Positions 1 through 46,496 of a stretch of DNA of 46,496 nucleotides are shown here, one piece after another; position 1 is the stretch's first letter, and each line of letters begins with the position of its first letter. Made by a program: the position numbers and the translations under genes. The notes under the pieces were generated by a model. The model did not search any database, was not told the origin of the DNA, and saw only the letters and a list, made by a program, of their open reading frames with translations. The DNA is from Planctomycetota bacterium (GTDB lineage: Bacteria; Planctomycetota; UBA1135), in contig JALUVI010000098.1 of the NCBI GenBank assembly GCA_027020785.1, positions 1 to 46,496 of the forward strand, given 5' to 3'.

Positions 1-573
1 GGCCGCTTCGCGCAAGGGGGCGGAGCGCTTGTAGGTCAGGTTGCCGGCGAACGAGACGTGGAGCCCGAGCGCGATCAGCTCCGGAACCCACTCCGGCCCC
101 GACGAGTAGCAGTGCATCACGCCGTGGTGCGGCGCGTCCTCACGCAGGATCTCGATCAGCTCTTCGATGGCGTCGCGGCAATGGAGGATCACGGGCAGGC
201 CATGCGCCTTGGCCAGCGCGAGGTGGCGGCGCAGGGCATGGACCTGGAGTTCGAGCGGAGTGCGGTCCCGGTACCGATCGAGTCCGGTCTCGCCCACGGC
301 ATGGAATCCGCCCTCGTCGAGCAGCGCGGCGACCCGGTCGAGGCGGGCGTCGAGCTCCGCCTCAGGGCCGAGGTCGTTCGGGTGGAGCCCGGCGCTGGCG
401 GCGACGCCGGGGAGCCGGCCGGCGAGCGCGCGGCAGGCAATCGCATCACCTTCGTCGATGGCGACGCACACCGCCGCCGAGACCCCGGCGGCGCGGGCCC
501 GCGCCCAACGCTCCTCGGGTGGGTCTCCCTCCACCTGCCAGGTCAGATGGCAGTGGGTGTCGAACGACCTCAC
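1..573 (-). CDS. tatD: TatD family metal-dependent hydrolase (3' end outside window)
   Basis: TatD-family hydrolases are cytoplasmic TIM-barrel metalloenzymes acting as 3'-5' exo-DNases or on related phosphoesters. The 191 visible residues carry the metal ligands in family order: DTHCHL (H7, H9), GETGLD (E95), HCRDA (H131) and HCYSSG (H154). The C-terminal third, including the last Asp, lies beyond the window edge. The GTG start is chosen because it overlaps the TGA stop of the upstream lipoprotein gene in a GTGA arrangement (573-570), so the two are translationally coupled. The family assignment is firm; the physiological substrate is not. Confidence 0.94.
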   Translation of the reverse strand, partial: MRSFDTHCHLTWQVEGDPPEERWARARAAGVSAAVCVAIDEGDAIACRALAGRLPGVAASAGLHPNDLGPEAELDARLDRVAALLDEGGFHAVGETGLDRYRDRTPLELQVHALRRHLALAKAHGLPVILHCRDAIEELIEILREDAPHHGVMHCYSSGPEWVPELIALGLHVSFAGNLTYKRSAPLREAA

Positions 574-1490
574 GGCTCGACCGCGACCCCCTGCTCGCTG
601 CGCAGCCCGTCCAAGAAGGCGGCGAGACTCGGATCCACCTCTTCCTCGGGAAGCCGCTCCGTGAGGACGCGCCGGCCGCGCGCCGGGTCGAGCTCGAGCA
701 GCAGGGCGAGCGCCTCCTTGCGGGTCAGGAGGTCGCCGCGCTCGGAACGGAAGATGGACTCGCAGATCGCCGGCGTGGTGGGCGAGGCCCGACGCCCCAG
801 CTCCCGGAGCGCGAGGCGGCGCGCATAGGTGTCCTGGGCGTCGCTCGCAGCGATCTCCTCGAGCAGGGGCACGATGCGGGCGTCGCCGACCCGCGGCGCC
901 AGTTCCTCGAGCCATCGCTGCTGCAGGAAGGGCCGCGCCCGCGGGGCCTCGCGCAGGAACAGGCGCCGGGAGCGAGCCGCCGCCTCCGCCGGGTCGTAGA
1001 GCCAGAACAGACGGTGGACCTCGAGGCGCAGGTCCTCGTCGGCGAGCCGCCGGTCGTAGGGCCGGGCCAGGTCGAGGACGTCGGGGCCGAGGACCAGCTC
1101 CGCCGCCCGCAGGTCGGCGACCGCCAGCAGGGGCAGCCGCAGGTGCTCCTCCGCGAGCCACTCCGCCCAGGGCAGGGTGGCGGCGTCCGGCGCGTGGGCC
1201 AGAGCGGCGCAGGCCGTGGCGAGCTCCTCCCGGTCGGCCTCCACCGTCTCGGCCGGTGCCGTGCGGAGTCGCTCGGCGGCTGCGCGGGCTCGCTCGCGGA
1301 GGGCGGCGACGGCGTCCTCCGGCCCGTCGGTCTCGCCCAGCGTCCGGGTCCAGAGGGCCGCCGCGCCGGCGGGCTCGGCGACCGCCAGCGCTTCGGCGGA
1401 CGCCGTCCCTGCGCCGTCGCCCCACGAGTCGACGCATCCGGGGGCGGCCAGGAGGACGAGGAGGGCGCAGGGAGCGGCCCAGCGCGCCAC
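570..1490 (-). CDS. HEAT-repeat-like lipoprotein
   Basis: Predicted exported lipoprotein of 306 residues. The GTG at 1490 gives a short signal peptide, MARWAAPCALLVLLAAPGC, with a lipobox before Cys19. A GTG 60 bases upstream (1550) is also open but adds an unlikely basic N-tail. The mature part is almost all charged amphipathic helix (for example the stretch around RIVPLLEEIAASDAQDTYAR), resembling HEAT/armadillo helical repeats, so it is probably a periplasmic or outer-membrane-anchored interaction protein. It precedes tatD with a GTGA overlap. I recognise no catalytic motif; function unknown. Confidence 0.8.
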   Translation of the reverse strand: MARWAAPCALLVLLAAPGCVDSWGDGAGTASAEALAVAEPAGAAALWTRTLGETDGPEDAVAALRERARAAAERLRTAPAETVEADREELATACAALAHAPDAATLPWAEWLAEEHLRLPLLAVADLRAAELVLGPDVLDLARPYDRRLADEDLRLEVHRLFWLYDPAEAAARSRRLFLREAPRARPFLQQRWLEELAPRVGDARIVPLLEEIAASDAQDTYARRLALRELGRRASPTTPAICESIFRSERGDLLTRKEALALLLELDPARGRRVLTERLPEEEVDPSLAAFLDGLRSEQGVAVEP

Positions 1491-1611
1491 GAGGGCGCCT
1501 GCGCACGCTCCGGGGCGCGCGCGACGACGAGGGTCGGCGGGGCTTGGCACGGGGTTCGCAGGGAGGGGCTCGGGTCCGCGTCCCGCCGGCGGCTTCCCGG
1601 TGGGACCCTGC

Positions 1612-1619
1612 TAAACTTA
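1612..1619. promoter_or_regulatory. Possible divergent -10 elements between 1490 and 1687
   Basis: The AT-rich octamer TAAACTTA stands out in very GC-rich DNA between two divergent lipoprotein genes. On + it reads TAAACT (1612-1617), about 70 bases before the ATG at 1687. On - it reads TAAGTT (1619-1614), upstream of the HEAT-like lipoprotein. No convincing -35 box is visible on either side, so this is a weak call. Confidence 0.35.
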
Positions 1620-1686
1620 CCGCAATCCCCGTGCCCGAGTGCGGCCGCGCCAGCGTGCGGCGGCGTCGGGCGCCCTCGTCTCCGGA

Positions 1687-4600
1687 ATGATCCACCTCCT
1701 CCGTTCCCGTGTCCCCGCGCTCCTGGCGCTGGCGGCCTCCTCGCTCGTCCTCCCGGCCTGCCTCGGCGGCGGCTCCTCGCCGGGGGCGGGGGCCGGCACC
1801 TCCTTCGGCATCGAGGTCTGCTCCCTCGGCTGCAAGGGCAACAGCTTCACCATCACCTCGTGGCAGGTGGACAAGGACTTGACCTTCACCTTCACGGACG
1901 AGGTGGACCCGACGTCGGTCGACTTCTCGAGCTTCAACATCGTCGAGGTCTCGACCGGCGCCACTCCGGTCGGGAACTTCGTCGTGCGCGGCCGCCAGGT
2001 CATCTTCCGCCCGGCCCTGATCGAGACCGCCACCGGCCTCTCCTTCGGATTCCAGGACGGCGCCACCTATCGCATCGTCATCCCGGCCACCGGCGTCAAC
2101 CGCATCCGCTCCAAGGGGGGGGAGCCCAACACGACCGGCCTGCAGGGGACCCTGCTGATGGCCGGCGTCGCCGACCTCGTGCCCGGCCCCCCCGTGGTCC
2201 TCGAGGTGACGCCCAATGCGGACGAACCGCCGACGACCGCGTCCTTCCCGATCCGGATCGTGTTCGGCGACATCATGCGCACCTTCCAACTCGCCGACCC
2301 CGAGACCGGGCAGAGCGCGCTGATCACCATCAGCATCGCGGACAGCGAGGCGGGGACCAACTCCGTGGTGCCGGGCACCTTCACCGCCACCATCGACCGC
2401 GACAGCCTGTTGACCACGGTCGAGTTCGTGCCCTCGGTGCAGATGCCAGGCTCCAACGGCGGTGCGCGGCAACTCCAGGTCAACCTGTCCCAGCAGATCA
2501 CCGACCTGGTCGGCAATCCGCTCGTCGGGGCCGGGGTCATCGTCATCCCCCTCCCCGACTTCCCGGAGAGCACCGGAACCTTGGTCGAGGCCTTCGACGA
2601 CGCGGCGCAGGTGGACGAGGCCTATTCCGTCATGCCGCTGTGGCCCGCTCCGCTCGGCTTCCTCGACAGCGGCCTCGATCCGCTGACCGGGCTCCACTTC
2701 GGCGGCGGCCCCGGTGTCCTCGGCGACCTCGAGGTCACGAGCGGCATCACCACCCTGAACACCGACGGGCACGTCGTCTCGTCCGACTTCCTCGGCGAGG
2801 ACGTCACCGTCCTCGGCGGCGTCTTCCCCTTCGCCCGCGTCCACGTCGCCCCGAACGCCAAGCTCACCGCCACCGGGTCCAACCCGCTGCGCCTCCTGGT
2901 CCAGGGCGAGGTCTCGATCGAGGGCTCCCTCGACCTCGACGGGCAGTCCGCGCCGCCGAACTACGGCAAGTTCTTCCCGCCGCAGGAGACCTTCGTCGGC
3001 GAGTCCACCGTCAACAGCTTCGACGAGACCAATCCCACCAAGGTGGCCGAGATCGCCGGCGGAGGGCAGCCGGGCATCGGCGACCTCACCGCCGGCAGCG
3101 GCGGCGTCGGCGGCATCTCCTGGTACGCCGCCGCCGACGGCATGGGCAACAGCGGCCTCGGCGACGCGCCCTACTACGACCACTTCCTGTGCAGCTGGCA
3201 GGACCACCTCGGCGGCATCTGCACCGCCAACCCTTCGCGCTTCGAGGACGACCGCCTCGGCGACGAGTACTGCGGCGCCAACGGCGAGGGCGTCGGCGGG
3301 GTCGCTCCGCAGGGCTCCCCGACCACTTCCGATGCGCAGTTCATGGACGAGGACCTCGCCGCAGGCAGCGGCATGGGGACCTGGACCTGGCCGCCGCGCT
3401 CCAACGTGATGACCGACGCGAACCTCTCCAACGGGGTGCGCATCGAGTCGCACCTGGTCGCTCCGGGCGGGGTCCCGACCGACCGGCTCCCGCATGCCCT
3501 CCACCGCGCCCGCGGCGGCGGCGGCGGCGGCTACTGGACCCCCGGCGGGACCGGGGTCGCCTACACCGACACCGACACCGACCCGCTCGGCAACCCGCTG
3601 GTGGAGCCCAACGTGGTGCCGGCGCAGGGCGTCTACGAGATGAACGACGACGGCGCCGGCGGGGACTTCATCCCGTGGAACGCCCGTGACCTCGCCGCCA
3701 CCGTCACCGTGCGCGACGGCGAGGGCGGCGACTACGTCCTCCCTGCGGGCGCGGAGACCCTCGACCCCGAGCTCGGCTTCCTGGTCGGCGGCGCGGGCGG
3801 CGGCGGCGCGGGCGGCAGCCAGCACGGTTCGCTCACCGATGCTCCGGACGTGGTGAACGGCGCCATCGACAGCTTCCGCTGCGGCGACGGTGCTGGTGGC
3901 GGCGCCGGTGGCGGCGCCGGTCAGATCCAGGCCGGCTCGCGCCTCGCGGTGGCCGGAACCCTGTCGGCCAACGGCGGCGACGGCGGCGACAGCGAGTTCA
4001 TGCTGTCCGTCCCGTGGCCGGATTCGGCGGCGATCACGGTCGGCCTGCCCGGCGACGCCGGTGGCGGCGGCGGCTCCGGCGGCGCGCTCCTGCTCCAGAT
4101 CGCCGGCGACCTCCAGGTCGCTCCCGACGCCATCCAGGTGATGGGCGGCGAGGGCGGACTCGGTTCCGCGGGCAACCGTGGTGGCGACGGTGGCAGCGGT
4201 GTGGTCCGCTTCGAGAGCCCGACGCCGCCGACCCTGGCGGACCTCCAGGCGATGGTCGCCCCCGACGAAGCGGTGGACCTCGCTCCGGTCGGAGCTCCCG
4301 GCATGCCCAACTCGGCGCCGCTCCAGGTCCAGTGGACCGGCACCACGGGCGACGTGACCGCTTCCGACGGCACCGTGTTCGACGCCAACTCGAGCGCGGT
4401 GCGAAGCCTCTGGTACGAGGCCCCGGCGAACGTCAACCAGTTCGTCCTCACCGACTGGGTCGTCACCTGCGAATACCTCGACGCCGGCGGGGTCCAGACC
4501 GTGGTCTACGATTCCTCTTCGCCCACCGATCCCGGGGTGACCCCGATCTGGGTCGCCTTCGAGACCGCATGGATGGAGCCGGGGCAGAGCCAGCAGGCCG

Positions 4601-4806
4601 ACCCCGCCATCGTGCTGTCGAGCGGCTGGGTGATTCCCGGCTTCGGGTCGGTGACCAACGGTCTGCAGGAACTCGGCAGCATCCTGTCGCGGGCGGTCCG
4701 CTTCCAGATCGTCTTCGACCAGGACCAGATCGACGCCCTCATCGGGGGGACCGCCGGCGGCTACTTCCGGGTGGACGAGATCCGCTTCGAGTGGCAGGGA
4801 AGCTGA
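1687..4806 (+). CDS. Giant surface lipoprotein with SbsA-type Ig-like domains and glycine-rich beta region
   Basis: Lipoprotein of 1039 residues. The ATG at 1687 begins MIHLLRSRVPALLALAASS and a lipobox (LVLPAC) follows; a GTG 48 bases upstream would spoil the signal peptide. Residues about 45-185 and 190-320 look like two SbsA/Big-type Ig-like domains (DLTFTFTDEVDPTSVDFSSF; the second starts GPPVVLEVTPN). After that come short beta-strand repeats (DVTVLGGVFPFARVHV, LLVQGEVSIEGSLDLDG) separated by long glycine loops around residues 605-615, 700-710, 735-765 and 790-850. The C-terminal 200 residues return to a beta-sandwich-like composition. Probably a cell-surface or extracellular adhesin or structural protein. 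No catalytic motif seen. It overlaps the next gene by 16 bases. Confidence 0.85.
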   Translation: MIHLLRSRVPALLALAASSLVLPACLGGGSSPGAGAGTSFGIEVCSLGCKGNSFTITSWQVDKDLTFTFTDEVDPTSVDFSSFNIVEVSTGATPVGNFVVRGRQVIFRPALIETATGLSFGFQDGATYRIVIPATGVNRIRSKGGEPNTTGLQGTLLMAGVADLVPGPPVVLEVTPNADEPPTTASFPIRIVFGDIMRTFQLADPETGQSALITISIADSEAGTNSVVPGTFTATIDRDSLLTTVEFVPSVQMPGSNGGARQLQVNLSQQITDLVGNPLVGAGVIVIPLPDFPESTGTLVEAFDDAAQVDEAYSVMPLWPAPLGFLDSGLDPLTGLHFGGGPGVLGDLEVTSGITTLNTDGHVVSSDFLGEDVTVLGGVFPFARVHVAPNAKLTATGSNPLRLLVQGEVSIEGSLDLDGQSAPPNYGKFFPPQETFVGESTVNSFDETNPTKVAEIAGGGQPGIGDLTAGSGGVGGISWYAAADGMGNSGLGDAPYYDHFLCSWQDHLGGICTANPSRFEDDRLGDEYCGANGEGVGGVAPQGSPTTSDAQFMDEDLAAGSGMGTWTWPPRSNVMTDANLSNGVRIESHLVAPGGVPTDRLPHALHRARGGGGGGYWTPGGTGVAYTDTDTDPLGNPLVEPNVVPAQGVYEMNDDGAGGDFIPWNARDLAATVTVRDGEGGDYVLPAGAETLDPELGFLVGGAGGGGAGGSQHGSLTDAPDVVNGAIDSFRCGDGAGGGAGGGAGQIQAGSRLAVAGTLSANGGDGGDSEFMLSVPWPDSAAITVGLPGDAGGGGGSGGALLLQIAGDLQVAPDAIQVMGGEGGLGSAGNRGGDGGSGVVRFESPTPPTLADLQAMVAPDEAVDLAPVGAPGMPNSAPLQVQWTGTTGDVTASDGTVFDANSSAVRSLWYEAPANVNQFVLTDWVVTCEYLDAGGVQTVVYDSSSPTDPGVTPIWVAFETAWMEPGQSQQADPAIVLSSGWVIPGFGSVTNGLQELGSILSRAVRFQIVFDQDQIDALIGGTAGGYFRVDEIRFEWQGS
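3514..3531 (+). repeat. (GGC)6 trinucleotide run
   Basis: Six tandem GGC units encode a polyglycine stretch in one of the glycine loops of the giant lipoprotein. A run of this kind could expand or contract in frame. Confidence 0.8.
3895..3918 (+). repeat. Tandem 12-bp repeat, two copies
   Basis: GGTGGCGGCGCC occurs twice in tandem (3895-3906 and 3907-3918). Each copy encodes Gly-Gly-Gly-Ala in the glycine-rich region of the giant lipoprotein. Confidence 0.8.
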
Positions 4807-6005
4807 TCCGGGCGCTGCGCCCGGAGGTCCTGGTCCCGGTCCCGGGGCTCGCCCTCGCCGGGGGCGGGCTGGTGGTGCGCGGCGAGGGCCCCGAGGCCCG
4901 GGTGCGCGCCGTCCTCGCCCCGGGCGAGGAGCCGCCGATGCCGTGGCAGGACTTCCCCGGTGAGGTCTGGCTGCCGCGGCCGATCCTGCTCCACGCCCAC
5001 CTCGAGGACCACGATGCGCCGACGGCGGACCTCCACGCCGCCGCGGACGGCTTCGCCGGGTGGATCCGCGCCTTGCTGGCCTGGCGCGCCGGTCGCGAGG
5101 CCGATCCCGTGGCCTCGGCGACGGCGGTGCTCGACGAGCTCCAGCGCGGCGGCGCTGGCCTGGTCGTCGCCCATGCCGAGGCTCCCAGCGTCCGCGCCGT
5201 CGCCGGCCGCCGCGGGGTGCTCCCGCTGCTCGAGGTCCTGGCCCCGGGGGAGGGGGGGGGCACGGCCGCCTCTGCCGCCGCCGCCATCCGACGGAGCGCG
5301 GCCGAGCTCGGCGCCGGCGGCGTTGCGGTGCACGCACCCTACACCGTCGGCGCCGAGCTGGCGCGCGCCCTGTTCCATGGGGGGGCCCTGGGCTCGGTCC
5401 ACCTCGGGGAGAGCGCCGAGGAGCGTCGCTTCCTCGCCTCCGGCGACGGACCGCTGGCCGAGCTGCTCGGCGAGCGCGGCGCGCCGACGCCGACCGAGCG
5501 CTTCCCTTCTCCGGTGGCCTGGCTCGAGGCCTGCGGCGGCGCCCGCCCCGGGGTCCTCGCGATCCACGGCGGCGACCTGACCGCCGAGGAGCTGGTCCGC
5601 CTCGAGCGGGCCGGGGTCGGCGTGGTGTTCTGCCCCGGCACCCACCACGCCTTCGGGCGTCCGCGCCCGGCCTTCGGCGCGGCGGGGGGGACGCCGCCGT
5701 TCCTGGGCTGTGACTCGCGGGCCTCGAACCCCCGCCTCCACCCGCTGCGCGAGTTGCGTCTGGCGCGCGCGACGGTCCCCGAGTTCGGCCCCGTCGCATG
5801 GTGGGCGTCCCTGACCACCCGCGCCGCGGCCTGGCTGGAGGATCCCCTGCGTGGCCGGATCCGTGCCGGCGGCCCCCTGGACCCGTTGCGGGTCCGGCTT
5901 CCGGTCCCCGCTTCGCACGACCGTCCCGAGGCCCTCGCCGCGGACCTCCTCGGCGCCCTCTCCGAGCTCGGAGAGGCCGCCGAGCTGATCCCGGGAACCC
6001 CGTAG
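4791..6005 (+). CDS. Amidohydrolase-superfamily deaminase/hydrolase
   Basis: Cytoplasmic metal-dependent hydrolase of about 404 residues, related to the cytosine/aminofutalosine deaminase branch of the amidohydrolase superfamily. Ordered motifs: HAH in LLHAHLE (HxH ligands), HLGES (third His and acid), IHGGDL (His), FCPGTHHAFG (where relatives usually have CPRSN) and LGCDSRASN (metal Asp). The GTG at 4791 overlaps the end of the giant lipoprotein gene by 16 bases. The TAG stop (6003-6005) is part of a TAGAAT hexamer before nrnA. The substrate cannot be assigned; the altered CPGTHH motif argues against a straightforward cytosine-deaminase call. Start codon is less certain than family. Confidence 0.82.
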   Translation: MAGKLIRALRPEVLVPVPGLALAGGGLVVRGEGPEARVRAVLAPGEEPPMPWQDFPGEVWLPRPILLHAHLEDHDAPTADLHAAADGFAGWIRALLAWRAGREADPVASATAVLDELQRGGAGLVVAHAEAPSVRAVAGRRGVLPLLEVLAPGEGGGTAASAAAAIRRSAAELGAGGVAVHAPYTVGAELARALFHGGALGSVHLGESAEERRFLASGDGPLAELLGERGAPTPTERFPSPVAWLEACGGARPGVLAIHGGDLTAEELVRLERAGVGVVFCPGTHHAFGRPRPAFGAAGGTPPFLGCDSRASNPRLHPLRELRLARATVPEFGPVAWWASLTTRAAAWLEDPLRGRIRAGGPLDPLRVRLPVPASHDRPEALAADLLGALSELGEAAELIPGTP

Positions 6006-6008
6006 AAT
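6003..6008 (+). promoter_or_regulatory. -10 element for nrnA, leaderless type
   Basis: TAGAAT ends 7 bases before the nrnA ATG, so transcription would begin at or next to the start codon. No -35 consensus is visible. It overlaps the stop codon of the amidohydrolase gene. Confidence 0.55.
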
Positions 6009-6015
6009 CCCGGCG

Positions 6016-7044
6016 ATGCAGCGCGCCGTCTCCCTGGTCCAGGACAGTCGACACGTCCTCCTCTCCGGACACCTGCGCGCCGACGGCGACTGCATCGGCG
6101 CCCAGAGCGTGCTCTACCACGCTCTCCGTGAGCTCGGCAAGCCGGTCGAGATGGTCCTGCCCGACCGCCCCGACTCGCGCTACGAGTTCATCCGTGAACA
6201 CACCCCCTGGCGGATCTGGGACGGCTCGCTGCCGAGCGCAGCCGACCTGCTGATCGTGTGCGACTGCTCCTCGCTGGGACGGCTCGGCGCGATGGGGGAG
6301 GCCGTGGCCGAGGCCGGCCTGCGGCGCATCGCGGTGGACCACCACGTGCTGCCGCCGGACCACGGCTGGGACGCCCTGGTCCACGACGAGGCCGCTGCCG
6401 CCAGCGGTCTGCTGGCCTTGCGCTTCGCCGCCGCGCTGGGCGCGAAGGAGCTGCCGCCGGCCGCCTACGAGGCAGCCTTCGTCGCGCTGATGACCGACAC
6501 CGGCTGGCTCAAGTACTCCAACTCCACCCCCGAGGCGTGGCGGGCCGCGGCCGACCTCGTGGCCCACGGCGTGGACACCGAGCGCGTCTATGCGCGGGTG
6601 TACCAGCGCGCCGAACCGGGCCGCCCGGCCGGCATCCGGGCCGCCCTGCGAAACCTCGAGTACCACGTCGGCCACCGCGTCGCGCTGTCGTGGGTGTCGC
6701 GGGCCCAGCTCGCCGAGGTCGGGGGCAGCCTCGAGGACAGCGACGAGGTCCTCGACATCCTGCGCTCGGTGGAGCCGGTGGAGGGCGTCGCCGTGGTCAG
6801 CGAGCGCAGCGACGGCCGCGCCAAGGCCAGCCTGCGCAGCAAGCACCTGCTGGACGTCGAGCGCGTCGCCCGGGCGCTCGGCGGCGGCGGTCACGTCCGC
6901 GCCGCCGGGGTCACCTTCCCTCCGGAGGTCGGGCTGACCGAGGCGGTGGACCGGGTGCGCGCCGCGATGGTCGCGGCGATGGAGGAGCTGCTCGCCGCCT
7001 CCGCCGGCGAGGGCGCCGGGAGCGGTCGGGACGTCAGTCGGTGA
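6016..7044 (+). CDS. nrnA: DHH/DHHA1 phosphoesterase, NrnA-like oligoribonuclease/pAp phosphatase
   Basis: Cytoplasmic enzyme of 342 residues, expected to degrade short oligoribonucleotides (nanoRNA) and/or dephosphorylate pAp. The DHH domain is complete: RADGDCIGA near residue 25, VCDCS, VDHH, and MTDTGW near residue 163. The C-terminal DHHA1 nucleic-acid-binding motif GGGGHVRAAG is near residue 290. Length suits the family. The ATG has no Shine-Dalgarno sequence but has TAGAAT 7 bases upstream. Its 3' end overlaps the convergent proline dehydrogenase gene by 11 bases. Confidence 0.93.
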   Translation: MQRAVSLVQDSRHVLLSGHLRADGDCIGAQSVLYHALRELGKPVEMVLPDRPDSRYEFIREHTPWRIWDGSLPSAADLLIVCDCSSLGRLGAMGEAVAEAGLRRIAVDHHVLPPDHGWDALVHDEAAAASGLLALRFAAALGAKELPPAAYEAAFVALMTDTGWLKYSNSTPEAWRAAADLVAHGVDTERVYARVYQRAEPGRPAGIRAALRNLEYHVGHRVALSWVSRAQLAEVGGSLEDSDEVLDILRSVEPVEGVAVVSERSDGRAKASLRSKHLLDVERVARALGGGGHVRAAGVTFPPEVGLTEAVDRVRAAMVAAMEELLAASAGEGAGSGRDVSR

Positions 7045-7957
7045 GTCGCTCGCGTCGCGAGAAGACCCCGAACAGCGCCCGGCGCGCGAGCCGGGGGTTC
7101 TCGCGCAGGCGCCGCGTCACGTAGGCGCGCCATCGTTCGCCGTAGGGGACGTAGACGCGGAGCGGCCAGCCCGCCTCGCGCAGGCGCCGCCGGTAGTCCT
7201 CGCGGACGCCGAGCAGCATCTGGAGCTCCACCTGCTCCCGCCACGCGGGTTCCTCCTCGAGGAGGGAGGCACAGCCCTCGACCAACCGCTCGTCGTGCGT
7301 CGCCACTGCGACGAAGGCGCCGCCCTCGAGGAGGACCCGCAGGATCCGCAGGTAGCTGGCGACGATCTCGTCGGCCTCCTGGAAGGCGACCTCGGGCGGT
7401 TCGACGTAGATCCCCTTGACCAGGCGCACGTTCAACGGCTCGGCGGCCGCGAGGAGGGCGCGGGCGTCGTCCTCCGAGCGGCGCAGCATCGCCTGGAGCA
7501 CGCAGCCGACCCGGCCGCCGTGTCGCTCCCGGAGGCGCGTGAAGACCTCCAGCGTGGCCGGCACGGTGCGCGATTCCTCCATCTCGAAGCGGACGAAGCC
7601 GTCGCGGGTGGCGGCGTCTTCGACCAGCGCGTCCACGGTCCGGAAGCACAGTTCGGGGTCGAGGTCCAACCCCATCTGGGTCGGTTTCAGCGAGACGTTG
7701 CGTTCCAGGCCGCGCGCCTCCAGCGCTGCCAGCAGCGCGCGATACTCCGCCGCCGCCGCCGCCACCATCGCCGGGTCGCGCACCGCCTCGCCGAGCAGGT
7801 CGAAGGTCAGCCGATAGCCGGCGCCGGCGAGCGACGCGCCCACCTCGAGCGCGTGTTCACGGTCGGTCCCGGCCACGTAGCGCTTCGCGAACCGTTCCAT
7901 CACCGGTCGCGGAACCAAGGGCAGGGCCCGAACGAGGAGGTGGTCCAGCCAGGACAT
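7034..7957 (-). CDS. Proline dehydrogenase (monofunctional)
   Basis: FAD enzyme oxidising L-proline to pyrroline-5-carboxylate, the first step of proline catabolism. The 307 residues span a compact PRODH barrel: SLKPTQMGLD near residue 97, FVRFEMEES, RLVKGIYVEPPEVAF near residue 190, ATHD, and the C-terminal YVTRRLREN, which matches the family's Arg-Arg-x-x-Glu-Asn substrate motif. No P5C dehydrogenase is fused or adjacent, so the second step must be encoded elsewhere. The ATG is preceded by TAGAGT at 8 bases. Diverges from the DASS transporter gene and converges on nrnA. Confidence 0.92.
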   Translation of the reverse strand: MSWLDHLLVRALPLVPRPVMERFAKRYVAGTDREHALEVGASLAGAGYRLTFDLLGEAVRDPAMVAAAAAEYRALLAALEARGLERNVSLKPTQMGLDLDPELCFRTVDALVEDAATRDGFVRFEMEESRTVPATLEVFTRLRERHGGRVGCVLQAMLRRSEDDARALLAAAEPLNVRLVKGIYVEPPEVAFQEADEIVASYLRILRVLLEGGAFVAVATHDERLVEGCASLLEEEPAWREQVELQMLLGVREDYRRRLREAGWPLRVYVPYGERWRAYVTRRLRENPRLARRALFGVFSRRERLTD

Positions 7958-7965
7958 CCCTGCGG

Positions 7966-7971
7966 ACTCTA
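7966..7971 (-). promoter_or_regulatory. -10 element for proline dehydrogenase, leaderless type
   Basis: Minus-strand TAGAGT ends 8 bases before the ATG at 7957. The overlapping plus-strand hexamer TAGGAT (7970-7975) could serve the divergent transporter gene with a leader of about 24 bases. Confidence 0.5.
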
Positions 7972-8005
7972 GGATGGCGGCCCTTCCGCTGCACCCCGCG
8001 CCCCG

Positions 8006-9529
8006 ATGGCTCCTCGTCCGTTCCCGAACCCTGCGGGCTGGCTCCGCTTCCTCGCGGGACTGTTCGCGGCCGCCCTCCTGGCGCGCTGGGTGGGCGGCCT
8101 CGGCCTGGCCCCGGAGGCCGCCGCGGCCTCCTTCGTCGCCGCGCTCACCGCCTGGTGTTGGGTGACGAACGCGCTGCCCCTGCCGGTCGCCTCGCTGCTG
8201 CCCGCCGGGCTCCTGCCCCTGCTCGGCGTCGCCGGCGCCCGTGAGGTCGCCCAGTGGTACTTCCACGACGTCCTCCTGCTCCTGCTCGGCGGCTTCGTCC
8301 TGGCCCTCGCCCTGGAGCGCCACGAACTCCACGTCCGCTTCGCCCATCACGCGCTCCGCGCCTTCGGTACCCGGCCGCGCCGCCTCCTCCTCGGGTTCAT
8401 GGTGACCTCCGCGGCGTGCAGCATGTTCTTGAGCAACACCAGCACCACGCTGATGATGCTGCCGGTGGCCCTGGCGGTCCTGTCCCAGGTGGACGAAGAG
8501 GTGCGTCCCCGTCTGGCCGTCCCCCTGCTCCTCGGCATCGCCTATGCGGGTTCCATCGGCGGCGTCGGGACCCCGATCGGCACCGCGCCGAACGCCGTGT
8601 TCCTGGGGATGACGCAGGACTTCTTCCCGGAGGCCCCGCCCATCGGTTTCGGCGGATGGCTGGTCGGCGCCCTGCCGCTGGTCGTCGTCTTCGTCGGGGT
8701 GGCGTGGTGGGTGCTGGCGCGGCGCATGGGGCCGCTCGGCCGCGACCACTCCGTCTTCCGCGACCTGGGCGCCTTCGGACGCGCGCTGCCCCGGCGCAGC
8801 GCCGAGCAGACCCGCGTGCTGGGCCTGTTCTCGGTGGTGGTCTTCCTCTGGGTGGCGCGGCGTCCCGTGGACTTCGGCCCCGTCGCGATCCCCGGTTGGG
8901 AGACGCTCCTGCCCGAGGCCGTGGCCGCCGGCATCACCGACGCCACCATCGCCGTCCTCGGCGCGATCGCCCTGTTCCTGGTCCCGGGGCGCGGCACCCG
9001 TTCCCGCGCCCTGCTCGACTGGGAGGACTGCACGGCGCTGCCCTGGGGGGTGCTGCTCCTGCTCGGCGGGGGCTTCGCCATCGCCCAGGCCTTCCAGGTC
9101 AGCGGCCTGGCCGCCGCGGTCGGCGAGGCCCTGGCCGGCACCATCACCGTCCTGCCGCCGCTCGCCACCGCCTTCCTGGTCGCGCTCGGCATCACCTTCC
9201 TCACCGAGCTGACCAGCAACACCGCCACCATCACGGTGTTGCTGCCGGTACTGTTCGGCGCCTCGGCGGCCGCCGGCATCCATCCCATGCTGCTCGCCCT
9301 GCCCGCCACCTTCGCGGTGTCGTGCGCCTTCATGCTGCCGGCGGCGACGCCGCCGAACGCCATCGCCTTCTCGAGCGGACAGCTGACGCCGCTGGACATG
9401 GCGCGGGTCGGCTTCCGTCTCAACCTGGTCACCGCCGTGCTCGCGACCCTGGTCGGCTGGTTCTGGACCGCCCCGCGCTGGGGTTTCGACCTCTCCACCT
9501 TCCCGAGCTGGGCCGCGACGGCGCGGTGA
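8006..9529 (+). CDS. DASS/SLC13-family anion (dicarboxylate or sulfate) symporter
   Basis: Inner-membrane cation-coupled anion transporter of 507 residues with about 12 predicted membrane segments. It shows the two inverted-repeat signature motifs of this family: SNTSTTLMMLP near residue 147 and SNTATITVLLP near residue 409, each next to a hairpin helix. GTPIGTAPN near residue 190 and ATPPNAIAFSSG near residue 452 complete the paired Asn-rich substrate/sodium sites. Whether it carries dicarboxylate, sulfate or another anion cannot be told. Start ATG without a clear ribosome-binding site. It stands between divergent proline dehydrogenase and a separately promoted lipoprotein gene. Confidence 0.92.
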   Translation: MAPRPFPNPAGWLRFLAGLFAAALLARWVGGLGLAPEAAAASFVAALTAWCWVTNALPLPVASLLPAGLLPLLGVAGAREVAQWYFHDVLLLLLGGFVLALALERHELHVRFAHHALRAFGTRPRRLLLGFMVTSAACSMFLSNTSTTLMMLPVALAVLSQVDEEVRPRLAVPLLLGIAYAGSIGGVGTPIGTAPNAVFLGMTQDFFPEAPPIGFGGWLVGALPLVVVFVGVAWWVLARRMGPLGRDHSVFRDLGAFGRALPRRSAEQTRVLGLFSVVVFLWVARRPVDFGPVAIPGWETLLPEAVAAGITDATIAVLGAIALFLVPGRGTRSRALLDWEDCTALPWGVLLLLGGGFAIAQAFQVSGLAAAVGEALAGTITVLPPLATAFLVALGITFLTELTSNTATITVLLPVLFGASAAAGIHPMLLALPATFAVSCAFMLPAATPPNAIAFSSGQLTPLDMARVGFRLNLVTAVLATLVGWFWTAPRWGFDLSTFPSWAATAR

Positions 9530-9558
9530 GCCGGGCTCGGTCGGGTTCCGCCGTGGGG

Positions 9559-9564
9559 TAGAAT
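9559..9564 (+). promoter_or_regulatory. -10 element for the sulfatase-fold lipoprotein, leaderless type
   Basis: TAGAAT ends 8 bases before the ATG at 9573. It is not a stop codon of the previous gene, so the resemblance is not due to coding. No -35 consensus. Confidence 0.55.
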
Positions 9565-9572
9565 CCACCAGG

Positions 9573-10958
9573 ATGCGACGCGTCGCCCTCGTTCGGTCGG
9601 TCCTGCTCGTGCCGTTGCTGCTGCTCACCGCCTGCGGGGGCGGGGCCGACGCGTGGGTGCAGAAGGACCTGGTCCTGGTCTCGGTGGACACCCTGCGTGC
9701 CGAGCGACTGCCGTTCTACGGCGGTGAGCGCGACACCGGCGGCGACCCCGACCGTCCGTGGACGCCGAGCTGGCTCGCCGCTCGGGGCACGGTCTACGAC
9801 GCCTGCTGGGCCTCGGCCGGCCAGACCCTGCCGTCGCTCGGCAACTTCTGGACCGGCAAGCCGCAGCTCGAGCACGGCGCCATCTCCAACTTCCACTCGG
9901 TCCAGGGACCGACGCGGATGGACGCCCTCCGCGAGGCCGGCTGGACGGGGCACGCGTTGGTGGCGAACCGCACCCTCCACGTCCGCTGCGGGCTCGCCGG
10001 TGGCTTCGCCAGCTGGGGCGTCCTGGCCAAGGAGCGCGAACCCGAGATCCCGCGCACCCTCCTGACGCGGACGGAGCCGACGGTGCGGGCCGGCCAGCCG
10101 ATGGTGGTCTGGGCCCACTTCATGGCGCCGCACCAGCCCTACACCCCGCCGGTGGAGTACGCCAGGCGCTACCTCGATCGGCCCGAGCCGTGGGGGAGCA
10201 ACGAACTGCTCGAGGCGTTGCACCGCGACCCCTCGTTGGCGACCCCGGAGATGGTCGAGCACTTGAAGGCGCTCTACGATGCCGAGATCCGCCACGCTTC
10301 CGACATGGTCGCCGAGTTCCTGGAAGGGTTGGACCGCCAGTATCGCGACGCCGGGCGCGGCGGCCTCCTCGACAACGCCCGCATCGTCTTCTTCAGCGAC
10401 CACGGTGAGGACCTCGCCGACCACCACGGCTACTTCATGCACGCCAAGAGCCTCTACGCGGGCACCGTGCGGGTGCCGCTGGTCGTCGTCGGCGAAGGTT
10501 TCGAGGCCGGAGCCCGCATCGCGGCCCCGCTCGCCCTGGGCGACGTCCTGCCGATGGTCCTGGAAGGACGTCGGCCCGACCCGGGGCTCTTCTTCGCGAC
10601 CTGGCGGGACCGCTACTGGGCGGTGCGCGACGCCCGCTTCACCCTGGTCCACAATCCTTCGGGGGACCGGCGGGGGCCGATCGAGCCACCGCTCGACGTG
10701 CCCTTCCCGTATCCGGAGGTCGCACTCTACGACCGTGACGCCGACCCCCACGAGCAGCACGACGTCGCCGCCGAGCACCCCGAGCGGACCCGTGAGCTCC
10801 TCGACCAGTTGCGTTCCTGGTACTTCGGGTTGGACCGGGCCGTGATCGAGGGCGGCACCCTGACCCCGCGGGAGCGGGCGCGGCTGCAGGAGCTGGGCTA
10901 CGCCGACGTCGCCAGCGAGGGCGCCGAACCCTGGTCCGGCAGCGAGTGGGTCCCTTGA
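9573..10958 (+). CDS. Sulfatase/alkaline-phosphatase-fold lipoprotein lacking the formylglycine cysteine
   Basis: Exported lipoprotein of 461 residues (lipobox LLLLTAC, Cys21). The fold is that of the arylsulfatase/phosphotransferase superfamily: VSVDTLRAERLPFYG near residue 37 supplies the first metal Asp, MAPHQPYTPP follows, and SDHGEDLADHHG supplies the later metal Asp and His. At the nucleophile position the sequence is QTLPS (T85) instead of the Cys/Ser-x-Pro-x-Arg that is converted to formylglycine, so classical sulfatase activity is unlikely. A Thr nucleophile, as in LtaS or phosphoethanolamine transferases, is possible. It overlaps the following membrane-protein gene by a few bases, suggesting joint work on envelope glycans or lipids. 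Confidence 0.85.
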   Translation: MRRVALVRSVLLVPLLLLTACGGGADAWVQKDLVLVSVDTLRAERLPFYGGERDTGGDPDRPWTPSWLAARGTVYDACWASAGQTLPSLGNFWTGKPQLEHGAISNFHSVQGPTRMDALREAGWTGHALVANRTLHVRCGLAGGFASWGVLAKEREPEIPRTLLTRTEPTVRAGQPMVVWAHFMAPHQPYTPPVEYARRYLDRPEPWGSNELLEALHRDPSLATPEMVEHLKALYDAEIRHASDMVAEFLEGLDRQYRDAGRGGLLDNARIVFFSDHGEDLADHHGYFMHAKSLYAGTVRVPLVVVGEGFEAGARIAAPLALGDVLPMVLEGRRPDPGLFFATWRDRYWAVRDARFTLVHNPSGDRRGPIEPPLDVPFPYPEVALYDRDADPHEQHDVAAEHPERTRELLDQLRSWYFGLDRAVIEGGTLTPRERARLQELGYADVASEGAEPWSGSEWVP

Positions 10959-12709
10959 GCGACGCCCGCCTGTTGCCGCGCGAGCGCGGGCCCTGGGTCG
11001 AGGGCGGGGCCCTGGCCGCGCTGGTCCTGGTGCTGTTCGTCGTCGGCGGCGTCACCGTGCGCACCTCGTACCACGGCTACCTCCACACCGCCATCGGTGA
11101 AGCCGTCCTCCGCGACGGGCTGGTGCCGGAGAACCCGTGGCACGCCGGCGCCGCCCTGCGCTACTACGTGCTCTATCCGGTGCTCGCGGTCCTCACCGGC
11201 CGCCTCGGCTTCGGCCCGCTGTGGGCCTTCGCGCTGTTCGGCGTGGCCTCGGCCTTCGCCTTCGCCCTGGCGCTGGACGCCTTCGGCCGCTCCCTCGGCC
11301 TGTCGTCCGCCGCGCGGCGCTTCGCCTTCCTCTGGGTGCTGCTCGGCCTCAACGCCCTGGGCTGGCTGTGGGCCGGAGGGCTGCCCGACCCCGCGTTGCG
11401 TCCCGCCGGCGCAGGACCGCCGCTCGGCGCCGCCCCGCTCCAGGTCCTGGCCCCGATGGCCAGGGTCGGTGACGGCTTCCACTGGGACCTTCGGCTCCAG
11501 TCCTTCGTCCAGAAGTTCCTCAACGTCTCTTCCTTCGCTCCGGCGTTGCCCTTCGTGCTCTGGGCGCTCGCCGCCTCGGTCTGGGAACGGGGACGTGCGC
11601 CGTGGCGCAGCGCCCTGCACGTCGGCGTCGCCACCGCGATCAATCCCCTGGCCGGCGGTTTCGCCGGGCTCCTGGTCGCGGCTCGCTTCCTGCCGGAGCT
11701 GCGCGGCGGCCTCGCTGCGCTGCGCCGTCTGGTCCCGCCGGCGGCGTGCGCCGTCGCCATCGCGCTCCCCTTCGTCCTCGCCCTGTTGGTGGTGCCGGCC
11801 CCCGAGGGTGGAGCGAGCACCAGCGACTTCAGCCTCGGCTCGGCCGGGCCGTGGGCCGACGTTCTGGGGCCCCTGATCCTGGTGTGGCCGCTCGGCGTCG
11901 CCGGGCTCCTCGTCATCGCGCGGGGCGACGTCGGGTTCCTCCGCTCCCCCTTCCTCCCCGCGCTCGGGCTCGCCCTCGCCGCCTGCTTCCTCCACCTGCC
12001 CTGGGGCAACCAGTACAAGTTCGTGCGTCTGGTCGCCATCCTGCTCGCGCTGCCCGCCGGCGTGGCGTCGGCCCGGCTCTTCGCGCACCGACGCGGTCGT
12101 CCGGTGGCGGTGGCGCTGTTGCTCCTGGCCCTGCCCTCGACCTGGTGGACGCTGCGCGCCTATGCGGCCTGGGACGCCGGCGCGGTGCTCCCCCTGACCG
12201 AGGTGGAGGACGGACGGCTCGCACCCTCGCCCCGCTTCGAGCCCCGCTTCCCACGGGCCGCCCGCGACGCCGAGGCCGCGCTCCCGCCCGAGGCCGCCCT
12301 CCTCGCCGACCCCGCGATGGGCGCCGAGACCGCGCGCATGGGCTTGGTGCTCGGACACCCCCTGGCTCCGATGGTCCACCGCGCCCTGCTGGTGGACCAG
12401 CCCCAGGTCCACGACCGTGACCAGCCGGACCTCGGCGAGCGGCTCGCCGCGTGGTGGGTCTTCGCCCACGGGCGGACTCCGCCCCAGCGCCGCGGCGACC
12501 GCGGTCGTCCGGCCGACGCCGGTCTCGGTCTGGACCGACTGCGCGCCAAGGTCGCCGGGCGTCCGCTCGCGGTCTACCTCGACGAGTCCACCGCGCCGGC
12601 CGCGGTCAGTGCGCTCCGCGCGCGTGGGGCCGAGGAACGCTGGCGCTCGGGCTCGACGGCGTTGTGGCTGCTCCCTCCGTGGCCGGCCGACGATAGCCCA
12701 GGGCGGTGA
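10955..12709 (+). CDS. Polytopic membrane protein, possible GT-C type glycosyltransferase
   Basis: Integral membrane protein of about 584 residues with roughly 10-11 hydrophobic segments, followed by a soluble C-terminal domain of about 180 residues. The first periplasmic loop carries YHGYLHTAIG and, further on, VPENPWHAGAALRYYV, a pattern resembling GT-C glycosyltransferases that use lipid-linked sugars; no firm Asp/Glu-based signature was confirmed. The TTG at 10955 overlaps the upstream stop (TTGA); a GTG at 10946 is the alternative. The coupling implies a common pathway with the sulfatase-fold lipoprotein. The last 104 bases overlap the convergent comM gene. The function call is tentative. 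Confidence 0.75.
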   Translation: MSDARLLPRERGPWVEGGALAALVLVLFVVGGVTVRTSYHGYLHTAIGEAVLRDGLVPENPWHAGAALRYYVLYPVLAVLTGRLGFGPLWAFALFGVASAFAFALALDAFGRSLGLSSAARRFAFLWVLLGLNALGWLWAGGLPDPALRPAGAGPPLGAAPLQVLAPMARVGDGFHWDLRLQSFVQKFLNVSSFAPALPFVLWALAASVWERGRAPWRSALHVGVATAINPLAGGFAGLLVAARFLPELRGGLAALRRLVPPAACAVAIALPFVLALLVVPAPEGGASTSDFSLGSAGPWADVLGPLILVWPLGVAGLLVIARGDVGFLRSPFLPALGLALAACFLHLPWGNQYKFVRLVAILLALPAGVASARLFAHRRGRPVAVALLLLALPSTWWTLRAYAAWDAGAVLPLTEVEDGRLAPSPRFEPRFPRAARDAEAALPPEAALLADPAMGAETARMGLVLGHPLAPMVHRALLVDQPQVHDRDQPDLGERLAAWWVFAHGRTPPQRRGDRGRPADAGLGLDRLRAKVAGRPLAVYLDESTAPAAVSALRARGAEERWRSGSTALWLLPPWPADDSPGR

Positions 12710-14225
12710 GCACGTCCTCGGGCGCGACGCGCGCGCGCCCCTCCCAGTCGGCCTGGGTGCGGGCCACCCGCAGGGTGCGCAGGATGGCGCGGCCGCTCAT
12801 CCCGAAGCGCTCGGCGCTGCGGCGCAGCAGGCGGCGCGCCGCGCCCTCGACGCCGGCGGCGAGGAGGGCGTCCCAGTCGGCGCGTCCGGCCCGATCGAAG
12901 CCGCCGCGCGCGCGCCGATGCGCCTGGAGCGCGCGCGCCGCCTCCAGGCGCGCCGCGACCTCCTCGTCGCTCGGTCGGCTCGGCGGACCGTCCATGCGCC
13001 TGGGGTCCACCGGACCGAGGACCACGTGCAGGTCGAAGCGGTCGCGGAGCGGTCCGCTGACCCGGGCGCGGTAGCGCTCCAGCCGCGACGGCGGACAGGT
13101 GCAGGGGATGCGCGGGTGCCCGGCCCAGCCGCAGGGGCAGGGGTTGGAGGCCGCGACCAGCAGCACCCGGGCGGGGAAGCGGGCCTCGTCCGTGGCCCGG
13201 TGGACCCGGACCTCGCCCTCCTCCAAGGGCTGGCGGAGGCCCTCCAGCACCGCCCGCGGGAACTCCGGCAACTCGTCGAGGAACAGGACGCCGCCGTGGG
13301 CCCGCGAGAGTTCGCCCGGGCGCAGCGGACGCCCGCCGCCGAGGACGGCCTGGCGCGACGCGCTGGGGTGCGGCGCCCGAACCGGCGGACGGCGGGGCAG
13401 ACGAGGCACCGGGCCGAGGAGGGCCTCCACCCGCGCCAGCTCGAGGGCGGTCGCCTCGTCGAGGGGAGGCAGGAGCCCGGGCAGCCGCGCCGCCAGCATG
13501 CTCTTGCCGCTGCCGGGCGGCCCCTCCATCCACAGGGGATGGCCGCCGAGGGCGGCCAGCACCAGGGCGTGGCGCGCCTCGCTCTGGTCCCGCACCTGGT
13601 CCAGACGCAGGCCACGCCGCGGTTCGTCGTCGGCGAAGTCCGCCGCGGCGACGGCGAGGCCGGCGCGCGTCGCCTCGTCGAGCGCGAGCAGCGCGCCGAC
13701 CTCGCCGAGGTCGCGACAGGCGTGGACCTCCAGACCAGGGACCAGCGCCGCTTCGCGGGCCGCCTCGGGGGCGGTCACCACCCACGGGGGCTCCGCCTCC
13801 TCGCGGGCGGCGAGGGCCGCGAGCAGCGTGGCCCGCGCCGGCGGGGACAGCGCGCCGCGGAGGTCGAGCTCGGCCAGGAACAGGACCGGCCCCGACGGTC
13901 GGCGCCACTGGCCGTCCCCGATCAGCAGGGCCGCCGCCAGGGCGAGGTCGAGCGGCAGGCCGTGCTTGTGGATCTGCGCCGGGACGAGGTTGAAGAGGAT
14001 GCGCCCGGTCGGCAGCGCCAGGCCCTGCGCTGCGAGGGCGGCGGGCAGGCGCTCGCGGGCTTCGCGGGCGACCGCGTCGGCCTGGCCCGAGAGCACGATC
14101 TGCGTCAGTCCCCGTCCGAAGCAGGTCTCGACCCGCACCAGGCGCGCCCGTGCGCCGAGCAGGGTCGCGCCGAGCACGGGCGAGGGCGCCGTGCGCCGGG
14201 TTCGAGCCGGTTCCAGGTCGTCCAC
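12606..14225 (-). CDS. comM: ComM/YifB family Mg-chelatase-like AAA ATPase
   Basis: ComM is a hexameric AAA+ helicase promoting branch migration during integration of transforming DNA. About 539 residues. The N-terminal Lon-C/S5-like domain starts at GATLLGARARLVRVE. Walker A GPPGSGKS is at about 235-242 and Walker B GGVLFLDE at about 311-318. The family's Cys-rich loop NPCPCGWAG...CTCP is at about 361-377, and a C-terminal helical domain ends near DVLTALGYRR, after which a 25-residue low-complexity tail runs on. The GTG at 14225 gives the expected N-terminus; a GTG at 14177 is possible. Lies 31 bases after comEC, so probably co-transcribed. Confidence 0.9.
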   Translation of the reverse strand: MDDLEPARTRRTAPSPVLGATLLGARARLVRVETCFGRGLTQIVLSGQADAVAREARERLPAALAAQGLALPTGRILFNLVPAQIHKHGLPLDLALAAALLIGDGQWRRPSGPVLFLAELDLRGALSPPARATLLAALAAREEAEPPWVVTAPEAAREAALVPGLEVHACRDLGEVGALLALDEATRAGLAVAAADFADDEPRRGLRLDQVRDQSEARHALVLAALGGHPLWMEGPPGSGKSMLAARLPGLLPPLDEATALELARVEALLGPVPRLPRRPPVRAPHPSASRQAVLGGGRPLRPGELSRAHGGVLFLDELPEFPRAVLEGLRQPLEEGEVRVHRATDEARFPARVLLVAASNPCPCGWAGHPRIPCTCPPSRLERYRARVSGPLRDRFDLHVVLGPVDPRRMDGPPSRPSDEEVAARLEAARALQAHRRARGGFDRAGRADWDALLAAGVEGAARRLLRRSAERFGMSGRAILRTLRVARTQADWEGRARVAPEDVLTALGYRRPATEGAATTPSSPSASVPRPHARGAH

Positions 14226-14256
14226 GTCGGAGGAAGACGCACCGGCTCGGCCGAGG

Positions 14257-16425
14257 TCACGGAGTGCTTCCGCCCGCCTCGCCACGGCCCGGGGAGAGGA
14301 CGAGGAGCCCCGCCGCGGTGGAGCGCAGGGGGACGGCGCGCCGTGCGCAGCCGGCGGCGGCGGCGACCTCGGCCGCGGGCCGCTCGGTCGAGACCCAGGC
14401 GCGGCGCGGCCGCAGCCGGTCGAGCAGCTCGGCGAGCCCGTCCAGCGAGCGTCCGTGGTGGGGGAGGACGAGCAGGTCCACCGGACCGGGGTCGAGGCGG
14501 CGCGCCAGGTCGCGGAGCGACCATCCCTCCTGGTCGCCGAGGACGACGACGCGGACCTCGCGTCCGGAGGCATCCTCGCGTCGCAGCTCGAGCACGGGAC
14601 CGCCGAGGTTGGCGACGCCGCGCACCGCGGCGCGCGTCCCGAGCACGCGGACCCGCCACGGCGCGAGCGCTCCGCCGAGGTCGCACTCGGTCCCGGCGGG
14701 GACCAGGAGCAGACGGGCGTCGGGATGGCGCCGCGCCCAGGCCGCGAGCCCGGCGACGTGGTCGCCGTCGCCGTGGCTCGCCACCGCCAGCTCCGGCGCC
14801 GGCCAGGCGTGTGCCGCCAGGGTCGGAAGGAGGACGTCGTCGAGGAGGGCGCGGCCGGAGCGGTCGCGGCTGCCGAGGTCGTAGATCAGGCTCGCCCGTG
14901 CGCCGACGACCAGGATGCCGAGTCCGTGTCCCACCGGCAGGGCCGCGACCACGGGGGCGGAGCGCGGCGCGAGCGGGGCTCCGGGGACGGCGGTGAGGAG
15001 CAGGGGCAGCGGCGCCAGGGCGAGGGCCGCCCGCCGCAGGGCGCGTCGTCGCCCTGCCAGGGCGGCGAGGCCGAGGGCGCAGGTCAGGGGCACGGTCCAG
15101 CCCGGCAGGTCGGGGCGCACCCATGGCGCCGCCGGCAGGGCGGCGAGGCGACGCCACAGGACTCGTTCGCCGGCGTCCGCCGCGCCGAGGACGAGGGCCG
15201 CGACCGGGCCGAGGCCGGGGACGAGGGCGAGCAGCGCGGAGCCGGTGCGCAACGGCAGCAGCACGCCGAGCAAGGGGCTCGCCGGCACGCTCCACGGCTC
15301 CAGGGTGCCCCAGCGCGCGTGGATCCAGGGCGCGGCGCCGAGCGTGCAGGCCAGGGAGACGCGCGCTCCCGCCACGGCGGCGCGGACGAGGCCGCCCGGA
15401 CGGGGGCGGTTCGGAGTCGCCCGCGCACCGGGGAGGGCGAGCAGGAGGGCGCCGGTGGCGGCGTAGCTCAACACCAGGCCGAGCCCGTGGCGCAGCGGGT
15501 CGCCGAGGCTCCACTCGGCGGCCCAGGCCGCGGCCCAGGCGCCGGAGGGGGCCAGACTGCGCCGGCGGAGCTCGGCCGCCTCGTGGGCCAGCACCGCGGC
15601 GAGCGCACGCAGGACCGGCGGCCGCGCGCCGGCCAGCACCGCAGCGAGGCCGAGCAGGGCCAGGCGCAAGGCGCGGCCGCGGCGGCGCCCCGGGAGGAGG
15701 AAGCGCAGGAGGCGGTCCCACAACCACAGGTGGAGCCCCGACACCGCCAGCAGGTGGAGGAGGCCGAAGCGTCGGTAGGCCTCGCGCTGCCAGCTCGGTG
15801 CGGCCCAGGACTCGCCGAGGAGGAGGGCGCGGGCCAGGCCGGCCGACTCCTCGGGGAGGACCGCTTCGAGCCGGTTGCGGACCGCGGCGCGCAGGGCGTG
15901 GACGCTGCGCGATCCGGGCGGGCCCGTCGCGCCCGGGCCGGGCCGAGGGGCGAGCCGCGCCCGCACCAGGCCGAGGCGACCGCCCCGGTTCTCGAGCAGG
16001 CCCTCGACCCGGACCCGCGTCCCCAGGAGCGTCGCCGTGCGCCCCCGAGGCGCCGGCTCGGCGGTGCGCGCCGTCAGCTCCAGGTCGCGGACGGAGGGAG
16101 GCGCCCCCGGCCAGTCGAGCCGGTCCAGGCGGATCCGATCGGCGCCGACCTCGACCACCCGCCCCGTGAACGCGACTGGACGCGCCGTCCCCGAGGCCGC
16201 CGGCGGGGGCGGCGGGGTGCGCGCCAGGGCCGACAGCGCCGCCGCCGCCGCCAGACAGCCGAGCCGACCTCCCCGAGGCCGCAGGAAGGCGAGGCCGGCC
16301 AGCAGCACGGCCGCGACGGCGGCGCCGGGCCGGACGTCCTGGAGGACCTCGGCGTGGGGCAGGGCGAAGCCGGCGGAGACGACCGCCGCCGCGGCCGCGG
16401 CCGCCAGGGGACGCGGTGGGCTCAC
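14257..16425 (-). CDS. comEC: ComEC/Rec2 DNA-uptake channel
   Basis: Inner-membrane channel passing single-stranded DNA into the cytoplasm during natural transformation. About 722 residues with all three family regions: an N-terminal membrane/OB-like domain (DUF4131), the polytopic competence domain with LLHLLAVSGLHLWL, and a C-terminal metallo-beta-lactamase domain carrying SHGDGDHVAG (HxDxDH ligands) and VLPHHGRSLDG. The GTG at 16425 is chosen because further extension runs into the divergent coaD gene. Followed by comM. No pilin or comEA gene is in the window, so competence is inferred, not shown. Confidence 0.9.
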   Translation of the reverse strand: MSPPRPLAAAAAAAVVSAGFALPHAEVLQDVRPGAAVAAVLLAGLAFLRPRGGRLGCLAAAAALSALARTPPPPPAASGTARPVAFTGRVVEVGADRIRLDRLDWPGAPPSVRDLELTARTAEPAPRGRTATLLGTRVRVEGLLENRGGRLGLVRARLAPRPGPGATGPPGSRSVHALRAAVRNRLEAVLPEESAGLARALLLGESWAAPSWQREAYRRFGLLHLLAVSGLHLWLWDRLLRFLLPGRRRGRALRLALLGLAAVLAGARPPVLRALAAVLAHEAAELRRRSLAPSGAWAAAWAAEWSLGDPLRHGLGLVLSYAATGALLLALPGARATPNRPRPGGLVRAAVAGARVSLACTLGAAPWIHARWGTLEPWSVPASPLLGVLLPLRTGSALLALVPGLGPVAALVLGAADAGERVLWRRLAALPAAPWVRPDLPGWTVPLTCALGLAALAGRRRALRRAALALAPLPLLLTAVPGAPLAPRSAPVVAALPVGHGLGILVVGARASLIYDLGSRDRSGRALLDDVLLPTLAAHAWPAPELAVASHGDGDHVAGLAAWARRHPDARLLLVPAGTECDLGGALAPWRVRVLGTRAAVRGVANLGGPVLELRREDASGREVRVVVLGDQEGWSLRDLARRLDPGPVDLLVLPHHGRSLDGLAELLDRLRPRRAWVSTERPAAEVAAAAGCARRAVPLRSTAAGLLVLSPGRGEAGGSTP

Positions 16426-16461
16426 GCGGAGGAAGACGGACGAGCGGGGGGACGGTCGCCC

Positions 16462-16467
16462 TACAAT
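16462..16467 (+). promoter_or_regulatory. -10 element for coaD, leaderless type
   Basis: TACAAT ends 6 bases before the coaD ATG, in the 48-base gap between divergent comEC and coaD. No -35 match. Confidence 0.55.
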
Positions 16468-16473
16468 CCGCCC

Positions 16474-16971
16474 ATGGCGTCGCCCCGAGCGCTGTACCCG
16501 GGCACCTTCGACCCGGTCACCCTCGGCCACCTCGACCTGGTCCGGCGCGGGGTCGAGGTCTTCGGTCCGCTCCACGTCGCGGTCGCCGAGAACGCCGCCA
16601 AGGCGCCGCTGTTCTCGGTCGAGGAGCGCGTCGCCATGCTCGAGGCCGAGGTCGCCGACCTGCCGGTCACGGTCGGGGTCTGCCGCGGCCTGGTCGTGGA
16701 GTACGCCCGCAGCCTCGGCATCCCGACCCTGCTGCGCGGGGTGCGGACCGTCACCGACTTCGAGTACGAGTACCAGATGGCGCTGACCAACCGACAGCTC
16801 GAGCCCGAGGTGGACACCGTCTTCATCATGCCCAAGGCCCGTTTCTCCTTCCTCTCGAGCCGCCTCATCAAGGAGGTCTACGCCGCCGGGGGCGAACTCG
16901 CGCGGTTCCTCCCCGAGGCGGTGCATCGCGCCCTGATCGAGCGGCTGGCGCCGCAGGGGGAGGGCGCATGA
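16474..16971 (+). CDS. coaD: Phosphopantetheine adenylyltransferase
   Basis: Transfers AMP from ATP to 4'-phosphopantetheine, the penultimate step of coenzyme A synthesis. 165 residues, the usual length. Nucleotidyltransferase motif YPGTFDPVTLGHLD (T/HxGH) is at residues 8-21 and the C-terminal FSFLSSRLIKEV matches the family's ISSTLVREV. LLRGVRTVTDFEYEYQMA is also typical. The stop overlaps the ridA start as ATGA. Confidence 0.97.
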   Translation: MASPRALYPGTFDPVTLGHLDLVRRGVEVFGPLHVAVAENAAKAPLFSVEERVAMLEAEVADLPVTVGVCRGLVVEYARSLGIPTLLRGVRTVTDFEYEYQMALTNRQLEPEVDTVFIMPKARFSFLSSRLIKEVYAAGGELARFLPEAVHRALIERLAPQGEGA

Positions 16972-17342
16972 GGATCGTCTCCACCGACCGCGCTCCGGCG
17001 GCGATCGGCCCCTACTCCCAGGCGGTCCTCGCCGGCGGCTTCCTCTACACCAGCGGCCAGATCGCGCTCGACGCTGCGGGCGCCCTCGTCGGCGACGACG
17101 CCGCGAGCCAGGCGCGACAGGTCTTCGCCAACCTGCGAGCCATCCTCGAGGCCGGCGGATGCGGTCCGGAGGACGTGGTGAAGACCACGGTCTTCCTGGC
17201 CGACATGGACGACTTCGCCGCCGTCAACGAGGTCTACGCGGAGTTCTTCGGCGACCACCGCCCGGCGCGCTCCACGGTCCAAGCGGGTCGGCTCCCGTTG
17301 GACGTGCGGGTCGAGGTCGAGTGCCTGGCCCGGGTGCCCTGA
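16968..17342 (+). CDS. ridA: RidA family enamine/imine deaminase
   Basis: Small cytoplasmic trimer that hydrolyses reactive 2-aminoacrylate and related imines made by PLP enzymes. 124 residues; IGPYSQAV, FLYTSGQIAL, VVKTTVFLADM and PARSTVQAGRLP (with the catalytic-type Arg) are all present in order. The ATG overlaps coaD's stop and is preceded by a GGGGGAGG purine run, a good ribosome-binding site. Confidence 0.95.
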   Translation: MRIVSTDRAPAAIGPYSQAVLAGGFLYTSGQIALDAAGALVGDDAASQARQVFANLRAILEAGGCGPEDVVKTTVFLADMDDFAAVNEVYAEFFGDHRPARSTVQAGRLPLDVRVEVECLARVP

Positions 17343-17361
17343 TCCCGTCGCCGCCGGGGGA

Positions 17362-17389
17362 TTGCGCGGCTGCGCCTTCGGGTTAGGCT
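17362..17389 (+). promoter_or_regulatory. Putative sigma-70-type promoter of the ECF sigma/kinase unit
   Basis: TTGCGC (17362-17367), 16 bases, then TAGGCT (17384-17389). It would give a leader of about 35 bases before the TTG start at 17432. Confidence 0.4.
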
Positions 17390-17431
17390 GGGAAGGTAAC
17401 CGCATCCTTTCGCTCCCTCGCCTTCCCTTCC

Positions 17432-18028
17432 TTGGAGCCCGCCCGTCCCGACGAACCGACCCGCACCGCTCTCCTGCGCCGCCTCCACGGCGACCCCGAC
17501 GCCGAGGCCTGGAACGAGTTCTGCACGCGCTACTCGGAGCTGGTGACGAACTATTGCCGGCGCACGGGGCTCGGCGCCGACGACTGCCAGGAACTGTTCC
17601 AGGAGGTCTTCTTCGCCCTGTTCCAGCGCCTGCCCCGTTTCCGCTACGACCGGAGCCGGGGCCGCTTCCGCGCCTACCTGTGGCGGGTGGTGCACAACCA
17701 GGCCATGGCGATCCGTCGCCGCCGGGGCCGTCGCCGCGAGGTCGGCGGCACCGCATGGGTGGAGGGACAGGCTTCCGCCGACCACCCCGATGCGATCTGG
17801 GAGGAGGAGTGGCGCAAGCACCACCTGCGCCGCGCGGTCGAGCGCCTGCGGCGCGAGCTGCCGTCGCGTCACTACGAGGTCTTCCGGCTCTCGGCCTACG
17901 AGCGACTCACCGCTGCGGAGATCGCCCAGCGTTGCGGGACCAGCGTGCAGATGGTGTACAAACTGCGCTCCCAGGCGATGGAACGGTTGCGCACCCTGGT
18001 GCGTCGCCAGATCGAGGAGGAGGGGTGA
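17432..18028 (+). CDS. ECF-type RNA polymerase sigma factor
   Basis: Alternative sigma factor of 198 residues. Region 2 covers about residues 12-95 (DDCQELFQEVFFALFQRLP, then FRAYLWRVVHNQ). Region 4 covers about 130-195 with helix-turn-helix LTAAEIAQRCGTSVQMVYKLRSQA. No ATG or GTG is available near the N-terminus; TTG at 17432 is the plausible start (MEPARPDEPTRT). No anti-sigma gene is adjacent. Instead a Ser/Thr kinase follows directly, an arrangement known in planctomycetes, so control may be by phosphorylation rather than sequestration (inference). Confidence 0.9.
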   Translation: MEPARPDEPTRTALLRRLHGDPDAEAWNEFCTRYSELVTNYCRRTGLGADDCQELFQEVFFALFQRLPRFRYDRSRGRFRAYLWRVVHNQAMAIRRRRGRRREVGGTAWVEGQASADHPDAIWEEEWRKHHLRRAVERLRRELPSRHYEVFRLSAYERLTAAEIAQRCGTSVQMVYKLRSQAMERLRTLVRRQIEEEG

Positions 18029-18123
18029 AGGGCGGACCTCGGGGTCGGCCTTCCCCGAAAACCGGGTCGGGAGCGGGCGTCGGACGCGAAGGTGGGGAGG
18101 GCGCCTCTCGGGCCCGGGACGCC

Positions 18124-20487
18124 ATGAGCACATCCGATCCGCTCCTTCCCGAGGGCTGGGAGGACGACGAAGCCCTCCTCGCAGAGCTCCAAAGCGCGCT
18201 GGGCGAAGGCATCCTGCGCGACGCCGTTCCCGGGCATCGTCTGGTGCGCGAGCTCGGCGTCGGCGGTCAGGCGCGCGTCTTCCTCGCCGAACGACTCGCC
18301 GACGGCGCGGTGGTGGCGGTCAAGGTGCTGGAGCTGCGGATGCTGCCGAACTCGCGTGCGGCGCGCCGTCTGGAGCGTGAGCTCGAGGTCCTGCAGCGTC
18401 TCGAGCATCCCGGCATCGTCCGCGTCCACGAGGGCGGCCTGACGCGTTGCTGGCGCCCCTATCTGGTCGAGGAGTACCTGCCCGGAGGCGCCTTGAAACG
18501 CGTCCTGCCGTTGGGCGCGCCCGGTCCCTGCGCCGACCTGGACGGTGCGCTGGAGCTCTTCGCACGGATCTGCGACGCGGTGGACCACGCCCACAAGCGT
18601 GGCGTCGTCCACCGCGACCTGAAGCCGTCCAACGTCCTGCTGGACGCGGAGGGCTCCCCGAAGGTCGCGGACTTCGGCATCGCCCGCGAGATCGCCGAAC
18701 TCGTCGGCGCCGTGGAGCCCGTCGCCGCCGACACCGTGGGTTTCGTCGGCAGTCTCGCCTACGCCTCGCCGGAGGCCACCGGTGCTGCGCGCGACGTGGA
18801 CGTGCGCAGCGACGTCTTCTCCCTCGGCGTCCTGCTCTTCGAGCTGCTGACCGGCATCCCGGTGGTGCCGCACGACGCCACGCTCCGGGAGCGCGTGCTC
18901 GCCCTGGAGCGGCTCGACGACCACCTCCCGAGTCGCGTCCACCGGCTGCGCCGGCGCCGTGGTCTCCTGCCGGCGGCTGCGCCCCACCGCCTGCCCCGCG
19001 AACTGGACGCCGTGGTCGCCGAGGCCCTCGCCCTGGATCGCGAGGAGCGCTACCAGTCCGCGGCCGCATTGGCCGCCGACGTCCGCGCCGTGGTGGACGG
19101 CCGCCCGTTGCTGGCGCGCCGCCTCGGCCCGATGCGGCGCGCCGTCCGCTTCGTACGGCGGCATCCCACGGCGGTCGCCAGCCTGGCCCTGGCCATGGTC
19201 GCCACCGCCGCGTTCGCGGTGCAGGAGGTCGGTCGTGCCCGGGAACGGCGGGCCAACTACGCCTGGGCCCTGGACACCCTCGGGGTCCTGCTCGACCAGG
19301 CGGTCGCGGGCTTCGAGCGTCTGGTCGGCGGCGAGGCCTACCGCGGCGAGCTGCTGCGGAGCGCCCTCGACGCCTTCGAGACCATGCTGCAGACGCATCC
19401 CGGCGACCCGGCCCTGCGGCTGGGGCGGGCGCGCTGTCTCCTCCTGCTCGGCGTGCTGCACCGCGACGAGGGCGACCCCGCGGCAGCGCTCACGGCCTAC
19501 CGCCGCGCCCTGGACGACCTCCGCACGCTCGTCGCCGTTCCCAAGGTCGCGCGCGACGCCCGGCGCGCGCTGTCGCTCACCCTGGTCCGCATCGGCGACG
19601 TCCGCAAGGAGGACGGAGACCTCGCGGCCGCGGAGCGACACTATCGGGAGGCGCTGTCGGTGGACCAGGAGCGCGCCGCCGCCGCGCCGGAGGACGTGAC
19701 CGCCCTGGACGACCTGTTCTGGTCGCACCATCGGCTCGGCCACCTGGCCCTGATGCAGGAGGACCTGGAGGGCGCACGCCGCGCCTTCGCCCGCCTGGAG
19801 CCGCTCGCCGACCGCATCCAGGCCCTGGATCCGGAGCGAGCCGCGAACTGGAACCTGTTCTTCGCGGTCCAACGCTCCTGGGCCGCCTGGGACCGACTCG
19901 CCGGGCGCGGGCCGGCGCGAGAGCGTCTCGCCCGAGCCGAGGCCGCGGTGCGGCGTCGCGTGGAGACCTCGCCCGGACTCTGGTTCCCGCGCTTCCAGCT
20001 CGCCTCGGTGCTCGGCGCCCTGGCCGCCGCAGAAGCCGAGGAAGGCCTCCTCGCCGAGGCCCTGCGCCATGCCGCCGAGGCTCGGCGCATCCTGGTCGAG
20101 CTCGAGGGGGCCGATCCGTCCAAGCAGGAGGTGGCCGCCCTGCTCCTGCGCACCGACCTCGAGGTGCTGCGACTCCAGGTCCTCCTCGGGACGGAAGCCA
20201 CCTCCGTGACCCGCGAGTCGGTCCTGGCCCGCCTCGCCGAGGACGGTTCCCTGTCCCGGCTCTCGGCCCTGGACCGCGTCGCCCTCCTCGGCGCCGCCGA
20301 GCGTTGCGCCCTGGCCCTGGCCGACGCGGGGCGACCGGGTCTCGGCGCCCGCATCCTCGCGGCCGTCCTGGAGGACATCGGGGACGCCACCACCGAGGGG
20401 GACGAGGCCCGGCTCCGCGCCGTGCTCGGCGACCTCGAGCGGCGTGCCGGGCTCCAGGCCGGCGGCGAGGAAGGAGGGAACCGCTGA
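18124..20487 (+). CDS. Membrane Ser/Thr protein kinase with TPR-like C-terminal domain
   Basis: 787 residues. The Hanks-type kinase domain spans about 38-325: glycine loop GVGGQARVF, VAVK (K67), HRDLKPSN (163-170), DFG (183-185) and SPE as the APE equivalent. One membrane segment lies at about 349-367 (ASLALAMVATAAFAV), followed by about 400 residues of TPR-like helices (GDPAAALTAYRRALDDL, GDLAAAERHYREALS). The ATG at 18124 is used; a GTG at 18025, overlapping the sigma stop as GTGA, is in frame and would add 33 residues. Likely phosphorylates the neighbouring sigma factor or its regulators in response to an envelope signal; that link is inference. Confidence 0.92.
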   Translation: MSTSDPLLPEGWEDDEALLAELQSALGEGILRDAVPGHRLVRELGVGGQARVFLAERLADGAVVAVKVLELRMLPNSRAARRLERELEVLQRLEHPGIVRVHEGGLTRCWRPYLVEEYLPGGALKRVLPLGAPGPCADLDGALELFARICDAVDHAHKRGVVHRDLKPSNVLLDAEGSPKVADFGIAREIAELVGAVEPVAADTVGFVGSLAYASPEATGAARDVDVRSDVFSLGVLLFELLTGIPVVPHDATLRERVLALERLDDHLPSRVHRLRRRRGLLPAAAPHRLPRELDAVVAEALALDREERYQSAAALAADVRAVVDGRPLLARRLGPMRRAVRFVRRHPTAVASLALAMVATAAFAVQEVGRARERRANYAWALDTLGVLLDQAVAGFERLVGGEAYRGELLRSALDAFETMLQTHPGDPALRLGRARCLLLLGVLHRDEGDPAAALTAYRRALDDLRTLVAVPKVARDARRALSLTLVRIGDVRKEDGDLAAAERHYREALSVDQERAAAAPEDVTALDDLFWSHHRLGHLALMQEDLEGARRAFARLEPLADRIQALDPERAANWNLFFAVQRSWAAWDRLAGRGPARERLARAEAAVRRRVETSPGLWFPRFQLASVLGALAAAEAEEGLLAEALRHAAEARRILVELEGADPSKQEVAALLLRTDLEVLRLQVLLGTEATSVTRESVLARLAEDGSLSRLSALDRVALLGAAERCALALADAGRPGLGARILAAVLEDIGDATTEGDEARLRAVLGDLERRAGLQAGGEEGGNR

Positions 20488-20556
20488 GCCCCTGCACGGC
20501 CCTGCCCGAGCGGAGGACGTGGCGGCGTTCCGCGGGGCGGAGGAGGAAGAGGAGGA

Positions 20557-20590
20557 AGGGTGCGGCCAACGGAGGTCCCCGCCGCACCCT
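20557..20590. terminator. Hairpin between convergent kinase and oppC genes
   Basis: A 10-bp perfect stem (AGGGTGCGGC / GCCGCACCCT) with a 14-base loop lies 70 bases after the kinase stop and 71 bases beyond the oppC stop. It could end transcription from both sides. No U-tract on either strand. Confidence 0.5.
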
Positions 20591-20660
20591 CCCGACCATT
20601 GGATAACCCGACGTCTTGTCGCGCCCGGGGACGAGCCGACCCCCGGAGCGAGAACGAGGA

Positions 20661-21572
20661 CTACCCTTCCCTTCGCGCCGCCGTCGGGCTTCCGACCGAT
20701 TCTTCTTCGGTCTTCCGAGGGCGGGAACGCCAGGAGGACCGTGGCGCTCCCGCCGGGCGCAGCCCGTCCAGGGCCCAGAGCGTCAGGGTCAGGAAGGCGC
20801 CGGGGACGACGATCAGCCACCAGCTGTCGACCAGAGGGTTGAGGGCGCCCAGGCCCTCGGCGGCGAGGATGCCCCAGGAGACCCGCGGCGGTTCCACCCC
20901 CAGGCCGAGGAACGACAGGAAGGCCTCCATCAGGACCACGCGCGGCAGGGTCAGGACGAGCATCACCCCGGTGACCGGGAGCAGGTTCGGCAGCACGTGG
21001 CGGGCCAGGGTCCGCTGCGGCGGCGACCCGGCGGCGCGGGCCGCGTCGAGGAAGGGTCGTCGGGCGAGGCGCAGCGTCTCGGCGCGGGCCAGCCGCGCGG
21101 TCGGAATCCAGAACAGGAAGCCGACCGCGACGAAGAAGAACTGCAGGCGGCCGATGCCGAAGGCGGCGAGGGTTTCCTCGTGGCCCTGGAAGAGCGACAG
21201 CAGGAAGAGGACGACCACGACCAGGGGCACCGAGTCGAGGGCGTCGGCGAGACGCATCATCGTGCGGTCGGTGCGGCCTCCGGCGAGGCCGGCGACCGCG
21301 CCCCAGGGGACGCCGACCACCAGGGCGACGGCGGTGGCGAGGAGACCGACGACCAGCGAGACGCGGGCGCCGGCGAGACAGCGCGCGAGCAGGTCGCGGC
21401 CCAGCGGGTCGGTGCCGAGGAAGGGCGCGCGCCACCACCCCGGCGGGGCGAGACGGTGGGCGGCGTCGAGGGCCGCCGGGTCGGGCAGGGGCAGCCACGG
21501 CGTGGCGAAGGCGCCCGCGGCGAGCAGGCCGAGCCACACCAGGGCGAGGCGACGGCGCAGCGGGCCGGTCAC
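20661..21572 (-). CDS. Oligopeptide/dipeptide-type ABC transporter permease (OppC/DppC)
   Basis: Inner-membrane permease subunit of 303 residues with an N-terminal membrane segment (LVWLGLLAAGAFATPWLPL) and a five-helix core. HFLGTDPLGRD-like FLGTDPLGRDLLARCLAGAR and the EAA loop near AARAAGSPPQRTLARHVLPN contact the ATPase. LGLGVEPPRVSWG is typical of OppC. GTG start overlaps the oppB stop (GTGA). Confidence 0.92.
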   Translation of the reverse strand: MTGPLRRRLALVWLGLLAAGAFATPWLPLPDPAALDAAHRLAPPGWWRAPFLGTDPLGRDLLARCLAGARVSLVVGLLATAVALVVGVPWGAVAGLAGGRTDRTMMRLADALDSVPLVVVVLFLLSLFQGHEETLAAFGIGRLQFFFVAVGFLFWIPTARLARAETLRLARRPFLDAARAAGSPPQRTLARHVLPNLLPVTGVMLVLTLPRVVLMEAFLSFLGLGVEPPRVSWGILAAEGLGALNPLVDSWWLIVVPGAFLTLTLWALDGLRPAGAPRSSWRSRPRKTEEESVGSPTAARREG

Positions 21573-22492
21573 GACACCGCCTCCACGCGGGGGTCCAGGA
21601 CGGCGAGCAGGAGGTCGCCGAGCAGGGTGCACAGGCCGAGCAGGGCGGTGTAGACCACGGTCGCGCCGAGCGCCAGGGTGTAGTCGCGGTCCATCGCCGC
21701 CCGGACGAAGTGGGTGCCGAGCCCGGGGAGGGCGAAGACGCGTTCGACCACCAGCGAGCCGGTGAGGACCCCGGCGCTGGCTGGAGCCAGGAAGGCGGCG
21801 ACCGGAACCAGCGCCGGGCGCAACACGTGGCGTCGCGCCAGGGTGCGCGGCGGCAGGCCCATGGCGCGGGCGAAGCGGACGGCCGGCGACCCGTGCGCCG
21901 CCCGCGCCCCTTCGTGGGCGACGCGGAAGACCTGGGCGGCCAGGGGCAGGGCCAGGCACAGCGCCGGTAGGACGACGTGGCGCGCGCCGCCCCATCCCGC
22001 CGGCGGCAGCCAGCCGAGTCCGAACGAGAAGGCGAGCACGAAGAGCCCGGCGAGGACGAAGTTGGGGACGGCGAGGAGGAGGGCGCTCGCGCCGAGCGCC
22101 GGCCCTTCCAAGCGTCGGCGCATGGCGGCGGCCACGCCGCAGCCCGCGCCGAGGGGGAAGGCGAGGAGCAGGGCGAGGCCGCCGACCCACAGCGAGACCG
22201 GAAGGGCGTCGGCGAGGATGGTGCGCACCGCGACGTCGCGGTAGTGGAGGGACGGGCCGAAGTCGCCGGTGAGCAGGCCGCGCAGTGCGGACAGGTACTG
22301 CGCGTGGAGCGGCGCATCGAGGCCGTAGCGCGCCTCCAGGGCGGCGCGCACTTCGGGGGCGAGCGGACGGGCGGTGTCGAAGGGGCCGCCGGGCACGGCG
22401 CGGAGCGCCAGGAAGGCCAGGCCGTGGACCAGGAGCACCGAAGCCGCGACGACGAGCAGGCGGCGGCCGAGGCGGGGGAGGAGGCCGTTCAC
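21569..22492 (-). CDS. Oligopeptide/dipeptide-type ABC transporter permease (OppB/DppB)
   Basis: Permease subunit of about 307 residues, partner of the OppC-like protein. N-terminal helix RLLVVAASVLLVHGLAF, then the conserved RYGLDAPLHAQYLSAL, the EAA loop around FARAMGLPPRTLARRHVLRP and VVERVFALPGLG. Two adjacent GTG codons (22495, 22492) can start it; the second makes a GTGA overlap with the binding-protein stop. Confidence 0.92.
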   Translation of the reverse strand: MNGLLPRLGRRLLVVAASVLLVHGLAFLALRAVPGGPFDTARPLAPEVRAALEARYGLDAPLHAQYLSALRGLLTGDFGPSLHYRDVAVRTILADALPVSLWVGGLALLLAFPLGAGCGVAAAMRRRLEGPALGASALLLAVPNFVLAGLFVLAFSFGLGWLPPAGWGGARHVVLPALCLALPLAAQVFRVAHEGARAAHGSPAVRFARAMGLPPRTLARRHVLRPALVPVAAFLAPASAGVLTGSLVVERVFALPGLGTHFVRAAMDRDYTLALGATVVYTALLGLCTLLGDLLLAVLDPRVEAVS

Positions 22493-24000
22493 CACGAGAG
22501 GGAGGCCCAGTCCACGTAGCCGAGGAGGTTGCGGTGGAAGCCCCGCAGGCGGGGGTCGGCGACGTCCTCCAGGGCCTCGCCGAGGAGCGGCACCACCGGC
22601 GCCGCGGCCAACAGGCGCGCCTCTGCCTCGGCGAGGAGGGCGGCGCGTTCCGTCGCATTTCCCGCTGTGGCGGCGCGGTCGAGCAGGGCGTCGAAACCGA
22701 CGTCGGACCATCCGGTGCGATTGCCCGGGTGGTCGGTGCGGAACAGCTCGAGGAAGGTCGTCGGGTCGGGATAGTCGCCGATCCAGGACGAGCGCGAGAT
22801 GCGGAACTCACCGTCGCGTTCCAGCGCGTGCGCGCTCCGCGCCTCGAGGAGGACGATGCGGACCTCCAAGCCGAGGTGGCGGAGCCACTGGTCGCGCAGG
22901 ACGTGGGCGAGGTCACGGTCCAGGTCGGTGGAGGGGACGAGGAGCTCCAGCCGGTCCAGCTCCGCCGCCCGTCCCTCGCGCTCCAGGTCGGCGCGCACTG
23001 CGGCCAGGAGGAGGCGCGCCGCGGCGGGGTCGAAGGCCTGGGGGCTCGCGAGCCGCGGCGCTCCAGGCAACAACGGCGGCACCAGGACGTCGCTCGGCGG
23101 CCGTGTCCCGCCGAGGTCGGCGGCGATGCGGTCGCGGTCGAGCGCGCGCGCCAGGGCCATCCGTAGCCGCTGGTCGCGGAGCAGGGGGTCGTCGCAGCGC
23201 AGGCGCAGGAAGTAGGTGCCGAAGCGCGGCGTCGGCTGGAACGCGTCCGGACGTCGCTCGAGCAGGGCCGGCACGGCCAGGCGCGGCGCCTGGGGCAGCC
23301 AGGCCGCTTCGCCGGCGAGGAACAGGTTGAGGGCGGTGAAACGGCTGGAGACGGCGAGCAGGTCGAGGGTGCCGACGGCGACCTCGGCAGCGCGCCAGGA
23401 ATGGGGGTTGCGCTCGACCCGGACCCGGTCACCGATGCGCCGGCGCACCAGACGGAAGGGGCCGCTCGACACGAACGGGTCGGGCAGCGCTCCGGGCGGA
23501 GCCTCGCGCAGACGGGCGTGGACCACGGCGAGCGGCCAGGTGGCGCACTGGGCGGCGAAGGCGGGGCGGGAGTCGGGGAGCACCACCTCGAGGACCTCTC
23601 CGCCGTCGTCGCCGCGTCGCAGCGTCCAGTGCGCCCCGTCCAGCCAGGCCCGGTAGGGGGCGCCGGTGGTCGGGGCGACGAGCCGGTCCCAGCTCGCGAC
23701 CACGTCGGCTCCGGTCAGGGGCGTTCCGTCCGACCACCGTGCATCCGGTCGCAGGAGGAAGCTCCAACGCCGCGCCGCCGCGTCTCGCGTCCAGGACACG
23801 GCGAGGTCGGGCAACGGCTCCAGGCTCTGCGGGTGGTAGCGGGTCAGGCCGGCGTGGAGGGCGGCGGCGAGCCGGGCCTCCGGCAGGGTCTGGGCCAGCT
23901 GGGGGTCGAGCACGGCGGCGTCGCCGCCGTTGACCACGACCAGGTCGGCGGCGGCCGGCGCGCACCCCACGAGGAGGAGGAAGGTGGACGCCGCGCGCAC
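22489..24000 (-). CDS. Extracellular solute-binding lipoprotein, family 5 (OppA/DppA type)
   Basis: Periplasmic ligand-binding component, 503 residues. The GTG at 24000 gives a very short lipoprotein signal (MRAASTFLLLVGC, Cys13). Family 5 features: DPQLAQTLPEARLAAALHAGL, RPDARWSDGTPLTGADVVASW and FRISRSSWIGDYPDPTTFL near residue 405. Probably binds peptides; ligand not predictable. First gene of the minus-strand importer operon. TATCCT lies 6 bases before the start codon. Confidence 0.92.
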   Translation of the reverse strand: MRAASTFLLLVGCAPAAADLVVVNGGDAAVLDPQLAQTLPEARLAAALHAGLTRYHPQSLEPLPDLAVSWTRDAAARRWSFLLRPDARWSDGTPLTGADVVASWDRLVAPTTGAPYRAWLDGAHWTLRRGDDGGEVLEVVLPDSRPAFAAQCATWPLAVVHARLREAPPGALPDPFVSSGPFRLVRRRIGDRVRVERNPHSWRAAEVAVGTLDLLAVSSRFTALNLFLAGEAAWLPQAPRLAVPALLERRPDAFQPTPRFGTYFLRLRCDDPLLRDQRLRMALARALDRDRIAADLGGTRPPSDVLVPPLLPGAPRLASPQAFDPAAARLLLAAVRADLEREGRAAELDRLELLVPSTDLDRDLAHVLRDQWLRHLGLEVRIVLLEARSAHALERDGEFRISRSSWIGDYPDPTTFLELFRTDHPGNRTGWSDVGFDALLDRAATAGNATERAALLAEAEARLLAAAPVVPLLGEALEDVADPRLRGFHRNLLGYVDWASLSW

Positions 24001-24006
24001 GGCGCC

Positions 24007-24012
24007 AGGATA
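24007..24012 (-). promoter_or_regulatory. -10 element for the binding-protein operon, leaderless type
   Basis: Minus-strand TATCCT ends 6 bases before the GTG at 24000. It sits 21 bases from the divergent TAGAAT in a 45-base intergenic region. Confidence 0.5.
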
Positions 24013-24033
24013 CTCCCGGGCCGGCGCGCGCTC

Positions 24034-24039
24034 TAGAAT
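24034..24039 (+). promoter_or_regulatory. -10 element for the fused ABC ATPase gene, leaderless type
   Basis: TAGAAT ends 6 bases before the GTG at 24046. Confidence 0.55.
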
Positions 24040-24045
24040 CGCAGC

Positions 24046-25686
24046 GTGGGCGCGCCACTCCTCGAGGTGTCCGGGCTGGAGGTCCGTCTCGCCGGCGACC
24101 GCGGCGAGGGGCGCCCGGTGGTCGCCGACGTCGGCTTCGCCGTCCCCGAGGGCGGCGCGGTCGCCTTGGTGGGGCGCTCCGGCAGCGGCAAGAGCCTCAC
24201 GGGGCTCGCCCTGGCCCGCCTGCTGCCCGAGGGCCTGCGCCTCGCCGCCGGCCGCGTCCTGTGGCGCGAGCAGGACGGTGGGCGCACCGACCTCGCCGCT
24301 CTGCCGGAGCGTGCCCTGCGCCGCCACCGCGGCCGTTCCCTCGCCTACGTGTTCCAGGATCCGGCGACCGCGTTGGACCCGGTGTGGCGCATCGGCAGCC
24401 AGCTCCGCGAGGTGCTGGCCCTGCACCGTCCCGAGCTCGACCGCGCCGCCCGCCGCGCCGAAGCGGTGCGCCTGCTCGGCCTGGTCGAGCTGCCCGACCC
24501 CGAGACCCTGATCGGCCGCTACCCGCACCAGCTCTCGGGGGGGCAGCGCCAACGCGTCATGCTCGCACTGGCGCTCGCCGGCCGCCCGCGGCTGCTGGTC
24601 GCCGACGAGCCGACCAGCGCGCTGGACCCGCCGCTGCGGCGCCAGGTCCTGGACCTGCTCGACCGGCTGCGCGCCGAACTCGGCCTGGCGGTGCTCTGGA
24701 TCAGCCACGACCTCGCCGAGGTCGCGCATCGCTGCGACCACATGGTGGTCCTCGACCGAGGTCGGGTGGTCGAGGCCGGGCCGCCGCAGCGGCTCCTGAC
24801 CGCTCCGGAGCACGCGGCCACCCGTGAGCTCGCCGCCGCGGCCCGGCCGTCCGGGGCGCGGCCCTCTGCGACCGACGGCGGGGGAGCCCTGTTGCGCGTG
24901 TCGCAGCTTCGTGTCCGGGCCCCGTCCCGGGCCTGGCGGGGCGACGCCGGACCGGTCCTGCTCGACGGGATCACCTTCGACCTCGCGCGGGGCGAGACCC
25001 TGGCCGTGGTCGGCGAGTCGGGCAGCGGCAAGACCACCCTGCTGCGCGCCCTCCTCGCCCTTCCGGGGCCCCACCCCGAGGGCGCCGTGTTCCTGGACCT
25101 GCCGGAGGTCGGTCGGGTGGACTGGCTGGGCCTCCCGGAGCGTCGCAGGCGGCCGCTCCGTCGCCACCTGGGCCCCGTGTTCCAGGACCCGCACGGCTCC
25201 CTGGACCCACGGCTGGCGCTGTGGCGCAGCGTCGCCGAGCCGCTGGAGGTCCATCGGCTGGCGTCGCGCAGTGCGCTTCGCGAGCGGGCGGTGGAACTCC
25301 TGGTCCGGGTCGGGCTCGAGCCCGAGCTCGCCGACCGTCTGCCCGGTGAGGTGTCGGGCGGGCAGGCGCAGCGCGTCGCCATCGCCCGAGCCCTGGCGCC
25401 GCGGCCGGCCTTGATGCTCTGCGACGAGGCGGTCAGCGCCCTGGACGTCGTCGCCCAGCGCCACGTCCTGGAACTCCTCCGTCGCCTCCAGGACGAGGAC
25501 GGTTTCGGACTCCTCTTCGTCGCGCACGACCTCGGAGTGGTCCGGGCGCTCGCCCACCGCACCCTGGTCCTGGACCGAGGTCGGATGGTGCGTCTCGGCC
25601 CGACCGAGGAGGTCTTCGCCGACCCCAGGGCCGAAGCCGCCCGGCGTCTCGTCGCCGCCGATGCGGGGCTAGACTCGGCGCCGTGA
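24046..25686 (+). CDS. Double ABC ATPase (fused DppD-DppF type) of the peptide importer
   Basis: Energises the divergently encoded importer. 546 residues with two complete nucleotide-binding domains in one chain. Domain 1 (about 1-265): GRSGSGKS, LSGGQRQRVMLALAL, LLVADEPTSALD, WISHD. Domain 2 (about 285-540): GESGSGKT, VSGGQAQRVAIARAL, LMLCDEAVSALD, VAHD. The fusion replaces two separate ATPase genes. GTG start with TAGAAT upstream; the stop overlaps the next gene's start (GTGA). Confidence 0.94.
   Translation: MGAPLLEVSGLEVRLAGDRGEGRPVVADVGFAVPEGGAVALVGRSGSGKSLTGLALARLLPEGLRLAAGRVLWREQDGGRTDLAALPERALRRHRGRSLAYVFQDPATALDPVWRIGSQLREVLALHRPELDRAARRAEAVRLLGLVELPDPETLIGRYPHQLSGGQRQRVMLALALAGRPRLLVADEPTSALDPPLRRQVLDLLDRLRAELGLAVLWISHDLAEVAHRCDHMVVLDRGRVVEAGPPQRLLTAPEHAATRELAAAARPSGARPSATDGGGALLRVSQLRVRAPSRAWRGDAGPVLLDGITFDLARGETLAVVGESGSGKTTLLRALLALPGPHPEGAVFLDLPEVGRVDWLGLPERRRRPLRRHLGPVFQDPHGSLDPRLALWRSVAEPLEVHRLASRSALRERAVELLVRVGLEPELADRLPGEVSGGQAQRVAIARALAPRPALMLCDEAVSALDVVAQRHVLELLRRLQDEDGFGLLFVAHDLGVVRALAHRTLVLDRGRMVRLGPTEEVFADPRAEAARRLVAADAGLDSAP
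25670..25675 (+). promoter_or_regulatory. Possible internal -10 element for the HAD hydrolase
   Basis: TAGACT ends 7 bases before the GTG at 25683, inside the last codons of the ATPase gene. It may give the hydrolase its own leaderless transcript in addition to read-through. Confidence 0.4.
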
Positions 25687-26414
25687 CCGCCGCCCGTCCG
25701 TCCCTTCGCGCGCTCTTCTTCGACGTCGACGACACCTTGTTCCGGACCACCGACTTCGCCCAGGAGGCCCGGCGCCAGGCGGTCGAGGCGATGTGCGCTC
25801 GTGGCCTGCGCACCCCTCCCGACGAGGTCCTGGAGGTCCTCGCCCAGGTGGTCGCCGAGTTCGGCAGCAACGACGACCACCACTTCGATCGGGTGCTCGT
25901 GCGGCTCGGTCCGGAGGCCACCCGGGGCACGAACCTGGACCTTCTGGTGGTCGCGGGCGTCATCGCCTACCACGAGACCAAGTGGCGGCGGTTGCGCATC
26001 GATCCAGCGGCGCGCGAACTCCTGTGCGACCTGGCCGGCACCGACCTGCGGCTCGGCATCGTCAGCGCCGGACTGGCCCGCAAGCAGATGGAGAAGATCC
26101 TGCGTCTGGGGCTCGACGAGTTCGTGGACCCGGCGCTGATCTTCGTCACCGACCGGGTCGGCATCGCCAAGAGCAACCCGTTGCTCTACCGGCGGGCCGC
26201 CGAAGCGGCGGGAGCTCGGCCGGCGGAGGCCATGCACGTCGGCGACCACCCCGAGCACGACGTGACCTCGGCCGGAGCCGCCGGCCTGCGCACGGTGTGG
26301 CACCGCGCGGGGCGGCATGCCGAGAACGTGCCGAGTCGGGTGCCCGACCACGAGATCGCCGCGTTCCCCGAGCTGCGCTCCATCCTCCGTGAGCACTACG
26401 GCATCCCCGTGTGA
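25683..26414 (+). CDS. HAD-superfamily hydrolase
   Basis: Cytoplasmic phosphatase-like enzyme of 243 residues. Motif I FFDVDDTLF (nucleophile and acid Asp) is at about 11-19, motif II LGIVSAG near 119, the motif III Lys in IAKSNPLLYRRA, and motif IV VGDHPEHDVTSAGAAG near 195. An alpha-helical cap lies between motifs I and II. Substrate unknown. GTG start overlaps the ATPase stop. Ends just before a strong hairpin. Confidence 0.9.
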   Translation: MTAARPSLRALFFDVDDTLFRTTDFAQEARRQAVEAMCARGLRTPPDEVLEVLAQVVAEFGSNDDHHFDRVLVRLGPEATRGTNLDLLVVAGVIAYHETKWRRLRIDPAARELLCDLAGTDLRLGIVSAGLARKQMEKILRLGLDEFVDPALIFVTDRVGIAKSNPLLYRRAAEAAGARPAEAMHVGDHPEHDVTSAGAAGLRTVWHRAGRHAENVPSRVPDHEIAAFPELRSILREHYGIPV

Positions 26415-26430
26415 CCGGACCTGACGAGGA

Positions 26431-26463
26431 GCGGGGGCGGGAGCCGTCGGCTCCCGCCCCCGC
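26431..26463. terminator. Bidirectional hairpin between HAD hydrolase and secretin B
   Basis: A perfect 15-bp GC-rich stem (GCGGGGGCGGGAGCC and its complement) with a GTC loop lies 16 bases after the HAD stop and 20 bases beyond the secretin B stop. It is placed to end both convergent transcripts. No U-tract. Confidence 0.75.
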
Positions 26464-26483
26464 AGGTCGGCGCGCGGCCGGGG

Positions 26484-29126
26484 TCAGTCGCGGCCGAGCT
26501 CGGAGTCGAGGCGCTGGGTGACCTCGTTGGCGTCGGTGATGTAGGCGCGGATGACCAGGATCACGTCCTTGTTCTCGTCGGCCGTGCCCTCGGTCTTGAA
26601 CAGCAGCGACAGCAGCGGGATGTCGCCGAGGAACGGCACCTGGGACCGCTGGTCGATGCGGAACAGTTTCTTGAGCCCGCCGATGACCACGGCGCCGCCG
26701 TCGGGGACGATGGCGTTGGTGTTGGCGGTCGCGACCTGGAGTTCGGGCAGCTGCAGGGTGACCGGGGTGGTCAGGCCGGCCAGTGACGAGGTGAACTCGG
26801 GGATCGGTCGCAGCAGGGTGGCCACGGTCGGCCGCAGTTCCAGCATGATGTACTTCCGGTCCTGGAAGATGGTCGGGCGCACGTCCAGCACGATGCCGTC
26901 GGAGATCACGCCGACCGACGGGTCGGCGATGATGCTGGCCAGGGCCACCTCCACGTCGAAGTCCTGGACGTAGGTGATCTGGTTGAGCATCGTGGCGTAG
27001 GCCCGCTGCGTGTTCTGCGCCGTGAGTACGGTGCCGGTCAGCTCCTCGGCGTGCTGCTTCTTCTGGACCGCCCGGATGATCAGGTTGTACTGGAGGTCGT
27101 CCAGGAAGGCGAGCTGCATGGTCAGACCGCCGGCGACGCCGAGACGCGAGCCGTAGGCGCCGAGGATGTTCTCGGTGCGGGCCCGGATGTCGCCATTGGC
27201 CCCTTGGTCGAGGAACGCGCCGGCCGACGGGTTGGTGGCGGCGCCCGAGGGCAGCCCGGGGCCGTCGTTGTCGAGCGCGTTGGATGCGTTGTCCTCGGAG
27301 CCCGAGTTGACGTCGTCCAGGACCACCAGGTCGAGCGAGTCGGGGCTGCCGCCGTTGCCGCGCCAGTCCACCCCGATCTCCTCGAGGAAGTCCTTGTTGA
27401 TGGTGATGAACCGCGCCTCGATGGTGACCATCGAGCTGGTGTAGGTGCGCAGGTTCTGCAGGAACTCGTGGAGTTCCTTCTGGACCTTGGGCGTGTGGCG
27501 CACGAACAGCAGGCCGTTCTGGATGCGCAGCGACACGCCCTCGATCTCGCCGTCCCAGGTACCCGGAGCCACCGACTGCTTGATCAGGGTCTCCAGGTTG
27601 TCGGGGTCGTAGATCGTGACCGGGTCGGGGGCGACGCCGCCGAAGGTCGGCTCCTCGTCGTCGTACTCCTCGTCGGGCAGCCGGATCTTGTCGATCTTCG
27701 GCGGCGTGAAGTCGGTGAGCTGCGCGATCAGGTCACGGATGTCGTGCGGGTGCAGCACCAGGTTCGAGTAGGCCCGCTGGGTGGAGGTCACGTAGACGAC
27801 CCCGTTGCGAACGGTCCAGGTGACCTCCTCGCCGGCCTGGTCGGTGATGATGTTCAGGGCCTGGAGCACCGTCATCTCGTGGGGGAGGTCCAGGTTGAAC
27901 TCGACGCCGTTGGAGTCCACCGCCTCGACCGCGTCGGGGGTGACCACGATGGGCACGCTGGTGAAGGTCCGGATCGGCTCGATCACCGTCTCCAGGCTGG
28001 TCTCCCCGTCGAACACCAGGCCGGGGATGCGCTGGTCGGAGAGCTGTCGGACCAGCTCCGCGTTCTGCGGGTCGGCGGCGGAGTCCTCGGGGGTCTCGAT
28101 GTACTCGCGGCGCCGCTCGGAGATCTCGCGCCAGAACTCGGGGTCAGGGTATTCGAGGACCTCTTCCTGCAGGACGCGCGCCTCCGCGAGCTCGGCCTCC
28201 CACTGACGGAACCGCTCGCGGCGCTCGACCACGAAGCGCGACTGACGGTCCTCGTGGCTGGCGCGCCGTGCGGTGTCGCGCAGTTCCTGGGCGCGCTCGT
28301 CGAGCGGCTCTTCGCGCAGGATGGCGGTGGTCAGGCGCTCGACCTCGTCGAAGCGGTAGGCGTCGAAGGCCTCGAGCGCCTGCTCCATCATGCCGTCGAG
28401 GCGGCGACGGCGCAGTTCGGCCGCACGCTGCTCCTCTTCCTTGAGCTTGGCGTAGGCCGCGGCGACCTCCCGGTCGCGCTCGGCGGCGAGGGCGAGGTCG
28501 CGGCTGGCCTCGGCGTCCTCCAGCAGCCGTTGGGCGCGCTCCTCCAGGCCGCCCCAGTCGCGCACCAGGGTGGTGCCGTGGACGTTGGCCAGCGCGATCC
28601 GGGCCGAGGCGATGGCGCCGTCGTAGTCGCCCTGGGCGAGCAGGGCCTCACCCCGCTCGACCTCGGCTTCGGTCTCGGTGCGCAGTTGTTCCGCCTTCGC
28701 CAGCGTCCGCAGTCGCACGTCCTCGCTCGAACCCGTGAGGTCGGTCGAGGCCTTGCCGAGCGCCACCTGCACCTGCTCGAGCACGTCCATCACCTCGGGA
28801 TTGCCGGGGTCCACCTCGAGGGCCTTGACCAGGTGCTCCTCGGCTTCGAGGAGGCGACCGTCGGCGAAGGCGTCCCGGGCCAGGTCCAGGCGTTGCTCGA
28901 CCAGGAGGGCCTTCTTCTGCTCACGCAGTTCCTTCTGCTTGGCGGCCGCGGCGGCGAGCTCGGCGTCTCCCGGCTCCTGGGTCGGGAGCGAGCCGGCGTC
29001 GTCGGCGATCTCGTCCACGGCGAAGTGCGGCATCGAGGTCGCCGCGCCGTCCGAGGACGAGCAGGCGCCGAGGAGGGCGGCGCCGAGGGACAGGAGCAGG
29101 ACGAACGGGAGCAGGGTTCTCTTCAT
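26484..29126 (-). CDS. TPR-secretin fusion lipoprotein B
   Basis: Predicted outer-membrane pore, 880 residues. The lipoprotein signal is MKRTLLPFVLLLSLG followed by LLGAC with Ser at +2. Residues about 50-320 are charged TPR/coiled-coil helices (FADGRLLEAEEHLVKALEVD, YDGAIASARIALANV). About 345-560 holds periplasmic N-type domains (VPIVVTPDAVEAV, NGVVYVTSTQRAY, GLLFVRHTPKVQKELHEFLQ). About 570-870 is the secretin barrel, with FLEEIGVDWRG, AIVPDGGAVVIGG and VPFLGDIPLLSLLFK (from 830). It is clearly paralogous to the secretin at 36674-39283. The ATG overlaps the decarboxylase stop (ATGA), and a possible promoter (29203-29208) lies inside that gene. No GspE/F or pilin genes are nearby. Confidence 0.9.
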   Translation of the reverse strand: MKRTLLPFVLLLSLGAALLGACSSSDGAATSMPHFAVDEIADDAGSLPTQEPGDAELAAAAAKQKELREQKKALLVEQRLDLARDAFADGRLLEAEEHLVKALEVDPGNPEVMDVLEQVQVALGKASTDLTGSSEDVRLRTLAKAEQLRTETEAEVERGEALLAQGDYDGAIASARIALANVHGTTLVRDWGGLEERAQRLLEDAEASRDLALAAERDREVAAAYAKLKEEEQRAAELRRRRLDGMMEQALEAFDAYRFDEVERLTTAILREEPLDERAQELRDTARRASHEDRQSRFVVERRERFRQWEAELAEARVLQEEVLEYPDPEFWREISERRREYIETPEDSAADPQNAELVRQLSDQRIPGLVFDGETSLETVIEPIRTFTSVPIVVTPDAVEAVDSNGVEFNLDLPHEMTVLQALNIITDQAGEEVTWTVRNGVVYVTSTQRAYSNLVLHPHDIRDLIAQLTDFTPPKIDKIRLPDEEYDDEEPTFGGVAPDPVTIYDPDNLETLIKQSVAPGTWDGEIEGVSLRIQNGLLFVRHTPKVQKELHEFLQNLRTYTSSMVTIEARFITINKDFLEEIGVDWRGNGGSPDSLDLVVLDDVNSGSEDNASNALDNDGPGLPSGAATNPSAGAFLDQGANGDIRARTENILGAYGSRLGVAGGLTMQLAFLDDLQYNLIIRAVQKKQHAEELTGTVLTAQNTQRAYATMLNQITYVQDFDVEVALASIIADPSVGVISDGIVLDVRPTIFQDRKYIMLELRPTVATLLRPIPEFTSSLAGLTTPVTLQLPELQVATANTNAIVPDGGAVVIGGLKKLFRIDQRSQVPFLGDIPLLSLLFKTEGTADENKDVILVIRAYITDANEVTQRLDSELGRD

Positions 29127-30649
29127 CGGGGAGGCGATTGGGCAGGGGACCCGGGAGGCGGGGAGGACCGCCACCCGCTGGCGAGCGGCCGGGGAGGCGA
29201 AGAATGTAGCAGTCCCCCGCCTCCCTGGCTACGGGCGGCGGCGGCCTGCTGGTGCAGGGCGGCGAGCCGCCCCACGACCTCGAGGGCCCGTTCCGGGGCC
29301 ATCCCGGGGTTGATCAGGACCATCCGATGGCAAGGGCGGCCGTCCAGTCGGGTCAGACTGGTCCAGGCCTCGCCCTCGGCCTCCAGGGCCCGGTGGACGG
29401 CGGCGACGTCGGCGTCGGCGGCCGGGTCCCGGGGGCCGAAGGCGACGACGTTCAGGTCGGGGCGGTGTCGTGGTTCGAACACCGGATGGTCCTCCAGCGC
29501 GGCGTGGAGGGCGCGGGCGGTGCGCAGGCGGTCCTCGAGGCGCTCGCGCAGCCCGCGCAGCCCGAGCCGGCGCAGGACCATCCACACCTTGAGCGCGTCG
29601 AAGCGCCGGCTGCCGTCGAGGGCGCGGCGTCCCTGGCTCAAGGGCACGGCCTCGTCGTGGGGGAGGAGCCGGTCCAGGTAGGGGGCCTCGTAGTCCGCCA
29701 CCTTGAGCCGGCGCTCCTCGCGCACCAGCAGGAGCCCGGCCGACTTCGGCGCCCACAGCCACTTGTGCGGGTCCAGGCCCAGGCTGTCGGCGCGTTCCAG
29801 ACCCGCGAGGAGCCGGGCCCGGGCCTCGTCGTGGAACAACAGCGCCCCGCCGTGGGCGCCGTCCACGTGCAGCCACAGGCCTTCCGCGGCGCAGAAGTCG
29901 GCGCAGGCCGGGATCGGGTCCACGGCTCCGACCGCGGTGGTCCCGGCGGTGGCGACCACCGCCAGGACCTCGCGGCCGCGGGCCCGGGCCCGGTCGCGGG
30001 CCCGCGGCAGGTCCTCGGGGTCCATGCGGCGCTCGGGGCCGCGGACGGCCACCGGCTCGCAGGCCTCGGAGCCGAGGCCGAGGACGGCGCAGGACTTGGC
30101 GATGGAGTAGTGGGCGTCCGCCGAGGCGAGCACCGCCCAGCTCCCGCGCAGTCCATGGCGGGAGGCGTCCGGTTCGGCGCGGTCCCGCGCCAGCAGCAGC
30201 GCGGTCAGGTTGGCCCCGGTGCCGCCGGTGGTGAAGACCCCGCCGGCTTCGGGGCCGAACCCGGCCCGGTCGGCGAACCATCGGAGCAGCCGTTTCTCGA
30301 GCAGGGTGGCGCCGGGAGCGAGCTCGAAGGCCAGCAGGTTCTGGTTCAGCGCCGAGGCCAGCAGGTCGGCGACGATGCCGGCAGGTTCCACGCCGCTGTC
30401 CATGTGGCCGGCGTAGCCGGGGTGACCGACGTGGACGGCGTGGGCCTCGGCCCAGTCGGCGACCTCGCCCACGAGCTGCGACAGCGGGCGCCCCTCCTCG
30501 GCCACGAGGGGACCGTCCGGCGCCCGCGGGTCGGCGGGGAAGATGGGCCGTTCGGCGATCCCGGCGAGGTAGTCCGCGACCCGCGCCGCGGCCGCCTCCA
30601 GGGCCTCCCGAAGCTCTTCCGGGGGCACGGCGTGCTCCGGGTTGGCCAA
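29123..30649 (-). CDS. Group II PLP-dependent amino acid decarboxylase
   Basis: 508 residues of the aromatic-amino-acid/glutamate decarboxylase fold. VGHPGYAGHMDSG near residue 74, FTTGGTGANLTALL, DGAHGGALLFH (PLP-stacking region) and LGLDPHKWLW, whose Lys is the PLP-binding residue, are in order. Substrate cannot be told. The TTG at 30649 is preceded by GGAGG and sits 13 bases after the exbD stop. After about residue 465 the sequence becomes a Ser/Pro/Gly-rich tail that runs to an ATGA overlap with secretin B. A metabolic enzyme inside an envelope-machine operon is unexpected. Confidence 0.9.
   Translation of the reverse strand: MANPEHAVPPEELREALEAAAARVADYLAGIAERPIFPADPRAPDGPLVAEEGRPLSQLVGEVADWAEAHAVHVGHPGYAGHMDSGVEPAGIVADLLASALNQNLLAFELAPGATLLEKRLLRWFADRAGFGPEAGGVFTTGGTGANLTALLLARDRAEPDASRHGLRGSWAVLASADAHYSIAKSCAVLGLGSEACEPVAVRGPERRMDPEDLPRARDRARARGREVLAVVATAGTTAVGAVDPIPACADFCAAEGLWLHVDGAHGGALLFHDEARARLLAGLERADSLGLDPHKWLWAPKSAGLLLVREERRLKVADYEAPYLDRLLPHDEAVPLSQGRRALDGSRRFDALKVWMVLRRLGLRGLRERLEDRLRTARALHAALEDHPVFEPRHRPDLNVVAFGPRDPAADADVAAVHRALEAEGEAWTSLTRLDGRPCHRMVLINPGMAPERALEVVGRLAALHQQAAAARSQGGGGLLHSSPPRPLASGWRSSPPPGSPAQSPPR
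29203..29208 (-). promoter_or_regulatory. Possible -10 element for secretin B
   Basis: Minus-strand TACATT lies 76 bases before the ATG at 29126, within the codons for the low-complexity C-terminal tail of the decarboxylase. No good -35. Confidence 0.35.
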
Positions 30650-30662
30650 GGCGCCTCCGGCC

Positions 30663-31145
30663 CTACTCGTTCTCGAAGGTCCCGGCGAAGGACACCTTCT
30701 CGAATCCGAGCTCGATCACGACGTCGAGGAGCTTGACCACGTCGTCGTAGATGATCCCCTTGCGGGCGTCCAGGGTGATCGGGGTCTCGGCCTTGTCCAT
30801 GCCGGCCAGGAAGCGCTTGACCTCCTCGGGGGTTCGGAAGGTCTGGGTGCCGATCTCGTAGCGCACCCGTCGGTTGACGTACTTCTTCAGCCCCCGCAGC
30901 TCGGGGTCGTCCACCAGTTCGCCGGGGTCCGACACCAGCAACAGGATGTCCACCTTCTCGATCTCGGGCGCGACGGTGGTGGAGGTGCCCATGTCCTTGG
31001 GCAGGGCTGCGTCGAGTCGGCCCTCCAGGATCTTGAACTTCAGCGTGACGATGAAGAAGATCAACAGCAGGAAGGTGACGTCGATCATGGGCGTCATGTC
31101 GCCCTTGACCGGATCGGTCTCTCGTCCCTTGCGTTCGCGTGCCAT
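30663..31145 (-). CDS. exbD: ExbD/TolR-type proton-channel subunit 2
   Basis: Inner-membrane protein of 160 residues with one N-terminal helix. GDMTPMIDVTFLLLIFFIV contains the conserved proton-carrying Asp (D22). The periplasmic domain ends with the usual TLDARKGIIYDDVVKLLDVV pattern. Good Shine-Dalgarno AGGAGG 8 bases before the ATG. Works with ExbB at 31842-32555 and a second ExbD immediately upstream. Confidence 0.93.
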   Translation of the reverse strand: MARERKGRETDPVKGDMTPMIDVTFLLLIFFIVTLKFKILEGRLDAALPKDMGTSTTVAPEIEKVDILLLVSDPGELVDDPELRGLKKYVNRRVRYEIGTQTFRTPEEVKRFLAGMDKAETPITLDARKGIIYDDVVKLLDVVIELGFEKVSFAGTFENE

Positions 31146-31191
31146 GTGGTGTGCCTCCTGGGCCTCCCGTGCCTCCGGGGGGTGCCGGCGG

Positions 31192-31791
31192 TCAGCCGGC
31201 CGGGTTGGGTTCGGAAGCCGCGAGTTGCACCTTCCAGATCTTGATGCCGTCCCGGGTACAGACCTCCATGATCTTCTGGATGTACTTGAACGGCGTGTTG
31301 CGGTCGGCCCGGATCAGGATCGGGTCGTCGGGCAGCGGAATGCCCAGGGTCTCGTCCATCTCCACCTTCATGTAGGGGACGAACACGTCCTTCATCGTGT
31401 CGGCCAGCTTCCAGTAGAAGTCCGGCCGGCCGCGCCGGATCGGGTCGGTGCGGGCGCCCGGGTCCCACCGCGGGTGGTAGAGGATCTGGCGCTTCCAGAC
31501 CACGTCGGACCACTCGATGTCGTCCGGGATCTCGACGCCGAAGGTCTGGCGGTACTGCTGCTTGACCCAGGACGGAACCCCGCCGGGCGGGAACCACCGG
31601 ATGTTCAGGATCGGGCGGTTGTCGGGCGGGACGTCGTGGCCCGCCTGCTGGGCCACGGGCAGTTTCAGGTCCTCCAGCTCCTTCTTCGACATGTCGTTGA
31701 CGATGATGAAGAAGATGATGAGGAGGAAGGTGAGGTCGATCATGGGGGTCATGTCGCCCTCGACTTCCACTTCGCCGCGTTTGCGTGCCAT
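31192..31791 (-). CDS. exbD: ExbD/TolR-type proton-channel subunit 1, enlarged periplasmic domain
   Basis: 199 residues, about 40-60 longer than a usual ExbD. GDMTPMIDLTFLLIIFFII carries the conserved Asp (D19). The family C-terminal pattern (PILIRADRNTPFKYIQKIME) is separated from the membrane helix by an extra segment at about 50-130 rich in Trp, Arg and Pro (IEWSDVVWKRQILYHPRWD). That insert probably binds another component. Shine-Dalgarno GGAGG is present but lies in a hairpin (31801-31817). Confidence 0.9.
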   Translation of the reverse strand: MARKRGEVEVEGDMTPMIDLTFLLIIFFIIVNDMSKKELEDLKLPVAQQAGHDVPPDNRPILNIRWFPPGGVPSWVKQQYRQTFGVEIPDDIEWSDVVWKRQILYHPRWDPGARTDPIRRGRPDFYWKLADTMKDVFVPYMKVEMDETLGIPLPDDPILIRADRNTPFKYIQKIMEVCTRDGIKIWKVQLAASEPNPAG

Positions 31792-31800
31792 CGTGCTTTC

Positions 31801-31817
31801 CTCCTCTAGTCTAGGAG
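31801..31817 (-). promoter_or_regulatory. Hairpin sequestering the exbD1 ribosome-binding site
   Basis: On the minus strand CTCCT (31817-31813), a 7-base loop and AGGAG (31805-31801) form a 5-bp stem that covers the Shine-Dalgarno sequence 9 bases before the ATG at 31791. The exbB stop is 25 bases upstream, so ribosomes finishing exbB could open it. The loop also contains TAGACT, a -10-like hexamer. Confidence 0.45.
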
Positions 31818-31841
31818 CTGGATCGGGTCACCCAAGGGGGA

Positions 31842-32555
31842 TCACTCGACGCCGCGGAAGCGCTCGAAGAGGTCCTCGACCATGGCGCCGATCTCGATGC
31901 TCACGGTGGTGACCCGGTTGCGGAAGTAGGCGAAGAAGGCGGTGGTGGGGATGGCCACCATCAGGCCCTCCAGGGTGGTCACCAGGGCGAGCTGGATGTC
32001 GCCGGCGAAGTCCGCCGGGTTGACGCCGCCCTGGCCGGCCGAAGCGATCGTACCGAAGGCGCCGACCATTCCGAGGACGGTACCGAACAGACCCATCATC
32101 GGGCCGATACCGGCGATCAGGGAGAGCCAGCCGATCTTCTGCATGAGTCGGATGGTCTCTTCGTCCTCCATTTCCTCCACGGCCTTCTCGATGGTCTCGA
32201 AGGGGTGGCCGAGCTTGCGGATGCCGGCGGCGACGACCCGGGTGTAGTAGGTCGGGTTCGACTCACAGACCTCCAGGGCTTCCTGGTAGTTGCCCTCGGC
32301 GAACAGCTCCTCGACCTCGTCCACGATCTCCGGCGGCGCGAGCTTCTCGCGCTTGATCGTCATGAAGTGCTCGATGATCAGGGCCAGCGCCACGACCGAC
32401 ATCAGGATGATGATCGCGCCGATGACGCCCGAGGCCTTGATGGCGTCGAGGAAGGAGACCCCGGACTTCTTCGGGGCGGCGTCCTGGGCGAAGGCGACGC
32501 CCGCGGTGACGAGGAAGGCCACGAAGGCCGGGGGCAGGAGACGGAATCGGGACAT
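31842..32555 (-). CDS. exbB: MotA/TolQ/ExbB-type proton-channel protein
   Basis: Inner-membrane motor subunit of 237 residues that forms the pentameric channel around ExbD. An N-terminal signal-like helix with an AQDAAPKK segment is followed by three membrane helices: IGAIIILMSVVALALIIEHF, GWLSLIAGIGPMMGLFGTVLG and LVTTLEGLMVAIPTTAFFAY, the last two lining the proton path. A cytoplasmic helical domain lies between helices 1 and 2. First gene of the exbB-exbD-exbD unit, with TAGAAT and a GC-rich hairpin in its leader. Confidence 0.94.
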   Translation of the reverse strand: MSRFRLLPPAFVAFLVTAGVAFAQDAAPKKSGVSFLDAIKASGVIGAIIILMSVVALALIIEHFMTIKREKLAPPEIVDEVEELFAEGNYQEALEVCESNPTYYTRVVAAGIRKLGHPFETIEKAVEEMEDEETIRLMQKIGWLSLIAGIGPMMGLFGTVLGMVGAFGTIASAGQGGVNPADFAGDIQLALVTTLEGLMVAIPTTAFFAYFRNRVTTVSIEIGAMVEDLFERFRGVE

Positions 32556-32584
32556 GGGGTTGCTTCTTCGGAGGCTGTGCAGGC

Positions 32585-32616
32585 TGACGCGGGGGAGGAG
32601 GCCCCCGCGGGTCAGG
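32585..32616 (-). promoter_or_regulatory. 5'-leader hairpin of the exbB transcript
   Basis: A 7-bp perfect stem (GCGGGGG / CCCCCGC, loop of 6) is extended by TGAC/GTCA across a 2-base bulge. It would sit at the very 5' end of an mRNA started from the TAGAAT at 32630-32625, 30 bases before the ATG. It might stabilise the mRNA or attenuate transcription; alternatively it is a terminator for the upstream TPR gene. Confidence 0.4.
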
Positions 32617-32624
32617 GAAGGGGA

Positions 32625-32630
32625 ATTCTA
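32625..32630 (-). promoter_or_regulatory. -10 element upstream of exbB
   Basis: Minus-strand TAGAAT, 69 bases before the ATG at 32555, in the 101-base gap after the TPR gene. No -35 consensus. Confidence 0.5.
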
Positions 32631-32656
32631 GCGGGCGTCACCCGGCGCGAGGAAGG

Positions 32657-33733
32657 TCATTCCTCGAGTCGGGCGCGGGCCTTGGCCGCCCAGGGCGTGC
32701 CCGGGTAGCGGTCGACGAGGCGCTGCCAGTAGCGGCGCGCCGCGGTGGGGTGGTCGCCGAGTTCGGCGGTGACGTCGCCGAGCTCCCACAGGGCTCGGGC
32801 CATGACGTCGGCCGCGGCCGGCAGCTCGGCCACGACGTGGCCCAGTCGCATCTGGGCGGAGCGCAGCTGGCCGGCGGCGCGCTCGCCGCGCGCCAGGCCG
32901 AGCAGGGCGGCGGCGCGGACGTCCACGTGGGTCTGGGGGTCGTCGAGCAGTCCCTGCCAGTAGGTGGCGGCGGCGTCGGGGCCTCCCTTGCGCTCGACCG
33001 CTTCGCCGAGCAGGATCTGGGCCTGGTCGCGGATGCGCAGCAGCCGGCTGCGGACTCCGCGGGGCAGGTCCGTGGCGGGCAGGCGGCCGGCGAGGTCGCG
33101 CAGGCGGGCCTCGGCGACCTCGGTCTGGCCGGCCTCGAGGAAGGCCCGACTGCGCTCCAGGTTGATCTCGGCTTCGAGCGACTTCGGCAGTCCCTTCTCG
33201 AAGGCCAGGTCCGAGAGGGCCTTGAGCAGGGCCACGGCGCCGTCGGTGTCGCCGGCGAGGACCGAAGCCCGGGCCTGGGCCAGCCGCGCCTCGGGGTACC
33301 ACCACAGGTCGGGGTGGGCGTCGGCCCACTCCCCGAGGGCGCGCACCGCGTCGGCGCTGCGCCCGGGGTCGGTGCGGGCCCAGGCCAGGAGGGCCAGGCC
33401 CTTCTGCAGCTCCAGCCAAGGCTTCAGCCACGCCGGATCGTCACCGGCGGCCGCGCCGGCGGCGTCGAGCAGGTTGACCGCCATGTCGAAGTCGTTGGCC
33501 TCGAGCGCGGAGAAGGCGCGCTCGACCTGGGGGTCCGTCGGCCCGGGACGGACCTCCAGCACCTCGCCGGCGGGGATCTCGACCGAGCCGTCCCCTCCCT
33601 GGAGGACCACCTGGTCGAGGCCTGCGGAGACGAGTCGGCCGGAGACGGTGCTGCCGTCGGTGCGGACCACCCGGTCCTGGGCGGGCAGGGCCGCGAAGGG
33701 CAGGGCGAGGAGGAGGGCGGAGACGATCGTCAT
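32657..33733 (-). CDS. Periplasmic TPR protein with SH3-like N-terminal domain
   Basis: 358 residues. Signal peptide MTIVSALLLALPFAALPAQ, then a small beta domain (VVRTDGSTVSGRLVSAGLDQ) of the kind often seen in planctomycete secreted proteins. TPR-like helices run to the end (FDMAVNLLDAA, GDTDGAVALLKALSD, GDHPTAARRYWQRLVDRYPG). The ATG follows the stop of the larger TPR gene by 4 bases, so the two are coupled. Probably a scaffold for the neighbouring motor. Confidence 0.85.
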   Translation of the reverse strand: MTIVSALLLALPFAALPAQDRVVRTDGSTVSGRLVSAGLDQVVLQGGDGSVEIPAGEVLEVRPGPTDPQVERAFSALEANDFDMAVNLLDAAGAAAGDDPAWLKPWLELQKGLALLAWARTDPGRSADAVRALGEWADAHPDLWWYPEARLAQARASVLAGDTDGAVALLKALSDLAFEKGLPKSLEAEINLERSRAFLEAGQTEVAEARLRDLAGRLPATDLPRGVRSRLLRIRDQAQILLGEAVERKGGPDAAATYWQGLLDDPQTHVDVRAAALLGLARGERAAGQLRSAQMRLGHVVAELPAAADVMARALWELGDVTAELGDHPTAARRYWQRLVDRYPGTPWAAKARARLEE

Positions 33734-33737
33734 CGGA

Positions 33738-36587
33738 TCAGTGGGCCTTGAGCCACTTCAGTTTGGCGGCGACGCTCGGGCCGGCGAACTCTTCCCCGAG
33801 GTCCGGAGCCTGACGCTCGAGGCCTTCGAGGATGCGCCTGTGGGCCCCGGCGTAGTCGGGGTCGACCTGACCCAGGCGGTAGGTCACGTAGATCTGCAGC
33901 ACGCGCGCCTCCCACCACGGGGCGTAGCGGAAGGGGCTGATCGGGGGATCCTTCCGACCGGCCTCGTAGGACGCGATCTGGACCAGCTCGTTGGCGGCTT
34001 CGGCGGCCTCGGTGAGGGCCTCGGCCGTGCCCTCGCCGGGCACTTCCATGATGCGGCCGTCCTTCTCGACCAGGAAGCCGGCCTTGACCATGACGGTGAA
34101 CTCCTTGACCCGGCGGTCGTTGGGGCGCGCCTGGCGCAGTCGGTCCACGATCGGTACGGCTTCGCCGACGCGCCGCTGTTCCAGCAGGGTGCGCACGAGT
34201 CGGACCTCCACGGCGAAGCGGTAGTCGTCGTTCAGCTCCGAGGCGTACTGGTCCAGGATGCGCCGCAGCAGTCCCTCGGCTTCCTCCCACTCGCCGAGCT
34301 GCAGGCGCAGGTCGGCTTCGGTGTAGAGGTTGGCCCAGGCCGGCCGCGTCGCCGCCTGGTTGTAGATGGACAGGTAGCGGACCGCCTTGGCCAGCGCCGC
34401 CGAGCGGTCGGCCGCGGTCTCGGCCGCGTTGGCCCGGTCCTGGAAGGACTTGTAGAGCTTGTACGCCGCCGAGGCCAGGCGCGTGGGCTTCGGTTCGCGC
34501 TCCTGGAGCGCGGCGAAGGCCCGCTCGGCTTCGTCGGGGCGCCCCAGCGCCAGCAGACCTTCGATCCTGAAGTCGAAGGCGGCGTCGGCGAGGTCCTTTT
34601 GCTCGGGGAAGCGCTCCTCGAAGCCCTCCAGGGCCTTCAGCATCTCTTCCCAGGCCTCGGTGTCGCCGAGCAGGGCCAGCTTGCGGTAGGTGCGTGCGAG
34701 GTAGAACGCCGCGGTCGGCACCTTCTCCTTGCGCGTCTTGCGCTCGAAGGGATCCTTGGGCGTGCGCTCCGGATCCGGAACCCACTCCTCGAGGTAGGTC
34801 TTCAGCAGGCGGATGGCCTCGTCGGCGTCCTCCCGGCGCCACTGGACGACGTCGTAGTGCGCGACGGCGCGTTGCACCAGTGCGGCCTCGGCGTAGCGAC
34901 TGGCCTCGGGGATGCGTTCGTAGGCCTGGATCGCCTGGTCGTAGGCGCGCAGCGCCTCCTTCACCTTGGCCGGATCCGGTTCCTTGGCCTTGCGCAGCGC
35001 CGAGGCGAGCCCCTGCGCCACCTTGTAGCGCGTCTCGGCGTTGCGCCAGGCGATGCTGTCCGGGGTCGCGCCGCCGAACTCGGAGACCGCGCGACTCGCC
35101 TTCTCGGCCCACTCCGACAGGACCGCATCGCTGGGACGGGAGCGGTAGATGACGTCGGCCTTGGCCTGCCAGGCCTTGGCGCAACGCAGCCCGTACTCTT
35201 CGTCGGTGGGGTAGCGCTCGGCCCCGGTCTGGTAGGCCAACGCGGCGAGCATCGGGAAGTCCAGCGCGTTCCAGGAGCGCCCCAGGTAGTAGAAGGTCCG
35301 GGCGCCGAACTCGGCCTCGTCGGGCGAACCGGCGAGGCGCGCGACCAGGCTGCGGAACAGGGTGATGGCGCGCTCGTAGTCCTCGTTGAAGAACGAGCCC
35401 TCACCGGCCTGATAGACCAGGTCCAGCGGGATCTCGGCGTCGGGCGGGGCCAGCTCGATGGCGTGGGCCATGACCGCGTTGGCCTCGAGTCGGAGCAGAC
35501 CGTTGGCGTTGTCGGTGGCGACCTGGTCGGCGATCTCCAACGCCTCGCGGATGCGGCCCTCGTCGGCCAGCTGCCGCGCCTGCATCAGCTGGATGCGGAA
35601 GCCGGGCTCGGAGACGGTGACGCCGGAATCGCGCAACCACGACTCGAAGTCGTCGAGGACCTCCTGGAACCGCTCTCGGGGCCCGGTCTTCTCCAGCAGC
35701 TGGAGCAGGCCGAAGTACGCGTCCTGGACGACGTCGCCGTAGTAGCCGCGGCTGCTCGGGTCGAGCTCGGGGCTGTCGAGGTACTCCTTGCCGGTCTCGA
35801 CGACGTACACGTAGTAGTCCTCGGCGTCGGAGTACTCGCCGCGCAGGGCGTAGGCGTCGCCGGTCAGTTTGTAGGCCCGCAGGCTCGCGACCGGCCCCGC
35901 GACCAGGGCGAAGCTCTCCAGGTGCGACAGCGCCTGCTGACTGTACTGGTCGCGTTCCAGCGAACCCGGCGGGTACAGCCGGGCCCAGGCGATGTAGGTC
36001 ATCGCGCGGAAGAACTGCGGGAAGTAGTAGTACTCGGCCTGGGCCGAGGTGTTCTCCTTGAGCGGATCGTTGCCCGGCAGGTTCTCCCACCAGTCGATCA
36101 GCGAGTTCATCGCGCGCAGCGCGGTCTTGAAGAAGGGCTCGGCGAACTCGAGCACCTCCTGGCGCTGCTCCTCGGTCAGCTCTCCGCTCAAGACCAGCTT
36201 CTCGACGTTCTGGGCGAAGGCGTAGGCGGTGGAACTCAACCGCGACTGCGCGCGTTGCGCCACGGCGCCCGCGGATTCGTCCTCGGTGATGCGTCCGTAG
36301 GCCTCGCCGGTCCGGGCCAGGAGCTCCAGCCGCTGCAGCGGATCGCGCTCGCGGTCGGCCTGGGCCTTGAGCACGTCGGCGAGCACCAGGTCGAGCTCGG
36401 CGCGCTCGGCTGCCGTGTCGGCCTTGGGGCGCTCCGCCTCGACGATGCGTTCGGCCCAGTGGGGGAGGCCGAAGTCCTTGGCGACGACGCGGGCCACGTC
36501 CGCGCTCTTGCGGATGGAGAGGTCGAAGTCGGGTTCCTGGACCGCGGCGAGCAGGCCCAGAGTGACGCCGGCCGTGAGGGCGAGCAT
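33738..36587 (-). CDS. Large periplasmic TPR-repeat protein
   Basis: 949 residues with a short N-terminal signal-like helix (MLALTAGVTLGLLAA), then all-helical TPR-like repeats throughout (YFPQFFRAMTYIAWARLYPP, YSDAEDYYVYVVETGKEYL, FNEDYERAITLFRSLVAR, WEEAEGLLRRILDQYAS). No catalytic motif. It starts 44 bases beyond a strong hairpin that ends the secretin A transcript, so it probably has its own promoter, which I cannot see clearly. Possibly a periplasmic spine between the ExbB/D motor and the secretins (inference from context). Confidence 0.85.
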   Translation of the reverse strand: MLALTAGVTLGLLAAVQEPDFDLSIRKSADVARVVAKDFGLPHWAERIVEAERPKADTAAERAELDLVLADVLKAQADRERDPLQRLELLARTGEAYGRITEDESAGAVAQRAQSRLSSTAYAFAQNVEKLVLSGELTEEQRQEVLEFAEPFFKTALRAMNSLIDWWENLPGNDPLKENTSAQAEYYYFPQFFRAMTYIAWARLYPPGSLERDQYSQQALSHLESFALVAGPVASLRAYKLTGDAYALRGEYSDAEDYYVYVVETGKEYLDSPELDPSSRGYYGDVVQDAYFGLLQLLEKTGPRERFQEVLDDFESWLRDSGVTVSEPGFRIQLMQARQLADEGRIREALEIADQVATDNANGLLRLEANAVMAHAIELAPPDAEIPLDLVYQAGEGSFFNEDYERAITLFRSLVARLAGSPDEAEFGARTFYYLGRSWNALDFPMLAALAYQTGAERYPTDEEYGLRCAKAWQAKADVIYRSRPSDAVLSEWAEKASRAVSEFGGATPDSIAWRNAETRYKVAQGLASALRKAKEPDPAKVKEALRAYDQAIQAYERIPEASRYAEAALVQRAVAHYDVVQWRREDADEAIRLLKTYLEEWVPDPERTPKDPFERKTRKEKVPTAAFYLARTYRKLALLGDTEAWEEMLKALEGFEERFPEQKDLADAAFDFRIEGLLALGRPDEAERAFAALQEREPKPTRLASAAYKLYKSFQDRANAAETAADRSAALAKAVRYLSIYNQAATRPAWANLYTEADLRLQLGEWEEAEGLLRRILDQYASELNDDYRFAVEVRLVRTLLEQRRVGEAVPIVDRLRQARPNDRRVKEFTVMVKAGFLVEKDGRIMEVPGEGTAEALTEAAEAANELVQIASYEAGRKDPPISPFRYAPWWEARVLQIYVTYRLGQVDPDYAGAHRRILEGLERQAPDLGEEFAGPSVAAKLKWLKAH

Positions 36588-36630
36588 GTTCCCTGGTGCG
36601 ATGGGGATGTCGGAGAAGGGCGGAAAGGAA

Positions 36631-36664
36631 GACGGCCGGAGACGACGCGGCGTCTCCGGCCGTC
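36631..36664 (-). terminator. Intrinsic terminator of secretin A
   Basis: A perfect 14-bp stem (GACGGCCGGAGACG and its complement, loop ACGCGG) starts 9 bases after the secretin A stop. On the minus strand it is followed by a pyrimidine-rich TTCCTTTCC. Confidence 0.8.
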
Positions 36665-36673
36665 GGGACGGAC

Positions 36674-39283
36674 CTAGAAGCCGCTCGGGAGCGGGCTCGG
36701 TTCGTGTTCCTGCGGGATGACGATGTTGGCCGTCAGCAGGATGATGAGGCGGCGGTAGCTCTCGTAGTTGCCCTGACGCGAGAAGAAGTAGGACAGGACC
36801 GGGATCTGCCCCAGGAAGGGCACGGTCGAGATCATCTCCTGCTGGTCGGCGATCTTCATGCCGCCGAGCATCAGGGTGCCGCCGTCCGGTACGAAGGCGC
36901 GGGCCCGGATCTTCTGCAGCTCGAGCTCGGGCAGCATCATGGTGACCGGGCTGCCGGTGCCGAGCGAGGTCTGGAAGGTCGGGATGGGCCGCTTCAGGGT
37001 GGCCACGGTCGGCCGCGCGTCGATCCAGACGAAGCGGCGGTCGGCGGTGACCACGGGGCGCACGTCGAGGTAGATGCCGTCGTTGGCGACCCGCACGATG
37101 GGGTCGGCGATGGCGGCGGCCGAGGCGATCTCGACGTTGAAGTCGGCGACGTAGCTGATCTGGTTGGCGACGACCAGGTTGGCCCGCGCCGTGTTGTAGA
37201 CCATCAGCTTGGGCTGGATGACCAGCTCGCTCCGCTTCGACTTCTCCACCGCACGCAGGATCATCTCCAGCTGGGTGTCGTCGAGCCAGGTGTACTGCAG
37301 CGACAGGCCGCCGGTGTTGGTCAGCACCGCGTCGTCACCGAGCGCGGTGTCGTACAGGTTCTCGGTGCGGCCGAGGATGTTGATGTCGTCGCTGGCTTCG
37401 CGGAAGAAGGCGCCGGGATCGTTGCCGGTGCCGATGGTGCCCGGCGCGTTGGGCGCACCGAAGTCGGTGCCGAAGTCGTCGAACACGTTGCTCGTGCCCT
37501 TGCCGGGGACGCCGACCGTGGAGTCGTTGCCGAGGCCGCGGAAGTCCACGCCGATGTCCTGCAGGAAGCTGTCCTCGACCTCGAGGAAGCGCACCGTCAC
37601 CTCGACCATGATGTTGGCCGGCTTGCGCAGGTCCTCCAGCAGCTGGGCCACCTGCTCCTGGACCTCACGGGTGTGGCGCACGATCAGGGTGCCGTGCTCC
37701 ACGGTCACCGTCTTCTGCTCGCCGTCCCACGAATCCGGCTCGATGACCTCCTGGATGGTCTCCAGGAGTTCGTCCTCGGTCAGGATGTTGGCCTCGGGTT
37801 CGGGCAGTTCCTCGGGCTCGGTGTCGATACCGCCGGACGGCACCAGGTTGAGCTCGGGCAGCACGAAGTCCTGCACCGGGCGCACGATGTCGCGCACCTC
37901 GTACTGGCGGGTCACCAGGTCGGTCTCGGCCTCCTCGGCGGTGACCACGTAGACCGCGCCGTTGCGGATGACGAACCGCACCTCGCGGTTGGTCAGGTCC
38001 TCCAGGATGGTCAGCAGCCGCGACACCGGGATGGCCTCCTTGAACACCAGGTTGATGGTCTTGAGGTCCTCGTCCACCTCGTCGCGCACGGTGGGGGAGA
38101 CCACGAAGTTCACCCCGGCCAACGACGACAGGTTGCGCGCGATCTCCTCGAGCGGCATGTCCTCGAAGCGGGGCACGACGCGGGTCTCGTCCAGCGCGGC
38201 CTGGATGGAGGCTTCGACCGGATCGGCGCGTTCCTCCTCCAGTGCGTCGTCCAGCGGCTTGCGCTTGTCCACGACGTTGCGCCAGTAGGAGACGTCGAAC
38301 TCGAGGCTGGACTTCGGCGGCACCACGTCCTCACGGAGCTCGTCGAAGGTCTTCTGCCACTCCCAAGCGAACTCCTCCGAGGTCTTCTCCGCGCGGTCGG
38401 CCATGGCCGCGTCCAGGGCGATGCGGCGCAGCTCCTCGGCCTCGGGGTTGCGCGGGTCCGCCTCGAGCAGCGCGTCGAGCGTCTCGACCGCGTCGTCGTA
38501 GAACCCCTTCTGGAATTGGGTGTTGGCCTGCTGCAGCAGGGTGCGCACGTAGTTCTCGCGGTACTCCTCGCGGGCGCGGCGCTCGGCGGCGGCCTCCTCG
38601 GCGGCGGCCGCGGTCTCGGCGGCGAGCCGCGCCGACTCGGCCGACGCCCGCGCCTGCTCCGCCTCCTGGAGGCGCGCCTCGACCAGCTGCAGGTCCACCC
38701 AGCCGCCGCCGGCGGTGGGGTTGACGGCGAGCGCCTCGCGGGCGGCGCGGTACGACGCGATGGCGGCGTCGTAGTCGCCGGCGGCCATGGCGCGGTCGCC
38801 TTCGGTCAGCAGCCCCTCGATGCGGATGCGCTGCGCCTGGCGCCGCCGTTCCGCCTGGCCGAGGGCGTCCTCGGACGACTCCCACTCCCAGGGCTGGCCG
38901 GCGAGGGCGGACTGGGCGCGCCGCAGCCCGTCGCGGGCGGCGACGTTCGCCGGGTCCAGGCGCTGCGCCTCGGCGTACTGGATCGCGGCGCCCTGGTAGT
39001 CGCCGCGCAGGAAGGCGTCGTCGCCGAGCTCCACGTACAGCCGTGCGAGCTCCTGACGCTTCTCCTTCTGCGCCGCGACGCGGTCGAGGAGTTCCCCGCC
39101 GTCCTGGTCGGCGGCGCCCGCTCCGGGCTCCTGTCCGAAGGCCATCTCGGTGGACTCGGTCCAGGCCGACTCGTCGGTGGGCGGCTCGTCTCCGGCGTCG
39201 GAGGACGAGCAGGCGAGGAGCAGGGGCAGGAGGCCCAGCGACAGGGCCGGGAGCAGCAGGAGGGACTTTCCGGGGGAGCGCAT
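36674..39283 (-). CDS. TPR-secretin fusion lipoprotein A
   Basis: Predicted outer-membrane pore, 869 residues, same architecture as secretin B. Lipoprotein signal ending LLLAC, with the same SSSD after the Cys. TPR/coiled-coil helices occupy about 60-320, including an Ala/Glu-rich stretch near 215-250. Periplasmic N-type domains at about 350-545 include LSSLAGVNFVVSPTV, FVIRNGAVYVVTAEE and VEHGTLIVRHTREVQEQV. The secretin core at about 550-855 includes FLQDIGVDFRG, AFVPDGGTLMLGGMK and VPFLGQIPVLSYFF (from 821). It has its own promoter (39358-39385) and terminator, so it is a single-gene unit next to the TPR/motor genes. Confidence 0.9.
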   Translation of the reverse strand: MRSPGKSLLLLPALSLGLLPLLLACSSSDAGDEPPTDESAWTESTEMAFGQEPGAGAADQDGGELLDRVAAQKEKRQELARLYVELGDDAFLRGDYQGAAIQYAEAQRLDPANVAARDGLRRAQSALAGQPWEWESSEDALGQAERRRQAQRIRIEGLLTEGDRAMAAGDYDAAIASYRAAREALAVNPTAGGGWVDLQLVEARLQEAEQARASAESARLAAETAAAAEEAAAERRAREEYRENYVRTLLQQANTQFQKGFYDDAVETLDALLEADPRNPEAEELRRIALDAAMADRAEKTSEEFAWEWQKTFDELREDVVPPKSSLEFDVSYWRNVVDKRKPLDDALEEERADPVEASIQAALDETRVVPRFEDMPLEEIARNLSSLAGVNFVVSPTVRDEVDEDLKTINLVFKEAIPVSRLLTILEDLTNREVRFVIRNGAVYVVTAEEAETDLVTRQYEVRDIVRPVQDFVLPELNLVPSGGIDTEPEELPEPEANILTEDELLETIQEVIEPDSWDGEQKTVTVEHGTLIVRHTREVQEQVAQLLEDLRKPANIMVEVTVRFLEVEDSFLQDIGVDFRGLGNDSTVGVPGKGTSNVFDDFGTDFGAPNAPGTIGTGNDPGAFFREASDDINILGRTENLYDTALGDDAVLTNTGGLSLQYTWLDDTQLEMILRAVEKSKRSELVIQPKLMVYNTARANLVVANQISYVADFNVEIASAAAIADPIVRVANDGIYLDVRPVVTADRRFVWIDARPTVATLKRPIPTFQTSLGTGSPVTMMLPELELQKIRARAFVPDGGTLMLGGMKIADQQEMISTVPFLGQIPVLSYFFSRQGNYESYRRLIILLTANIVIPQEHEPSPLPSGF

Positions 39284-39357
39284 CGTGCAGTCGTAGGGGG
39301 AAGCGAGCTCGGGTGACGCGGGGGCGCGGCACCGCCCGCCTCGGGAAGGGAGGTGGA

Positions 39358-39385
39358 ATCTTAGCGACCCCGCCGCCTCTGTCCA
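39358..39385 (-). promoter_or_regulatory. Sigma-70-like promoter of secretin A
   Basis: Minus strand TGGACA (39385-39380), 16-base spacer, TAAGAT (39363-39358), giving a leader of about 68 bases before the ATG at 39283. This is one of only two promoters in the window with a good -35. Confidence 0.6.
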
Positions 39386-39486
39386 TCGTGGAATGACCGG
39401 AGGAGGGCCGGACCGGCCTCGAGGCCCGGGCCGTGGGTCGGCCCCATGCGTCTCGGGGCGCACGGCGCCGGGACGGGTAGGGCCCC

Positions 39487-39537
39487 GACGCTCCGGGAGC
39501 CGCCGCGGCGGCGACCCCCATCCCTCCGTGGAGCGTC
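39487..39537 (-). terminator. Structured region after udg, probable terminator
   Basis: GACGCTCC (39487-39494) and GGAGCGTC (39530-39537) form an outer stem enclosing a perfect 14-bp palindrome (39499-39512). It begins 8 bases after the udg stop on the minus strand. The rest of the 262-base gap (39284-39545) holds only the secretin A promoter and GC-rich sequence in which I see no gene. Confidence 0.5.
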
Positions 39538-39545
39538 CCCGGCTT

Positions 39546-40328
39546 CTAGCGGGTCGGTCCGCTCCGGTTTCCCGTCCTTTCCACGGGCGGGCGCAGCCCG
39601 AGGTGGCGGAGGACCGCCTGGAGATCCGCCCAGCACGCGGCCTTGGCGGCCGGATTCCGCAGGAGGTAGGCCGGGTGGTAGGTGGCGACCACCGGGGGGC
39701 CGCCCCCGGGGCGTTCCAGCACCCGACCGCGCAGCGCCCCGAGCGGGGCGGTGCTGCCGAGGAGGGTCTGGGCGGCGTGGCGGCCGAGCGCGAGCAGGAG
39801 TTCGGGACGGACCAGTCGGATCTGCTCCTCGAGCCAGGGCGCGCAGGCGTCGCGTTCCTCGGGCTCGGGGTCGCGGTTGCCGGGCGGGCGGCACTTGAGC
39901 ACGTTGGCGACGAAGACCTCGCGGCGGGACAGCCCGAGCCCGCGCTCCAGGATGCGGTCCAGCAGCTGGCCGGCGGGGCCGACGAAGGGGCGGCCCTCGC
40001 GGTCCTCCACCGCGCCGGGGCCCTCGCCGACGACCATGAGGCGCGCCGTCGCGGGCCCTTCTCCGGGCACGGCGTGGGTCCGCAGCGCGCCCAGCGGGCA
40101 GCGGCGGCAGGCCGCGACGCCGGCGGCCACTGCGGCCAGGGCCGCGGCGGCGTCGTCCGCCGGGGCCGCGTCCCCGGTCGCCGCGGCGGTCCCGGCCGCC
40201 GTCGCTGCGCCGCCGTCGCCGCCCGCGGACGCGGGCCGGGCCAGCGGCGAGGCCCCGGCGCGGGCCAGCTGTCCCAGGAGCTCGGCCAGGGCGAGCCTCG
40301 GGTCGGGGTCGGCGGAGGGGGCGGGCAC
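39546..40328 (-). CDS. udg: Uracil-DNA glycosylase, family 4 (Fe-S)
   Basis: Removes uracil from DNA in base excision repair. About 260 residues from the GTG at 40328. Four cluster cysteines fit family 4: C74 and C77 (CRRC), C146 (LKCRPPGNRDP) and C162 (ERDACAPWL). Catalytic/binding motifs are GEGPGAVEDREGRPFVG and TYHPAYLLRNP. The first 60 residues are an Ala/Pro-rich extension not found in typical 200-residue members, so the true start may be further downstream. Confidence 0.92.
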   Translation of the reverse strand: MPAPSADPDPRLALAELLGQLARAGASPLARPASAGGDGGAATAAGTAAATGDAAPADDAAAALAAVAAGVAACRRCPLGALRTHAVPGEGPATARLMVVGEGPGAVEDREGRPFVGPAGQLLDRILERGLGLSRREVFVANVLKCRPPGNRDPEPEERDACAPWLEEQIRLVRPELLLALGRHAAQTLLGSTAPLGALRGRVLERPGGGPPVVATYHPAYLLRNPAAKAACWADLQAVLRHLGLRPPVERTGNRSGPTR

Positions 40329-40381
40329 GGCCCCAGTTTGCCTTTTCCCGAGGCCCTGCGTATCCTCGCCGTCCCACCGCG

Positions 40382-40960
40382 ATGGCACCCAGGAAACGGC
40401 ACCTCCTGGACCTCCTGCGGGAACGGGAGGCGACCGGGAGCGGCGCCGAGGGCGGCGCCCCGGCACCCCGCACGGCCCCCCGGCCCCGGAACGGTCCCCT
40501 CCTCCCGGCGTGGGCGGCCTACGCCGCGCTCGGGTTGGCCGCGGTGCTGGTCCTCGCGTTGGGCCTGCGCTTCCTCGGCGGCGGGGCTTCCGGGGGCGAC
40601 GCGCCCGAGCCCGGCGCCGCTGCGTCCGGCGTCTCCTCCGCGGCCGGGTCGGGAGCGGAGCCCGCCGCCGGGGCCCGCCCCTACGGCGTCCTCGCCATCA
40701 CCTTCTCCGGAGAGGAGAACCTCGAGCGGGCGCAACAGGTCGCCGCCGAACTCATGTATGATCTCGGGTTCCCGGACGTCGGGATCCGCCGTCTCCGCGA
40801 CGGCGACCGGGTGTTCTACGAGGTCTACGTCGGCCGAGCCGGCAGCCCCTCCGAGCTGGAGGACCTGTTGCAGCGGCTGCGCACGACCTCGCCGCCCTCC
40901 CGGCCCGGGGAGACCCCGTTCGCCGACGCCCTCGTCAAGCGCATCCCGAGTACGTCCTAG
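40382..40960 (+). CDS. Single-pass membrane protein with SPOR-like C-terminal domain
   Basis: 192 residues. A basic, Pro-rich cytoplasmic N-terminus is followed by one membrane helix at about 43-65 (AAYAALGLAAVLVLALGLRF), a Gly/Ala/Ser-rich linker and a C-terminal domain of about 85 residues. In that domain YGVLAITFSGEENLERAQQV and VFYEVYVGRAGS resemble the two strands of SPOR peptidoglycan-binding domains (VQVGSF and YRVRVGPF patterns). The SPOR assignment is by pattern only. TATCCT (40361-40366) lies 15 bases upstream. Confidence 0.72.
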   Translation: MAPRKRHLLDLLREREATGSGAEGGAPAPRTAPRPRNGPLLPAWAAYAALGLAAVLVLALGLRFLGGGASGGDAPEPGAAASGVSSAAGSGAEPAAGARPYGVLAITFSGEENLERAQQVAAELMYDLGFPDVGIRRLRDGDRVFYEVYVGRAGSPSELEDLLQRLRTTSPPSRPGETPFADALVKRIPSTS

Positions 40961-40985
40961 CCCGCTCCTCCGAGACCCGAGCGCC

Positions 40986-41273
40986 ATGTCCATCCACAAG
41001 TCCCTGCGCGTCCGCCGCGGCGCCCTCGCCGAGCGTTCCGTCCTGACCCGTCGCGAGCGGGTGGACCGTCTCCTCTCCGAGGGCAAGTTCGAGCCCGGCG
41101 CCTCGCCGATCGGCCTGCCCAAGGTGCGGACCCGCTTCAAGGTCCTGACCCGCAAGCAACTGAAGGCGCTGGCCGCGGCCGAGGCCGCCGCAGCCGCCGC
41201 CGCGGCCGCCGGCGACGAGGCCGACGAGAGCGGCGAGGCTGCGGACGCGTCCTCGCCCGAGGCCGAGGGCTGA
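40986..41273 (+). CDS. PVC-group small basic protein with Ala-rich acidic tail
   Basis: 95 residues. The first 60 (MSIHKSLRVRRGALAERSVL, then TRRERVDRLLSEGKFEPG and GLPKVRTRFKV) match the small basic protein family that I know from Planctomycetes, Verrucomicrobia and Chlamydiae (recalled as TIGR04137). Its function is unestablished, with a ribosome or RNA link suspected from charge and size. Here the core is followed by a poly-Ala segment and a Glu/Asp/Ser tail (residues about 60-95), which is unusual. It is a good lineage marker. Confidence 0.85.
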   Translation: MSIHKSLRVRRGALAERSVLTRRERVDRLLSEGKFEPGASPIGLPKVRTRFKVLTRKQLKALAAAEAAAAAAAAAGDEADESGEAADASSPEAEG

Positions 41274-41283
41274 TTCCCCGGCC

Positions 41284-42042
41284 ATGGCCGACCCCGGCCT
41301 CCACCTGGACGAGCTCTTCGTCAGCCTCCAGGGCGAGGGGGCGGAGCTCGGGCGCGTCCACGCCTTCCTGCGTCTCGGCGGCTGCCCGCTGCGCTGCCGC
41401 TACTGCGACACGCCGCGGTCGTGGCGTCGCCGCGGCGTCTGCGAGGTGCACCGCCGCGGCGGGATCGAACGCCGCGACAATCCCCTTCCCGGCGCCGAGG
41501 CGCTGGACCTGCTCGCCGAACTGTGCCGCGAGCGCGGGCTCGACCCGGCGTCGGTGCCGTTGGCGGTGACCGGGGGCGAGCCGCTGGAGCAGGCCGAGGC
41601 CCTGGCCGCGGTCCTGCCGCGCTGGCCCGGACCGCGGCTACTCGAGACCGCCGGCGTCCTGCCCGAGGCCCTGGCCCGGTTGCTGCCCCACCTGGACCTG
41701 GTCAGCCTCGACTGGAAGCTGCCCTCGACCCTGTCCGCGGGCGAGGACCTGCTCGCCCCCGCGGCCTGCCTGGCCCTGGCGCGCGCCCAGCCGCTGCTCG
41801 GGCTGTGGGTCAAGGTGGTGGTCCTCGCCGACACCCCGGACGCCGAACTCCGCGCCGCGCTCGAGCGGCTCGCCGCCCGGGCGCCCGGGGTCCGGGTCCA
41901 CCTGCAGCCGGCGACGCCGACCCCGCGCGGCCCCGAGCCGCCCGCGGCCGAGCGCCTGCTCGACCTGGCGGCGGCCGCCGCCGACCTCGACCTGGACCTC
42001 CGGGTCGTGCCCCAGCTCCACCCGGTCCTCGGCGTGCGATGA
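41284..42042 (+). CDS. queE: 7-carboxy-7-deazaguanine synthase (radical SAM)
   Basis: Radical-SAM enzyme of queuosine/7-deazaguanine synthesis converting carboxytetrahydropterin to CDG. 252 residues. LFVSLQGEGAELGRVHAFLR is the family N-terminus; the cluster cysteines are C34, C38 and C41 (CPLRCRYCDTP), and VTGGEPLEQ follows. No other que gene is in the window. The stop overlaps the der start (ATGA). Confidence 0.94.
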   Translation: MADPGLHLDELFVSLQGEGAELGRVHAFLRLGGCPLRCRYCDTPRSWRRRGVCEVHRRGGIERRDNPLPGAEALDLLAELCRERGLDPASVPLAVTGGEPLEQAEALAAVLPRWPGPRLLETAGVLPEALARLLPHLDLVSLDWKLPSTLSAGEDLLAPAACLALARAQPLLGLWVKVVVLADTPDAELRAALERLAARAPGVRVHLQPATPTPRGPEPPAAERLLDLAAAAADLDLDLRVVPQLHPVLGVR

Positions 42043-43424
42043 GTCGCGCATCCTCCTCCGCCGAGTCCTCCTCCGCCGCCGAGGGGCGGGACCCGGGCCG
42101 CCGCCCGGTCGTCGCCCTGGTGGGGCGGCCGAACGTCGGCAAGAGCTCGCTGTTCAACCGCATCCTCGGCGAGCGCCGCGCCATCGTCGAGCCGACCGCC
42201 GGCGTCACCCGCGACCGCCTGGTGCTGCCCGCCCTCCTCCCCGGGCCCGAACGCTGGGTGGACGTGATGGACACCGGCGGCATCGGCATCGTGGACGAGG
42301 CCGACCTGGCCCGCTCGGTCGAGGTCCAGGTCCAGAGCGGCATCCACGCCGCCGACCTGGTGCTGTTCCTGGTGGACGCGCGCGAGGGGCCGACGCCGCT
42401 CGACGCCGAGGTCGCCCGCCAGCTGCGCCGCGCCGGGGCCGAGGTGCTGCTGGTCGCCAACAAGTGCGAGACCGAGGCCGCCCGCGGCAACCTGCTCGAG
42501 TTCACCGCGCTCGGCTTCGGCGAGCCGCACCCGGTGTCGGCCCAGGAGGGGCGGGGCCTGCTCGACCTCTACGACCGGGTGGACGAGCGGCTGCCGCCGG
42601 GCCTCGGCCGGCCGCCCGCCGAGGACCGGCTCCGGCTGGCCATCCTGGGGCGGCGCAACGTCGGCAAGAGCAGCTTCGTCAACGCCCTGCTCGGCGAGGA
42701 GCGGGTGGTCGTCAGCGACCTGCCCGGCACCACCCGCGACGCGGTGGACGTGGACGTGGACTGGAAGGTGCCCTTGACCCTGGTGGACACGGCCGGTCTG
42801 CACCGCAAGGGTTCGCTGTCGCATCCGGTCCAGTTCTTCTCGCTGACGCGCAGCGACCAGGCGCTGCGCCGCGCCGACGTGGCGCTCCTGTTCCTGGACG
42901 CGACCGAGGGGGTCGCGCGGTTGGACCAGGGGCTCGGCCGCGCCATCCGCGACCGCTACAAGCCGACGGTGGTGGTGGCGACCAAGTGCGACCTCGTGCC
43001 CGAGATGCGCCCGCGCGACTTCCGCGACCGGGTGGAGCACCAGCTGCCGCACCTGAAGGACGCGCCCATCGTGCTGACCTCCAGTCCGCGGCGGCGCGGG
43101 TTGACCCGGGTGCTCGACGAGGCGGTGGCGCTCCACGAGGAGGCCTCGCGCAGCGTCGGCACCGGCGAGCTCAACCGCGTGCTGGAGCGCATCATGGATC
43201 GGCTGCGCTTCCGCGGCCGCAGCGAGCGCCCCCGCATCTTCTACGGCACCCAGATCCAAGCCGCGCCGCCGACCTTCCTGCTGTTCGTCAACCGCAAGCG
43301 GCTGTTCACCAAGGAGGCGCTGCGCGCGCTGCAGAACGCGCTCAAGCGCGAGCTCGGCTTCCCCCGGGTCCCGGTCCGCATCGTCCTCCGCGAACGCGAG
43401 CGCAGCCCCTCCAAGAAGGGCTAG
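42039..43424 (+). CDS. der: Ribosome-assembly GTPase Der (EngA)
   Basis: Tandem-GTPase 50S assembly factor, 461 residues. Domain 1: GRPNVGKS (29-36), DTGG (78-81) and the G4 motif NKCE (141-144), where Asp is normally expected. Domain 2: GRRNVGKS (204-211), DTAG (250-253) and TKCD (315-318). The KH-like C-terminal domain ends with FVNRKRLFTKEALRALQNAL. A Ser/Ala-rich tail of about 20 residues precedes domain 1. The stop codon TAG is part of the TAGAAT before the next gene. Confidence 0.96.
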   Translation: MSRASSSAESSSAAEGRDPGRRPVVALVGRPNVGKSSLFNRILGERRAIVEPTAGVTRDRLVLPALLPGPERWVDVMDTGGIGIVDEADLARSVEVQVQSGIHAADLVLFLVDAREGPTPLDAEVARQLRRAGAEVLLVANKCETEAARGNLLEFTALGFGEPHPVSAQEGRGLLDLYDRVDERLPPGLGRPPAEDRLRLAILGRRNVGKSSFVNALLGEERVVVSDLPGTTRDAVDVDVDWKVPLTLVDTAGLHRKGSLSHPVQFFSLTRSDQALRRADVALLFLDATEGVARLDQGLGRAIRDRYKPTVVVATKCDLVPEMRPRDFRDRVEHQLPHLKDAPIVLTSSPRRRGLTRVLDEAVALHEEASRSVGTGELNRVLERIMDRLRFRGRSERPRIFYGTQIQAAPPTFLLFVNRKRLFTKEALRALQNALKRELGFPRVPVRIVLRERERSPSKKG

Positions 43425-43427
43425 AAT
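43422..43427 (+). promoter_or_regulatory. -10 element for the 43434 lipoprotein gene, leaderless type
   Basis: TAGAAT ends 6 bases before the ATG at 43434 and includes the der stop codon. Confidence 0.5.
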
Positions 43428-43433
43428 CGGCGC

Positions 43434-43937
43434 ATGGGACGACGTTCGCCATGGTCCTGGGGTGCGGTCGCGTTGCTGCTCCCGCTGACGACGTTCGGCT
43501 GCGCGCTCGGCGGCGACGGCGGCCGCGACGCGGGCGCGGCCTGGGTCGAGGCGGTGGTGGACCCGGCGCCGCCGCGCCGCGACCTGCTCGAGATGGGGCT
43601 GATGGCCATGGTCCAGGCCGGCTACCCCGGCGCCGAGGTGGACGAGGCCCGCGACGCGGTGGACTCCGAGTGGCGCACCAACCTCCAGCCCTTCGCCCGT
43701 GAGGGCACGCGGCGGCGCGCCACGCTGGTCTTCGAGCCGCGCTCCGAGGGTGGTTTCCTCGCCCGGGCGCGGGTGGAGTTGCAGGTCAACCAGGAACTGG
43801 AGGATCCGCTCAACCCCTACGCCGCCCGGTGGGAGCCGGCCGGCGAGGACCCGGCTGCGGCGCGGGTCGTCCTCCAGCACCTGCTGTCGCTGGTCGCTAC
43901 GGGAGGCGTCCCGGCTGCGGCGGGAGGGCGGCGATGA
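43434..43937 (+). CDS. Lipoprotein of unknown function
   Basis: 167 residues with the signal sequence MGRRSPWSWGAVALLLPL and lipobox TTFGC. The mature part has a helix (DLLEMGLMAMVQAGYPGAEV), then beta-like stretches (RRRATLVFEPRSEGGFLARA, VELQVNQELED), suggesting a small alpha/beta domain facing the periplasm. I do not recognise the family. The stop overlaps the next start (ATGA). Confidence 0.78.
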   Translation: MGRRSPWSWGAVALLLPLTTFGCALGGDGGRDAGAAWVEAVVDPAPPRRDLLEMGLMAMVQAGYPGAEVDEARDAVDSEWRTNLQPFAREGTRRRATLVFEPRSEGGFLARARVELQVNQELEDPLNPYAARWEPAGEDPAAARVVLQHLLSLVATGGVPAAAGGRR

Positions 43938-44590
43938 GTTCCTGGAGCCTGCACCGCGCCGCGGACCGCTGCGAGGCCTGCGGCCACCGGTTCGCGACGG
44001 ACGAGACCCTGTTCTCGCTGCTGCGCCTGCGCGACGAGGACGGGCTGGCCCGCGTGGACCTCTGCACCAGCTGCTTCGGCGACCGCGACGTCTCCGAGGA
44101 CGTGTCGTGGTGGCGCACCCGACGCCGCGAACACGGCGGACGCGCGCTGCGGGTGGACTTCCAGGCCCTGCTCGGTCTGCTCGAGGGGCTGGTCGCCGAC
44201 GGCCGCGACGACCGACTGGACCTCGCCTACCTCCTGGCCCTGCTCCTGGTGCGGCACCGACGGTTGCGCCTGTTGCGGGTCGAGCGCGCCGCCGGGCGCG
44301 AGCTCCTGGTGCTGCGCAAGGTGCGCTCCACCCAGGCGTGGCGGGTGCCGGTGCGCGAGCTCGACGAGGACCGCCGCCGCAGCCTGGCCGGCGCCCTGAC
44401 CGAACTCCTCGGCGAGGCCGACGAGGTCGCCGCGGAGGGCGGCGAGGCGGCGCCGGACGCCGCGGAGGGGGCCGCGGGGTGCGGAGAGGAGCCGGGTGGG
44501 GGAGCCGCCCCCGGCGCGCAGGCTGCCGTCGAGGCCTCCAGGACCGCGGCGGCGGAGGCTCCGAGGGCCGGCCCGGGAGAGCGCAAGTGA
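43934..44590 (+). CDS. Zinc-ribbon protein of unknown function
   Basis: 218 residues. CEACGH (near residue 13) and CTSCF (near residue 43) give a four-cysteine zinc-binding site at the N-terminus. A helical domain of about 100 residues follows (LDLAYLLALLLVRHRRLRLLRVE), then an Ala/Glu/Gly-rich tail without predicted structure. ATG overlaps the lipoprotein stop. Followed by a strong terminator before mraZ, so it is the last gene of its unit. No family recognised. Confidence 0.8.
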   Translation: MSSWSLHRAADRCEACGHRFATDETLFSLLRLRDEDGLARVDLCTSCFGDRDVSEDVSWWRTRRREHGGRALRVDFQALLGLLEGLVADGRDDRLDLAYLLALLLVRHRRLRLLRVERAAGRELLVLRKVRSTQAWRVPVRELDEDRRRSLAGALTELLGEADEVAAEGGEAAPDAAEGAAGCGEEPGGGAAPGAQAAVEASRTAAAEAPRAGPGERK

Positions 44591-44616
44591 TTGCCTTGGA
44601 AAGAGTTGCGCAAAGA

Positions 44617-44650
44617 GAGAAGACCCGGGGCCAAGGCTCCGGGTTTTCTC
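44617..44650 (+). terminator. Intrinsic terminator before mraZ
   Basis: GAGAAGACCCGG (44617-44628) pairs with CCGGGTTTTCTC (44639-44650) over 12 positions, one a G-T wobble, with a 10-base loop. The descending arm contains TTTT. It begins 27 bases after the zinc-ribbon stop and is the clearest intrinsic terminator in the window. It abuts the mraZ -35 box. Confidence 0.8.
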
Positions 44651-44678
44651 TTGACGCATCCCGGTGGGGCGGCAGAAT
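44651..44678 (+). promoter_or_regulatory. Promoter of the mraZ cluster
   Basis: TTGACG (44651-44656), 16-base spacer, CAGAAT (44673-44678). It gives a leader of about 50 bases before the mraZ ATG. Confidence 0.7.
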
Positions 44679-44693
44679 ATCCGAGTGGGGCGG
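44665..44693 (+). promoter_or_regulatory. Probable MraZ operator (direct repeats)
   Basis: TGGGGCGG occurs at 44665-44672 and again at 44686-44693, 21 bases apart, flanking the -10 box. MraZ is known to bind spaced TGGGN repeats upstream of its own gene, and 21 bases equals two helical turns. This suggests negative autoregulation. Confidence 0.6.
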
Positions 44694-44735
44694 AAAGGGG
44701 CCAATTCCCAATCCTCCCCCGCACCGGAACGCTCC

Positions 44736-45203
44736 ATGGGTCTCTTCACCGGCGAATACGAGCACAAGCTGGACGCCAAGAACCGCGTCTTCGTGCCGCG
44801 CCGTCTGCTCGACCAGATCGACGACCCCCAGGAGCGCAAGCAGTTCCAGCTCGTCCACACCGACGAGCGCTGCCTGACCCTCTTCACCGATTCCGGATTC
44901 CGGAACTGGATCCGCACCTTGCAGCACGGCCAGCGCACGCTGGCCGAGCGGCGTCGCTTCAACCGCCGCGCCGGCGCCAAGGCCCAGCCCGTCCCGCTGG
45001 ACGCGCAGGGCCGGATCACCATCCCGCAGGAGTATCGCGAGGAACTCGGTCTCGGCGACGAGGTCCTCGTGGTCGGCGCGCTCGATTGGATCGAGATCTG
45101 GGACCCCCAGGTCTGGCGCGACCAGGAGCTGCCCGAGGCGGACGCCGAGTTCCGCGAGTCCACCCGTTCCCTTCCCGCCGACCGAACCTTCCATCCGGAG
45201 TAG
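44736..45203 (+). CDS. mraZ: MraZ transcriptional regulator
   Basis: DNA-binding ring-forming protein of 155 residues with two AbrB-like MraZ repeats. Repeat 1 begins GEYEHKLDAKNRVFVPRRL; repeat 2 begins PVPLDAQGRITIPQEYREEL and includes LVVGALDWIEIWDPQVW. It normally represses the division and cell-wall cluster that it heads. The ATG at 44736 matches the family start MGLFTGEYEH. Confidence 0.96.
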   Translation: MGLFTGEYEHKLDAKNRVFVPRRLLDQIDDPQERKQFQLVHTDERCLTLFTDSGFRNWIRTLQHGQRTLAERRRFNRRAGAKAQPVPLDAQGRITIPQEYREELGLGDEVLVVGALDWIEIWDPQVWRDQELPEADAEFRESTRSLPADRTFHPE

Positions 45204-45207
45204 CGCC

Positions 45208-46137
45208 GTGATCCTCGTGAGTCGTCATCTCGAACCCCCGAACCCTTCGCCCCAGCCCTCCCGCCACCAGCCGGTGCTGCTGGAGGAGACGGTGCGCCTC
45301 CTCGCCCCCGAGCGCGGCGGTTTCTTCGTGGACGCCACCGTCGGCGGCGGAGGGCACGCCGAGGCCCTGCTGGCTGCGTCGCCCGAGGTCCGGCTGCTGG
45401 CCCTCGACCGCGACGCCACCGCCTTGGAGCGCGCCCGGATGCGGCTCGAGCGCTTCGGCGACCGCGTCGAGTTCGTGCACGCGCCGTTCTCGGCGTTGGC
45501 CAGCCTGCTCGGGCCGGAACGCGTCGGCGCGGTGGACGGTCTGCTGGCCGACGTCGGCGTGTCCAGCGACCAGCTCGACGAGCGCCAGCGCGGGTTCTCG
45601 TTCCAGCAGGACGGGCCGCTGGACATGCGCATGGACCGCACCACCCAGAAGACCAGCGCCGCGGTGCTGCTGGCCAACGCCGGCGAGGACGAGCTCGAGA
45701 CCTGGTTGCGCGAGTACGGCGAGGAGCGCTGGTCGCGGCGCATCGCCCACGCCATCGTGAAGCAGCGCCGTTTCGGACCGCTGCTGCGGACCTCGCAGCT
45801 GGCCGACCTCGTCGCCCGCACCGTGCCCGGAGGCCGCGGCGGCATCCACCCCGCGACGCGGACCTTCCAGGCGTTGCGCATCGTGGTCAACCGCGAGCTC
45901 GACGAGCTCGACGCGCTCCTGGAGCAGGCCCCCGAACTGCTCGCCCGCGACGGCCGCTTCGCCGTGATCTCGTTCCATTCGCTCGAGGACCGGCGCGTCA
46001 AGGAAGCCTTCCGCGCCGAGGTCCGCGGCGGCCGCGCCGAGGACCTGGCGCCGCGCGGCGTGGTCCCGAGCGCCGCCGAGAAGCGCGCCAACCCGCGCAG
46101 CCGCTCCGCGCGTCTGCGCGCCCTCCGTCGCCTCTGA
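45208..46137 (+). CDS. rsmH: 16S rRNA (cytosine-1402-N4)-methyltransferase
   Basis: SAM-dependent methyltransferase, 309 residues. HQPVLLEETVRLL, DATVGGGGHAEALL (SAM loop), LADVGVSSDQLDERQRGFSF, HPATRTFQALRIVVNREL and the C-terminal RSARLRALRRL are all characteristic. GTG start at 45208 with GGAG upstream and only 4 bases after the mraZ stop. Confidence 0.97.
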   Translation: MILVSRHLEPPNPSPQPSRHQPVLLEETVRLLAPERGGFFVDATVGGGGHAEALLAASPEVRLLALDRDATALERARMRLERFGDRVEFVHAPFSALASLLGPERVGAVDGLLADVGVSSDQLDERQRGFSFQQDGPLDMRMDRTTQKTSAAVLLANAGEDELETWLREYGEERWSRRIAHAIVKQRRFGPLLRTSQLADLVARTVPGGRGGIHPATRTFQALRIVVNRELDELDALLEQAPELLARDGRFAVISFHSLEDRRVKEAFRAEVRGGRAEDLAPRGVVPSAAEKRANPRSRSARLRALRRL

Positions 46138-46177
46138 CCCTCCCTCCGCCGCCGCCCCGCTCGGTCCCTCCCTCGCC

Positions 46178-46432
46178 GTGTCCCGCGAACTCGCCGCCCT
46201 CCTGCTCTTCGCCGTGTGCGAACTGCTGGTCGGGCTCGGTCTGCGCAGCGAGGCGCTGGCGTCGCGGGCCCGGGCCGAGGCCGCGTTGCGCCGCGCCGGC
46301 GCCGCCGAGCGCCGCGCCGAGGACGCCGAGGCGCTCTGGGCCGTGCTCACCGCGCCGGCCCGGCTCGAGGGGCGCGAGCCCGCCGCGCCTCCGGTCGCGG
46401 GCGCCGAGCCCACCGCCCCGCCCGCGCCCTGA
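46178..46432 (+). CDS. FtsL-like small membrane protein
   Basis: 84 residues from a GTG. A very short cytoplasmic end is followed by one membrane helix (LAALLLFAVCELLVGLG), then a coiled-coil stretch (RAEAALRRAGAAERRAEDAE) and LWAVLTAPARLEGRE, which resembles the end of FtsL/LptD-type division proteins. Position directly after rsmH is the usual ftsL place. Very short and Ala/Arg-rich, so the assignment rests mainly on topology and position. The remaining 64 bases of the window hold no visible gene start. Confidence 0.6.
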   Translation: MSRELAALLLFAVCELLVGLGLRSEALASRARAEAALRRAGAAERRAEDAEALWAVLTAPARLEGREPAAPPVAGAEPTAPPAP

Positions 46433-46496
46433 CCCCGCCCGTCCCGGTCCCCCGCCCTCCACACCGTCCCGTTCCCCCCGCCGCCTCCACTTCCGT

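Follow-up and report, generated by a model that had tools for sequence, protein, structure and literature searches.

In a planctomycete contig of 46,496 nucleotides, referred to here as the window, two secretin genes lie on one strand together with genes for an ExbB/ExbD motor and two exported TPR proteins, and this partnership of a secretin pair with a TolQR-type motor is kept across much of the phylum. We put the chances at about even that the motor and outer-membrane parts of a single machine spanning the envelope are encoded by the block; in this machine the motor would act on the two secretins. If this is true, it would be a new way to energise a pore; pores of this kind usually depend on ATP-driven partners.

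Gene content and layout of the block

The window (our contig C98) belongs to a genome of 2.47 Mb in 270 contigs, which is 91% complete. The block occupies positions 26484 to 39283, and its genes follow one another from 5' to 3' on the minus strand in the order sec2-tprL-tprS-exbB-exbD1-exbD2-PLP decarboxylase-sec1. The features, together with the gene adjoining sec1, are:

sec2, 36674 to 39283, minus strand: lipoprotein with a TPR/coiled-coil N-terminal region, N0-/N1-like domains and a C-terminal secretin domain (PF00263 81 bits and TPR hits; NCBIfam Amuc_1098 model nearest, below its cut-off; structure model and fold search)
tprL, 33738 to 36587, minus strand: long exported TPR protein (TPR_19 and TPR_14 hits; signal peptides in orthologs; conserved in 90 loci)
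tprS, 32657 to 33733, minus strand: exported protein with an SH3-like barrel and a TPR array, nearest YbgF/CpoB
exbB, 31842 to 32555, minus strand: TolQ/ExbB proton-channel protein (PF01618 87.6 bits)
exbD1, 31192 to 31791, minus strand: ExbD/TolR protein (PF02472 49.9 bits)
exbD2, 30663 to 31145, minus strand: second ExbD/TolR protein (PF02472 54 bits)
PLP-dependent decarboxylase, 29123 to 30649, minus strand: between exbD2 and sec1 (PF00282, E 6.5e-56)
sec1, 26484 to 29126, minus strand: second TPR-secretin lipoprotein (PF00263 70 bits), in a clade of its own in the secretin tree
HAD-family hydrolase, 25683 to 26414, plus strand: adjoins sec1 (PF00702 above cut-off; TIGR02253 143 bits, cut-off 169.75)

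From sec2 to sec1 the intergenic spacings are 86, 4, 101, 50, 46, 13 and -4 bases, the last being the overlap of the decarboxylase stop with the sec1 start. Because the gaps are this small, the eight genes look like one operon. An earlier, sequence-only reading of this DNA had placed seven genes here on one strand, all of which are borne out by the Pfam hits, and had missed the eighth, the decarboxylase. The latter occupies the gap between exbD2 and sec1 in the window's own family only (10 loci), and on this ground it was rejected as a component of the machine; it is probably a lineage-specific insertion. In loci L108-L128, L133 and L139 the same gap holds a sulfatase-fold gene of the alkaline phosphatase superfamily. 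Sulfatases that carry formylglycine are expected to have the motif C/S-x-P-x-R, which is replaced by T-L-P-[AGS]-H in 20 of 25 members of this cluster, and this weakens the gene as a sign of sulfated-polysaccharide uptake.

Several neighbours were also recorded. In 85 loci the gene for the HAD-family hydrolase is retained downstream of sec1; its strand is usually that of the block, and in the window's family the opposite one, and it has no obvious role. Directly upstream of sec2, the window has a uracil-DNA-glycosylase gene (39546-40466, minus strand); a gene whose product is a membrane protein with a weak SPOR domain (40382-40960, plus strand) lies head to head with it. PADLOC models for ZorA/ZorB and other defence systems gave zero hits with any of the seven core proteins, and a phage-defence motor of the Zorya type was rejected.

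Conservation across the phylum

The sequence-only reading had proposed that the cluster would be an accident of position if the ExbB/ExbD genes had no conserved neighbourhood with secretins. An ExbB search of the window's order found an ortholog scoring at least 226 bits in 53 of 61 genomes, and in these 53 exbB is surrounded by secretin genes on the same strand, with the order sec2-tprL-tprS-exbB-exbD-exbD-sec1 nearly always kept. When a two-secretin profile was run on 294 genomes, a sample spread evenly over the phylum, secretin pairs on the same strand, mostly 8 to 14 kb apart, were found in many other families, and the same block lay between the paired secretins in dozens of such regions that were read. 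Linkage of ExbB with a secretin, counted from regions read directly or inferred from coordinates, extends to about 29 families outside the order and seven inside it. A single contig scan with ExbB as the query returned only five loci. Conservation across the order and in other families leads us to reject an accident of position.

By HMM, 77 of the 96 loci with both ExbB and a secretin contain the complete set; in the others a component is absent by this test, several being truncated at contig ends. This collection holds a few duplicates, and loci of the order itself served as the training set for the HMMs. The partnership also withstands rearrangement. In loci L156, L158 and L159 the secretins stand in tandem and are followed by TPR-exbB-exbD-exbD, while in two genomes (G007 and G033) the motor half and the secretin half are split, yet both are retained. 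The secretin is not always accompanied by a motor, since at L135 and L146 a related secretin stands beside pilM and pilO, and the region read has no motor.

Variation in the motor genes was seen as well. Three or four ExbD genes, not two, follow exbB in L116, L119, L120, L122, L123 and L140. The split motor loci L101, L106 and L176 carry extra genes for single-pass membrane proteins after exbD2, which are possible force transducers, and motor loci unlinked to secretins occur in families f32, f34 and f60.

The motor and the TPR proteins

ExbB and both ExbD proteins score above the cut-offs of PF01618 and PF02472, respectively, and conserve the channel threonines and aspartates. T159 and T194 of ExbB are invariant in 102 sequences, and the channel aspartate is present in 102/102 sequences of ExbD1 (D19) and 101/101 of ExbD2 (D22). 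From what is known of ExbBD and TolQR we take these four to be the proton-path residues and, judged by sequence, the motor looks intact.

TPR hits were obtained for both scaffold proteins, and orthologs of both TprS and TprL have signal peptides. The TprS model shows the SH3-like barrel and the TPR array with a mean pLDDT of 95. Its fold search gave only generic TPR matches, including a Campylobacter flagellar periplasmic scaffold (9hmf) and SprE of the T9SS, and naming the family of TprS by this means was therefore dropped.

It could be argued that ExbB/ExbD are simply the general Ton/Tol motor of the cell, serving TonB-dependent receptors or maintenance of the envelope, and have no tie to the secretins beyond a common operon. 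In the window's genome no MotA/TolQ/ExbB protein other than that of exbB was found, and small relatives likewise gave a single match each in the ExbB search of the order. Plug domains of TonB-dependent receptors were detected in each of 17 genomes tested, with two in the window's, and OmpA/Pal-type domains occur too; besides, ExbB is nearest TolQ (67 bits with the TolQ equivalog model, cut-off 221) and tprS is nearest YbgF/CpoB. Since such receptors occur in genomes with a single ExbB, the sole ExbB may also serve as their Ton motor. However, neither TolA, TolB, Pal, TonB nor a vWA-like transducer was recognised among the genes of the block, a general motor would have no need to stay linked to a pair of secretins across more than 30 families, and the linkage is also found in genomes with several other ExbB proteins. 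We therefore regard a purely general Ton/Tol role as rather improbable.

The two secretins

Both secretins score well above the curated PF00263 cut-off of 27.5 bits and give TPR hits in their N-termini. They start with lipoprotein signals (LLGAC-SSSD and LLLAC-SSSD) and share 33% identity across 868 aa, which agrees with the earlier description of two paralogous TPR-secretin lipoproteins. The gate domain is well conserved in both. The sec2 model (mean pLDDT 78, pTM 0.43) comprises the TPR/coiled-coil region, N0-/N1-like domains, named from our reading of the secondary structure, and the secretin domain, the relative placement of the domains being unsure. Its secretin fold is borne out by a fold search, in which it matched PilQ, GspD and InvG, the best solved match being Vibrio PilQ, and the best matches of the PDB sequence search were PilQ chains and the phage export secretin 7ofh. 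The top NCBIfam hit of sec2 is the model of the Amuc_1098 family (NF042912), whose architecture of a TPR N-terminal region and a C-terminal secretin domain is also found here; with 111 bits for sec2 and 63 for sec1, both remain below its 750-bit cut-off, as they do below the 284-bit cut-off of the PilQ model TIGR02515 (94 and 71 bits, respectively). On these sequence comparisons, sec1 and sec2 are distant relatives of the PilQ of PVC bacteria (Amuc_1098).

In a tree of 129 secretins, all 45 upstream copies and all 47 downstream copies fell on opposite sides, a split that covers the order and nearer families. SH-aLRT support for the downstream clade was 99%; for the upstream clade it was 18% with the row L120 and 99% without it. 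The tandem secretins of L130 and L131 have one member in each clade. Because upstream and downstream copies form separate clades, the duplication is old, with both copies kept, presumably for distinct roles. This conservation of two secretin lineages, faithful to position, offers a clear genetic target.

Other arrangements of secretins were observed in some families. Families f32 and f83, represented by high-quality single-contig genomes in which paired secretins were not found, have a single giant secretin gene for a protein of about 1400 to 1550 aa (L148, 9879-14534; L149, 9858-14108). At L154 (7468-15211), a PilM/PilO-type pair is followed immediately by three related secretin genes in tandem, and the region read has no motor genes.

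Type IV pilus genes and ATP-driven systems

In many other families sec2 is directly preceded by pilM, a PilO-like gene and a gene for a fibronectin-III-like membrane protein (FN3), the PilO-like label being given by position and topology only, as no Pfam model recognised the protein. The PilM upstream of sec2 in L146 reaches 235 bits with the Amuc_1101 model (cut-off 650). No pilM or pilO genes adjoin the block in the window. Several relatives in its family retain the FN3 gene, at the place taken in the window by the uracil-DNA-glycosylase gene, and its group keeps the secretins with the motor though pilM and pilO are no longer adjacent. The motor, two secretins and alignment genes of the type IV pilus were probably united in the ancestral locus. 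Since pilM, PilO-like and FN3 genes precede sec2 in so many families, the pore side would thus descend from the type IV pilus alignment/secretin complex.

A second PilM was found at L168, on contig C249 of the window's genome, and at L169-L174, flanked by genes for an FHA-domain protein and a PilO-like protein. These loci also hold a membrane protein of roughly 900 aa and pilin-like genes, and apparently form a separate type II-like system; the PilM on C249 was rejected as the missing partner for this reason.

The sequence-only reading had stated that the cluster has no secretion ATPase or platform protein. This is true of the block, and it extends to the other loci: no GspE/PilB ATPase, GspF/PilC platform or pilin-like gene was found in any of the 96 linked loci (GspE/GspF homologs absent from 96/96), in line with its expectation that gspE and gspF would be missing near linked exbB and secretin genes. 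It does not hold for the genome as a whole. Platform proteins of ATP-driven systems are encoded elsewhere in 47 of 47 genomes tested, and in the window's genome contig C19 gives ATPase and platform hits and has no secretin. Because ATPase and platform systems exist elsewhere in every genome checked, any independence of the secretins from ATPases is at most putative.

These data bear on an alternative in which sec1 and sec2 serve as PilQ pores for a type IV pilus or a type II-like system whose PilB, PilT and PilC are encoded elsewhere, the ExbB/ExbD-TPR proteins only aiding pore assembly or peptidoglycan anchoring, with no drive of transport. PilQ and Amuc_1098 are the closest relatives, the upstream pilM and pilO-like genes of other families would fit, and C19 could supply an ATPase and platform that have no secretin beside them. 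However, three further secretins are encoded in the window's genome, and two of these have ATPases of their own in the same cluster; the 96 linked loci are devoid of pilin, ATPase and platform genes, and one pilus needs no two conserved secretin lineages. We consider this alternative unlikely.

A proposed envelope machine

In the machine that we favour, ExbB and the ExbD1/ExbD2 pair, presumably in the five-to-two ratio of known relatives, would make up an inner-membrane motor driven by protons. TprS and TprL would be periplasmic scaffolds, which either carry the motor's movement or anchor the motor. The motor would target two distinct secretins of type IV pilus type, each held by a lipid anchor, at their TPR and N0/N1 regions, and movement derived from proton flow would reach them through the TPR proteins or through the periplasmic domains of the ExbD proteins. 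The motor might gate, position or move the pores, or act on the material in transit, and might do so alongside the customary ATP-driven parts or in their place.

Coupling of motor and secretins is supported by the fixed partnership, which includes the tandem-secretin loci and the genomes G007 and G033 with their split halves. The motor-secretin contact, the direction of force and the cargo are inferred, as is the drive of the secretins by the proton-motive force. It has been reported that a TonB homolog matters for type IV pilus-dependent transformation and a relative for type IV pilus assembly in Pseudomonas (PMC8811193), a precedent for Ton-type help to pili. A point against the proposal is that none of the genes of the block was recognised as a transducer resembling TonB, TolA or a vWA protein.

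The proposed machine is a testable candidate for planctomycete surface features such as crateriform structures and macromolecule uptake. In a more far-reaching and rather unlikely reading, it would be a candidate for the route by which some planctomycetes have been suggested to take up entire polysaccharides (PMC11131199).

Comparison with known systems

The composition of the block recalls the AglRQS-Glt machine of Myxococcus xanthus, with one ExbB, two ExbD and two exported TPR proteins (PMC3169522), and here the resemblance drawn in the sequence-only reading holds. ExbB has 237 aa versus 245 in AglR/AglQ/AglS, and the ExbD proteins have 160 and 199 aa versus 162 and 194; the set as a whole, in make-up and protein lengths, resembles AglR/AglQ/AglS with GltD and GltE. 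In contrast, the Myxococcus machine has no secretin and its genes lie in separate clusters. Because make-up and lengths are so similar, the block could encode an Agl/Glt-like motor for gliding or adhesion, with the secretins acting as outer-membrane anchors, not as channels. Among its genes, however, neither a GltG-type FHA/TonB transducer nor a non-secretin outer-membrane barrel, as in the barrel-type Glt proteins, was recognised, and a mere anchor would not need the well conserved gate domain of both secretins. This makes a gliding or adhesion role very doubtful.

A TPR-tolQ-tolR-tolR-vWA cluster has been noted in PVC bacteria (PMC12204202). Like the block, it contains a run of a TPR gene, one tolQ-like gene and two heterologous tolR-like genes; secretins are not mentioned there, and its vWA transducer has no recognised counterpart here. 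Similarity to Tol-Pal lies in ExbB being nearest TolQ and the TPR proteins nearest YbgF/CpoB, whereas the block is without TolA, TolB and Pal and has secretins as the outer-membrane partners.

The first reading of this DNA also knew of no named system with this composition. That was too broad for the pore side, given its relation to PVC PilQ and the pilM/pilO-like genes upstream elsewhere, and it stands for the combination: no description was found in the literature joining secretin, ExbB/TolQ, TPR and planctomycetes, in a search whose coverage leaves out most subscription papers. Taken singly, both halves belong to known kinds, the secretins to the type IV pilus type and the motor to the TolQR type; it is their joining that was not found described. 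The nearest counterpart of the pore is Amuc_1098, the TPR-containing PilQ of Akkermansia muciniphila, which resembles sec1 and sec2 in its about 900 aa, its TPR N-terminal part with a C-terminal secretin domain, and its location in the outer membrane (PMC4960237). Compared with the Amuc_1098/Amuc_1101 system of Akkermansia, the planctomycete block has two secretins, with a putative proton motor and TPR scaffolds encoded between them.
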